Positions 1 to 64,000 of a stretch of 64,000 bases of DNA are shown here, piece after piece. Where the stretch lies: NCBI GenBank assembly GCA_963978545.1, contig OZ021727.1, positions 48,149,385 through 48,213,384 of the forward strand, read 5' to 3'. Below the pieces are notes generated by a model. It ran no database searches, was not told the DNA's origin, and saw nothing but the letters and a program-made list of their open reading frames with translations. Positions within the stretch are counted from its first letter, which is position 1; every line of letters begins with the position of its first letter. The DNA comes from Linyphia triangularis (Eukaryota > Arthropoda > Arachnida > Araneae > Linyphiidae). The translations under genes and the position numbers were made by a program.

Positions 1-1206
1 GAAAATGCTGGTTAGTAAAAAATCACTACAAATTTTTGCATTTATTTCTTACCTTGAAGCATTTATAGTCATTAATGATATCGCCAAAATCATCTTTAGC
101 ATCTTCATTAAATGTTCTTTTATTCCTTTTTTGTAGTTTTTATAAATTCATTTTTATGTATTTTGAGAACTCAATGAAGGATAAGCATACAATCGAGTAA
201 CACATTTATAAAAAAAAGTACATTTTATAAATAAAGAAAATCGTGCTTAGCCAAACAAGAAATAAGAAATGTTAATGTAAATAAAATATGTTTTTCAATG
301 TATTATTAATAAGAGTCAAAGAGTCTTTTATTGTATTGTAATATTGGAACAATTAACATAACAAAATGCCTCCACAAAAGAATTCCATTTTATTTCTTTT
401 CAAAGGAAGTTATGAATAGGTTGTTTCAATTCGTTATACTAATTATACAATCCATGCTTGATTAATTTCATTCCACTCAACTTTCAACTCAATACTTTTA
501 CTTATAATGGAGATAATAAAAGGTTTACATGCTCTACAGGAGGACAAAGTGGAACAATTACAGTTTGGCGTGCATTCATGCATAGCAAACATTTGCAGAA
601 ATCAATATCACCTATTATTCTAAACATAAAAATATAAATGCATTTGACACCAATAAGATGAAAAATAAGCTTGCTACATAGAGCAAATATAAAATAAGAA
701 AAATTGAATTGTGAAAGTCACAAACTCTAAAAATCCTTTTCCACACTCGTCTCTTTTCAGATACCAAACGATCACAAATTCATGTCATTTAATTACTAAA
801 ACCTCCTCTTGTTTAAGTTGACAGCATCTTATAACAGAACTTCTGATAAGCAGATTTTTTATTAAAAAAATGCCAGATTGGTTGAGTTTGGCGACAAAAA
901 TTGTTTTAATTCCCGTTGGGATTTTTATATGGGAACTCGTATTGCTGAGACTTTTCATTTGACATATTTGTAGCTTTTTTTATCTGGAAATGTTACCTAA
1001 AATGGATGAACAGGACCTCTATATAAGATTATTTTACTTCTTTAGGTTTGCATGGAAGCTAAAAAAAAGTATAACAGATAGATTAAAATTTAGTTTTTAA
1101 AAAATTAATAGCTTTTCATTTTGAAGTGAAATCAATTACGTTACGTGAAATTTAAATGACTTTGAAATTAAATTTGAAAACTATGACACGGATGTAGTGT
1201 TTCTTA

Positions 1207-1238
<32 letters not shown>

Positions 1239-1688
1239 GAATACACCCAAAAAAACATACAGTTTCTAAAGAATTAATGTCGGAAATGGCAATCACTAGC
1301 CTTCAGGATTTATTTTTAGTTCAACTTAACATCATAGGATCAATTACATTATTTTAACCTATCTTAATATTTTTTTTTATAAATGGAAATTGGACGACTC
1401 TCTACATTCAAATCTATGGGCATAAAAACAAATAAATAGATTGTAATATAATATATTAATATAGTCGTTTTGTAGAATTTATGCAGGACAGTTTGCTTGT
1501 GAGTGACTACTTGCATTTCACCTTTTATTATTTTTAATAATAATTGTAATTAATTCTATCTTTATCATTATAATTATGCCATTAACATTTTGCCATTCAT
1601 TAGTAGTATCAATTATAACTATTGTCATTTTCAATTAATCTATCATTTTAATTATAACCAATTACCATATAGTTGTATAATTGTTCAT
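1..1688. other. AT-rich non-coding DNA
   Basis: No open frame, splice-bounded exon or RNA gene could be supported. It holds short A and T runs (an A run near 1,214-1,238) and nothing with internal structure that I can recognise. Confidence 0.6.
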
Positions 1689-1699
1689 ATTATTATTAT

Positions 1700-1734
<35 letters not shown>

Positions 1735-1735
1735 T
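1689..1735. repeat. (ATT)n/(AGT)n trinucleotide microsatellite
   Basis: A run of ATT units changes into about eleven AGT units. A second short TTA/AAT run follows at about 1,769-1,802. The poly-Ser, poly-Val and poly-Ile frames over it are by-products of the repeat. Confidence 0.9.
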
Positions 1736-2158
1736 TGTTGTTATTACAACTACTGCTATCATCATCACTAACATTATTATTATTATTATTAATAATAATA
1801 ATTACTATTTATCAGTTTCATTGCTATTTTTTTTATATTAGCAGTAATGACAATTATAGTAAAATAGTATTTTGTTCAAACTTGAGAAGAGCTATACAAG
1901 TGTCAATTCAATCGGCATCAAATGTACTTAAAATGATAGAATTTTGACCTATTTCCAAAAAAAAATAAAAAAAATAAAAAATAAAAGTGTGTAGCCATGA
2001 CCACTGCCAGAAAAAAAACATAAATTCAATAATCACAGAATATTCCGCTTCTCTTTTTCAATCATCTGCCAAAGGAACAGGCACGAATCCATACAAATAT
2101 CAGTGCAATCCCGCAGACGATAGTGCTCGGTTATTGACCGTCTGCTGCAGTGGAGTTG

Positions 2159-2172
2159 GTTGCCATGGTGAC
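2159..2172. promoter_or_regulatory. X-box-like (RFX-type) site in a GC-richer island
   Basis: The 14 bases GTTGCCATGGTGAC fit the RFX X-box pattern RYYNYY-N2-RRNRAC at every position. The surrounding 2,040-2,260 is clearly richer in G+C and CpG than the flanks, as expected of a promoter or conserved exon. A 131-codon open frame (1,987-2,382) crosses it, but I recognise no protein family and no splice context. Known of the family: X-boxes mark ciliary gene promoters in animals. That this one is used is inference. Confidence 0.3.
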
Positions 2173-2399
2173 CATCAAAATGTGACGGGCGTCCAGAAAG
2201 GTGACTTAGTATTAAGGACCCAAAAGACCGCAGCGAACAACGTCTACACAGTTCCTTTTGTTATATCTGTTTTGTGTTTGGACTCCATTTCGTATGGTGA
2301 TGGTACAAAGAAAATTATTTTGTTTTGTCAACAAATATTTAAGTTCTCAGCGTGTAAATCGAAACTTAAAGTAACATTATAACAAGTTACATTATTTCA

Positions 2400-5300
2400 A
2401 ATTCAAATTTTTTTTTTTCCCTTTAAATAATTAGAGTGTGGTTTCATTTTTCACTTCCAAATTTCATCGATTTACTTTATATAGATTTTCTTTTCTCGTA
2501 TTTGCTCATTGCTCCATAATAAAGAAATTCGATTGGTAGACATCATAAAGCAAATAGATTAACATTTTACCGAGAACTCTTGAAATTATTAATGATTAGA
2601 AAGTTATTTATCTGCATCTGTGATAAAAAAAACTATTGAAACAGTAAATACTTTTATTGAGAAATTTAAAGTATTTCTGAATTCCAAAAATCATTATTTA
2701 ACTAAGCTGTTAATCTAATTTAAGTGCAATCAATATCAATAAAGTGAAATTTATAAGGAAATTATAATGTCCCATAAAGAACTAATAGTTTCTACTATCT
2801 TGTTTTCGATAAAACTGTGAAAATATCCCGGTAACTTGTATTTGAGGTACCACGAAAACTGTTTTTCTAAAAAAAAAAATTGTGTTCCTACAGTTTCTAG
2901 GATATTAATAAGTTATTTAATTTCGAAACAAAATAATGCCGATTATTTATTTCTTTATTACTTCCACGTATTCTTTACATTGCGATTTTTGTATCGTTAC
3001 AATTTTTATCAGTATTTTGAAGAGAGAAAATTTCATAAGATTAGGTTTTTGCAGAATTTAGAAGCTAATTTCTCTTTCTTTTTACTTTTTGAGTACTTTC
3101 TTAAAATATGGTTTTACTCAGAGTGTGATTACAATTGTTATTAACAAATTAAATATTTTTTTTTTTTTTTTGTATAATTTTCAAAAAATCAGACAAATCA
3201 TGTTTGATAGCAATTACTATTCTGATCAAATCAGAATTTAGTAATTGGTCTAATATTTTGTTCTGAGTACAGTAAAAAAAAATACTCACAAAATTACTCT
3301 ACATATTTCAGTTATCAAGAATGTTTTGTCTACATTTCACCACTACATTTAAATAACAAGATTTTCCCAACCATTTCTAAAACCTTTAAACCTGAAGACG
3401 AAACACTTATTCAAAAAAAATCTTCAAGTCTTTCCCACGAATCCGGTTTTAATGACACCAGACTGACAATTTTTTCATGTGTTTGAGGTTTAGGGCGAGT
3501 TCACCATCTGCTGTGTGAGTCAGCTGTTGTTTTGGTCACGCCATGGTATAGTGAATCATATTCTTGTCTTTCCCCAACTAAGGACAAATAGAAGCGGGAT
3601 CACTGGATTGCAGTGAAGCGATACATTACACTATTCCAAGAACCCTCCTCGGTCTGTGGAAGGCCCAAATTGGAAGGTTTAGTTAGACGTTTTTTATGCA
3701 AGCTCGGGAAGGCAGGGCCGTTTATTTCAATTTTTTCTAGAGGGGTCGAAAAGAGTTTTTAAGTACAAGTTGGGTTAATAATGTGTTTTAAACTAAAAAT
3801 TTGTATAGTATATAATATCAATTCTGTTAAAGATAACAACCTCCAGAAATTAGTCATTTGGGGCTTTTAATAATATTAATTGATTAAATAAAACTGATTG
3901 ATCTCCCAGATCAAAACTAATCATTCATCCCATATGTAAATCTATTTGCTTCCCACAATAATGCAACCACATGAACACTTTTGTGTCAGGACATTTTTAA
4001 CGTTTTCTAGTATCCAAACACTCAAAACTTTTTAACATTCTTATGCAATTCAAAAATTAAAAGAAATTGGCTAATTTTCGATTTTTGGACTTTTAGTTTA
4101 AAAACATCCCTATTATTCCATACAACTCTCTCCACATAAAAACTCATATGAATTCATTATAATCACAAAAATTTTATCTGAAATTATGATCAATAAAGCA
4201 TTTGGAAAACTTCTCATCAAAATTCAAGTATGTTACCAGAAAGTTATAAATAATAAAATCTCACACAAATGAACAAGTTATATCAGTAATCGTACAGAAA
4301 TTATTTGATTATTTTTTTTTTTTTTTTTTAATCTAACATAATTATCAGAAGAAAAAAAAAAATTGCTGCATCGTTCAATTCTAGATGGTTTTAAATTTAT
4401 GAAAATAAATTTATAGGTTATTATATGTAAACCATTAAAATGATTCTCAGAATTAATAAAGGTCATTTAGCACACGAATTCTCAGTATGAAAATTAAAAT
4501 AAACTTAATATACATTATGTGATATCTTAATAGTAGTTATTCTTTTTAAATATGATTTTAATATTCAATTAAATTAAGACAAGTAAGAATTAAGAAGTGA
4601 AAATCTAGTTATCAACGTGATTAAAAATTGAGAAATGTATTCATTTTGCAAAATAGAAATAGTACCAAAAGTATTTCGTGTTTCTACACTAAATTTTTCA
4701 TTTTTTGCACCCAGAAAAACCTTATTAACTAAAAATTCATTTTTTTTTTAAATATTTATTATTTTTAATAATAAAGTTAACTCTATTGAGTATTTTAGGC
4801 GTGGTAGTCTTACTTACAGTGTTAACAAATATTGCATTGTATATAAGATGTTATTTTTTTTTTACAAATTATTTTTATGCATCAGTTATCAGCTGCTTGT
4901 ATCTATAAAATGTGTACATTTTAGCTAAAAACTTTGTTTAGGTTGTTTTATTCAACTTCCCTGCTAAAAAAAAAAAAATTAGTTAAAAATTAGGTTCCAA
5001 AAGTAAATCTTTGTTAAGGTATTTTGAAATTTTATAAAATCGTTTTTACATATATCGCACATATAAAGTTAAGGAAAAAAATTAATTAATTGCATACGAC
5101 TCCTTCATGATTTACAAATGTGTACTATATTTAAGAAATAAATCATTTAATTAATTTAATAAAATACATCAGTCCACTAAATTTTAATCACCCGTTCTAG
5201 ATATACAATATTAACACTGAAAAACCTCTCTATTATATTCTAGTTACGCTAATGATTTTCAATATCTCTATTTATGTAATAGCTTATCGAATATAGGTTC
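2400..5300. other. Non-coding DNA, no gene seen
   Basis: AT-rich, with T runs at 3,158-3,170 and 4,313-4,330. About 3,485-3,730 is richer in G+C and contains no frame I can assign; it may be an old repeat or a regulatory segment. Confidence 0.5.
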
Positions 5301-5326
5301 ATATGTTGAAAATGAGCCTCGTAAGG

Positions 5327-5337
5327 GGTTCGAATCC
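5327..5337 (+). repeat. Orphan tRNA B-box (probable tRNA/SINE relic)
   Basis: GGTTCGAATCC is a perfect RNA polymerase III B-box, followed by a C-rich stretch like the 3' half of a T-arm. No convincing A-box or acceptor stem lies at the right distance upstream, so this is not called a tRNA gene. It could be the remnant of a tRNA-derived SINE. Confidence 0.3.
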
Positions 5338-5527
5338 CAACAAAGACACCCTATAATATTCTCTCTAGGTGGTGGCAAAATTGAATTTTTGTACATAACT
5401 AGTGACACGTAGGAAGATGCAATTTCTCTTATTACATTGAGGTCCTTTTCTGATTGTTAAAATGACAGTATTAAAAGACCAAGAGCGCAACAGCGGAATT
5501 TCTCCAACATAATTGCTGCTAAATTTG

Positions 5528-5590
5528 AAGCTTCATTACATTTCTTACAAGCTTCATTACATTTCTTACAAGCTTCATTACATTTCTTAC
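5528..5590. repeat. 21-bp tandem repeat, three copies
   Basis: Three identical consecutive copies of AAGCTTCATTACATTTCTTAC, followed by a partial fourth start and a T run. The identity of the copies indicates a recent expansion. Confidence 0.9.
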
Positions 5591-5599
5591 AAGCTTTTT

Positions 5600-8500
5600 T
5601 TTTTTTTTTTAAAGCAATTGCAAATAGTAGTAACATGTATTGTATTTCTTTTTTTTTTTTAAAGTATCGTTGTTTTTTTAAGATCCAAAATGATCCATAA
5701 TTTTTTTTTTTTTTAATGAAAATCAATACATCTTGAACATTTGAGAGTAGAATGGAGTGGTTTATGCAAAAATACATAGAAAAAATAGTATGTTAGGCAC
5801 TGTAACTAGTTATAAACTGCTGTCCAATTGTAAATGGATTGTGGATGTTAATGAGTAAGAATATCAAGCATCATCTGTTTATAAAGAGTTAATTATTTTT
5901 ATTTTGTTTGATAAAAATTGTTTCTTTATAAGCGTTTTTATGAAAACAGCGTCTTCTTTCAAATGTTCGGGAATTATTGATTTTTCTAAACTCATGTTGC
6001 TTTCGGATCACCATGTATTTATATATGGATATCCAGAATCTAGCAAAATTAGCTATTAAATGTAGCATCATGTTGGTAAATTAAAAGAAATTGATACAAA
6101 ATTATCATGCTCCGTTCATCTAAGAAAAAAAATTTAAAAATTGAATAGTAATGCACTATTTATTCTTAAAATGTCTTTCTGAATTTCAATTTCAATCATT
6201 AAATATTCAAAACTTTTAAATGTTATTTCGTTTATTCACTAAAGTAAGTAATAAAAAGTGCCTCATATTTATAGTTTGACAAAATAACGGTGTGGAGATA
6301 TTTGGTTCCTAGAGGTAACACTCTACAAACACACTTTGAAAAGGTTAGACTTAATGGTTATTGTGAGGTATTGTCACCTCATCTATCATTAAGTCTCTAA
6401 AGATATTTCTGGTTTTTCTACCTTATGACATACAATTGCGAGCATTTTTCCTAAAGTCTTCAAAGAAAGCTTATTTATCTTTCTACTCTAACTTCATTCT
6501 ATTCCTTCTATGAAACCTAGTGATTGTGCAATAAATTTACAAACGCATTGCGTGGATATACCACTTTTTAAATACAACAGTTGTACATTTTAACAATGGA
6601 GCCAAAACTAAGAGTTCTTCGAGATCCCGAAATCAACCGTTTAGCAAATTGATAATAGAAATGTATTTTGGCAAAAATAGCTAACCTCTTATCCTTTTAT
6701 TTTCCATGAGCAAAATTTAAAAAAAAAAACATGTTATGCAGAGAAAAAAAAATATGAAATTGCTGTTTCAATCGTTAGTATAACTAATTCAATTAAATCC
6801 TATCTTGATAGAAGTATGAACAGTTAAAAACCTAATTTTCATAATATACTTTTAAAATGTACTTCTCGTTTGATCAAGTGCAGTCTTTGGAAACAAATTA
6901 TTTTATAAAAAAAATCCTATTTCCTTCTCCTAAAAATATAATTTTGTTTGCTCAATAATTTTCATAATACTTTAAATTATAATTAAGGAATAAAAAGTTT
7001 TTTCATTGAAAAGAATTAAAAACTCATTAATAATTCTACCTATACAGGGTGTCTACAAATTAGTTCGGCATTGGAGTTCAAATAGATCTGTATATGCCAT
7101 TCTGTATGCAAAAAAAAATAAAAAAATTTAAAAAAAAAATGATACCCTGTAATACCGTTCTTTTTCATTTAATATATCGTCTATATAAGTAAAATAGTAA
7201 AACGACAGCTTACATTTTTGAAGTTATAATCCCCCCCCCCCCCTCTTAAGAACGATAACAGAATAAGTTATTTAAAACCCATTCTCAGTTAATTTTCAGA
7301 ACTATGCTGAAATGTACATATTAAAAAAAGAAACATAAATTTTCTGTCTATCCATAATAAATAATAAACTAGTAGTTTTCTAAAATATACATATCAGCTA
7401 TACATTATGATAAATATTAATGTTTACCAAAGTCACTTGAATACCAATAATGAATTGCACAAATGGAAAAATATCCTTGCAAGTTGTTTAAATAGAACTG
7501 TAATGTTGAATAATATAGTATGTAACCAATTATTCATTTAATTTAATAGAGTAGCATAACACGTTACATTTACATATACCAAATTAGTTCATGGCACATG
7601 TTTCGAAGTTTAGCCCATTAAATTAAAAGCACTTTCTCATAACGGCTTACACAACTATTTTTTCACAAATTTCCTAATAAAGCCACTCTTATAAGACTTT
7701 CCAAAAATAAAAATATGCCAAACGAATCAGAATATTTATTTATCACTTTAAAATAATCTGTAAAAGATACGCAAATTTAGCACTGACCACGCCTAAAACT
7801 TGGCTTTTCCGTGAGGCCCTTTTCTCTCTTCCAAATCAATTACATAACCACGTATTATTTTCTTGACAAAAGCGTAAAAAATCCCTCTCCCCAAATAGTA
7901 ACATAAACAACAAAGACAAATATAGCAGCACTACTTACTATCGCTCATCGTGACTTTTAGTAGCAACGGAATTGGAAAGAGATGAAACGTCCTTAACTTT
8001 GGTTACCTGTAGAAGTTTAGAACCGCAGCAGTGGAAAAGTGTAATGCATACAACAGAGGGGGGTGCGACAGAGGGCAGCACTGTTCTTTATCGTGCCCCA
8101 GCAGTAGTGGACCGTCAGACGATTCGGCGCCATGCTTGAGACCCCACTCCCCCCACCCACTCCAATTCCATTTCACTGCATCTACCCTATTCGAATTCGA
8201 AGCCAAGAAATGTGTTGGTTTTTCTTTCAAATGGCGTGATCCGACGATTTTTATTTTGCAGATGGATTTCGAAGAAGTACTGATCGAAATCGTCTGCTGT
8301 ATTATTATGTTCTATCGATAAAAATATAGTGAAATTCCTGGCAAAATAACCAAATTTAAGGAGATTCCAATCAACTTATTTACTTTGTTTATACCAGGAA
8401 ATCCCATTAATTAAAAAAATTAACTTACTAAATTATTTTTTAGAAAAATATTAATATTCAAAATCAATCATTTATGTGGTGAGAATGCAAGTTTAAGTTA

Positions 8501-10030
8501 ATTTTATTAAATTGTGTCCCTTTTTTTTCCCCCCATCTGTCGGTCTATTCAAGATTTATAAATGACCATGCATTCTTTCTGCTATTGTCGAATGACCAAC
8601 CATTTTGTTCCATGAAACTTTCGGGTTATTATAATATTATTTCACTAATAATTCGAAGCTTCAAATTGGAAAAAAAAAAGTTAATTAAAGAATTTGCAAT
8701 TTTTCTCAACAGATTGAACCATGACCTTTTGACAAAAAATCCAACTATAAAATGTTAAAAGTAAAACATTCCCACTTTATTTTCTCTACAAATTTCTCAG
8801 ATAGGGTTCCATTACGACAGCACAAAATCTTTAACTTTGGAAGCGAGAATTTTTGCGATCGAGAAGATTTAGCATGGACATTATGCATTGCACCGTCGCA
8901 AGCAAATATTAGATTGAAAGGAATAAAGGGAAAGAATAAAGGAATTGTAGTTTTCTAAGCAAAGTTTAAAAATTGAATTTATAAGGTGTTATTCTGATTG
9001 ATCAAAAGTTCTGGTAGATCATTGATGGAAAAATCTAAATCCAAAAAAGTCACACATGAAGTCAATTAGGATAGGGTGGGTCGAATTTCGAACTTTTTTT
9101 TAATCGATTCGGCAAAGGATGAAACATTTTCTAAAATTAAAGTCAAAAACAATGCAACATAATTTTTGAAATCTGATAATATCTACAGTTTCGCGCAAAT
9201 AGATAAAAGGTGGGTATATTTACGGAAAATTCGGATTTTTTTTAGCATGCGACAAAAAATAACAAATTTCATTAAAAAACGATAATTTATGCCATTACAA
9301 TATCATTAAAAATTAGTATGAAAGTGTCAATAACTTCTTAAAAGGAATTTGGAAGAGGTCATTTTCCGTTAAAATGTTTAAAAAAAAATACAATAAGAAA
9401 AAAAAAATTTGAGGTCGTGATAAATTTTTCAGATTGAGTTAAAATCTATAACTTGAGTCATTATAATGTCTCTAACTTTTAAAAATTGTTACAAAAGTGT
9501 CAATTCGCTCCTAGAAGGAAGGGACTTGTTTTCCGTCAAAATACTCAAAAAGGGATAAAAAGCCTCATGAAAAAAATATAACTCGTATCAAAATCTTATA
9601 AAAATTCAACAACATCTAGACACTTTTTATATCGAAAGTGATTCAGAAGTATTTTCCAGTTGAAAAGTCCTGTATTTTTATTCAATGGTTATAGGATAAA
9701 TTGTTTCTAAATGATTTCTAAGTCATTCTGCTATTACTAATTGAGAACTGAAAAAGAGTTGCATTTTTGTGCTTGTGTAAAAATGATCATTCAGTGAGAG
9801 TCAAGTCAGGGATAGTTAAAGGTTCTAGAACATTTTTTTCAGCAACAATTTTTCATATGTATCCTAAGAAAAGCATCTCTGTAAAAAGATTCCAAGTTCT
9901 TTATGCAATAGTTATGAGTATGAAAAGTATTGAGATCTAATATATATACAAGCTTAACTTACAAATGACAGGAAATAAAAATTTATGAAATTTTAAACAA
10001 GAGATTTTATTTTCCTTTGCAACAGATTTT
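5600..10030. other. Non-coding DNA with scattered repeat fragments
   Basis: No supported gene. A single end of the 42,369-type MITE lies at about 7,045-7,105. A C run occurs at about 7,231-7,242. A GC-richer patch at 8,020-8,240 has open frames on both strands that match no family I know. The rest is AT-rich. Confidence 0.5.
7045..7105. repeat. Solo end of a CAGGGTGTC... MITE
   Basis: About 50 bases starting CAGGGTGTCTACAAATTAGT are nearly identical to the terminal repeat of the element at 42,369-42,579, including the TTCAAATAGATCTG stretch. The partner end is missing here, so this is a truncated or diverged copy. Confidence 0.6.
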
Positions 10031-10036
10031 CTTCCC

Positions 10037-10087
10037 TTTAGGACTATGAAGGTTGATATTTAATAATTCAACCTTCATAGCCCTAAA
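10037..10087. repeat. Near-perfect 20-bp hairpin
   Basis: TTTAGGACTATGAAGGTTGA at 10,037-10,056 is complementary to 10,068-10,087 with one mismatch, leaving an 11-base loop. A weaker relative of the arm appears near 10,209. It may be a foldback element remnant or a transcribed hairpin; there is no direct sign of expression. Confidence 0.55.
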
Positions 10088-10875
10088 TATCCAGCTATAA
10101 AAATGATTGTGACACTTAGTTATTACATATTCTGGAGCACTTATGTGTTGTATAATGTGGGTACTGTGAAGCGTTAATGGCCAAATCGTACAAACGTTAT
10201 TATAGCAGATATTTAGGCTTATGAAGTCTGAATTTTAACAAGGAGAAAAAAATCTCTTATTTAAAATCTCACTAATTTTCCTTGCCAGTAATTTACACCA
10301 ACGTTAAAATTGGCTGTAATTTAGATTCCAATACTTTTCATGACCATTAGCTATTACTTGAAGAGCTTAGCGTTATTTTAATGAGATGTTTTTGTTGGGA
10401 TTTCATTTCTTTTTTTACTATACTAATTTTAGGTTTATTTCTTATTTATACACCAATAGCTAGTTTAAAAATGTTTAGTGTTCATAATTTTAAAACTTGA
10501 AAGAAAAGTTGATATTTGGTGTTTTGTTGGTTGGTATTAAAAAGTTTTGTTGGTGGTCAACTACGAGAACTGTTGGATAAGCCGACTACATTTTTTTATT
10601 TAAAATATTAATTGGTTTTAGAAAATTAGAAAAAAACATTCACATATAGAATCAATTTGGGGAGAATTACAGGAATTTTTTTAAGAAAGTTCAATTTACC
10701 GAATCACAGTTCATGAAGTATTTATGCATTCAATGAGATTGATGATGATAAAAAAAATGATTGAACTGATTTGAGTGAGTAATGATTCAACTGATAAATA
10801 TTTTTAGACGACTATTAATTATTGGGAATAATTTCTTATAACATAACAGCTTTTAACAAGTTAACAATATGAAAT

Positions 10876-12046
<1,171 letters not shown>

Positions 12047-12054
12047 GTAGTTGA

Positions 12055-12862
12055 CGGGGTCGTAGCCAGGATTTTTTTCGGGGGGGTGGGGATATGCGCA
12101 CCCATATTCAGAAAGCATTTATAATAATGATTTATAAAATAATTGTTGAAAATACTCTTAAAAACAAATACCCGTAATTAAGTTATTAATTAACTAATTA
12201 AATACACGGGGATACTAACCGACATATAATTTCTGACTAGAAAAAAATCTAAATTTTACTAATTCTAATCTAAATTTACTTTTACTTTCACACACAACAT
12301 TTGTAGAAAGTTTTTAGTTGAGCACATATATTGCTTTCTGCTATTGCTTTTTATGAGGGAAAACTTTTACTTGCAACAAGACATCCCTTATTTCTTAAAA
12401 GTTAAAATATATTTTCGAGAAGGGGATTTATCCCTCCCTAGCTAAGCGAAAAGGGGATATATCCCTCTCTAGCTAAGTGTCTGCGATAAATCCCCCCTCC
12501 CCCCCCCCTCACCAAAACTGAATCTCGCTGAAACCACCACCCTCGCTGAATGTTTCATTGCTGCGTAAATAAGCTAACCTCACTCATAATATATATTTTT
12601 AATTTGCTACTGCTTTTCTAAGGTAAAACTTTTATTTGCAACCAAAATTACTTGCAAACCCTATTTCTTAAAAGTTAAAACATATTTTCGGGAAGAGGAT
12701 ATATCTCCCATTCCTCCCGAAAACATATATAATTTTTTAATTTGCTACTGCTTTTACTTTTACTTGCAACAAGACATCCCAAATTTTTAAAAGTTAAAAA
12801 GTATTTTGGGATTGCGGGGGGGGGGGGGGACATATATCCCCATATCTCCTCCTCTGGCTACG
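12055..12862. mobile_element. hAT-like non-autonomous element
   Basis: An 808-bp segment is flanked by the perfect 8-bp direct repeat GTAGTTGA (12,047-12,054 and 12,863-12,870), the target size typical of hAT transposons. The ends are short imperfect inverted repeats around CGTAGCCAG. Inside are three diverged copies of a ~110-bp block (near 12,335, 12,600 and 12,735; shared phrases include ACTTTTACTTGCAACAAGAC and TTCTTAAAAGTTAAA) and several G/C runs. There is no transposase frame, so it would depend on a partner elsewhere. Class assignment rests on the target duplication and is inference. Confidence 0.6.
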
Positions 12863-12870
12863 GTAGTTGA

Positions 12871-13623
12871 TAAAGGGGGAAAAAAATAAAAAATTTATTC
12901 GCATCAGACGTGGACGATATTGGTGTCATTATGGAAAAAGAACTAGGTAAAATTACTTTTCTTAAAAGAAACGTTTAATTCAATCGATCGAATCAGGATT
13001 ACTTCGTTTTGAAAAATGTTTAGCATATAAATACTATTTACTAGATAACATATATTTTTAAAATTCAGGGTGGGTCCTACAGGTGCCCGATTGAACAATC
13101 TCGCTTAAGGCAACCAATAAGGAATGCTTATGGTGTTTGGAAGGTTGAAAATATGAAAAATAATTTTGACTCACATGTGTAATGTCCAACGCCAACCAGA
13201 GGGGGGGGGGGGGAATAATGAGAGGTTGACTATTTGGGTTACAACCGGAAATGGCCACCCCCTTTCAACTGGACATGGTAATAGGCTAAACTTAACACTT
13301 TTGAAAGAAAGGAAGAGGAAGGTTATTTATTAATTGCATAAGAACTCGTCCAGCTCTAATTTCTGCTTCGTCTTGTAAATAAGCGTCATATTTGAATTTC
13401 GATTAACAATCCTCTCTTTCACCACACTGGAAAGGTATGCCAATTGCTTTTTTACATAAAATAGACTTATAAACAATTTTGTAAGAAGTATTATCTGTGT
13501 AAAGTAGCACTGCAACAGCAGAATTATTTTTAAAAATATCGCTTTCAAACCCTGTACGAAATTAAACGAATGAAGTAATAAAATAAATGTGTATGTTTTT
13601 TACTGGACATGCTTTCAAATTCT

Positions 13624-13660
<37 letters not shown>

Positions 13661-14837
13661 AGAAGTAATGCAAGAAATATTGCACTTTATAAATAATTAT
13701 AACGCTTACGGCATAATATATATACATACTTTTAGAGAAGGCTAAGATTACTCTAATTTTATTCTAAGCCTATTCTTCCAAAACATATTTTTTTATGAAA
13801 CTTCTGATTCTTGTTCAAAAGTTTCGTAAAAGAAGTAAAATGATATTGCAACTCAAAATGAAGTTCCTAAACATTTTTAAATACAATGATCCTCCTACAA
13901 TCTCTCTCTTCCAGTTATAATTGAAGAATTGGAACAAAATATTTCAGTATGCGATGTGTTTTTTTAATTTGTCACGGATTTATATAATTTACCTATTTTG
14001 TTTTCATTGTTTAAAAAAAATGCCTCTGAAACGGTGAAAATTGTGATATATTTTTCAATAAACACTGCATTATCCTTTCTTTTAAGTGCAACAGAGCAGA
14101 AACAGTTGTTGATGGGCGTTAGCATTATCTCATTTCTACGGAGGTGGGAATGATTAGAACACCTTTAAAGCCATTTTTATAGCGATTTTAATCAAAATCG
14201 TTAAAACCATTTTTTGATAATCGTTGAAAAACCTAATTTTTTCAATATCAGCTACTTAATGCACATGTGCAATTTTGACGAAAACCGTAATGCCAGGTCC
14301 CATGGCCGTCAATAACCTGTGCATAAAAATCGAACATCGCAGGTCATTCCGTTTTAGGAGTTATGCTGATAACTAACAGGCACAAAATTTTTTTTGAACT
14401 CATCACGTTCCAAAACGTGTAGAAATGCAAAAAATTGATTTTTTTTTTTTTACCGAATTCGATACTTTTATACCATACGGGCAGGCTCGGCCTGCCCCAC
14501 TGGGATACCGGGACATATCCCGGTGCGCCCTCTCCAAAACCTTAGCACGGCGCCCTCCGAGAACAGTAGAAAAAATTTCAAATAAATATAGATTTTAAAT
14601 TTAAATAATTAAGTTTTTCATTTTAATGTGAGTTTATCTGTATCTTTGAAGATGGAATAAAACTAATATGTAAACTTAGAATTTTAGTCAAATTTCATGT
14701 ATTACTATCGGAACAGAACACGACATATATTGATTAATCGATTTAGTTTTTCTTTTCCCGATGAAATGAAACTGAATGTGTACCGTAATTTACAGCTACA
14801 TTTTTTTTATATAAAATTAAGGCTGTATGGAGTGTGA
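12871..14837. other. Non-coding DNA
   Basis: Holds a G run at about 13,201-13,213, a T run at 13,626-13,658, one copy of the dispersed repeat described at 14,145, and a short GC-rich fragment near 14,478-14,560 with phrases (ACCGGGACAT, CCCGGTGCGCC) resembling the ends of the hAT-like MITE at 62,694. Confidence 0.5.
14145..14465. repeat. Dispersed repeat, copy 1
   Basis: Shares order and sequence with 17,845-18,115: the palindrome GATTTTAATCAAAATCGTTAAA, GTGCAATTTTGACGAAAA, a CCATGGCC phrase, and ACCGAATTCGATAC near the end. The two copies are diverged (about 70-75% by eye). The family is not recognised; no coding potential is seen. Confidence 0.6.
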
Positions 14838-15045
<208 letters not shown>

Positions 15046-16499
15046 GGGAAAAAAAACGGGGAAATGCCTAAAGTTGCTTTGCTCAAATGTAAATTAATAC
15101 TTTTTTTTTATCAAATGATTGCATAATTTTTTTCTCTCAGGCAATACTTCATTTTCGGCGGGAAATGTAGCAAGAAATTGGAAATTGAAGACGAAAATTG
15201 ACAAAATGTATATTTTTTGGATTAAGTAGACGCTGGGATAAAAAATAGTATATAGAAGACCATATTAACTCTATCGGTAGTAAAACCATTTTTTACCTTT
15301 GCACTTGAATGTCACATTAGTGATTTTGTTAACAATGTGTTTTAAATAATTTTTAAACTTGACAGTTAACTAAGCAAACTTGATCCCATTTTAGTTAACA
15401 TGAATATTATTAACTATTCATAAAAGCAATTAAAGGAATTTTTTACTTTACTATTGAAATTACTAAAAAATACATTGGCATACAATTGAAAACATTTAAG
15501 GACATTTAAATTTTTAACGGTAAACGTATTCCATATATTTTCTGACCAATTCATGAGACAGTTAAGAAATTTTAATTTTATCAGTTTCATAAGACAATGA
15601 TAAAAAAAATTCCTTTAATCAATTTCAGTTATTATCAAAAATAATAAGATTCATATTTAATCTTGTAGTTATTTCATTTCTGGGAGGTTAAAATCACTGA
15701 AAATGACAATTGCTCACTTCGCTCTGTGATTTTTTTTTTTCTAATACATTAATTTCTTCATCAGTATCAAAATCAGTAATAACGTTTTGCTATATTTTTC
15801 TTTTTTGAGTTGGTAATAAAAGTCTGTGGTACACACTATTTTAAGACATCACCAACTGTTCATAAAGCTCTTTCATTTCACAACGATAAATGTATTCTAC
15901 GTAAAACGTTAAATGATCATTACAAATCTGCAAAAATTGTAAATAATAAATATATCGTGTTTTAATCCTTAGTTAGTTTGTACGGTTGACAAATGTCCCC
16001 TACAATCAATCTATTGATAAATTTATTGTAGGGTAGCCCACGATCAGATGATTCGTACAGTTTTTTTCACGTTATTTCAAAAATATTTCTTCTTACTTAT
16101 TCTTACTCTATTCTGTTCAATAATGTTGTGTTTTTAATTAAAATACCCACTTACTTTGATATTTGGTCACGAATTTAATGGTATGCACGAAAATTTGAAT
16201 TTGAGGAACATTTGTCACCCACGCGACTAACTGCAAGACAAAAGGTCGCGCGTCTAACCAGGAGTATAATTTAGTCGATAGCAAAGTTATCATAAAAAGG
16301 TTGTGTGAAAACAGCTCTGAAAGGAGGCGGCATCATGCTTTTTAAAATAGCCTAGTAATAGGGAACACTTAATCGTTTTTTGTATCTTTATTAGTCATCA
16401 CTATGTGCAATTTGTGTTTGGTATTGTAACTTGAAATTTTATACATAAAAATAACTGCTTTCACTCTATTCTGTTCATTTCTATACGTCTGGGGATGTG

Positions 16500-16548
16500 C
16501 CACATTGCGGTATCACGGGTAGTACTAATTAAGCGTGATGCCGCAGTG
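16500..16548. repeat. Imperfect hairpin, ~16-bp stem
   Basis: The left arm 16,500-16,517 pairs with 16,533-16,548 (CCAC..TGCGGTATCACG against CGTGATGCCGCAGTGG) with one bulge and one mismatch, around a 15-base loop. Its GC content is high for the surroundings. Function unknown; it may be the centre of a foldback element. Confidence 0.45.
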
Positions 16549-17844
16549 GCTCATGCAAAATGAGTGAGTTTATTCATTGGTTGATTAAAGATGATTTAAA
16601 ATTTCAAAAATATTAGTACATATCAAGAAAAATGTTCTATTATCATGCAAATTAAAACAATTTTCTATTTATCAGATAAATAAGTGGAGTATTAATTTTT
16701 TTATATATTCTTAATCTCTTGCTAAAAGCAATTAATGCATCTGTAAAATAATAAATAAAAACTTATTTATAGAAGAGTCAAAACAATTACTTACAGGACA
16801 ACTTTTTCCAAAATTGTGTAACCTGCAGGGCTACAAAGTCCAAAATTGTGTAACGATGTCCAATATCTGTAAACTACAGATCAGTTGATTTAATGCTTTA
16901 ATTAGTAATTTTTCAGAACAATTCCTGTCATTTAATGTTTACATAATATAGCATGTAAAACTTCACAGTAAAAAAAAATGGGGTTAAATTGAATTTTTTT
17001 AAATATTTATGAAAGTTAGCATTCATTGCTCACACATTTTGATAATCTCTCACTTGGTTAAAATAATTATTTTTAATAATATAACTTTGCCACTAACTAG
17101 TAGTGCATAAAACAAAAACATAAATACTATAAATTCCTTATAATTTTAGAATTCTAAATTGTTTACGAGTAGAAAAAAGAGTCGAAATTTTCGTTGCGTA
17201 CTGAAAAGCATTTCCCATCAACTATTTAGAGAGAAAATATATTTTAATGTTCATGGAAGTTTCTTTGATGTTTATTTTTGGCAGTGTATGTTAAAAATAT
17301 TTCGAGGAGTTCACCATTAATCAGTTTTTTCTTGTTTGCTGCCCCTGAAAGAGTTTATTCGAAAATATTGCTTTATGTATTTCACAATTATATAATACCC
17401 GTTTTATTTTTACTTTTTTCAATAAGATAAACTTTTTTATTTTCACCTCTCCTTCCCCCCCCCCCCCTCCTCCCTTGATCAATCCTAATTACGTCTATGA
17501 TAGCACACATTTCATTTACAATTAATACGTATTAATTGTAATTAATTTTCCATAAATTGGTGCAATTAACCATTTTCGGTTTTATATTATTTGAAAACAT
17601 TGTCAGTTTGGCAATATTTTCAGCAATAATTATTACATTGACAGACAATTGACAGACAGACAATACAAGACGAAATTGGCGATGTGTTTTTCGATTAATA
17701 TTTTAAATTATTCTTTCTTTTAACAAATCAGCCACTGATTTTCGATGGTCAAAGGAAGGGAACTGCATGTTACAGACATTTTTTTTTTTTTTTTTTTTTT
17801 TCACTTTCTATGCCCTTATCGCATTTCTACGAAAATTTTGGAGG

Positions 17845-18115
17845 TGGAAATGTTTGGAATCTATAAAGGCATTATCACAACGATTTTGATCAAAATCGTT
17901 AAAGTATTTTTTCGGCAATTACTGAAAAACATGAATTTTTCAATAGCAGCTATCTTATGCGCATGCACAATTTTGACCAAAATTTTAATAACAGGTTCCA
18001 TGGCCACCACTAACCCGTATACCAAAGTTGAACATAGTAGGTCAATCCGTTCGAGAGTCATGCTGACCACAAACACACCCATAGACATTTATCGATTTTT
18101 TTTTTTACCGAATTC
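17845..18115. repeat. Dispersed repeat, copy 2
   Basis: Second member of the pair described at 14,145-14,465, in the same orientation. A 163-codon open frame runs through it, but the matching copy has no such frame, so it is not taken as a gene. Confidence 0.6.
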
Positions 18116-19956
18116 AATACGAAAAGCGTACGTAGCGTCAGTGGGAAGTCACGTGATTTTTTTTAGGCAAAACATTCGACATTCCCTTTGCTTGGCATTG
18201 AGTTTCCGTGCAATTGTAATCGTGTATTTTTGTTGAAATTTCTTTCATTTTTGTGCAATTTTTTTTTTTTTTTTTTACACATCTTACGATTCTTCACAAA
18301 TTATTAAAAATGATTGCACCCGCTTCAATACTGTCTTTTGCATATTTTACGAATTATTCTAAACACGAGTGTATTAAGGCATCTATGGAATTATATTAAA
18401 GTTTATCACTAAAAAATTTGTTTTCAAATATATACATTTAAGAAAAAAATTAAAATACTTAACTAAGTATTTTAACAGATTAAACAATATTAGTTTTAAA
18501 TCAGTATCAGTTAACCAATACACTAGCAAACACATTCCGATTACACGAAGTTGTAACAATGGTCGGAATGCATAGTTGTTTATTTTGCCAAAATATGTAA
18601 ATGGAAATAAAATATGCAATGAATGAAAGCCTATAAAACTAGAATTTAAAATAATTATTTATGCAGCTAGATGCAAAAATAATATTTTTTTTTCAAACAT
18701 GGCAAAATGCTTTTCACGAGTGCGATAACACGAATCAAATAATTTACAGAATTTGAAAAGTAATTTCGCAAAGTTGCAAACAATATTTTTTATAATTACG
18801 TGCAAAACATATTTTTATTAATACATATATTGTTGACAGCCAGTCTATGAATTTCTTCTAAAAATAATATTTCTATGGCAAGACCATATAAAATTTAAGC
18901 ACGAGGCGTGCGGTAAAATACTTTTAAGCATTTGTGCGAGCGATAAAGTATTGCTTTAGCCAGGATTTTTGATTAAAAGAAATGCAATTTTTGGAACGTT
19001 GTTATAAAAAGTATGTTATAATACATTTATATAATATTACAAAACAATAAAACTTCGTGTACATTCACTCCGTTACAAGTTAATATTACTTGACAGGACA
19101 AAAAAAAAAGGAGGGAAATGTATTCGAACACTTTATTCATACCTGAAATTATATAATCATAAGCTTTCAAAAACTCAAAAATTTATAATTCTGTAGACAT
19201 TTCGATGTGAAATCTTCTTTCGAGCCCACGAAATAATTTTCGATATTCCATTCATATCCATAATAATGGATTCAACATTCATTTTTCATTCAGAATTATG
19301 GAACCAGAATATAAAAGCCACTTTTGTCTATGAACTAAAATTTTAATTTATCCATGTAGACAGACTTTCAGACAGATCGATTAATTCGCATTATTTAATA
19401 AAGATATTTTGATAAAATCGTAACAATGATCGCTACTAACTGCCATAGGAAACACTTTTCACGTTTTTCCCTCTTGCAGTAGTAAGACAGCGATTAAATG
19501 TTAGTAAACATGCGCTAGGCTTACACTTTCATCACCAGGGCCGCCGACAGGATTTTCGGACCCCTATGCAACTGTACCTCAGTCCCCCTATCACCCTCCC
19601 CCCCCCCCATCACCCATATACACCGCGTTGCATAATGATAGAACCACTATGTATTTTCAGCCTAGCATACAGTAATTGGAATAAATGATTGAAATAAATA
19701 TTTTTACTGAAAATATACAAAATAAGAATGACAATAACAAAGTAAAAACATTACTCATGTTTATATTTTCATGTAATAAAATAAAAAATACAAATTTTAG
19801 GTTGCAAAATGATAGTACCACCCCTACTTTTTAGTGGAATAATCGATCCCAGAGAAGCATGCGCAGTTGGGTTTCAACAAACAGGTATATAAAAGCTTCG
19901 TTTGATCAACTAACGTAACCTTACTTGCATTTATTGTGAGCACGCATAGTTTATTG

Positions 19957-20133
19957 GTTGGTTGTTTTCAGATTATCTGGCGCCGTCAGCAACACGAGGG
20001 CTATAATGCGCCGAAACATTCGTCATTAGACAAACCAACATACATTTACAAACACCCATGCCAACACGGGACTCGAACCCGCAACCTCGCGGTCTAGAAG
20101 CAAGCACGCTAACCACTATACCGTTTGGTCGGC
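19957..20133 (-). mobile_element. tRNA-derived SINE
   Basis: On the minus strand the 177-bp insert starts with a tRNA-like head: an A-box-like TAGTGGTTAGCGTG and a perfect B-box GGTTCGAGTCC, followed by a unique body and a 3' end in CAACCAAC. It is flanked by the exact 12-bp direct repeat CATAGTTTATTG (19,945-19,956 and 20,134-20,145), the mark of LINE-driven retroposition. The anticodon-arm region TTCTAGA suggests a tRNA-Arg(TCT)-like ancestor, which is tentative. It sits inside the Tc3-like element, so it is younger than that insertion. Confidence 0.88.
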
Positions 20134-20167
20134 CATAGTTTATTGATTTGAAAAGGTGTCACTAAGT

Positions 20168-21160
20168 ATGGGTAGGAAAAAACCGTTATCTGATTTTGAA
20201 AAAGGACAAATTGCGGCTTTGAACCAAGCAGGATTGTCTTCACAGAATATAGCAAGACATATTGGGCGTTCACCACCACGTGGTCAATAATTTTCTACAT
20301 CTTGGATCCAAATATGGGACAAAGAAATCCACTGAAAGACCTCGAAAGCTAAAAAAGTGGCAAGAAAGGTTAGTTGTAAAGAAGTTAAAAGCTGGTGAAA
20401 TATTGAACAGACTATCACGAGACCCCACCATCAAAGTTCACAAGTCAACTTTATCCAGAATAGCTCGGCGGAACGAACATCTTGAGTACACGAAAATGAA
20501 AACGCAACCGAGACTTACAGATCTTCACAAACGAAAAAGGATGCAATGGGCTAAAGAACACATGACTTGGAAAGAACAGTGGACTCAAGTAGTGTTCAGC
20601 GACGAAAAAAAATTCAATCTAGATGGTCCCGACGGGTGGGCATTCTATTGGAGGGACCTCCGAAATGAGCCACACATTTTTTCTAGGAGACAGTGTGGGG
20701 GAGGATCGTTAATGGTTTGGGCTGGATTTGGCAATGCTGGACGGACTAACATTGCCTTCCCTACTGGTCGAATGAGAGAAATAGACTATCAAGACCTGTT
20801 GGAAGAAAATTTGTTGCCTTTTGGATAAGAAATTGGAGGTCCATTTTGGAAGTTCCAACAGGACAATGCTAGCATTCATGTTGCAAACTCGTCTTGGGAA
20901 TGGTTCCTGACAACGGAGTGCAAGTAATCGAATGGCCTGCTTGTTTTCCTGACATGAACCCCATGGAAAACGTCTGGGGTATTCTAAGCAGGGCCGTATA
21001 CGCCAACGGCAAGCAGTATTCAACGGTTCAAGAATTGAAAGACTCCATTATTACATAATGGGAAAATCTGAATGCAGATATACTCAAACGCTTAGTCGAA
21101 AGCATGCCTAATCGAATTTTTGAACTTATAACCAAAAAGGGTGCTCTTACAAAGTATTAA
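20168..21160 (+). pseudogene. Tc3-like transposase pseudogene
   Basis: The frame starts MGRKKPLSDFEKGQI, a typical Tc3-type N-terminal helix-turn-helix, and ends NRIFELITKKGALTKY. The middle piece (20,262-20,828) has the first catalytic Asp in VFSDEKKF and the Tc1-family GGGSLMVWAGF motif; the second Asp (FQQDNA) and third acidic residue (NPMENVWG) lie downstream. Breaks are a frameshift near 20,265, an in-frame TAA at about 20,826, a frameshift near 20,910-20,920, and a TAA near 21,055. At least four lesions make this copy unable to supply transposase. It is not spliced, and the upstream non-coding part holds the SINE. Confidence 0.9.
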
Positions 21161-21369
21161 CTGAAAGTGGTTCTATCATTTTGCAACCTAAAATTTGTAT
21201 TTTTTATTTTATTACATGAAAATATAAACATGAGTAATGTTTTTACTTTGTTATTGTCATTCTTATTTTGTATATTTTCAATAAAAATATTTATTTCAAT
21301 CATTTATTCCAATTACTGTATGCTAGGCTGAAAATACCTGGTGGTTCTATCATTATGCAACGCAGTGTA

Positions 21370-23307
21370 CACATGCTTCCGTCCGTACTAAAATAGGCAA
21401 TATCCCCACATTTATTAGTTTTGACTTAGGGTGGTTTTTGCAAATAGAGAGCGTATACAACAGGGTTCGTTTGACGGTGACCCCGCGGAGCTTTGAATAC
21501 TGGTTCTGAAAATTCGGACTAATTCAACGGAAGAATTAGTCAGCATTTTCTGAATGAATGAACTGAAGCAATAAATGCTAATAAATGTGTTCTTTGTTTG
21601 GGTAAACCTATTATTAACTTTTTGTGTTGTAATCTCAAACCAGAAAAATCGAGAAAACGCGACGAAACACAGAGAAATGAGTTGGGTGGACTGGTAACAC
21701 TGTTCTCAAATACCAACTTAAAGTCAGCTCCCCCTGGTACCTTCTCAGTCAAAATACAGAACAATCAGAATGCACAATACGAGTGCACCCGCAATGCGTC
21801 ACAGTTCCAGTTACATCGAGCTTTTGTTGACGTTTGTCTGAGAAGAAGGCACCTTTTACTGTAAACTTTTCACGTTTACGCGTGCTGATATGATATCTTT
21901 TGTCTTTGCTTTTGATATACTATTTTGGAAAAACATGGCATCGATTTCATCCAGAAGGAAGAGAACAATTGATGAGAAAAATCGTGAATTTAAGAAAGAA
22001 TGGACTGAATCATATGCGTTAATTCTAAACAAAATGGACTACTGACTGGTCTCATCTGCCATGATTTTTATATCATAAAAATTGCATAAAAATGTTTGTA
22101 GTTAAAAGCTTGTATTTCGCCCTTTAAATGTTTGGATATTAAATGTATTTATAAAAATTTAAATTATTAAATATTAGAGGATCCACATTTCCATCACCGC
22201 AAAAAGTGTTTTAAAACTTTTGTTCATTAAACAAATAATCAAAATAAAATATATATTCTGCAAAGGATAAAATACTGATGTATTATTTTTATTTAGTTAA
22301 TTATGTATTTAAGCAAATATCTAAACAAAAAATACTTTATTATCAGACTTCAATTAGCAATTGTAAATGGATATACAGTAATAAATATTTTGTTAAATAC
22401 TAATTATTTTTCATACTTCATTGGTTTATGAACAATTTTGCTAGTTCCAAATAAAACATATTTTATTCCATTTCATATTTATAGTCTGATCAAAACGTCC
22501 ATAGGGATTCAACAGAATTAATGGTAGCCACAAATTTATGGAAAAAAACCTGAACTTTATCACTTGCTAATTATCGCCAATACTGGCAAATCTCGACTAA
22601 AGTAGACTAGGAAAGATGGTCAAATGGGAAAAAAAGTATAGCAGTATCACTTAGTGTATTAAGTCCAGTACCAACTCTACCATAATTAAAATGGTAAACT
22701 GATTAGTTTGGTTCTCTTGACCCATATACATATAACTTCTATCGGAGTAACAGGGTTTCATCTATTTGTCAGTTTGTTGCCATTTTCTATTGGATTCCCT
22801 TTAACCACCTCATCCTGCAAACGAAACGTAGCAACCGCAAGCAATGGTTTGGAGACTGGCCGTTTTAAAGCTTTTCATTGAAAGCATTGTTTACAAACAC
22901 CCCCTGCTTTTAAAATTCCATCTCGCGAATCAATCAGTTTATGGCCACCCCCGGGCTGTGCTATTCAAGAATTTGATGAGAGTGACATAGATAACATCTA
23001 ACCTCGCTTTGTTATTTCTCCCGCTTCTCAACCTTGAGACAAGGGATTGCCGGGTGGCATTTAAGCATACCTCACATTGATTCCTAACAATGTTTACTGT
23101 GTTGACACAGAGAATTAAATGCATGTTTTAAATCTTGAGTTTAGGAACTGATTTTTAAATTGCGAATGTTTTATAAATGATAATTTTATTCCTGATTAAT
23201 GTTTTACTCCAATTGAATCTAATTAACTGCTTTTAACAACAAAGTATAAATTTTGAATATTTATCGAGGAAAATTATGCAGCTGGAATATATTTTGAAAC
23301 CAAGTTT

Positions 23308-23342
<35 letters not shown>

Positions 23343-23943
23343 TTTAGACGTAAAAGAAAAATTCGGGTGACTCAGAAACTCGAATGCTACTTTTGAAATT
23401 ATCAATTCTTATTTTTATTATTTTATTAATAGTCATTTGTTTGTTGCCATTATAAGGAAGAAACTGAAATATTTCTGAATAAATGACTGCATCAATGCGA
23501 CGCATAAATTTTTTAGAGCCTTTTTATTTCAATAATTTTTATGGCACAGATGTAGAACATTCTTCGTATATGACATTGATGTATATGACATTTCTTCGAC
23601 ATGATTTTATATAGGTGTTGTTTTTTTTCCGGATAAATGCGGTTTCTGGAAACAGATTTTAAGTTTTATTTTAATTTGATACTTAATATTATTTACATTT
23701 TAACTTAATTTTAGTGTTATTTTAATTTTATTACTATTAGTATTTTAATTTAATTATTATTAATATTTTAACCTTATTACTATTAGTATTTTAATTTAAT
23801 TATTACTAATATTTTAACCTTATTCCATTATTATTTATATTTTGATTTTGACCCTTTTTGCTAATACCAAATAAAAAATATCGCCAAATATCCTATACTA
23901 CATCTGTTCCATTTTTATAATAATAATAAATGTTAATAAATAT
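21370..23943. other. Non-coding DNA with a gene fragment
   Basis: Holds the hAT/GTF2IRD2-like fragment at 21,935. A GC-richer segment at about 22,745-23,110 resembles, in reverse, part of 26,995-27,130 (shared phrase AATGTGAGG.ATGCTTAAATGC), so both are probably copies of one repeat. A T run lies at 23,310-23,338. Open frames at 21,540-21,864 match nothing I know. Confidence 0.45.
21935..22045 (+). pseudogene. hAT / GTF2IRD2-type gene fragment (N-terminal)
   Basis: A 36-codon frame begins MASISSRRKRTIDEKNREFK and continues with a KKEWTESY phrase. This is like the start of the domesticated hAT proteins annotated as GTF2IRD2-like or ZBED/SCAN-type in animals, which open with a basic patch, then an F..EW...Y motif before a BED zinc finger. 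The frame stops at a TGA just where the finger should begin, and nothing recognisable follows. It is read as a truncated transposase-derived relic. The match is short, so this is tentative. Confidence 0.45.
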
Positions 23944-24409
23944 TGTTGCACAACTTGTCTGTATATAGTGTAAATAGTGACGTACTATTTTAAAACTCTA
24001 TTGTAATTTATTTTATTTTATTTTATTTCATTTATTAACAGCAATTATACAGGTTAGAAAAAGGTGGCAACACCTAAAGCAATCGAGAAATTTCGAGATG
24101 TTTCTTTTCCGACGAATTGGCTGGAAATTTTGCGAATGTTCTCTCGCGCTTGGTATATAAAGACCGAAGATCGGGAAAGTTTTCAGATTGATTTCGGACT
24201 TCGACGTGAGCTGATCGCTTTGTTTACCTACTAGAGTGAACTTGTATAATCGCTGTATTTGAAGTTGTTCTTATAGAAGCTTGTGTTGAAGCTTGCGGGT
24301 GATTAAACTGATGTCTGTGAATAAATTTTGTGCCTTTGAAGAGTGAATAAATAGTAGTTTTCATTTTAGAAACTGTGCCATTATTGCCTCAGCGGGAAAA
24401 TTCATAACA
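23944..24409 (+). mobile_element. Solo LTR of a retrotransposon
   Basis: A 466-bp block starts TGTTGCAC and ends CATAACA, and is flanked by the 4-bp repeat ATAT on both sides, as for Ty3/gypsy-type elements. Inside are a TATA box (TATATAAAG, about 24,152) and a polyadenylation signal (GAATAAAT, about 24,344) in the order expected for U3-R-U5. No internal gag or pol region is present, consistent with recombination between two LTRs. The plus orientation follows from the TATA and poly(A) order. Confidence 0.7.
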
Positions 24410-24519
24410 ATATTGAGCTCTTTAAATATTGACTTGTATTTAATCTATAATAACAAAACAAGCTGTGTGTCTGTTTGTCTGTGTCTCTGTGGATCTATAG
24501 AAACCTACTTAAAATTGGA

Positions 24520-25860
24520 GTAGAGCTCTGAAATTTTCAGCATACGTAGTTTTGACCTTCTAATTTTATGCATCATTAACAGAATTTTAACATTTTAATT
24601 AGTTCTTTTTTAATTATTTTTTTTAGTTAATAAATATGTTACAAAATGATATCTAATAGGGCTACAGCTCTGAAATTTTCAACATAAGTAGGTTTGACCT
24701 TTTAATCGCACTTTTAAAAAACAGAATTTTAAATTTTTATTTTGTTCCTTTTTAATTAATTTTTTTAATTAATTAATAAATATTTTATAAAACGATTACT
24801 AATAGGGCTACAGCTCTGAAATTTTCAACATAAGTAGTTTTGGCGTTTTAATCGGACTTTTAAAAAACAGAATTTTAAATTTTTATTTTGTTATTTTCTA
24901 ATTAATTTTTTTATTTAATTAATAAACATTTTACAAAACGACTACTAATAGGGTTACAACTCTGAAATTTTCAACATAAGTAGTTTTGGCCTTCTAATTG
25001 TATACATCACAAACAGAATGTTAAAATTTTAATTAGTTATTTTTTAATTAATTTTTTTAAATAATCAATAAATATGTTACAAAACGATATCTAATATAGG
25101 GCTACAGCTCTGAAATTTTCAACATAAGTAGTTTTGGCCTTTTAATTAGGCTTTTAAAAAACAGAATTTTAAATTTTTATTTTGTTCTTTTTTAATTAAT
25201 TAATAAACATTTTACTAAACGACTACTAATTGGGTTACAGCTCTGAAATTTTCAACATAAGTAGTTTTAGCCTTTTAATTGGACTTTTGAAAAACTGAAT
25301 TTTAAATTTTTATTTAGTTTCTTTTTAATTAATTTTTAGAATTAATTAATTAATTAATTAATATTTTACAAAATGATTTCTAATAGGGCTACAGCTCTAA
25401 AATTTTCAAAATAAGTAGTTTTGTCTTTCTAATTGGACTTTAGAAAAACAGAATTTTTAATTTTTGTTTAGTTTGTTATTAATTAATTTTTTTAATTAAT
25501 TAATATACATATTACCAAACGATTTCAAATACGGCTACAGCTTTGAAATTTTCAACATATATAGTTATGGCCTTCTAATTGGATTTTTAAAAAAAGGAAT
25601 TTAATTATTTTTTTTTATTATTAATTAATTCACAAATATTTTGCAAAGCGATTTGTGATTGGGCTACATTTCTGAAATTTTCAACACAAGTAGTTTTGGC
25701 CTTCTAATTGGACTGATAAAAAGAATGTTAAAATTTTAATTTGTTTTTCAATTAATTTTTTTACAAAAAGCGACTTCGAATAGGCCTAGATCTCTGAAAG
25801 TTTCAACATAAGTAGTTTTAGCCTCTAATTTTGCTTTCCACAAACACGTGTTAAAATAAT
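24520..25860. repeat. ~140-bp minisatellite, about ten copies
   Basis: Copies of GCTACAGCTCTGAAATTTTC followed by AACATAAGTAGTTTTGGCCTT recur near 24,525, 24,667, 24,813, 24,959, 25,107, 25,240, 25,394, 25,540, 25,668 and 25,790. Spacing is 122-154 bp and varies through TTAATTAA-rich spacers. It lies inside the Helitron-like element. Confidence 0.9.
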
Positions 25861-25949
25861 CTTAAAGGGGTGTTGTATTATTGTATTAACGGGGAATTTT
25901 GTTTTTCTTGACAAGGGAGAGGCTTCCAATATTAAGTACGTAAGTATTA

Positions 25950-26190
25950 GATTTTAATGAGTGAAGCGAGCTTAATGCTTACGCAGCAATGAACCTTTCA
26001 GAGAGCGAATCGAGCTTATGCTTACTCAGCAATGAACCTTTCAGAGAGCGAAGCGAGCCTATGCTTGTATAGCAATGAACCTTTTAACGAGTAAAATAAG
26101 CCTGTGTTTATGTGTCCATGAACTTTTCAGTGAACGAAGCGAGCTCGATTTTGCGTAGCGATGAACCTTCCTGCGAGCGAAGCGCCAAAA
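25950..26190. repeat. ~43-bp minisatellite, about five copies
   Basis: Units built on CAATGAACCTTTCAGAGAGC plus GAAGCGAGC recur about every 43 bp (AATGAACCTT near 25,988, 26,031, 26,074, then diverged copies near 26,117 and 26,160). It adjoins the right end of the Helitron-like element and shares its GCGAAGC core. Confidence 0.85.
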
Positions 26191-26295
26191 ACTGGGTCTT
26201 AATATACACGAATGACAGATTTCCGTGAGGCCTCACAGCTAGCTAAAATATTGCACATGTTAAAATTTCGTAGCGAAGCACGGGTATTTAGCTGG

Positions 26296-29200
26296 TAAGA
26301 AGTATTTTAATGTGCAGTCTAGTATTATATTCGATTATACTTGTAATATTGTGAACATAAGTTATGACAATTAATTTATATTTATCTATTTTATGATTGT
26401 TGAAGTTATTAAAATTATGAAGATGTTTATTCTATAAATTAACTGTAAGTAAAAAATAAAATTTGAATATAATATAGTTCGACTTTTCTTTCAATCACAA
26501 ATTAAAAAGAAAAATAATATTTTTTCACATAAAACGTCTTCACTGAATATTAATTATCTTGACTCTTACATGGTAAAAATATTTCATAAAAGCTAAATTG
26601 GGATTTGTTAAATTTTGATATAGATGGCATCACTATTCAAATTTTCAATTAATTATTATTAAAAATCAGTTTTACGATTATTTATAAGTATATTACGATT
26701 TTGAAGTCACAAACTAACTTAGTGCGATTATACGATCCTCAAACTTTATTAACAAAGCTACGTCAATAAGAACTACCATCAAACATAACTTTTCCCATTT
26801 AATAAGAATATGGCTTCGTCGAATTCAGCACTTCGTAATACTGTACGAATCATCCGCTCAGGATTTTTTTTTCATACAATGCTTTGACGTTGCTTGTAAT
26901 GAAAACAATACCTTCCTTTTTTTTCTAATCATATTTTCAAAAAAAAAAAAAAAAATACGAATTCTCGATTAGAACTATCAACTTCCCATTCAGCATGCAG
27001 CCGCCATTTTGTGTGGGCGTTACTTCTTCGCATACTGACAGGAAAATTGACCAATGGCACATTCTCATTCCCTTTTATGATTTGAACCAATGTGAGGAAT
27101 GCTTAAATGCTGCAGGGTGCTGTATATACTTACTGGGTTGTCGAAGTCTTATTGGAGACTTTTCCATGATGAACAAAATCTACTATGTTCTGCAGCAATG
27201 GTTAATGTAAATTTTTCTAACAAAGCAATTACTTAAAAAAATTTAGAAGATGTTATTTTATAATGTGTTATTTTAAACTTTAATAGGCAACAAATGAACT
27301 TCAATTAGTTGAAAAATCACTAATATAAACAAAATTGCAATTTTTTAAAAAAAAATTCTGGACGTCTTAATCGTGAATTAGAAAATAAAGTGTTGCAAGG
27401 CGTGTTTAACAGTCTTTTTATTTTGCCGATTGTGATATAGATAAGAATAAAGTAATGGCTCTAAATTGAAAATGTATATATATATGTTTAATACTACACA
27501 AATTTGTTGAATAATTTTCGCAAGTTGCAAGTGTTTATAAAAATTTAAGTACATTAAAATGTCCATATTTTTTTAATGAGTGTATTATATCGAATTTTGA
27601 ACTAAAAAATATTAGAAAAAATTCTAAAGTTTTGAAAAAATCCAATACATTTTTAGTTTTATTGAAATATTTTTTTTTCCCAAATCCCTAAAATAAAGGA
27701 TTAGAAAAGTTAAGAATTTTTTTATAGTTTAATATTAATAGAAATTCGTATTGGTAACTAACAGAGACTGCAAATCAAAAATAATAATAACAATGAGGGG
27801 GGGGGGGGGGATTCGAATTATTAAATATATATATATATATATATTTTTAAACTAAACATCTCCCTTTAATATATTCTAAGAAATATTTCCCCCTAAAATA
27901 TGGAGAAAGATTCGTTCTTGGAAAGGATTTTAATATTTTTTCGAAGTGAGAAGAAATATCCTCCTGTATTGGCTACATTTTTTAGTAAAACTGATATGAA
28001 CCCTGCAGATATTTGAGCATCTATATGTTTTAGTAATAAGCAAGTGCCATTAGTTTCTATAATTGTTTTGTACTGCAAACTCTATAATTTACGGAGCGAA
28101 TTTTAAATTAGAAACTTTTTTTCAGCGGCAGAGTTTATTTTTTTTTTCTGTTAATTTCCATGCAAGTTAAAAGGACATTGTAATTATTGTAATGGGAAGA
28201 TTGCATTCATAATTTTTTTTTACATACCAGTTGTATAGATAAGTGCATCTATCAACTGCTCTTTTGTCTTGTACACATCCAAAACCTCACACTTTTTGTA
28301 TCAATTACAAAGTTTGTTCAATCATTATTCAACAATAAACAGATGATTTTATTTTCCTATAAACTTAATTTTTATTTAGGGGCTCAATCGAAGGCAATGC
28401 ATCTTTTGAAGTGAATTGTGTAATTCGACTCTATTGAAAGAGACGAAGCTGTGCATGGGGGAGAAGAGATTTCATCAGTTCAGTCTAGACAAATATTTAA
28501 ATTTAATTTGAAATTGTTTTAGTTAAAAAAAAAATCTCACAAAATGGTTCTGTTTGCACCCCCTTGTCAATTTGGCGCTCTAAGCGTGTGCCTGTTAGGC
28601 GTATACTTAAAACCGGCCCCCTGTTTGTTTATTTGCCAAAACATTTCAATGAACTTCTATGAAAAAAAAAAAAACTTTTGGAATCTACTTAAAATGAAGT
28701 TTCACGTTTAAGAATAAACAAAGTTTTTTAAATGACCCGGGCCTCTCAAAAATATCTATAGGTCACCGGTTATCAAGGGTACTTTGTAGATTAATTCTCA
28801 CTTTATACTAAACCTTTGTTTAAGAAACAATACCATTTTTTATAATTAACTAATTATTTTGACTAAAATTTAGTTTTTTCAATAAACATTGTTTGCCTTT
28901 GAGGTCAGAGCTTGCTAAAGACCCCATTAAGGTTTATCACTGTTCACTCGAACCAGAAAGATTATTTACTAAGCTTCAAAATATCAAAATGATAAAAAAT
29001 CGGATAGTTCTCACTCTGATAGAGCAGACATCCATCAGAAACAAATATATGGCTAGTTAAAAATTTGCCTTAGGCTACAAGCTGTTGGTGGTTCAAAGGT
29101 TTTCTTAAAAAACTCCCCCTTCCCTTCCCTTCCCTCCCACAGATTCCCATAGTCCCTGGTTCCTCCTCTTGTGGTTTGCGTCTGTTGAACGGTGTTAAAA

Positions 29201-31744
29201 AAAATGGTTTTAGAGGTCGTCTGCAAAAGAGTTTTCGGCATTTTTTGTCTTTTTGTTTTGCAATTTGGATCCTATAAACTAAAAAAATTGTTTTTAAAAT
29301 TTATTTTCAAGATTATGTTAACAAGTAATTGCGGGCCCTTTTTGGCAAGCCGGCCCCCTATAATATGCCTGTTTAGCCCCCCTTGTCGGCGGCCCTGTTC
29401 ATCACCAAATGTTAACATATGAATAACTGAAAGTAAAAATTTGTGACATTTCACCAAAAACATTTAAATTCATTTTAAGCATAACATTATTTGTTCATTA
29501 ATTGTTTTATTTCCGAGAAATGCAAAAGTTTAATATTTTTTAAAAGTACTATTTATTTTTAAAATGATTATATTTTCAATCCTACCATATTCCTCACATT
29601 CTTATGAGCAATCACAATGCATCTTTAAAATCAAATTAAAATTCTCTCATTCAATTAACCAATAAATAAAAACATTTTATTTTACGTATAATTTTGCAGT
29701 TGCAGTTGCTTATGACGTAACAAATATATGCTTTACTTGATGGACCTGGTCTGTAAATAATATTCACTAAGAAGACCCGTTCATTTCTTTTCTTGGAAAC
29801 AGATTGTTTATTTTTATTCCTCTTTCGTCTGCTAAACAAAATGGAATCCATAACTAAATTAACATATTGGAACAAATAAGTATTTCTGAAAGCAAAGAAA
29901 ATCAATAAAAATCATCAATGCTCAAAGTTTGTGTTTTTCATTTTCAAATATATGGGTTTTTCAAAACTGTATCAAATTGTGTAATGCATGTTGATCTCAA
30001 TCGTCGTAGTATATATACCTGTTGGGAAAAAATTAACTTCATCTTGATGATAAACTTATCACCTAATTTACTATTTTATTGTTGAGGAATTTCAGGAAGA
30101 ACCAATTAATAAACTAAACACAGCATAATTTTATTTTTATCTTGTGAGCTGTAATAGTTGTCAAAATTCAGCTCTAACCTATGCAAATCTCTAAAAGTAT
30201 TTTGTTATTATTTTAGATACAGTTGCATTATTGATACTTCTGTATTTTGTAAAAATTTTGATAACTTGTGGTGGAGAATATTTTAACATAAAAAAAAAAG
30301 GGGGGGGGGGGGATACTTAGTTTTAACTGCAAACAAAATTATCTAACCTTTCCTAGTATCTGTAGTTCAGCAGTACCTCAACTTATTTCTTGAATTAGAA
30401 ATTGAAAAAGCTTATTGTTATTGAAATGTTTAAACTGGAATTTTTCAATGGCTTACAGGATAGTCTTAAATTTCAGGTTTTAATATTTTGGCCATAAGCT
30501 ATGACTTTTTATATGATATCAAAACTATTAATTCTCATTACTACCACAAAACATCAAAGTTAATTGGCATAGTAAAAGTTAGACTTAAGTGAGTTTGGTC
30601 AATAAAATAAAAATGAACATATTTTTTCTTTAAAACAATATGTTCATTATTGTTTATTTATACAATAATAAAAAATACTTATTTCTATAAAAATTTTATT
30701 TTTAAAACATAATATATGCTATGACAAAAAGCAGCAACATAAGTTTATTTTTTGGTATTGTAAATTTCCACTTCAGAATATAGTACACTTTTATTTTCTA
30801 GCAATTTCTATCAAAGTTCCACTTATTTTATTGTGCATTGCAATAATTTTTGTATATTTTATAATAAAACATGAAAAAGAAGCTATCAATGCATAATTGT
30901 ATATTTGCATAACTAATTTTATTTCCTTATTACTTAGGATGGAAATCTTAGAGTTCTCATTCCTGGAATTTATTCAATGGCCTGCTGCCTAAGTGAACGA
31001 AGAATCATATTACTGTTTTCTCTCTATTGATGTAAGTTAACTTTTCCCATATTTATTTATTACTAGGTATGGCACTGTTATTTACCTTCAAATAGAAATA
31101 TTGAAAACATGATCTAGAATCATTTACTTATAATAAAGTTATTCCTTGAAACATTTTAAGTAAAAAATGTGCAGAAAAAATACCATCAAAACTACACATG
31201 CACCTGTAAAAACTCAAACTATCTAAAATATTTATTTTTTAATTATGTATAAATAAATCGCATTTTAAACTCAGATGGGTAAATGGTTTTGAAGGGCAAT
31301 TTGACTTGCATTGCAAAATTTTAAGCATGCATTACACTAGGTCAAGTTAGTTGAGCATTGAGCCTGTAGTGGATTGTTAGTTTTGTGTTTATATACTGGT
31401 ATGCATAAAAGTTGTACTGCCTAGTATGGCTATTCATTTTACAACGACATTTCTGCAGATCTGTATGATTGCTTGTACTAGGTTTGAATATTGAACAACC
31501 AAGTATTACACTCTCAATAACTCAGTTGTAAAATAAATCTCTTGTGTTTTAAAGATGTTGGTTCCCAATCTGGGGTCTGGGAGTTAGCAAAAAAATTAAA
31601 ATTATATTTCATTCAGGATTAAAATGGATTAATTGATGGAACAGCTCTGGGTTCCTAAATTTGAATTACAATTCGTATTGCTGGTTGATATAATTTCTAG
31701 GAACTTTCCAATATCTGGGTACCAGATAAAAAAACACTAAAATG
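26296..31744. other. Non-coding DNA, no gene supported
   Basis: Mainly AT-rich with an AT run (27,824-27,844), G runs (27,796-27,810; 30,300-30,312) and an A run (26,938-26,955). About 28,556-28,620 and 29,325-29,400 contain GC-rich phrases (GGCGCTCTAAGCG, CTTGTCGGCGGCCCTG) that look like ends of old hAT-like repeats. A 95-bp segment at 30,940-31,033 has a plausible acceptor and donor (GATGTAAGTT), but its frame is closed; it is not called. Confidence 0.45.
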
Positions 31745-31920
31745 CAAACCTAACTCATCCAAACTAACAATCTTCAAATTATTTATAATTCCTATAACAA
31801 ACGGTAAACATTTAGGCTTGGCGATACTTTTACGTTTAATTTAAATACATAAATATTTATGCTTGGCAACATTTGTGCCAACTGGTACCCTGCTAACAGG
31901 AAAGTACCATTTTCTAGTAC
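31745..31920. repeat. Local duplication, copy 1
   Basis: AACTCATCCAAACTAAC, then TTCCTATAACAAACGGTAAAC and GGCTTGGCGA, then GTGCCAACTGGTACC and AGTACCATT appear in the same order at 32,415-32,615. The two copies are diverged and differ by internal insertions. Class unknown. Confidence 0.65.
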
Positions 31921-32414
31921 TCTATATTTTCATCAAAACATTTGGAATATACTGAGATCATTAAACAATACCTCACCAATTAGTAAAATGTGCTTGTTGT
32001 TGTTATGCATGATGCTGTCACAAACTACTACTTTCCTAAATGTGTAACCTCACCAACAGAGCATAATCACACATATGCCTTTTATAAATAATTTGATTTT
32101 TCTGAATTTTGAAAACCAATTAGAATTTTTCCAGCCACAAACATATGAATAATCCTCATTATTTGCTTTTCTATAACTCTTTGTGACCAGTATGGTTTAA
32201 TGATAATGTCATTATAATTTTAAGTTTATGGCAAGATAAAAAATTTATATTATGTATTTTATGTTGTTCACAAGTATTTAGATTTTATGAATGTTTTTTT
32301 TTTTTTTTTTTTTTGTTTTTTTTTATGAATTCTTTTTTTAAAACTTTTGATATTAAGTTAAATGGATGCTATTTTGTTAGACAGATATCAGATAAAAGTT
32401 GCCAAATTGCAGCT

Positions 32415-32615
32415 ATAACTCATTCAAACTAATAACTTTCAAATCATTTAAATTTCCTATAACAAACCATTATAGGATTGCTATAGTAACCCTATAACAA
32501 ACCGTAAACATTTAGACTTGGCATTACATTTACTTGTCATTTAAGCATGTCAACATTTAGGCTTGGCGACAACTGTGCCAACTGGTATCTTCCTAACTGA
32601 AGAGTACCATTAAAT
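32415..32615. repeat. Local duplication, copy 2
   Basis: Second copy of the 31,745 segment, longer because the CCTATAACAAACCGTAAAC part is itself partly doubled (32,454-32,510). Confidence 0.65.
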
Positions 32616-35600
32616 GCTCTAAAAACAACAAAATTAATATACTTTTTAAAAAGTGGTTATTAATTTTAGTTCAAAACACTTACCTGCAACTGTTTATCAA
32701 AAATTCTATAGTTAGGAAACTGTATCTAATTTGTCTGAGAAGGACATTATTCTAATATTAAGTCAATGCCAAAAGAAATAAAACAATTTCACAAAAGCTT
32801 TGAATCCATTTCTTATGAGACGCTTACAGTTATTCTTTTATTATGCCAATGTACATGCAGAACAAATTTGGTAAGGATATGCTGATTGATAAAGAAACCT
32901 TTATGGAACAAGTTCACTTACAAACAAGATTGATTTTTGTAGGTAGATTAGATATGTTTACATTACGAATTCCAATAATCTTTCATTTACTGGAATTCAC
33001 AATTTGGAATACTTCTTCTTTGTTTTGGGTTAGTCAGATATGTGGCACCTCTGCTTTAGGGTAGCATTTTGTACCATAATGGAATACTTCATATACTGAA
33101 AAAATTTCTTTCCTGTGATTGATTTTATAAACATTTTCATGAAATTTTTTATTCATGTTATGTTGTTTAAGAATATTTTTTTCTTGTCAATTACACTTGG
33201 TGTAGTATATAGAAGGGAATTGCAGAAAATAGGTTTGCAGAAAATATTAGGTAATTTTGTGATAAAATTTTTAAAGATTGTATTGCATTTAAGAGTTTTC
33301 TCTTGAGTTTGATTTCTAATATATATGTTTAGTTTTAGATTGTCAATTGAATCATGTTATCCACTTTTGCATTTTAAATTTTTCAATTAAATGTGTGTAT
33401 CATTTTCTTTTTTGTGGAATATTGTCTGTTATGTATTTTCTTTTGCTAAACTTTTTAACTTTTATTTACACAGTGATAAATATCTAAATATTAAAATTAT
33501 GTTAAGTATGTATATTCGTATGAATTGCGTTTTATTATATATATTTAACCTTGTTTTCCTGTAAACCTCTTATCAGATGCTACATTTATCCACTTATAAA
33601 ATTATCAATACTTTTTTTTTGTCTTGTACATAACTCATAGATTTTTCCTTTTGTGTGTGTCTTTTCTAATAAGTTTTGAACTATTTGTACAATATTTACT
33701 TTTTCAGCTGTTTACTGTATGGTTTGTTGAAATATGAATTTTTATCTAAAAACATGATATTTGAAAACATTAGCAACCCTCCAATTATTCTGTTGCTATA
33801 ATTTTAAAAACTAACAATATTAAGTAATATATGATTACCCAATCTTTTTACCATGGTAGCTGTTTGCAAAAATAATTTGCCATCAATTTAATGTAATCTT
33901 TTCTTACTATCACAATTTAGACAATTGCAAGTCATTTTTTTTAAGTATTCTGAGAACAAGTTTTATAAACATTATACCAACCCAATTTATAACTGAAAGC
34001 CATCATATTCAGTTGCCTGGAGTTTGTATCCTAAGTTCTCCGTTTAAAAATCAGTATACAATGAGGAACTTGCACAAGTGAGGAACATGAATATTTTTTT
34101 TATTTTCTAGTGTTATCCAATGAATATATTTGAGCAGTGCAATTATTTTTTATCTTTATGCTTTCAATTAATAAAAAATCAAATTTGAAATCAAAGCAAA
34201 AGTCCTGCTACCAAAAACGCGTAAAAAACCATGACGTTGTTACGCATAAATTCTGTCAAAAATCTGGAGAAGAACCTGGTCTAAAGCAGGTTTTAGACTG
34301 GTTTGTCATCTGCGCGTTGACGTGACACGTAAAAGTAGCTTTTTCTCGCCAAATCGCAAAGGGAAAAACTAAATATTTTTTTAACTATCTCTCCGAGCTC
34401 AAATTTTTGAAAGAATGGTATTGTTTTTCATGATTTTTTATTTGCTTTTATTTAAAAATAAAACCAAAAAACATGAAAGTTCCTCATTCTCATTTTTTAT
34501 TCTATGAAAAAGAGTCAGATGAATAGATTACAAATAAGAGTCTCCATTAGAAAGTAATGTTGTATCCATAAATTTGAGAGCCTCTTTATAGTATGTTGTG
34601 TACTTCACTTTTGTGTCAAAAGGAATTTTCTACTCAGCATAATTTTTTACTCTTAGATAAAAAGAAATCTCCTTGATTTCCATTAGTTTTGAGCCTTTGT
34701 TTGAAGCAAAGAATTGCACAGCTTTTAAACGATTATGAGCCTCAATATCCTATTTATTATTCTCAGTTAAAACTACAACCATTTCACATATTCTTCAGTT
34801 AAGTACTTGAATTCTCAAAAGATAAAACTCATTTTAATAGTAAATAGTTATAATTTTAAATTTATCTTAGTTAGCTAAGTTTTTGTAGAGATGAAGGATT
34901 GAGAGGGATAATTTTTTTATCTTTGGCTTATTGGTCAAGAATGGAAACTATTGATCCAAGCAAATCATGCAATAAATTGTAGGTTACAGGACTGTTTATC
35001 TATACAAATGAAAAATATGTAAAAAAAATTGTTTATCAAAGTCACCATGCTTACATTTTCAAATTATCTAACCATGTTTTGTAAATACACATGTAAGTGC
35101 TGAATAGTGTTTAGAGGAATATAGTACCATTCTTCATTTCTTTTTCGACATTACAATTCGCTTCAAAACCCGTCGGTTTCTTTTACTCAGCTTCTTCTTC
35201 CGTCCTTTATTTTGTTTTGACGAACTTGTCTTGCCACACTTTGTGTATGCTGTCATGACTTTAGACACTGTACCTCTAGAAATGCCTAAAAGCTGAGATA
35301 TTTCAGCCACACTTGCTACAGCTAGTCGGGTACCTACAATTTGAAGTCTGTGATGTCTGACATTTTACGCTTTTGAAAAAAATGCAAGTCCAACTTCACT
35401 AAAGCTACTTCATACATACCATGGTTTATAATTTTAATATTAAAAAAAAACAAGTAACTTGGGATATATTTTATTTCTTACAAAGAGCTTTCTTAAATGT
35501 CACTTTAATTCACTGGTGTTTCCATTATTTTGATAATCACCTTTACATGCAAACTTGCATGCATTGTTAATTCTAATGAAAATTTGCTGTTTCATATACT

Positions 35601-37503
35601 GAACTATAGATTGGAAAAATTAATTTATTTTCAAAATTTTATATTTAAAAATTGTTTTTACCCTAATAATTATAGATGACGCAGAAATTACATGCTAATT
35701 ATTTTAATGTTAATGTTGCACTGTGCCATCACATTGAATTTTTTTAAATTTTCTAATGAGTGGTAATCTAAGTATACGTTATTTACCCTAATATATTGTA
35801 TATATAGTATTTGTGTGTGTATGAATATAAATGTTATTTTGCCATATATGTTTCTGGTTTTTATTGCAAAATAAAATAAGTTATATTATAATAAACCTAA
35901 ACAAGATATAAACTCTGCTTAAAATTTGTTTTTGAAGAAGTCATTGTATAATCACATCTTTATAATTGGAATTTAAAACCTCTATATTTACAGTTGCGAT
36001 TAAATATTAAAAATAAATGAAGAGTAAAAGAAATTTATGAACATTTAAAATAATATAGATTTTTATAGCTTGGTTGAGGCACTGAGATACATAAAGACTT
36101 TTTCTAAAACACAACTATATGGATCAAATATGCAACGATTACACACCTCTGTTCGGTAGTGAAAATTTTTACATTTTACTTTTAAGAAGCTATTTTGTGA
36201 CTGTATTGAATCTTTTCATCAGCAACTACATTTAAGAAGTATTACTATTTCTTTCTATTCATCACCTAAAATGTGTGATTTCTTGCATTTTTCCTATTCT
36301 GTTCAGTTACGTCATTGCAGTTTTAGAAGAAGTTATAAATTTATATCCAATGAAGTTTGATATGTATTAATGTCTCCCTTTGTTTTAAGTTTTGATTGCA
36401 ACTTTATTTTGTTCTCATTCTTTTTATTGAAGTTAAAGTTTTAATTAATACCTGTTATTTGAATTCCAAATTATTTATTATTACTAAACTATTTACTACT
36501 AAATTATTTTTTTGTAGAACTGATGAATGAAATTGATATAGAAATTCATTGCTTTTGAGAATACAGTTTAAAACAATTTACATGTAGCAACTAACTGAAG
36601 ATCCATAACACTCATGTTTCTGAAAACGATCTTTCAACAACTGTTAATTTTATATCTTCAAATTATGTTCCTTTTATTTTATTTGTAATTGTCAAAACTC
36701 ATATATATTTTAAAGTTTTGTGCTGTAAGTTTAAACTCTTAAATTTTCATTGTCATGATATTGTAAATTAATCTAACATGAAGCATTACCTTCATTATTG
36801 TCAGAAAAGATCACACATGCTGTTTCCACAATTAACTGTTCAAAAACTACTAACAATGTTCGACAAAACTATACAATAACAAAAATTGTGGAGTTTTTTA
36901 ATACTAAATTGTCTTTTTGACATTTCTTTTTTGTTATTATTCTTTTATTTTTTAAGACAAATTCATAATTTTAATAGTAATTATGTATTTCAAATCTTCC
37001 CTATATCAATATCATCATATAAGGATCAAATTATTGCTACATGTTGCATATATTGTTAGATTTGAAGATTTAAATTTTGTTTTTTTGCAATATTTACAAT
37101 GATGTTTTCTATTACTGTAACATAATGTATCAACATATGTCAAACATTAAAAAAAAAAAAAAAATTCTTCTATTGTTTTAGATGTTATGCATGATGTTTA
37201 TTATTATTATTAGAGTGACCTAACAGAACACTTTTATTTCACCCTTTTTTAAATTTCAAACTTCATTATTTATGTACTGTTTCAATATATGTTGTCTTTT
37301 TAAGACAATAAAAAGGTTCATACTTTTACTTTTTTTTAACCTGTCACATGTATTAAAAAACTTATCTGAAATTAAATCTTCATCTTCTATGCATTTCATA
37401 AATTTCTATTTATCTATAATATATTCATGTATATGTTTTTCAAGAAATCTTTTTTTGTTGTACTTCCACAAGCCACTATGGCAGTGTTTTATTTCATTTT
37501 CAG
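32616..37503. other. Non-coding DNA, may contain upstream exons of the microexon gene
   Basis: Apart from the Tc1 fragment at 35,134 no coding segment is supported. The microexon gene beginning at 37,618 needs a 5' end, and this stretch or sequence further left should contain it, but I could not identify a first exon with confidence. Short open frames (32,843-33,064; 34,137-34,325) match no family. Confidence 0.4.
35134..35363 (-). pseudogene. Tc1-family transposase fragment (DNA-binding domain)
   Basis: The minus strand encodes MSDITDFKL, then after a stop and a frame change GTRLAVASVAEISQLLGISR continuing as GTVSKVMTAYTKCGKTSS and a basic GRKKKLSKRNRRVLKRIV. This is the N-terminal paired-type helix-turn-helix region of Tc1 transposases. 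A TGA follows soon after (35,134-35,136) and no catalytic domain is present. It is a truncated, frameshifted relic of a different Tc1/mariner lineage from the Tc3-like copy at 19,621. Confidence 0.8.
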
Positions 37504-37540
37504 AAACACCTGCTATATATATTTACTCTAAGAAATATGG
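37504..37540 (+). pseudogene. Probable decayed microexon upstream of the array
   Basis: After a good acceptor (TTTTCAG) the sequence AAACACCTGCTATATATATT resembles microexon 9 (AATCCTGCTATAGAAAATTC), and the following ATGGCAA resembles its TTGGTAA boundary, with the GT donor changed. It lies 114 bp before microexon 1, the normal spacing of the array. The likeness is moderate and could be chance in AT-rich DNA. Confidence 0.4.
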
Positions 37541-37617
37541 CAATAATTCTTTAATTCTTTTGTTGTTGTTTTTACTTTACACTTCTTCTATACATTTATA
37601 CTTTATTTGATTTTCAG

Positions 37618-38655
37618 AATACTGCTTCAATAATGGATAGATTGGTAAGCAATATATAAATTATTATTTATATGCATATTAGAAAGTCCCTTTAAATACT
37701 CATGTATTTTGTTTATTTTATAGAATCCTTCTTCCTTAATGGACAGATTGGTAAGTAATAGGGAAATATTTTCTTTTTAATGTTTGTTTTACTGTTTCAC
37801 TATACACTAACTCATGTATTTTATTTCTTTACAGAATCCTGCTCATTTAATAAACAGATTGGTAAGTAATATTACATTAATTTTTTTGCTTTTCAATTTT
37901 ATTATGTTCACTTTTAATACAATTATGCTATCATTGTATTTCTTTTACAGAATGCTACTGCTTTATTTAACAGATTGGTAAGAATCCTGAAATTGTATAT
38001 AATTTTATTTTCATTGTGATTTTTTACCAAATAATTACACTAGTGCTTTATTCCTTTTGCAGAATCCTGCCCGCTTAATAAATAGAATGGTAAGGAATTT
38101 AAAAATACTCGTTTCTGATTTTGATTAAACTCTTTATCTACATACTTACATTAAAATTTTATTTCTTGCAGAATTTAGCTGCTATAATGGATAGATTGGT
38201 AAGAAATGAGCAACCGAACTTTTAACTATTTATTTGTATTTTGCCTCTAACATTAACATAATTTCTTATGATTTTTAAATTGTTGTTATAATGAATATCT
38301 CTTTTGAGGAATATAGTGAAAATATATTTATATCCTGTTACTACGCTAATGGTAGTTTTTACTTACAATAGTGTATTATTTTCTTTACAGAATCCTGCTT
38401 CTTTAATTGCTAGATTAGTAAGTAATAAAGAAATTAATTTTTTACATTTTTATTGTATTATACTATATCTATATACTTTTATACAGTCTTTTTTTTCTTT
38501 TACAGAGCCCGGTTGCTATAATGAATAGATTGGTAAGAAATATTTTGAAATAAAATTACATTCTCTTTGGATACATAAAGTCTTTATAAATAGTTGCACT
38601 AATTTTTTATTTCATTTTACAGAATCCTGCTATAGAAAATTCTTATCAAGTATTG
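37618..38655 (+). repeat. Tandem array of nine 27/33-nt microexons
   Basis: Exons at 37,618-37,644, 37,724-37,750, 37,835-37,861, 37,951-37,977, 38,063-38,089, 38,172-38,198, 38,391-38,417, 38,506-38,532 (27 nt each) and 38,623-38,655 (33 nt). Each is preceded by AG (a pyrimidine-rich tract and CAG in most) and followed by GTAAG. Each is phase 0 and a whole number of codons, so any subset can be joined without a frame change. Products fit N-P-A-x-L-[MI]-[DN]-R-L (for example NPSSLMDRL, NPARLINRM, SPVAIMNRL); the ninth is NPAIENSYQVL. Start-to-start spacing is 106-117 bp, except 219 bp between the sixth and seventh, where a decayed copy sits. Confidence 0.85.
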
Positions 38656-40234
38656 GTAAGATATGTCAATATGAATCATTTCCCTTTTTTTTCACTATTC
38701 TTCTTCTGGTTACAGTTTTATTTTTTTCCAGGATCCTTCAGCTCCAGTGGATGATTTGGCCGGAAGTATAATGAATATGCGCTTCATACCTCATTCGTTT
38801 TTAGTGATTCCAAATGATATGAAGACATTTGAGTGTCTTCCTTCACTTCAGGGCAGATGCATCATGGCTTTTGTTGTGGAGGTGTTTAAACAAAATGTAA
38901 AGTTTACTTTCAAGGATGTTAATAATACCCGAAAAGAAAAATGGGTGTGCATGGTTAATACAGATGAGATAGCAGAAAAAATAAAGGCATTCCCCCTTCC
39001 TACAAGATTTGAAACGCATTTGATGGAAGCCTATAAATATGTGGAATATAATTCGATGGCTTGGTTAAACCATTTTTCAAATGTAGATGATTCCTGCTTT
39101 AATCATTTTGATTGGTCTACAGCCTACTCACGAACCAAATGGCAACACACCAGATTAAGCGACATGTTGGTGTTCAATTCCTATGGAGAAATTGATGACG
39201 AAAAGACTGTGAAGCAAATTTTAAAGGGAGAAAATTACACCCCAGTAGACACGTTTCGCCTGGCCTGCATTTATTGCATTGAAGATCTGATATGGACACT
39301 GTGGCCGAGTGTTAAATCTCACTTCTGTCCTCTAATGCAGCGGATTCTGGAACAAACTCCTGACAGATACATAATTCCTGATCGTGTGGAAGTAGTGTAT
39401 TTTGCCTGTTCTGCTATAGCCAAGGACAAAAAGAAAGGGATTGAATTAATACGATGTCCCTGTGAGCTGACGAGAAATTGGTTCGTGTATTTGTTCAATA
39501 GCACTTTTGTGCTTAAAAACATTGCTGGAATCAGGTACTTTGTGCAGAAACTCACACCTTTAAAGAAACAACAAACTTTAAATCAGGTTCTTGAAGGATT
39601 ATTTAATGACAAATACGACATTGATCCTCCAATTTTCTTTGTAATCCTAACTAACTTGGATGCAAAGAACAGACTCAAACTTTTTAAATCGCATCCCCGA
39701 CGTGTTGCGGCACAATTCATAAATTATCCTCTAGTTAGAAGTTTTATGTTTATCCTTGAGTTAGCACAACCATTCTTTATGGATAGGGATTTCGGGGCAA
39801 TTGTATATATGTTGATGTACCATTCCAAAATAAATGAACGATCGCTGAAAAAGCATTACGAAAACCCATTCCCTGACTGGATTCCCATTGTATGGGATAG
39901 AGGTCCCGTCAGGCATCAGAAATATTTCATCGACCAAAGTATCCTATACATACTACGTCGCCTTGCTTGTGATTCACCCAGGTATAAATTGAGGAATGAA
40001 TATAACATACAGAGAAAAGAAAGGTACGCTATAGATTATTGGAAGACAGAAAAAAAGTTGCGAGTTATTTTTCAGGATAGAAATATTTTGTTGGATTATC
40101 TTATGTGGGAAAGAAGTTACAGGAAAAAAGATCGTCTAAGGAAGGTGTTCGAAATGCATATACCACCAGATGAGATGGATGAGGACATTAAAGATTTCCT
40201 TTCCGTGTACGAAGATTCCGTTGCTTCACTTTGA
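37618..40234 (+). CDS. Host gene with microexon-encoded 9-residue repeats, unknown family (5' end not found)
   Basis: The coding part seen here is nine microexons (listed as an array) plus a terminal exon at 38,732-40,234. The terminal exon opens after TTTTTCCAG with DPSAPVDDL, itself a diverged tenth copy of the repeat, and runs 500 codons to a TGA. It is hydrophilic overall, rich in Trp, Phe, Tyr and Cys, with phrases such as LACIYCIEDLIWTLWPSV and IPIVWDRGPVRHQKYF; no signal peptide or clear membrane segment appears in this part, and I recognise no domain. Introns are 76-90 nt, apart from one of 192 nt. AATAAA signals follow at 40,645 and 40,810. I could not locate a start codon or first exon; microexon 1 contains an in-frame ATG, but initiation there is unsupported. 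Possibly a lineage-specific family; that is inference. Confidence 0.75.
38276..38302 (+). pseudogene. Decayed microexon inside the double-length intron
   Basis: GTTGTTATAATGAATA (38,282-38,297) matches GTTGCTATAATGAATA of microexon 8 at 15 of 16 bases, but the acceptor and the GTAAG donor are lost. It lies 104 bp after the start of microexon 6 and 115 bp before microexon 7, exactly where a missing unit should be. The host intron is 192 nt, close to two normal introns plus 27 nt. Confidence 0.7.
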
Positions 40235-41546
40235 AATGTTTACTTTTGTGATAGAATTTCATGATCGATGAAAAATGTTTGCATAAATTTTTAAGATTCT
40301 ATACACAAATGCCTTTTCAATGACATCTGTGGAATCTCTGGCATTCACCGTCCATAGGCATTTTGCCATCAATGGCATTTCTAATTAAGATAGGTTTTAT
40401 TGAATTCATTCCACTAATCTTATTTTTAGTCTCTGTTAAAAACTCCTGGATATGGGCATTAACTTTTTTTTAAAGAATATACACTAGACGAGATTATATT
40501 ATTTTAAGATACTGTCTTTTTTATTTTAAGATTTCGAAAGTTTCTTTGCCACTTGATGTTTCATGCAATGAATGGTGCATTTCGGTACGTTTCATGTTAA
40601 TGCGTTTAGTACAAAGTGATTTTTTAGCAACTAATACATTCCAAAATAAATATTCGTAAATTTTTAAATGCAGCGGTATAATAATTTTTACGAATTAAAA
40701 TCAAATTTGATTGAAAGTTTTAAAACTTTTTATTAGATTATCTTAAAAACAACTACATCTCCAAGATGTTAAGCTGTAAAGAAGGCTTTTGTGTTATTGA
40801 ATTTTAAAAAATAAAACTATTTGTTGATGTCAAGGTATTAAAGAACTCGAAGAATCAATCGAATTTGTCCAGGGTGCACGTTTTCTGAGCAATGCTTGGG
40901 ACGTAACTGTAGGGTGTATGTTTTTGTCAAAGACACTGTTATTGGTAAATATGTTCCTGCTAATGGTAGAGGTATATGTTTAATGTTGAAGCGCTTTGTG
41001 AATGCTGGCATCCTCTGCTTGATTTAGAAGTGTAACATTTTTAGAACGTGGATGTCTTTCTGTGCAAAGTATGAAGAGTGAAATGTTTGTGTGTTATTAA
41101 TACCATTGTATATCAAACCAAAATCGATGGTTAAAAGAGTTCAGTATCATTACTAAAGCGCGGAACAATGTGTGGATCACGTTGGATTGTGACTGAATTT
41201 GTTTTTTCTCAAATGATGACCACCCGAAGTTTAAATTAACGTTCTGCGATGCCAAGTAAAACTCTCATTTAAAACTATGGTTTCTTTTATGAATAACTAC
41301 ATGTAAAGGGGAGTTTGTATTGATAAGATTTTAAGCTAGTAGATAGGAATTTTGAGTGTGAAATCCAATACATCTGGATCGTGAGAAAAGTTTGGAAATA
41401 TTGAGAAATATTGAGTATTTAAATCTTTCAAGGCATATGTAAGAAAGGCCATGTAAAGATAAAGTTAACTACGACTGGTTAGAGTAATTCATCTGCTGTT
41501 TCTTTCCTCACATTATCAAGTGACGGAGTGCATATCATAGATTCAG

Positions 41547-41662
41547 CAAGGACTGGATTGACCCTGTATCTATGAAAAGATTTTAAGCTATGGCTGTACC
41601 TTATCAAGGACATGATTAACCCTGTATTTGTGAAAAGGTTTTAAGCTACGTCCTGTATCAAC
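41547..41662. repeat. 58-bp tandem repeat, two copies
   Basis: CAAGGACTGGATTGACCCTG and CAAGGACATGATTAACCCTG begin units 58 bp apart that both continue TAT.T.TGAAAAG.TTTTAAGCTA. The copies are diverged by several substitutions. Confidence 0.75.
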
Positions 41663-42368
41663 GGAACTAGTTTATCCAACTGTTAAAAGGTAAGGATTAT
41701 GTATTATTGTCAATTATAAAATTCTTATAATGAAGAACTATATGTATACTTTAGCATTGTAAATTTAATAACTCGTTATCTGAGTTTCATTATTCCATAT
41801 TTCTATTCATTATTCATACTACTAAGATTTAAAAAATAAACTTAACTTTTTAAAATCCAGTTACATTTTGACGATGTTTAATTTCAGCTCAACTATTACA
41901 AAGACAAATACTATCAGTTTCAAGCAAAAAATCATTTTGTACAATTTTAAGTGGTAAACTATTATGGCTTAAACATTATGAAAAAAGTTATTGTTAATGC
42001 AAAAAAGTCATCGTCATGAAAGGATATGAATCAAGTGCTAAAAATAAAATTTGAAATGATAATTGAGTGAATGTAATCGATCTTCGTGCATAGTACTCAT
42101 AAGCTCTTTAGATGACATACTTGGGTTCCTCTTGCATAAGCCAACATTTTCCTTGGGTCAAAACTAGGTTAGGATTTAAAAATTTTAAAATTCTGAATAA
42201 ATTGTTAAAAAAAAAAAAAAAAACGACTCGTATTTACCTAAGGTTATTTCAATAGAGTAAACTGAGTTGAGTATTTAAAACATATATTCTAGAAATAGAA
42301 ACTCTGCATTGCAGCACAGTGAAAATATAATTTTCAGCTGAGTGGAATTAATATGTAAATGTAAAATA

Positions 42369-42579
42369 CAGGTTGTCCACAAATTAGTTGGGCAATGGAG
42401 TTCAAATAGATCTGTATAACTCTTAATAACAAGGCATAATGAACAATTTTTTTGGCATATAGAATGACATGGTGAACATAAATTAATTGGGGAAAAAGAA
42501 TGGTTCATAAGGCCTAGTTATTAAGAGTTATTCAGATATATTTGAACTCCATTGCCTGACTAATTTGTGGACACCCTGT
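42369..42579. mobile_element. Foldback MITE with ~60-bp terminal inverted repeats
   Basis: The first 60 bases (CAGGTTGTCCACAAATTAGT ... ACTCTTAATAAC) are the reverse complement of the last 60 (GTTATTAAGAGTTATTCAGA ... GGACACCCTG) with a few mismatches. The element is 211 bp with no coding capacity. A related end lies at 7,045. CAGGGTGTCC-type ends suggest a Tc1/mariner-related family. A clean target duplication is not visible: TA on the left, TT on the right. Confidence 0.8.
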
Positions 42580-44125
42580 TTAGTTTATCTGTCTGATATC
42601 AATTTATAGTAGTATTTTCCTTTTGCATATAAATAGTGCAGTGTAAGTTTTTGCTAGGTGTCTGTACTCATGTGTATGTTATAAAATGATGTGCAACTTC
42701 GGTAAAAAGTAGGCGCAGCCATCTTTTGTGTGTGTTGATGTTTCATGCATATAGCATTTTTAGAAAAAAATTTAAGGTTGTGTCTGGTTCAGGATGAGAG
42801 AGATAATCTATATAGATAAGCTTATGAAAGAATCAGTTTGCTCTGATCTTTGAAGTTGGATCTATAGAGATAATTTTATTTATAACATCATATATGGCAT
42901 ATTTAATGTAAAACATAAGATAGGAAACTGGTTGATTATTTCCTGAGTATCCTAGAAAAGCTGGATGAAACATTTAATTCATTATAATACATCCAAACAA
43001 TCATATACTTTGTTATAAACATAAGATATTATGAATTTTTTTATGTTGGAGGGTTTTTTGATACTTAAAGCCTCATACTGGTAGAGTTAATTTTCTCAAA
43101 TATAACTACTGGAAAATACTAGGTTATATATCCCTATATATCCCTATCTATAAATATGCAGAATATTCAAGTGTTTGTCTGCGAATTCGAAGAAAATTTT
43201 TATAAATTCTAAATTTGTGCATAGCTTATTGAGCTTAAAATCTGGCAATAAAATAGTTTTTTAAATATTTGTTTGCATTTGTTTTTCTTTAAGTTTTGCC
43301 ATTTTTTTTTTTTTTTTTATTTTTTTTTTACCATTAAACCGCCAAATGGATTATTTGGAAAATCGCAAAGAATGCTTTTCAGAGCAGAATATACAATTCT
43401 TATTATCGATATAGAATTATTTTTGTGAATAATTTAATTACGAAAAAAAAAGTTGAGTTTATCGAAATATTTTAATTAAAATAAATAGCATTTAAACGTG
43501 AGATATTAGAGCCTTTCGTAAATGGCTACACAATCTGGACAAAAAATTGTTAAGCAATTATCTAGAGACGCACGCGACATTTTTCGCATACTGGTATGTT
43601 TATGTTGTGGGAATCAAATAAAAATAATTTAATGAATCCAGCATATATTTTAAATATTCGTGCTTAAGCCTAGAATGCAACGTTATTATGTCGTTTCTAT
43701 GTCCAGAAATTGTCCTCGAAACTTAATGCGAGGATGCGACGCACCAATAGTCATGCCCTCCATAAACCTCTTTTAGTCCCTTTAACTCGGTTTTCTCATT
43801 TCTATATTTAAGTGTTTGGATAAAATGCATATTGTACTATACAATTCTTACTTCCGGTATACCATATCGCCCTTCCATACGCAAATTACTTCCTAAAGTA
43901 GAATATCCACTGATATTCTTTCCAAAGACTACTTTTTATGGTGTATGTGGTCTAAACTGTCGTAATAAATAACTCGAACTGTGTCCTTTGTGCGTGGCAG
44001 GTATAATCTTCCTTTTAGGGATTTCTTCGGTTGACCTCAACACTTAACCACGACGACCTTTTGAAGTGCACTTGGAGATAAAGTAATTTTACAGGGAATC
44101 GGAAGCGTGTGCTTTCAAACAAGTT

Positions 44126-44131
44126 GATCTT
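44126..44131. repeat. Polinton target-site duplication, left copy
   Basis: GATCTT, identical to 60,689-60,694. Six bases is the standard duplication made by Polinton integrases. Confidence 0.95.
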
Positions 44132-44715
44132 AGTAGTTAGAAATTGGGCATCCGGGGCCATGGCGCAGCGCGCAGAGGGATGAGGGATGATGACGTCACC
44201 GGAAGGGGCGTGGTCGGATATGACGTCACCGGAAGGGGCGTGGTCGGATATGACGTCACCGGAAGTCACGTGACCGGAAGTGGAGTGGAGTTGTTTCCCT
44301 CCTGCTGCTGTTTTAGTTTCGGTTTCGTTATAAGCTGTTTGTGTATGACGTCACAGTGGGTATGACGTCATAATGTGTTTTATATCAAAGTTTTGAGCGG
44401 TGGCAACACTTTTTAGTTTCGGTTTATCTAACAGACGGAGTTGAGTTGTTCTAGGACTGCTTGTAAACGAATAAGTTAGAGTGATAGGTTTTTATTGAGT
44501 GACGTCACAATAGGTATGACGTCATAATGTGTTTTATATCAAAGTTTAGAGCGATGGCAACACTTTTTAGTTTCGATTTACCTTTAAGATAGAGTTGAGT
44601 TGTTCTAGGGCTGCTTGTAAACGAATAAGTTAGAGTGATAGATATTTTTACTAATGACGTCACAGTAGATATGTCGTCATTCTATGTTAAGATTTACGTT
44701 TTAAGTGGTGATAAC
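44132..44715 (+). repeat. Polinton left terminal inverted repeat (~584 bp)
   Basis: Matches the reverse complement of the right end from AGTAGTTAGAAATTGGGCAT inward to about 44,715. It has three parts: a ~59-bp unique tip; three TGACGTCACCGGAA units at 44,191, 44,221 and 44,251 (30-bp period, with GGGGCGTGG between); and about three ~154-bp units. Eight perfect TGACGTCA palindromes start at 44,191, 44,221, 44,251, 44,346, 44,363, 44,500, 44,517 and 44,655. The open frame at 44,144-44,365 occurs in both repeats but is most likely non-coding. Confidence 0.93.
44191..44290. promoter_or_regulatory. Cluster of CRE, ETS, GC-box and E-box motifs in the left TIR
   Basis: Within 100 bp: three TGACGTCA sites, each abutting CCGGAA (TGACGTCACCGGAA); GGGGCGTGG (Sp/KLF-like) twice; and GTCACGTGACCGGAAGTGG, which holds a CACGTG E-box and a canonical ETS site. 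The same cluster lies in mirror image at about 60,530-60,629. Such a mixture is typical of strong RNA polymerase II promoters. What it drives is unknown: the nearest gene to the right TIR is the AlkB fusion, while the left TIR has no adjacent start. Confidence 0.6.
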
Positions 44716-45220
44716 ACTGGATATATACCAAATTTAGTTTTCAGGTGTTGGCAACGAGTTCTGATCGGTCAGCTAAATGCTCGCTGGTGATTGGTAAGTT
44801 TTAAACATGTGACCAAAAGTTAACTCCTGATTGACTGTTTGGTTTTCTAGCGAGTTACTTACATATCCTTTAGCCAAGTTAAAATACCTGCAACAAAGTT
44901 ACACAAATAAAAATGTTAAATTTGAAAAGTTAATAAAAGGAAGGCCATTTGCTAAGGGTCTAAAGAACCCTAACCCCGAGCTACACGTGACATTTCAATA
45001 TTTTACCAAACAATTGTTAAAATATCGACTATCGGACGTTGCCTTCATGGTAACTCATCTACCCACCCCCCCCCCCCCCTTCCCTAACTAATTTTGAATA
45101 AGTTAAGACTTTAGAATTACAATTAATAAATTTTGAAAAATTATTTATTAAAGGTGAGGACCCACCTCCAGCCCGATACCTCTTTTAGGAAGAATTGGTA
45201 CCGCCTCACTCCACCCTAAC

Positions 45221-45254
<34 letters not shown>

Positions 45255-45612
45255 TTCCAAAGAACGTATGTTTCTTTGAAACTTGAGGTCACTAATCAAC
45301 CATATGATGATATCCTTTAAGAAGATATCTTCACCTCTTAACAATTTTAAAGTTTTAAGTCTAAAAGATTAATGTTGGACACAAACTATTTCTAGAGTAG
45401 AGTTACATTAAAAATTAAATTTAAGAGTGTCCAGTTTTTTGAAGAAGACTTGTGGGAACGTATATTTCCCAAAATTAAATTTAATGGTCACTAACAAAAT
45501 CCTGAAAATATACTAATTTTAGTTTTTATAAAAATTAAGTTAACGTAATATTTTAGTAAAAATAATGACTATAGTTAATGAATTGCGAAAAATTAAGTTA
45601 GAAGAATTAAAT
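44716..45612. other. Polinton left subterminal region, 3' flank of PolB
   Basis: No gene supported. It contains a C run (45,066-45,079), an A run (45,221-45,249) and several short AAAATTAAATTTAA-type phrases. TTTATT at about 45,143-45,148 would read AATAAA on the minus strand and could end the PolB transcript. Confidence 0.5.
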
Positions 45613-48600
45613 TTAAGGAATTTTGTAGTGACCATACGCATAGCTAGTTATACCATCTTCCAACAGGTATCGCTTGTCATCAAATGCCGAGAGCGCTCGC
45701 TTTCTTTGCTGGATGGAGAAAATGTGATGTTTTTCACTACCGATCCGATGCTGAACCACAGACGAAGGTTGTCGATTGAGAAGACAGTCTCTATAGGTCT
45801 GATGTTTTAGCTGTCTTTGAGCTGCTCTTGCGATTCCCTTGGCCGTTTGTTTCTCACCACACTCGCTTAAAATGGAATACATTTTGGAACGAAGCCCTAT
45901 AAACTCCAAAGCAGATTTTCCGTTAAGTTCATCCTTAAAGTAACCGATCTTCTTCTTGTTAGACACATCGTGTAGGGGATGATCTGATGGGTAGTCAGAA
46001 AAGTCAAAAAATCCCTTTAATTGCTGTAAGTCAGCAGTCAGATCAGGGGTGGTGAGTCCATAAGTGAGTGAATCTGTGTCGGTGAATAGTAGACGGGCAT
46101 TACTTCCATACTTCTTCATGATGACATTATAGTGAAAATCATACATTAAAACCTTGCTCAGTTCTAAGATGGCGAAACCAGCATAAATGGGTCTATTAAG
46201 TGTGAGACTCTTCACTTTTCTTTGTACTGCTGCCAAGCTATTATCAAACTCAGTGAAGGCATGGAAGGCAGGAGACGCGACCAGTTTCTTGGCTTTATGT
46301 GGGTTGTTCACCAACTGAACATCCACTCTATTCCTCAGATTTTCCATAGTTTTCCCGAACACCGCATTGTTGAGAAGTTTGAAGAAATCTTTTTCAAACG
46401 ATGTTTTGGCCAGTTTTCTCTGCTCCGTATTAAATGCTATGTAGTCCTTCAGCCAAGGTTGTTGGTAGAATTTTAGAATTCTATGAACTTTAGTTAGTTT
46501 CAGTCCCAAGGAAAGATATAGCTTCAGATTACGATAGTGTATAACATAATTCTTCTTTGACTGAAGATTCGGAACGAGTTTCTCGCTGGAAGAAGCTGGC
46601 TTCATCTGCATTTCTTCCAAAATCTCGAGGGCGGTAGGAGACAGCATATTTGGCTTTATGGTGAAGCGTTCGGGAGCCAGAGGATAATCGTTATGGAGAT
46701 CGTGGAGTTCAGCAGGATAGTCGAGATCCACTTCTAGGATGAAGCCCTCATCTGCATCATCTGCTTGGTCCAAGATGGTTTTAGTAGAGATGTTTTCAGG
46801 GTCCACCCACTGAAAATCACCAACAGGTAAGTATTGAGACATGGCCCAACCTGAAAGAAAAATCCAATTAAATCATTCAATATTAACATAGAAGCTAAAT
46901 AAAAAATGACAGTTTTAAAGTAAATTCCTGCTTACCATAGAGGTTATTGGCATCCAGGTACAATATATGTTTCTTCTCCTCAGCAGCATTATATTCAGGA
47001 CAGTCTGGATGGTTTGCCTGGCTATGACGATGGGTGATGACGGAGACTCCTCCCCGAATACCCTTCTCTATGAAGAGGTGCATGTCGATGTCGGTGAATA
47101 AATCCAAACCGACATCTGACATCTTGAGAGCGGCTTGCCACGCTAACCCCGGAGACGTCATCATGTGGGCGGCGTCTAGCTGGTAAAAGTCCAGAGTTAG
47201 GCGGCGGAAATTCTCGAATACGTCTGCGAGGAGGAGCACATCCGTCTTCACGTACAGGTCGTGATATTCGCCAAGGTCTTTGATGCCGAAAGCTTTCCAA
47301 ACAACTTGAGCATGGCCATAATCTGCATCGGTGATGGAGGAGTTTGTCAGAGTACTGTAGAAGGCTTGCTGAGGTGGCAGAGATGTTTCTTGAAATTTTC
47401 TAACCGAGTCCATATACTCATAAGGGTACACTCCCTTCTTCAGCAAGAGATCTAAGGAAAAAATAAAAAAAAAAATTAAATGATATTGTTAAGAGAACAT
47501 TTATATAATATTAACATTGACTATATTACGTACCATGGTTAGATGCGATAGAACTCTTCAAAATGTGAAACTTGTCTCTCTCCAGATTATCGACAAGTTT
47601 CTGAAGCGATGCATTCAGAAACTGGAGACTGTCAATAAACTGGAGAGTCACCGGGATCTTGTCAAGTTTCTTAGTGATGGAGAAGGAGATGTATTTTTCC
47701 ATCGTTGTAGGGATGACTCCAATGTCATGATCAGCCACTTTCCCTAGCCCCTGCATGATTAAATGCGCATCATAATTCTTCAGGTTGTGGAAGACGCAGG
47801 GAATCATTTTCCGCAACCTGAAGGCAAGGTTACATTCATTGTGGAGCACTTGGCGGAACTGACCGGTCAAGTGATCGTGGTCGTTCACCCGATCAGTTCC
47901 TAGTCGGCCTTTGCAGAGGCCACAGTGTATTGCAGCATTGATAGCTTGCTGGTCTTGGGGAGTGAGTTTCATCGGGACAATGGTGGTCAGCTTCACCGCC
48001 AGCTCGTCCTTTTCATCAATGATGCTCTTGATGAAGTGGTCCACCGCATCCAATCCTCTGTAGACAGCAATAGGTTTGGTCGGCTTCCCATCAGGACCTA
48101 TAATAACATAAGCATATCCGCAGGGAATGTGGGTGGCCGTCTTCACAGTGCTGGAGGGGGTGGTGACGTCCAACTTCTCTACCAAGGCCTCAAAATCTGC
48201 GTATATGATATACGGGACTTTCTGGGTGAACTTGTACTGACTAAATTTCAGCACACAGTCCTTTGGAGTCGGCATCTTGATGCGTTGGGGTGAGTGCTCG
48301 TTACAGTAAGGGACATGTGCTTTGAGAGTCTCCTCCTTGGCAAAACGATGTAGACAAGAATAACAGTAGAAGCTCGTGCCATGATGTTTAGTGAGGCTGG
48401 TGAGAAGCCTGGACATACTCTTAATTAGGCAGTAATGTTGCCTCTCTCCTTCTATGATGTAAAGTAGGTTAATAACATCAGGGTCCTCCCTCTTTGAGAT
48501 ATAAAGGGGTAATATCTCATCATCTTCATAACCGTAGATGTTTATCCTTAAGTTGTTGAGGTTTTCAACTATCCGGACTTTGCAGGGTTGAACGGGACAG

Positions 48601-49531
48601 CTTACATTTCCCATTTTGAGCTCCTGCTCGAATTCTGCATAGTGGTCGACCCTGTATGGATGATTACCATGGGCAATGGGATGAAGGATAGCCAGGACAG
48701 ACCAGATGAAACATTTATTGTCTTCATTCTGGATGTTGAGAACTGCTTGCTTCGCTGCCAACTTGTTGGGTAACTTGAAGTGGCTAGCAGGGGCTAGAGG
48801 TTGATATGTAGCAGTCTTCACCTCCAAATGGATGATTTCATCGAGAACCCATCCAGATCCCCGCTCGATGAATTCATCGAAGGAGGACTTGATTTTTGCG
48901 AAGGCTTGGTCGATGTGTTCAGGGAGGACGCTGTCATCCAGCTCCATCTGCACCTTACTCCGGAAATAGGGTGTGGCATATTCCTCGTCTCCCTCATCAC
49001 TCTTACGAACGAACCGGATTTTAGACACAGCATACCACTTAATGGCCCTCTTCTCTCCCAACTCCTCCTGCAGCACATCCTGAACTTGGGGAGTGCTTTC
49101 CCTAATGAAGAGAAGCAGGTCTCCAACTGCCTCTTCACTCGGGAATAAATGACGGGTGGCAAAGACATCAGACGTCTTCACCTCTACTCTCCTCCTTCTG
49201 GGTGCAGAGGGTGCAGGTTGAATTCCTCCTACTTGGGCAACTCGAAGGTGGGTGAGAAGATGTTGCATCATGACATCTTTACGTCCAAAACTCTTTCCGC
49301 AGTCAGGACAGGCATGAGAGGTGGCGGATTGATGAGTCTTCATGTGTCTAGTCAGATCGGAATTTCGATTGAAGGACTTGCCACATACTCCACAGACAAA
49401 GTCTTTCTTTCCAGTATGGGCTTTCAGATGTTGAATCAAATTCCGCTTCTCCGTGAAGGTCTTGTTGCAGATGGCGCATACCTGTTGAAAATAAAACTTT
49501 GATAAGTTTCGAGAAATTATTTCACTTTAAT

Positions 49532-49580
<49 letters not shown>

Positions 49581-50882
49581 TACATGACCAAGATTTGAAG
49601 CTTGTGCAAGATGGATGGCATGAGAAGGTCTAGCAACAGGAGTCTAAAAGAAAAGAAAAAATTATTTAACATTTAAATAAGCTATTTTAACATATTCATA
49701 ACAATAGTTTATCCTTTGAATGTAATACTTACAGTTTTCTGATGGATTTTTAAATGTCTTGTCAAATGACATTTCTGTACGAAACCCTTCTTACAGATGG
49801 TACAGACCTGTTGAAAATAGAAATTTTGAGTAACATGTTTTTAAAGTTGTTATTCTTTCACTTAAATGATAAAAATAATACATACATGCAAGTCTTGTGA
49901 GGTGGACGAGGCATTAGAAGGCCCAGCAGCAGTAGATTCAACAACAATCTCCTAAAATAAGATATTGAGAAATTATTCTAAGTTTTTTTTTTTTACGTCA
50001 GAGAAAAATTTTGGCATGAATTTGGAGCGACTTTAAATAGTTACAATATTGAAAATTGCTAAGTACAAAAAGTAATGAAAATTTTGGCGTGAATTTGGGG
50101 CGACTTTGAATAGTTACTGCACTGACAATTACTAAGTACAAAAAGTAATGAAAATTTCAGCGTGAATTTGGGGTGACTTTGAATAGTTACAACATTGAAA
50201 ATTACTAAGTATAAAAACATTAAAAATTTTGGCATGAATTTGGAGCGACTTTGAATAGTTACAATATTGAAAATTGCTAAGTACAAAAAGTAATGAAAAT
50301 TTTGGCGTGAATTTGGGGCGACTTTGAATAGTTACTGCACTGACAATTACTAAGTATAAAAAGTAATGAAAATTTCAGCGTGAATTTGGGGCGACTTTGA
50401 ATAGTTACAACATTGAAAATTACTAAGTATAAAAACATTAAAAATTTTGGCGTGAATCTTATACTAATATTCAAGTGAATGACATTTTGAAAAAATATCA
50501 AGTACAAAAGTAATATAAATTATGGCATGAATCTTATACTAATGAATAACATTTAGAAAAAGTTTTAAAGAAGCCATTATTGACGAATTTCACATATAAT
50601 TGAGAAAGTTTTAAGTGAAAAAATCAATTATGCGACACAAATAACACAATTTAAAATTTATCTTAGACATTAAACATTCATCTACTTAAAAGTAACAAGT
50701 TTAATGTTATTTAAAGAATATTCTTTAAGATACATAGTAAGTAATTTTAAAATAAATACAATCTATAAGCATTTAAACATAATTTAAAAATATATTACTA
50801 AAAGAACACTTACTTGGTCATTAAGACTAGAGACAACGACAGCCATGGGAGAAGGAGAACGTGATGATGACATTATAAATAA
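45613..50882 (-). CDS. PolB: Protein-primed DNA polymerase B with N-terminal zinc fingers (seven coding exons)
   Basis: Replicates the element by protein priming. Exons (minus): 50,814-50,882 (ATG at 50,871-50,873), 49,886-49,951, 49,733-49,807, 49,584-49,643, 47,534-49,481, 46,936-47,451, 45,613-46,850. All have GT-AG borders and the phases add up to about 1,320 codons. Residues ~44-64, 89-109, 117-137 and 145-165 are four C2H2 fingers. Then come the Polinton-type DNKCFIWSVLAILHP region, exonuclease motif I (YADFEALVE, ~D516/E518), a C..C...DHDHLTG....HNECN endonuclease-VII-like knuckle (~607-637), Exo II (NLKNYD), Exo III (YVKTD), motif A (LDANNLYG, split by an intron), motif B (KLLNNAVFG) and motif C (FTDTDS). 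No catalytic residue is missing. It is divergent from the capsid block and is the only gene of the element in which I see introns. The zinc fingers are unusual to me for this family; exon 2 and 4 peptides are low complexity. Confidence 0.93.
49512..49578. repeat. Long A run in a PolB intron
   Basis: About 43 A on the plus strand (T on the sense strand of PolB), just downstream of the donor for the 20-codon exon 49,584-49,643. It is part of the intron and may vary in length. Confidence 0.85.
50002..50462. repeat. 73-bp tandem repeat with 218-bp higher-order period, in PolB intron
   Basis: Seven units of about 73 bp, built on TTTTGGCGTGAATTTGGGGC plus GACTTTGAATAGTTAC, recur with the GC of GGCGTGAA at 50,014, 50,087, 50,160, 50,232, 50,305, 50,378 and 50,450. 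Units 1-3 and 4-6 match as triplets (73+73+72 = 218 bp): the first has GGCATGAATTTGGAGCG, the second TGCACTGACAATTAC, the third TTTCAGCGTG. It lies in the intron between the first two coding exons. Confidence 0.93.
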
Positions 50883-51344
50883 CTGAAATTGAAAAATATA
50901 TATAAATATCGAAAGAAAAAACATACATTTTCAATACAAGTTGGAAATAATTTTTATGTAATACTTGAATCGACTACTTTAACATGATGCGATTGTTAAG
51001 CCTAGCAAATGCACGCGGTACTTAAGCCTAATAATGCACGCGATACTTAATCTAGCAAATGCATAGTCCATTTCAATATATAAATTTAACACACGATAAA
51101 TAACTTCAGTTAGAATAATTTGTCTGCTAATATTAAATAATATATATACATCTTAAATTTACTGAACGAATAATTTAAACCTTTAACATGTAATACAGAA
51201 AAATATTTGAATGCACGCGATTCTTTGCCCTAATACATATAGTAAAATAATTTAACATTTAAATACACATGTTACTTAAAACATTTGAATACACATAGTA
51301 CTTAAAAGATACTAACATTTCACAAATAATAAAAATTCACTTAC

Positions 51345-51465
51345 CGAATAATTCAGTTGAAATCAGCAAAAAGCTATAGCAGTAGCAAATACAATAAGCA
51401 AGCACGATAAGCAAATACTAAGCAAACACGATAAACGTCTTTCGCACTCAGGAATCTAAGTAGAA
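51345..51465 (-). other. Predicted 5'UTR exon of PolB
   Basis: On the minus strand a donor (ATTCG/GTAAGTG) ends at 51,345, and an acceptor TTTTTCAATTTCAG ends just before 50,882, nine bases ahead of the PolB ATG. The upstream limit is set about 30 bases after the TATA-like box at 51,492-51,498. The start site is an estimate. Confidence 0.5.
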
Positions 51466-51491
51466 ATGACAAGACGGCAACCGATAGCGTC

Positions 51492-51553
51492 TATATATGA
51501 AGGGTGACCACGTGACTTCACCGACCAATCAGGTTTCGCGCTAGAGGGCGCTG
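51492..51553 (-). promoter_or_regulatory. PolB promoter: TATA, E-box, CCAAT and CTCF-like site
   Basis: Reading toward PolB (minus): a CTCF-like GCGCTAGAGGGCGCTGC region (51,537-51,553), CTGATTGG (reverse CCAAT) near 51,525-51,532, CACGTG at 51,509-51,514, then TATATAG at 51,492-51,498. Order and spacing are those of a conventional RNA polymerase II promoter. The CTAGAGGGCG and CTGATTGG pair occurs again next to the AlkB gene at 59,656-59,682. Confidence 0.6.
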
Positions 51554-51639
51554 CTTGGTTCTAACCGGTCAGAGCGGGTGGGGAGCGAGACTAGGTATGT
51601 TTCAACACGCTTCAACGCGTTTGCGAGTTGTAGTGTAAC

Positions 51640-51700
51640 AATCTTGCTTAAAACAGTTAAAGTGATAGATAATTTATTCGTGACGTCATAGTGTAGCGAA
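51640..51700 (+). promoter_or_regulatory. TIR-like CRE module upstream of the plus-strand gene block
   Basis: AGTTAAAGTGATAGATAATT then CGTGACGTCATAGTG closely resembles AGTTAGAGTGATAGATATTT then AATGACGTCACAGTAG of the terminal-repeat unit (44,628-44,667). TGACGTCA is at 51,681-51,688. It lies in the 1.4-kb gap between the divergent PolB and integrase genes. From 51,700 to 52,278 I see no gene and no clear TATA box; the integrase transcript start is not identified. Confidence 0.5.
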
Positions 51701-52278
51701 TGGGTTTTTAGCGTAGATAGTTGTTGCAATTGGAGTAATTATGAAATTTATTAAATATAAAGATAATATTTAGTAATAATTATCAGATTTTATAATTATT
51801 ATAAAAGATAACTTGTAGAAAAAAGTTACGGCATGAATTATTTTTTTTTATATATAATGTTATTATCTGTATTGTGTTAACATTTGACATTTAAGATGCT
51901 TTAAGGTAATGACGGTTTTAAATATGAGAGAGTTTTTTAGACTTTTAGTATTTGAGTCATGGTTTGAACCTTATGTTAAAATGACTTCATGGTTCAGTTA
52001 CCGATCGTTTTAGTAATTAAGCCATATCCTTGATAAGATAATGCATCTAGTCGAATATGTCAGTTGTAAGTATGACTTTACCAAGTGAGGTTGTGAATGC
52101 TGCATACTTCTACATTTGCTTATGTGTAGCGCTATCATTCATTTATTATATGACCGATAGTGATCGATTCGCTATCGATTTTACGCTTCGTCTCAATGAA
52201 ACTGGAAACTTATCTATTTCAATGTGAAAATGTTAAGACTTAGGATACAGATAAGAGTTAATAAAATTTCTTGCTGTA

Positions 52279-53322
52279 ATGAATGCGACGTATCAAGACC
52301 CGGGTCATGTAGCAAGTTTCGGTGGTATCGATGCATTATACCGTGCCTCAGGAAGAAAGATTCCCAAGAAAACGATACAGAAATGGCTAAAGGGGGTGGA
52401 TGCGTACACTCTACACAAGTCCATTCGTCATAAATTTCCTACGAATCGGGTGATTGTTTATAACATTGATCAGCAATGGCAAGCGGATTTGGTGGATATG
52501 TCAAGTCTTCAAAAGTTTAATGATGGTTATCGCTTTATTTTGAGTTGTATTGATGTGCTATCAAAGTTTGGATGGCTAATTCCTCTGAAACGAAAGAGAG
52601 GTATAGATATTGTTGAAGCTTTTCAAATAATATTCGATCAGCGAACTCCGAAATCACTTCAGACTGATCAGGGAACGGAATTTAAGAATAATCTATTTCA
52701 GACCTTGTTAAAAAAGAAGGGGATTAGATTTTTCACGACATATAATTTGTCGAAAGCAAACATAGTCGAGCGTTGGAATAGAAGTATTAAAACTAAAATG
52801 TGGAAGTACTTTACTGCTAAAAATACTCATAGATACATTGACGTATTACAAGATTTAGTGAAAAGTTATAATCATACTTACCATTCAAGTATAAAAAGAG
52901 CTCCCGTGGAGGTGAATGCCGAAAATGAACAAGATGTTTGGTTCACTCTCTATGGAGATATGGATAATTTACCTAAACCCAAATGCGTATTTAATGTAGA
53001 TGATGTAGTTCGCATTTCAAAGAAGAAATTAACCTTTGAAAAGGGGTATGAAACGAATTGGACGGAAGAATTGTTTGTCATCACAGAGTGTGTCAAGAGA
53101 CAACCTGCAGTGTATAGAGTGAATGATTTATTAGGAGAGCCTATACAAGGAACGTTTTACGCACAAGAGTTACAAAAAGTAACAATGAAAGACGAATTTC
53201 CAATTGAAAAAGTTTTAAGAAAGCGCATGCGTAAAAAGAAAATGGAATATTTTGTGAAATATCGAGGATATTCCGACAAGTTTAATCAATGGATTCCTGC
53301 TTCTAACTTACTAGCCCTATAA
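52279..53322 (+). CDS. INT: Polinton retroviral-type integrase with chromodomain
   Basis: Joins the element ends to host DNA and makes the 6-bp duplication. 347 residues. The N-terminus has the Polinton-typical DPGHVASFGGIDALYRA phrase (residues 7-23), so this start gives a full-length protein. The rve core holds D70 (WQADLVDM), D130 (LQTDQGTEF) and E164 (KANIVERWNR), with 33 residues between the last two. The last ~43 residues form a chromodomain (EYFVKYRGYS, then FNQWIPASNLLAL), which in related elements can bind modified histones. Unlike a retrotransposon integrase it stands alone, without reverse transcriptase. It is the first gene of the plus-strand block; the next start follows after 37 bases (or 13 from an alternative ATG). 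Confidence 0.96.
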   Translation: MNATYQDPGHVASFGGIDALYRASGRKIPKKTIQKWLKGVDAYTLHKSIRHKFPTNRVIVYNIDQQWQADLVDMSSLQKFNDGYRFILSCIDVLSKFGWLIPLKRKRGIDIVEAFQIIFDQRTPKSLQTDQGTEFKNNLFQTLLKKKGIRFFTTYNLSKANIVERWNRSIKTKMWKYFTAKNTHRYIDVLQDLVKSYNHTYHSSIKRAPVEVNAENEQDVWFTLYGDMDNLPKPKCVFNVDDVVRISKKKLTFEKGYETNWTEELFVITECVKRQPAVYRVNDLLGEPIQGTFYAQELQKVTMKDEFPIEKVLRKRMRKKKMEYFVKYRGYSDKFNQWIPASNLLAL

Positions 53323-53359
53323 ATACTACTAGCACATGTTGCAAGACTCATTTGCTATC

Positions 53360-54103
53360 ATGAGTTTCTACATAACACTCATCTCGGATAGTTCCATGTC
53401 CTATTTTCCTGAAAATAAAATTTCCCATTTTATTACTCGCTTACCCATACCAATTGAACTGAAAGGAGAATGGGAAGTTGGAGCGGTAGAGTTTTTATAT
53501 CCGCATACTTGGTATAATGTGAATCATCAGAATAATTTAATTGGATTCGAGACGAGTGGAAAGTTAGAGGTAGGAAGAAGATTACCTCCGGGTTGTTATG
53601 AGACGGTTCCTGATATTTTAAAGGCTATTTATGTGAAAGAACATGATGATAAAATTGTCACAAGTTATAATGCGGTAACTAAGCGTGTTCAGATAACTGT
53701 GAAAAATAATGCGAAACTCATATTATATCAAGGACTTGCTGAAATGCTTGGATTTGAACCTATGGAAATAACTTCGTTTGACGCAAGTATAGAAGCAACT
53801 GTTGTGGGTCCATTCGTAGCCGACCCCTCTGCACATTATCGCGTATTGATGATTTATACGGATATAGTGGAACCTCAAATTGTGGGAGATGTCTTAGCAC
53901 CTCTCCTTCGAGTGGTTAGAGTGAGAGGACAAGATGGTGAGATGATTAGCGAACAGTATGATAGACCGCACTACTTACCTGTAAACCGGAAAATTATTGA
54001 GACTTTGGAAATCGTTATAAGGACGCACTCGGGATGTTTAACGCCATTTGAACGTGGGCGCTCTTACGTGAAGTTACACTTTCGTCAGAAGTCTCTCTCA
54101 TAA
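53360..54103 (+). CDS. Penton-like minor capsid protein
   Basis: 247 residues from the ATG at 53,360. An in-frame ATG at 53,336 would add eight residues, but MSFYITLISDSSM is the usual start of this family. The ISHFITRLPIPIELKGEWEV and LYPHTWYNV phrases mark the Polinton protein assigned by others to the single jelly-roll penton of the capsid vertices. No membrane segment is seen. The stop TAA overlaps the next gene's ATG as TAATG (54,101-54,105). Family membership is from recognised motifs; the capsid role is published for Polintons and not shown here. Confidence 0.85.
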   Translation: MSFYITLISDSSMSYFPENKISHFITRLPIPIELKGEWEVGAVEFLYPHTWYNVNHQNNLIGFETSGKLEVGRRLPPGCYETVPDILKAIYVKEHDDKIVTSYNAVTKRVQITVKNNAKLILYQGLAEMLGFEPMEITSFDASIEATVVGPFVADPSAHYRVLMIYTDIVEPQIVGDVLAPLLRVVRVRGQDGEMISEQYDRPHYLPVNRKIIETLEIVIRTHSGCLTPFERGRSYVKLHFRQKSLS

Positions 54104-54525
54104 TGTATGTCCCTTACCAGTGTTGTCAAAAATCTTTCGAAGATTATTATGTGCAGCAGACGGGAAAAGGCTTGAATTATTATCAAGGAAGTTCTTATCA
54201 GAGAGGATATGGATTAGGAGGTCTATTCAGATCATTTTTTCGTGCCGCAGCTCCGCTACTGAAATCAGGTGCTAAAGCTATTGGGAAACAAATGTTTCAC
54301 AGCGGTGTCAACCTGATGAATGATGTTTCTCAAGGTCAAGATTTTAAAATGGCCGCCAAACGAAGATTCAAAGAAGCCGGAAATGTGTTAACAGATAAAG
54401 CCGCCACCAAAGTCAAGACTATGATTGGTAGTGGAAAAAGACATAAAAAGCGTATGCAGAAGAAAAAATCAATCATTCCACGTTCAGCCAAGAAGAAGTG
54501 CACATCGCATGATATTTTCTCCTAA
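54103..54525 (+). CDS. Basic Gly-rich Polinton protein (probable virion component)
   Basis: 140 residues. It begins MYVPYQCCQKSFEDYYVQQT; a Gly-rich middle (YQRGYGLGGLFRSFFRAA) is followed by an amphipathic PLLKSGAKAIGKQ helix and a strongly basic tail (RHKKRMQKKK). The gene always seems to sit between the penton and the major capsid genes in related elements. Charge and position suggest a DNA-condensing core or membrane-active virion protein, by analogy with adenovirus minor proteins; that is inference. It starts in a TAATG overlap with the penton gene and ends in one with the capsid gene. Confidence 0.7.
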   Translation: MYVPYQCCQKSFEDYYVQQTGKGLNYYQGSSYQRGYGLGGLFRSFFRAAAPLLKSGAKAIGKQMFHSGVNLMNDVSQGQDFKMAAKRRFKEAGNVLTDKAATKVKTMIGSGKRHKKRMQKKKSIIPRSAKKKCTSHDIFS

Positions 54526-55832
54526 TGGCTTCCTTCATCTACAAAGACTCTGCTCCTTGCGTCAAGTCGGAATTGGATTTATTTTCAATTCCCCCAACCC
54601 AGACTGTTATCGAAAAAGGACAATTTGTTGAATTTCATCCCCTTTCAAGTGCACGAGATGGTGGACCGATTGAATTTTCAATATCAGGAAGTAGTGAAGA
54701 ATATGTGGACTTAGCTGCTTCCTATCTACACGTGAAAGTAAAAGTGACGAAAGCAGATGGAACTAAATTACCAGAAAAGGAACCAGTTGCTCCCGTCAAC
54801 CTTTTCCTTCATTCGCTTTTCAGTCAAGTAGACGTTAGTTTAAACGAGAGAAATATTTCTTCTGCAAGCAACACTTATCCTTTTAGAGCCTATATAGAGA
54901 CATTATTAAATTATGGAGAAGATGCCAAGAAAAGTTTACTTTCCTGTGAAGGATTCTACAAAGATACGCAACCTGATATCATAGACCCCATAGATGAGAA
55001 TGCTGATGCTGGATTGAGGACGCGTTACAATCTTACCAAAGACAGCCAGACAGTAGAAATGATTGGTCAACTCCACTGTGACATTTTTCAACAAAATCGT
55101 CTCATGATTAACTTGGTGGATATCAAAATTAAAATGATACGCAGCAAATCCTCATTTTGCTTAATTTCAACCAAAGTGGATGGTGATTACAAGATAGTTC
55201 TAGAGCATGCTTCTATGTTTATAAGAAAAGTGAAGGTGAGCCCTGCCGTTGCTATTGGGCATGCCAAGGCTTTGGAGAAGACATCGTGCAAATATCCAAT
55301 TGATCGAGTGATTTGCAAAACTTATAGCATTGCCAAGGGGAGTTGGTCCTTTTTACAAGATAATGTGTTTCTTGGACTCATGCCAAAACGTGTCATTCTC
55401 ACCTGTGTGGGAAATGCTGCAATGAATGGGCAATATTCAAAGAATCCATTTCTCTTTTCTCATCATAGTGCAAACTTTGTATCTATTTACGTAGATGGGC
55501 AGCCGGTTCCCTGCAAGCCTTTAGAGCTTAATTTTGATTCCAACAACTACGTTCGAGCTTATCACAGTTTATTTTCCGGATTTAATCATGATAAGGGAAT
55601 TTACTTATCTCAAGAAGAATACGCCAGAGGACATGTACTTTACGCATTTGATCTAAGTCCTGATCTTTGCGACGGAGAACATTTTAATCTGCAACAGCAA
55701 GGAAATTTACGTGTGGAAATTAAATTTTCCGAGGCTATTACGGAAACTTTATCAGTGCTCATTTATGCAGAATTTCAAAACGTGATTGAAATATCCAAAT
55801 CACGTCACGTGGTGTGCGACTTTCCGAATTAA
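54525..55832 (+). CDS. MCP: Major capsid protein (double jelly-roll)
   Basis: 435 residues, the usual size for the Polinton capsid protein related to the animal F54H12.2-like family. Diagnostic phrases are VNLFLHSLFSQVDVSLN (about residue 90), YPFRAYIETLLNYG (about residue 117), a QHCDIFQ-like stretch (LHCDIFQQNRLMIN) and EYARGHVLYAFDLSPD near the end. Members form the hexon-like trimers of the icosahedral shell. The frame is open throughout. The gene starts in TAATG with the basic protein gene (54,523-54,527) and ends in TAATG with the protease gene (55,830-55,834). Confidence 0.92.
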   Translation: MASFIYKDSAPCVKSELDLFSIPPTQTVIEKGQFVEFHPLSSARDGGPIEFSISGSSEEYVDLAASYLHVKVKVTKADGTKLPEKEPVAPVNLFLHSLFSQVDVSLNERNISSASNTYPFRAYIETLLNYGEDAKKSLLSCEGFYKDTQPDIIDPIDENADAGLRTRYNLTKDSQTVEMIGQLHCDIFQQNRLMINLVDIKIKMIRSKSSFCLISTKVDGDYKIVLEHASMFIRKVKVSPAVAIGHAKALEKTSCKYPIDRVICKTYSIAKGSWSFLQDNVFLGLMPKRVILTCVGNAAMNGQYSKNPFLFSHHSANFVSIYVDGQPVPCKPLELNFDSNNYVRAYHSLFSGFNHDKGIYLSQEEYARGHVLYAFDLSPDLCDGEHFNLQQQGNLRVEIKFSEAITETLSVLIYAEFQNVIEISKSRHVVCDFPN

Positions 55833-56308
55833 TGGATACCCTACAAATAACCAGAATTCTTTCTGGAAATGCAAAAACCAAGAATATATTCTTGGGCGTT
55901 TTCTCAAGTGATCGATTGCCATCAAATGTTCAAAACTTTCCAGCCTGCTTTATTGCCAACACTGACAAGTCCAATCAAGAAGGTACCCATTGGGTGGCTT
56001 TTTATATAGAATCAGCTACAGAAATATGCTTCTTTGATTCGTTCGGAAACCCACCGTCTTATTTTCCCGGAGGAATATCAAGTTATGTAAAACGTTATCG
56101 ACATGTAGAGTTTAATCCTATGATACTTCAATCGAATGTGAGTTCCGTGTGTGGACAATATTGTATTTTTTATTTATATTCTAAATGTAATGGACGTTCT
56201 ATGAACGATATTCTCTTGTCTTTTGTACCCAATCAAATATATAATGATATCAAAGTGCATCATTTTGTAATCAAGCGCTTTAGAATTGTAGCACCATTTT
56301 ATCAATAA
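55832..56308 (+). CDS. PRO: Adenain-like cysteine protease
   Basis: 158 residues from the ATG at 55,832, which overlaps the capsid stop; an upstream in-frame ATG at 55,814 would overlap that gene by 19 bases. Catalytic residues fit adenovirus protease: H53 (GTHWVAFY), D69 (CFFDSFG), Q100 and C107 (SSVCGQYCIFYLY). The seven-residue step from Gln to Cys is the same as in adenain. It should mature capsid proteins. The stop codon lies within CAATAAAG (56,305-56,310), so a poly(A) signal overlaps it; the next gene starts 24 bases later. Confidence 0.93.
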   Translation: MDTLQITRILSGNAKTKNIFLGVFSSDRLPSNVQNFPACFIANTDKSNQEGTHWVAFYIESATEICFFDSFGNPPSYFPGGISSYVKRYRHVEFNPMILQSNVSSVCGQYCIFYLYSKCNGRSMNDILLSFVPNQIYNDIKVHHFVIKRFRIVAPFYQ

Positions 56309-56332
56309 AGAAAGTATTTAAACAGTAACACT

Positions 56333-56971
56333 ATGTCTCGTCTCTCATTCAACATGGAATTTCCAAAGTTGCAACATCCTTTTACGATGGTAATCGCCGG
56401 TCCAACAGGATGCGGTAAAAGTTATTTTGTGCGGGATTTGATAAGTGAAAAGCATGGGATGTTTTCAATTGTTCCCGATAAGATTGTTTGGTTTTATGGA
56501 ATACATCAACCCTTATATGATGAAATTGATAATGTGACATTTGTAGAAGGTCTACCTGCGACATTTAAAGAATTTTTGGGCGAGAATACACTCTTTGTAA
56601 TTGACGATTTAATGTCAAATGCTAACAGTCATTTAACTGATCTTTTTACAAAAGGCAGTCATCATTTAAACCTGAGTGTTATCTTCATAACACAAAATTT
56701 TTTCTACAAAGGGAAAGAAATGCGAGACATTACATTGAATGCACACTATTTAGTACTGTGTAAAAATAGACGAGACTTGAGTCAAATTTCACATCTAGGA
56801 AGACAATTATTTCCTCGACATGTCAAGTTATTTCAAGAAGTCTTTGAAGATGCAACGAAAAACCCCTATTCTTATTTATTTATAGATTTACGTGCCGAAA
56901 CATCAGAGGAGTTACGCTTACGTACTAAAATTTTACCTACTGAAAGACAGATCGTGTATCAATTTAAATGA
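56333..56971 (+). CDS. ATP: Genome-packaging ATPase (FtsK/HerA, A32-like)
   Basis: 212 residues, a single-domain size normal for Polintons. Walker A is GPTGCGKS (residues 23-30) and Walker B is TLFVIDDLM (86-94). A sensor-like SVIFITQNFF and the family phrase LSQISHLGRQLFP follow. It should drive DNA into the capsid. Only 24 bases separate it from the protease stop and 42 from the next ATG. An alternative start at Met8 (MEFPKLQHPF) would still keep both motifs. Confidence 0.95.
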   Translation: MSRLSFNMEFPKLQHPFTMVIAGPTGCGKSYFVRDLISEKHGMFSIVPDKIVWFYGIHQPLYDEIDNVTFVEGLPATFKEFLGENTLFVIDDLMSNANSHLTDLFTKGSHHLNLSVIFITQNFFYKGKEMRDITLNAHYLVLCKNRRDLSQISHLGRQLFPRHVKLFQEVFEDATKNPYSYLFIDLRAETSEELRLRTKILPTERQIVYQFK

Positions 56972-57013
56972 TATAAAAGTGAATGACTTTGAAGATAAGT
57001 ATCATTTAGCAAG

Positions 57014-57343
57014 ATGACGCTTAAGAAGGAGCAACTCAATCAATTACGATTGTTGCAAATTTGTCCTTTAAGGTTACGAAAAACGTTATTAAGTAAACTC
57101 AATAAGAACTGTATAAAAGCCATATGCGAATGTTGCATTAACACATTGAATGGAAATATCCCATTGACTGCACGACAGAAGAAAACGCTCTCTAAACATA
57201 AGAAGATATTGCGTCATTTAAGTAATCGTAAAGTGTCTTTACCGAAAAAACGTCAAGTCATTTTACAGAAAGGAGGTTTCCTCAACATACTTATTCCTGC
57301 AGCCTTGAGTGTTTTAACTACATTATTTCATGGCTCAAATTAA
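57014..57343 (+). CDS. Small Polinton protein with hydrophobic C-terminus
   Basis: 109 residues: a basic helical N-terminal two-thirds with ICECCINTLNGNIPL, then KGGFLNILIPAALSVLTTLF, which is long and hydrophobic enough for a membrane-active or membrane-spanning helix. I recognise the layout (CCLNVLNG-like phrase, then a GGFL hydrophobic tail) from other animal Polintons, where it has no settled function. The GG before the helix might be a protease site, but does not exactly fit the adenain rule. Its last 14 bases overlap the start of the next gene. Confidence 0.75.
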   Translation: MTLKKEQLNQLRLLQICPLRLRKTLLSKLNKNCIKAICECCINTLNGNIPLTARQKKTLSKHKKILRHLSNRKVSLPKKRQVILQKGGFLNILIPAALSVLTTLFHGSN

Positions 57344-58004
57344 GAAGTTTGCTCTTATACCCGAAGAATTGGTGACAAAACATACTGTTTCCAATAAAAG
57401 GCTTAGTGAGCTTGATAAGGCAATGATACAAATTTTACATAGTGACTTACCTGATCATGAAAAATTGGTCCTCTATCATGAACTGTTGAAGAAAAGTTTA
57501 AATCTGCAAGAATTTAATAATTCACATTCGAATGAACAAAGTAGTAAAACAGCTGAAGAGAAGAAGAAGGAAGAAGTGGAGAAAATAGAAGATAGGAGGA
57601 AAGTTGAAGAATCTGTGAAAGTAGAAGAAATAATGAAACTTCAAAAAGATGATAATTATCAAGAACTTATATTAGCATCACTTTCTAAACCTATGCGAAG
57701 AAAAGCTGAAAATACACTTGTTCTCATCAAGAATCAACCTGATATCTTATCATGGAATTCCAAGGGTCAAATCTCCATACACGGAGAAAAAATACCAAAC
57801 TCTAACATTATCGACTTTTTCAATTATATGTACAATACCAAAAGTAATGTATCACGGAAAAGTTTATTTAATACTGTTTTGAAAGATTTAAATGTTCCGA
57901 AGCAGTTTATCGGAAATAAGAAGTTGCTAAAGTCACCTGTAAAAATTGTTCAAACAAAGTTGAGACGAAATGTAAAACCACCTAAAAAGTGGGAAAATTT
58001 ATGA
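57330..58004 (+). CDS. Conserved Polinton protein of unknown function
   Basis: 224 residues. The N-terminus is MAQIKKFALIPEELV; residues ~70-105 form a Glu/Lys-rich probable coiled coil; the C-terminal domain has NQPDILSWNSKGQISIHGEK, NSNIIDFFNYMY, a NVPKQFIGNKKLL phrase and ends PPKKWENL. This C-terminal domain recurs in Polintons of many animals; its role is not known to me. It starts 14 bases inside the preceding gene in another frame. The stop TGA is followed after three bases by AATAAA (58,008-58,013), the likely poly(A) signal of the block. Confidence 0.8.
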   Translation: MAQIKKFALIPEELVTKHTVSNKRLSELDKAMIQILHSDLPDHEKLVLYHELLKKSLNLQEFNNSHSNEQSSKTAEEKKKEEVEKIEDRRKVEESVKVEEIMKLQKDDNYQELILASLSKPMRRKAENTLVLIKNQPDILSWNSKGQISIHGEKIPNSNIIDFFNYMYNTKSNVSRKSLFNTVLKDLNVPKQFIGNKKLLKSPVKIVQTKLRRNVKPPKKWENL

Positions 58005-58102
58005 TTCAATAAAGCGATATTACTTTAACATTTTTTTTTCTTCTATTATTTCACATAAGAAAATCACACACACACACATATTTCCATTGAATAATTTTTT
58101 AT
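58005..58102. terminator. Convergent poly(A) region
   Basis: AATAAA for the plus block is at 58,008-58,013. On the minus strand the AlkB-fusion stop reads TAAATAAA (58,098-58,105), so its signal overlaps the stop. The 98-bp gap holds both ends and a short CA run (58,066-58,079). Confidence 0.7.
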
Positions 58103-59521
58103 TTACAATTTCAAATAATCTTTCAAAGCACCATATGATATACATTTAAAGAAATCTTCATTAAAGAATTGTATGACATTTTTACATTGTAAGGTTTCAA
58201 TCACATTTTTAACATTAAGTACAAGTATAGCATCGTCTCCAACACACCAAGACTGATCTTGCAATGAAGTAGTTATACAGACATGATTTCCTTGCGAGGG
58301 GTCACCAATAGCACAAGCATCACAGCGAAACAATTTTAAAACATTACTTTCTAATTCACATCGAAAAGCACAAACATATTCATGAAATAAGTCTATATTG
58401 GGTGGTATATTTACATTTTGAACACAATGATTAAGAATTTCAACTCGCAGTAAATTTATAAGAGACTCCTTGATGGTTTCACATATTTCAGGCATGAGAT
58501 CTCTAATTTTAGCAAGATTATTTTCATTTACTTTTAATGAACTTTCCTTAAGTTTAAAATAAAAGAGTTGTTTTAAAACTAACTCACCCTTATGTGATAG
58601 AACCAGGAGTTGATTGTTACACACAACACTACTAGCTGCGTATTTCGTGTTCACGTGTAAGAGTTTGTTATAAAAGTCCTGAAAGGTATCCATGTTCATC
58701 ATAATTTTCTGAGTACTTCCTTGACTATTGTGTTGAGACATGTGGATGAAAAGACGAGAGTCATATTGATGAAGGGACACTATGAAACCAAATCCAAGGT
58801 TCCATTCCTTGAGGCATTCACTGGTTTTCTTTACAGAGGCATAAAGGCGAGTCATCCAGTCGTCATCGGGAATTGTTTCTTCTTCGACGATCACTTCATC
58901 CAATGGTCTCTTCCGAGAAAGGGACGTATGGGGGTACTCTACAATATCTTGCGGTCTCGCTATGATGTTCCGGAAAGTGATACTGATTCTCGGTTCCGTC
59001 ACAGCAGGCTCGGCTGAAATTTCATGGGTCCAGAACTGATTGGTGGGTGGCTTCATGAGAAGGAGAGATCCACTTGGCAACGGAACTTTGTTGGGCTGGA
59101 AATCAGGACGGGCAAACTGCATGGTTCTGATAGCTCCGAGACTTAGGGTTGGAATAGTGAAGTCTGGATCCAAGTCTTTTTCGCTGTCTTTATGAGCTCC
59201 AATCTTGGCATTTCCATCTGCATAGTAGTTGAGAAGGGCATAGTTGTATTCTTGTCCAGTCTTGTTTTCAACATCCTTCTTAATATCAAGCAGTGTAGAA
59301 GTCCACGGCTTGGAAAAGACGCACGTTCCAGAAAAGGTATATTTCACGCCAGTATCACCAAAACCGAGCACTTTCCTTTGAGGCGTGTAACTTTTTCCAT
59401 TAAAGTTCAATTGGAGATTCTCATACTCGTAGTTCAACAATTCATGTAACAACTGCTGTGATTTAGCTGCATCGTAAAAACTTTCAATGAGTTCAATATG
59501 TAAATCAGACGACATTTTCAC
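58103..59521 (-). CDS. AlkB-type 2OG-Fe(II) dioxygenase fused to PC4-like and Cys/His region
   Basis: 472 residues. Residues ~8-187 resemble ALKBH2/3: H110-x-D112 (NYYADGNAKIGAHKDSE), H166 (FWTHEIS) and R178-x5-R184 (PRISITFR) give the iron and 2-oxoglutarate ligands, all intact. ALKBH2/3 remove methyl groups from DNA bases (ALKBH3 also from RNA). Residues ~240-290 (FIVSLHQYDSRLFIHMSQHN, then a TQKIMMNMDTFQDFYNKL helix) look like a PC4/p15 single-strand DNA-binding fold; this is a pattern judgement. Near the end CDACAIGDPSQGNHVC may bind zinc. It runs alone on the minus strand, convergent with the capsid block, with its start next to the right TIR. Start choice is Met1 or Met3. Possible roles are repair of replicating single-stranded DNA or RNA demethylation; neither is shown. 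Confidence 0.85.
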   Translation of the reverse strand: MKMSSDLHIELIESFYDAAKSQQLLHELLNYEYENLQLNFNGKSYTPQRKVLGFGDTGVKYTFSGTCVFSKPWTSTLLDIKKDVENKTGQEYNYALLNYYADGNAKIGAHKDSEKDLDPDFTIPTLSLGAIRTMQFARPDFQPNKVPLPSGSLLLMKPPTNQFWTHEISAEPAVTEPRISITFRNIIARPQDIVEYPHTSLSRKRPLDEVIVEEETIPDDDWMTRLYASVKKTSECLKEWNLGFGFIVSLHQYDSRLFIHMSQHNSQGSTQKIMMNMDTFQDFYNKLLHVNTKYAASSVVCNNQLLVLSHKGELVLKQLFYFKLKESSLKVNENNLAKIRDLMPEICETIKESLINLLRVEILNHCVQNVNIPPNIDLFHEYVCAFRCELESNVLKLFRCDACAIGDPSQGNHVCITTSLQDQSWCVGDDAILVLNVKNVIETLQCKNVIQFFNEDFFKCISYGALKDYLKL

Positions 59522-59796
59522 TTCAAACTAACAAGCACAACTTCGAAGAAACGCACCTTCACTTGACAAAATCAGCAGAGAAATGGTGTCTTCGCTTAAT
59601 GCAAGTCCGTGAGTGACGCAGCTCATCCCTTCTGATTGGCTGGTAGTCGAAACAACGCCCTCTAGCGTGAAATCTGATTGGTTAACACCTATCCACCTTT
59701 ATCGCCGTGCAATATCCTGTCCCAAGCTGTTCAAGCCTGTTCAGACAGAATGACTCATCCGATTAACACCTGCTCGTATCTAGATCTCTCACAAGA
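59522..59796 (-). promoter_or_regulatory. Promoter region of the AlkB-fusion gene
   Basis: Contains two reverse CCAAT boxes (TCTGATTGG at 59,631 and 59,673), TGACGCAG at 59,614, and CGCCCTCTAGCGTG (59,656-59,669), which repeats in inverse orientation the CTCF-like sequence of the PolB promoter (51,537-51,553). No TATA box is obvious within 60 bases of a plausible start. The right TIR, full of CRE sites, begins just beyond. Confidence 0.5.
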
Positions 59797-60688
59797 TGTT
59801 GCCATACCTTAAATGCTAAATCTTAACATAGAATGACGTCATATCCACTGTGACGTCACTAGTAAAAATATCTATCACTCTAAGTTATTCGTTTAGAAGC
59901 AGCCCTAAAACAACTCAACTCCACCTGAAAGGTAAATCGAAACTAAAAAGTGTTGCCATCGCTCAAAACTTTGATATAAAGCAAGTTATGACGTCATACC
60001 TACTGTGACGTCACGCAATAAAAACCTATCACTCTAACTTATTCACTAAGAAGCAGCCCTAGAACAATTCAGCTCCATCTTAAAGGTAAATTGAAACTAA
60101 AAAGTGTTGCCACTGCTCAAACTTTGATATAAAACACATTATGACGTCATACCTACTGTGACGTCACGCAATAAAAACCTATCACTCTAACTTATTCATT
60201 TACAAGCAGTCCTAGAACAACTCAACTCTATCTTAAAGGTAAATCGAAACTAAAAAGTGTTGCCATCGCTCTAAACTTTGATATAAAACACATTATGACG
60301 TCATACCTACTGTGACGTCATGCAATAAAAACCTATCACTCTAACTTATTCGTTTACAAGCAGTCCTAGAACAACTCAACTCCGTCTGTTAGATAAACCG
60401 AAACTAAAAAGTGTTGCCACCGCTCAAAACTTTGATATAAAACACATTATGACGTCATACCCACTGTGATGTCATACACAAACAGCTTATAACGAAACCG
60501 AAACTAAAACAGCAGCAGGAGGGAAACAACTCCACTCCACTTCCGGTCACGTGACTTCCGGTGACGTCATATCCGACCACGCCCCTTCCGGTGACGTCAT
60601 ATCCGACCACGCCCCTTCCGGTGACGTCATCATCCCTCATCCCTCTGCGCGCTGCGCCATGGCCCCGGATGCCCAATTTCTAACTACT
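59797..60688 (-). repeat. Polinton right terminal inverted repeat (~892 bp)
   Basis: The reverse complement of the left TIR, but with five ~154-bp units (ATGACGTCAT at 59,833, 59,988, 60,141, 60,295 and 60,449) against three on the left, which accounts for the ~308-bp length difference. The 30-bp CRE-ETS units lie at 60,562, 60,592 and 60,622 and the AGTAGTTAG tip ends at 60,688. It carries about twelve perfect TGACGTCA sites. Confidence 0.93.
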
Positions 60689-60694
60689 GATCTT
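60689..60694. repeat. Polinton target-site duplication, right copy
   Basis: GATCTT, identical to 44,126-44,131. Confidence 0.95.
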
Positions 60695-62693
60695 GCTTGT
60701 AGACTGGAAAGAAGATAACCAATACGTTTGGCAACAAATAAATAGTTTTTCAACACTTTTCTTAAATGACAACGCGTATACGTACACTTGTACGAAGTAA
60801 AATAGTTTTTAATTACGTAGAAATATTTACTCAATATTTCAATAACTTCATAGTATTTATACAGGGAGTTTGAAATATGAAATGAATTAAGGTTGTTGTT
60901 TTTTTTTCCCCCAGCCTCTCATTACGGTTACCAAATTTTTACTTGAAATTTTCTAGCCTGATTTATAAATTATTTTAAGTATGCCGTGTATTTTTTTGAA
61001 CTTTCATCTTTAAAAAAAAACACGAATATGTATTAGCATTTGAAAAGGCAACTTTTTACACCAATCATTCCGAATTTAACAAAAACAGTCATTTAATGAA
61101 TTTTCTATTCTTTCCTCAAATGAATGTGCCTCCAATCTTTGCTCATCCCACGTTCATTGAAATTTGTTAAACAATAACCGTTAGTTTTAATGACTAAATC
61201 ACTATTTCAATTTTGATAGTATGTTATATGATAACACTATTACTTTCACAAACTCATCTGCAATATCCATACAAAATTTCATACAGAAAAAATAGTTTAA
61301 GGAAATATTTCAATTCACACAACAGCTTAATCAATATCACAAAATTCAATGCAATATCAAGAACTAAAATAAAAGTTTACATTTTTTCAAATCAAAGGAC
61401 AATTAAAGCTTTCACGATATCAACACATTTGCTTTGTTAATTTTAATACAACTGTATTCTCTATATTAAAGCAATGCACTTCTATTACAATACGAATCAA
61501 GTTTAGTATAACATTTGAAAATCTTGCAAGTCATCATTAATTTTTTTTTGCGATATGTTTTCGAGGAATTTAATAAATTACAAAGTTGATATTTCAAAAC
61601 AACACCACTAAAATTACTCGATCTTAAAGGTTAAACTATTGAGTCTGTGGTAGTCATGCTAACCCTTCATTTAATTATAAATCTTGAGACAGGTGCTAAA
61701 GAGTGATAACTTTTTTCTAGTGTGAGATAGGCAAATAATAATAATAATAAAAAAAAATCCATTCCTTTCAAACTACTATTTCATAAAACTACGTAGTCCG
61801 TTATAATAGTATCAATGTATTATTCAATGTCAAATTTTAGGCATTTTTTCTCCAAACTCCATTCAAATTGATATTGGCATTCCTACTTCTTATTAAAACA
61901 CATTTCGTGGCATTGTTTTCTGCTGTTTCAGTTACTTGTTTTCTCCGTTTAAAATGTACTTATTTGAAATCGAAGCAAGTCCTTTTTATTAGAAACTAAT
62001 ATTTTTAAAGTGTTTTGTTTTTATATTAAAATCAAAAGGGCACTTTAATATCTACTCAATGTTATATATTTGCTACAAAGTGGAAAGCGTTTCTCACATG
62101 TTTGATTGAATTTGGATTAGAGGAGCTACCTGGCTTACGTATAGGAATAATGTTCATATTTTTTAACCGTTTGCCAAATCAACAGTAGAATACAATATGG
62201 CATAAATATCATTATCAATAGACATGATTTAGAAACCTATATTTCCTCGTTATAGACTAGCCTAGATAACATAATTACAGCAAAAAGGAAGAGTTTAATT
62301 ATCTTTTGCGCTTCTAGGTAGCTTAAAGCAATCCATCATATTGTATCCGTAGACCAAAACTATCATCCCACCAAATCGTTATCTTAAATTGGCATTTACC
62401 TCGTAATATCCTGTTCCCACCTTTCTACGAATCCTCTGACGTCCAATATTACTCATGTGACTGAATACATTCTTTTCAATAAGAAGTATCTGATGTTAAA
62501 AAAAGTTTTGATCTTTGAATGCAATATGTTGGATTGCTATATTGAGCCCAAAGAATGCAAATTATAATAACAATATTTTTATTTTTTTTTTAAATTGAAT
62601 TACGTTACACAGCTTCAAGCAAGCTTATAATGATAAAATATTGGTTTCTAAATCTTGCTTATTATTATTATTTATGGCATATTTTATCACACT
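60695..62693. other. Non-coding DNA
   Basis: AT-rich with short T and A runs and an (AAT)n stretch near 61,736-61,748. No exon, RNA gene or repeat structure recognised. Confidence 0.55.
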
Positions 62694-63256
62694 CAGGGGC
62701 GTACTGGCCGGTGCAATCACCAGGCCGGTAAGTTTTTCATTTATTTTTTCATTAACACATTGTCTTCCTTATTGTTTATAATTCGTTGCCTTCTTTAATG
62801 CACGAATCCCAATGCATTCAAAACCAAATCATCCCCAGAACATTATTGAACTATTATTTTAGTTTCAGAGATATAATTTATATCATTGAACAATTTCATA
62901 TTATTACGTATTTTGAAAATAGATGAACTAAGATTTATATATTGTCGTATTACGACATTTATTTTATAACTTTTAATGTTAAATATATCAATGGTGTATG
63001 GAAATTAAGATCAATTATAGGATGTAATAATAGTAGAGAAAAGAAAATGTAATTTAATTAAACTATTTATTAAAACAATTCAAGTATCAAAATTAATTAA
63101 TGAATAATATTGCTTAATTTTTTTTTAATTTAATTATTGGAATAATTTTTATTATTAAATATAATTATTAAAATTTGATTATTGGATTACATAGAAAATT
63201 TAGGATGGCATAAATCTAAAATCAGCGGGCTGATTTTATGTCCCGGTACGCCCCTG
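62694..63256. mobile_element. hAT-like MITE
   Basis: A 563-bp element with terminal inverted repeats CAGGGGCGTAC[TC]GG, the CAGGG-type end of hAT transposons. Flanking octamers ATCACACT and ACCACATT agree at six of eight positions, consistent with an aged 8-bp target duplication. The interior is very AT-rich and has no transposase. Related GC-rich end phrases occur near 14,500. Confidence 0.7.
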
Positions 63257-64000
63257 ACCACATTGTTGGTTTGGATAAACGATTATAAAAGTGAACATCA
63301 CTCCTAAAGGCATTGTAAAAATATTCAGTTCATTAAGAACTTTTCAACGCTTAAAAACAGCAATTAAGGTAAGAAGAACAATTTGGCCTTACAGCTCATA
63401 TAGAATGTCATGTAAGTATGAGAATATAGTAACATATATGTTTATAAACATTGACAATGGAGATCATATCTCCTACTAAATTCAATTTTTAGCTGTGTGA
63501 TTTTTCGTATGGATGTATCTGAACAGTTTGCTTTTCACTTTGCGACTGTATTGTTTTACTTATTGTAATGTTGAATATCTCTTTGATGTGAATTTCATAT
63601 GCCTGTACTGCTCCACTGAAAAGTTATTAGGAATCTCCTTCAATGTAAATTATCTCATCTAAAACTAAACATTGACAACTACTTTTACTGCCAAGTTATT
63701 CTGATTAGTGATAATCACTGTCATTAAAAAAATCTTTACTACATAAAATTGGTGAGTTTTTAAATTTATGAAAAATTAAGTTGATTTCGCCAATCTATTT
63801 CAAATTTTGATCAGTATTGTGTCATTATTGAAAGATGAGCAGTGTACCATCGTCTAGTTTTATCTATCAAATTGAAAATATACATACAAAAACTATGACT
63901 AGTACATTCGTCTGTCTAAGGGCAACATTCCCAAACAAAACTACAATTGCTACAGATCCGTACGATATGTTAAGTGAAAGGTCTCATTAAGATGAGTTCT
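63257..64000. other. Non-coding DNA at the window end
   Basis: No recognisable gene or repeat. A 62-codon open frame at 63,291-63,479 has no family likeness and no splice context. Confidence 0.5.

Follow-up and report, generated by a model that had tools for sequence, protein, structure and literature searches.

An array of small exons sharing one phase is predicted within a 64,000-nucleotide stretch of genomic DNA of the spider Linyphia triangularis, which is referred to here as the window. The preferred reading, to which a probability of roughly 0.45 is assigned, is that these are serially spliced phase-0 microexons, each of which would add one nine-residue repeat to the N-terminus of a protein, and that the number of repeats is likely variable. 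When the variable and the constant kind of inclusion are taken together, a coding microexon array is quite probable on the basis of the sequence. The elements of the locus, in positions of the window, are as follows.

37618 to 37644, plus strand: predicted microexon 1, 27 nt, NTASIMDRL
37724 to 37750, plus strand: predicted microexon 2, 27 nt, NPSSLMDRL
37835 to 37861, plus strand: predicted microexon 3, 27 nt, NPAHLINRL
37951 to 37977, plus strand: predicted microexon 4, 27 nt, NATALFNRL
38063 to 38089, plus strand: predicted microexon 5, 27 nt, NPARLINRM
38172 to 38198, plus strand: predicted microexon 6, 27 nt, NLAAIMDRL
38391 to 38417, plus strand: predicted microexon 7, 27 nt, NPASLIARL
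38506 to 38532, plus strand: predicted microexon 8, 27 nt, SPVAIMNRL
38623 to 38655, plus strand: predicted microexon 9, 33 nt, NPAIENSYQVL, matching the units closely in its acceptor and first three codons only
38732 to 40234, plus strand: terminal exon, an open frame of 500 codons plus stop (stop at 40232-40234)
40645 to 40650, plus strand: AATAAA, read from the sequence as a possible polyadenylation signal

Each of microexons 1-8 (37618-38532) is exactly 27 nt long, lies in phase 0, and is bordered by AG upstream and by GTAAG downstream, and microexon 9 has the same borders and the same phase at a length of 33 nt, which is a multiple of three and leaves it symmetric as well. Up to position 38731 the donors are GTAAG in nine of nine cases and the acceptors AG in nine of nine, and the nine introns measure 79, 84, 89, 85, 82, 192, 88, 90, and 76 nt. 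The first-pass annotation of this DNA had proposed nine phase-0 microexons of 27 nt at a spacing of about 110 bp; eight were recovered exactly, including their AG and GTAAG borders, while the ninth retained the proposed phase but not the proposed length. The spacing was likewise found from start to start of the units at 106-117 nt, with the exception of a single step of 219 nt, within which a decayed unit is located. That all units are symmetric members of a tandem repeat was borne out, as every one is in phase 0 with a length (27 or 33 nt) that is a multiple of three.

The terminal exon opens with DPSAPVDDL in its first nine codons, a diverged tenth copy of the repeat that had also been recognized in the earlier annotation. 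In a scan of the window with a profile built from the eight 27-nt units, this site at 38732 had the highest score outside those units (8.4 bits), followed by 4.9 bits on the minus strand and 4.1 bits on the plus strand; the scores of 50-57 bits obtained by the eight units themselves are circular, since these units built the profile. When AT-rich control segments served as the reference, the beginning of the terminal exon resembled the units in mean score (P 0.003) but not in best score (P 0.10). Its frame, in AT-rich DNA, is uninterrupted over 500 codons.

Across the two strands of the 64-kb window there are 11 instances of the strict pattern AG-N27-GTAAG, eight of which constitute the array. 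The expectation for this pattern in 915 nt amounts to 0.02, and the corresponding Poisson P of approximately 1e-18 exaggerates the significance, since units that arose by duplication do not count as independent. Despite this kinship of the units, coincidence of the borders is excluded by the Poisson P. Looser donors added 12 places on the plus strand and 18 on the minus strand of the window, none of which was unit-like.

Analysis of the eight 27-nt units indicated constraint that is specific for the predicted reading frame. Stop codons are absent from frame 0, and number 11 in frame 1 and 6 in frame 2, with 8, 1, and 5 in the three reverse frames. A stop-free frame 0 was obtained in 9.4% of 5000 permutations of the 27 columns, whereas the pairwise BLOSUM score was equalled or bettered in only 0.58% of these 5000 (P 0.006), and in 1.9% of the 470 stop-free permutations. 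Amino-acid identity did not exceed that in column permutations (P 0.14; 0.51 for frame 1 versus 0.50 for frame 0), and since it is unexceptional, the coding signal rests on the stops and on conservative changes. Variation is least at the second codon position (0.16), as compared to 0.38 at the first and 0.34 at the third (permutation P 0.02), and dN/dS among the units is approximately 0.53.

Mean nucleotide identity among the eight exons is 70%, compared with 63% in the 20 bases upstream of them (ungapped), and with ungapped intron identities of 39% (60 to 21 bases upstream) and 44% (7 to 46 bases downstream). Gapped alignment of the intron cores gave 68% identity versus 64.5% (SD 5.5) in shuffles, which is within one SD; the introns, being near shuffle level, therefore retain little or no trace of shared descent. 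Moreover, identity between units is flat with distance along the array (means of 18.0-20.3 of 27 bases at distances 1 to 7), and this independence of distance implies that the array is old, with neither recent renewal nor fresh duplication. Taken together, the excess of exon over intron identity, the stop-free frame 0, and the conservative substitutions make the units look like old duplicates that were retained as coding sequence, and the coding constraint supports the predicted units as true exons.

Besides the intact units, one decayed unit and one possible further relic were encountered.

38276 to 38302, plus strand: decayed unit in the 192-nt intron, GTTGTTATAATGAATA, with AG and GTAAG lost
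37504 to 37530, plus strand: possible second, weaker relic, with the TTTTCAG acceptor intact and the GT donor absent at the expected place

In the former, GTTGTTATAATGAATA at 38282-38297 is identical to microexon 8 in 15 of 16 bases and is in register with the spacing of the array. The mean score of this decayed unit over the eight units was above that of all 374 AT-rich control segments from the window (374/374), and its best single score was equalled or exceeded by three of the 374. The candidate at 37504 is weak, with a P of 0.035 for its best score and 0.008 for its mean score. The decayed unit is situated in the sole double-length intron while its neighbours are intact, which indicates that the gene tolerates the loss of a unit; loss of one unit without loss of the others is what frame symmetry predicts.

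Because the unit lengths are divisible by three and the borders are in phase 0, the reading frame survives both the skipping and the loss of a unit. In the mechanism proposed here, the shortness of the introns, 76-90 nt in eight cases out of nine, would lead the spliceosome to pair splice sites across the intron, and could thereby render exons of 27 nt recognizable. Serial splicing would then yield up to nine repeats followed by a domain of 500 residues, and any unit that is skipped in splicing or lost by mutation would leave the frame intact. A graded number of repeats through exon skipping is a prediction of this model. A search for Dscam-like selector pairing gave no sign of regulated exon choice: a common selector was absent, and the AT-rich sequence contained four inverted repeats, all of them weak.

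The main alternative is that every transcript contains all microexons, which would result in a fixed repeat domain of approximately nine units, the symmetry being a consequence of tandem duplication of a phase-0 exon. The uniformly strong donors (GTAAG in 9/9), which fit constant inclusion as well as they fit variable inclusion, and the similar intron lengths agree with this alternative, and the equal divergence among the units suggests a stable array. Against it, the loss of at least one unit has left the rest of the array unharmed, so that the exact number of units is not essential over evolutionary time, and constant inclusion is considered a real but somewhat less likely possibility.

A second alternative concerns the beginning of the gene, as no first coding exon was established in 26001-37617, where 12 GT[AG]AG donors were scanned. 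The sole start candidate with a strict donor is a phase-0 ATG exon of 35 codons (105 nt) at 32766-32870, a length that is reached in 14.5% of shuffles, and loose donors gave 23 start-exon candidates, none of which was convincing. Since no first coding exon was established, translation may start within the array or within the terminal exon. The units could then constitute, wholly or in part, a 5' leader, with translation starting from an ATG in the array or from the terminal exon (codon 14 or 16, MNMRF...), and the repeats would be partly untranslated or would serve to set the start site. Indeed, an ATG in frame 0 is present in five of the eight units, and codons 14 and 16 of the terminal exon are in-frame ATGs as well. 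However, the frame-specific constraint in the units, with zero stops and conservative changes, argues against a leader, as does the fact that units of 27 and 33 nt preserve the frame, something for which a leader would have no use, and this alternative is regarded as improbable. Finally, the units could be old exons that are no longer spliced, in a gene that is silent or is expressed without them, a reading that accords with the presence of a clearly decayed unit and of a possible second one in the same array but is very improbable, because unused exons are expected to decay along with their introns, whereas in eight units the splice borders are intact at either end and the frame is still open, next to ungapped introns that are only 39-44% identical.

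On the preferred reading of serially spliced coding units, the predicted repeat has a regular composition. Seven of the eight 27-nt units begin with N and the other with S; microexon 9 likewise begins with N, and the terminal copy with D. Proline occupies position 2 in five of the eight. L or I occupies position 5 and R occupies position 8 in 8/8 units, and position 9 is L or M. N, S, and D are typical helix N-cap residues, and proline is typical of the first helical turn. The hydrophobic moment peaks at 100 degrees, the value for a helix, among the six angles tried, with a permutation P of 0.09 that is not significant. Each unit might thus form a short helix capped by residue 1, in which L/I5, M/I/F6, and L/M9 would lie on one face, and about eight similar elements for binding or packing would be lined up ahead of the protein's unique domain. 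Of the 72 residues in the eight units, 17 are P, T, or S, with 7 P, T, or S residues at positions 2 and 3 combined in several units; N, A, L/I, M, and R prevail in the motif.

Relatives of the terminal-exon protein were sought in several collections. The full protein yielded 4564 candidates in a collection that includes spiders, none at E <= 1e-3, and its region 112-212 yielded 15 candidates, none at E <= 10; because the protein search requires shared exact words of five residues, a fast-evolving family could be missed. Comparison with genome contigs gave 49 pattern matches and comparison with viral contigs gave three, of which none was confirmed in either case. No homologue with a conserved arrangement emerged from these searches. 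There were no paralogues of the terminal exon within the window (the best other tblastn match had an E of 1.1), and no NCBIfam domains in its protein. A Pfam flagellar match (E 0.14 for the full protein, E 0.021 for a piece) stayed below the cut-off of 24.2 bits and was attributed to chance, and the one PDB match (E 0.54) was rejected. An atypical C-terminal SOCS box had been suspected, and was discarded when C-terminal pieces gave no Pfam family at E <= 10. A single-sequence AlphaFold2 model of the terminal exon alone had a mean pLDDT of 37.5, which is too poor for use.

The window also contains other repetitive and mobile sequences. A Polinton/Maverick-like element at 44132-60688 begins approximately 4 kb downstream of the terminal exon, and is delimited by inverted arms of 516 nt (44132-44647 and 60173-60688) that are 98% complementary. 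The following Polinton-like features were assigned within it.

47526 to 49526, minus strand: zinc-finger reading frame, with C2H2 fingers at the frame start
52255 to 53322: integrase with chromodomain
54513 to 55832: capsid
55790 to 56308: adenovirus-type protease
56309 to 56971: packaging ATPase

The frame at 47526-49526 (minus strand) displays a weak match to recombination endonuclease VII beside its C2H2 zinc fingers. Among the best 120 of 2692 matches to the capsid, the spiders Araneus ventricosus and Stegodyphus dumicola are the best named ones at 71% and better rows reach up to 84%, and the lower-scoring rows within these best 120 include sea cucumber and coral. The capsid thereby points to a spider as host, with a strength that the mobility of the element limits to likely. 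The element further contains a 2OG-Fe(II) oxygenase frame at 58103-59527 on the minus strand (E 2e-23), which is possible cargo, and a 73-bp tandem array with a higher-order period of 218 bp at 50005-50457. Elsewhere in the window, a fragment of a Tc3-like transposase is located at 20253-20828 (HTH_Tnp_Tc3_2, E 8e-7, below the Pfam cut-off), and a 146-bp tandem unit in 8.7 copies at 24524-25763 is followed by 43-bp repeats at 25959-26084.

The microexon genes (MEGs) of schistosomes had been named as the closest analogue of the array, and this comparison holds up. The MEGs are described as containing tandem symmetric exons of 6-36 bp in multiples of three (PMC3961193), with microexons contributing up to 75% of the coding sequence (PMC4015677) or most of the coding region (PMC4350168, PMC4015677). 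The same sources state that MEGs mostly have a signal peptide and generate protein variants by alternative splicing, and that antigen 10.3 (MEG-4) contains alternatively spliced 27-bp exons (PMC4015677, PMC4350168, PMC3961193). The spider array resembles them in its tandem symmetric phase-0 exons, whose lengths (27 nt in eight, 33 nt in one) fall within the MEG size range. It differs in the share of its known coding sequence that is contributed by microexons (249 of 1749 bases, 14%), in the long unique terminal exon that follows the microexons, in that no signal peptide exon was found, in that its units are near-copies of one nine-residue motif, and in its host, a spider rather than a fluke. 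As far as the predicted exons allow, the array is MEG-like in exon design, and falls short of MEGs in the share of coding sequence that the microexons contribute. The open-licence literature yielded no earlier account of an array like this from a spider, in agreement with the first-pass annotation.

Aphid bicycle genes encode secreted proteins with paired CYC motifs. In these arthropod genes, too, numerous small internal exons share a phase; they are almost all in phase 2, with approximately 17 exons per gene on average (PMC9168663), whereas the spider units are in phase 0 and nine in number. The mucin domain of chicken Muc13 is described as having one repeat per exon, with at least 12 nearly identical 20-residue repeats of the Pro/Thr/Ser type (PMC1552070). 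One exon likewise corresponds to one repeat in the spider array, but these repeats are nine residues long, rich in N, A, L, I, and R, and 70% identical in nucleotides, and Pro, Thr, and Ser (17/72 residues) do not dominate them as in the mucin domain. A more far-reaching proposal, namely that the locus gives rise to a graded set of proteins in which an orphan domain is preceded by anywhere from zero to nine helical, N-capped nonapeptides, and that this arrangement arose independently of the schistosome MEGs, is speculative and rather unlikely in its full extent.

The best-known cases in which an array of symmetric microexons diversifies a secreted protein come from parasitic flukes. The spider array, with its equally diverged units and with introns near background, would show that this design arises and persists elsewhere, and it would provide a simple gene for testing the serial recognition of 27-nt exons. 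Moreover, because aligners easily skip exons of 27 nt, N-termini of this kind are probably missed by standard gene prediction.
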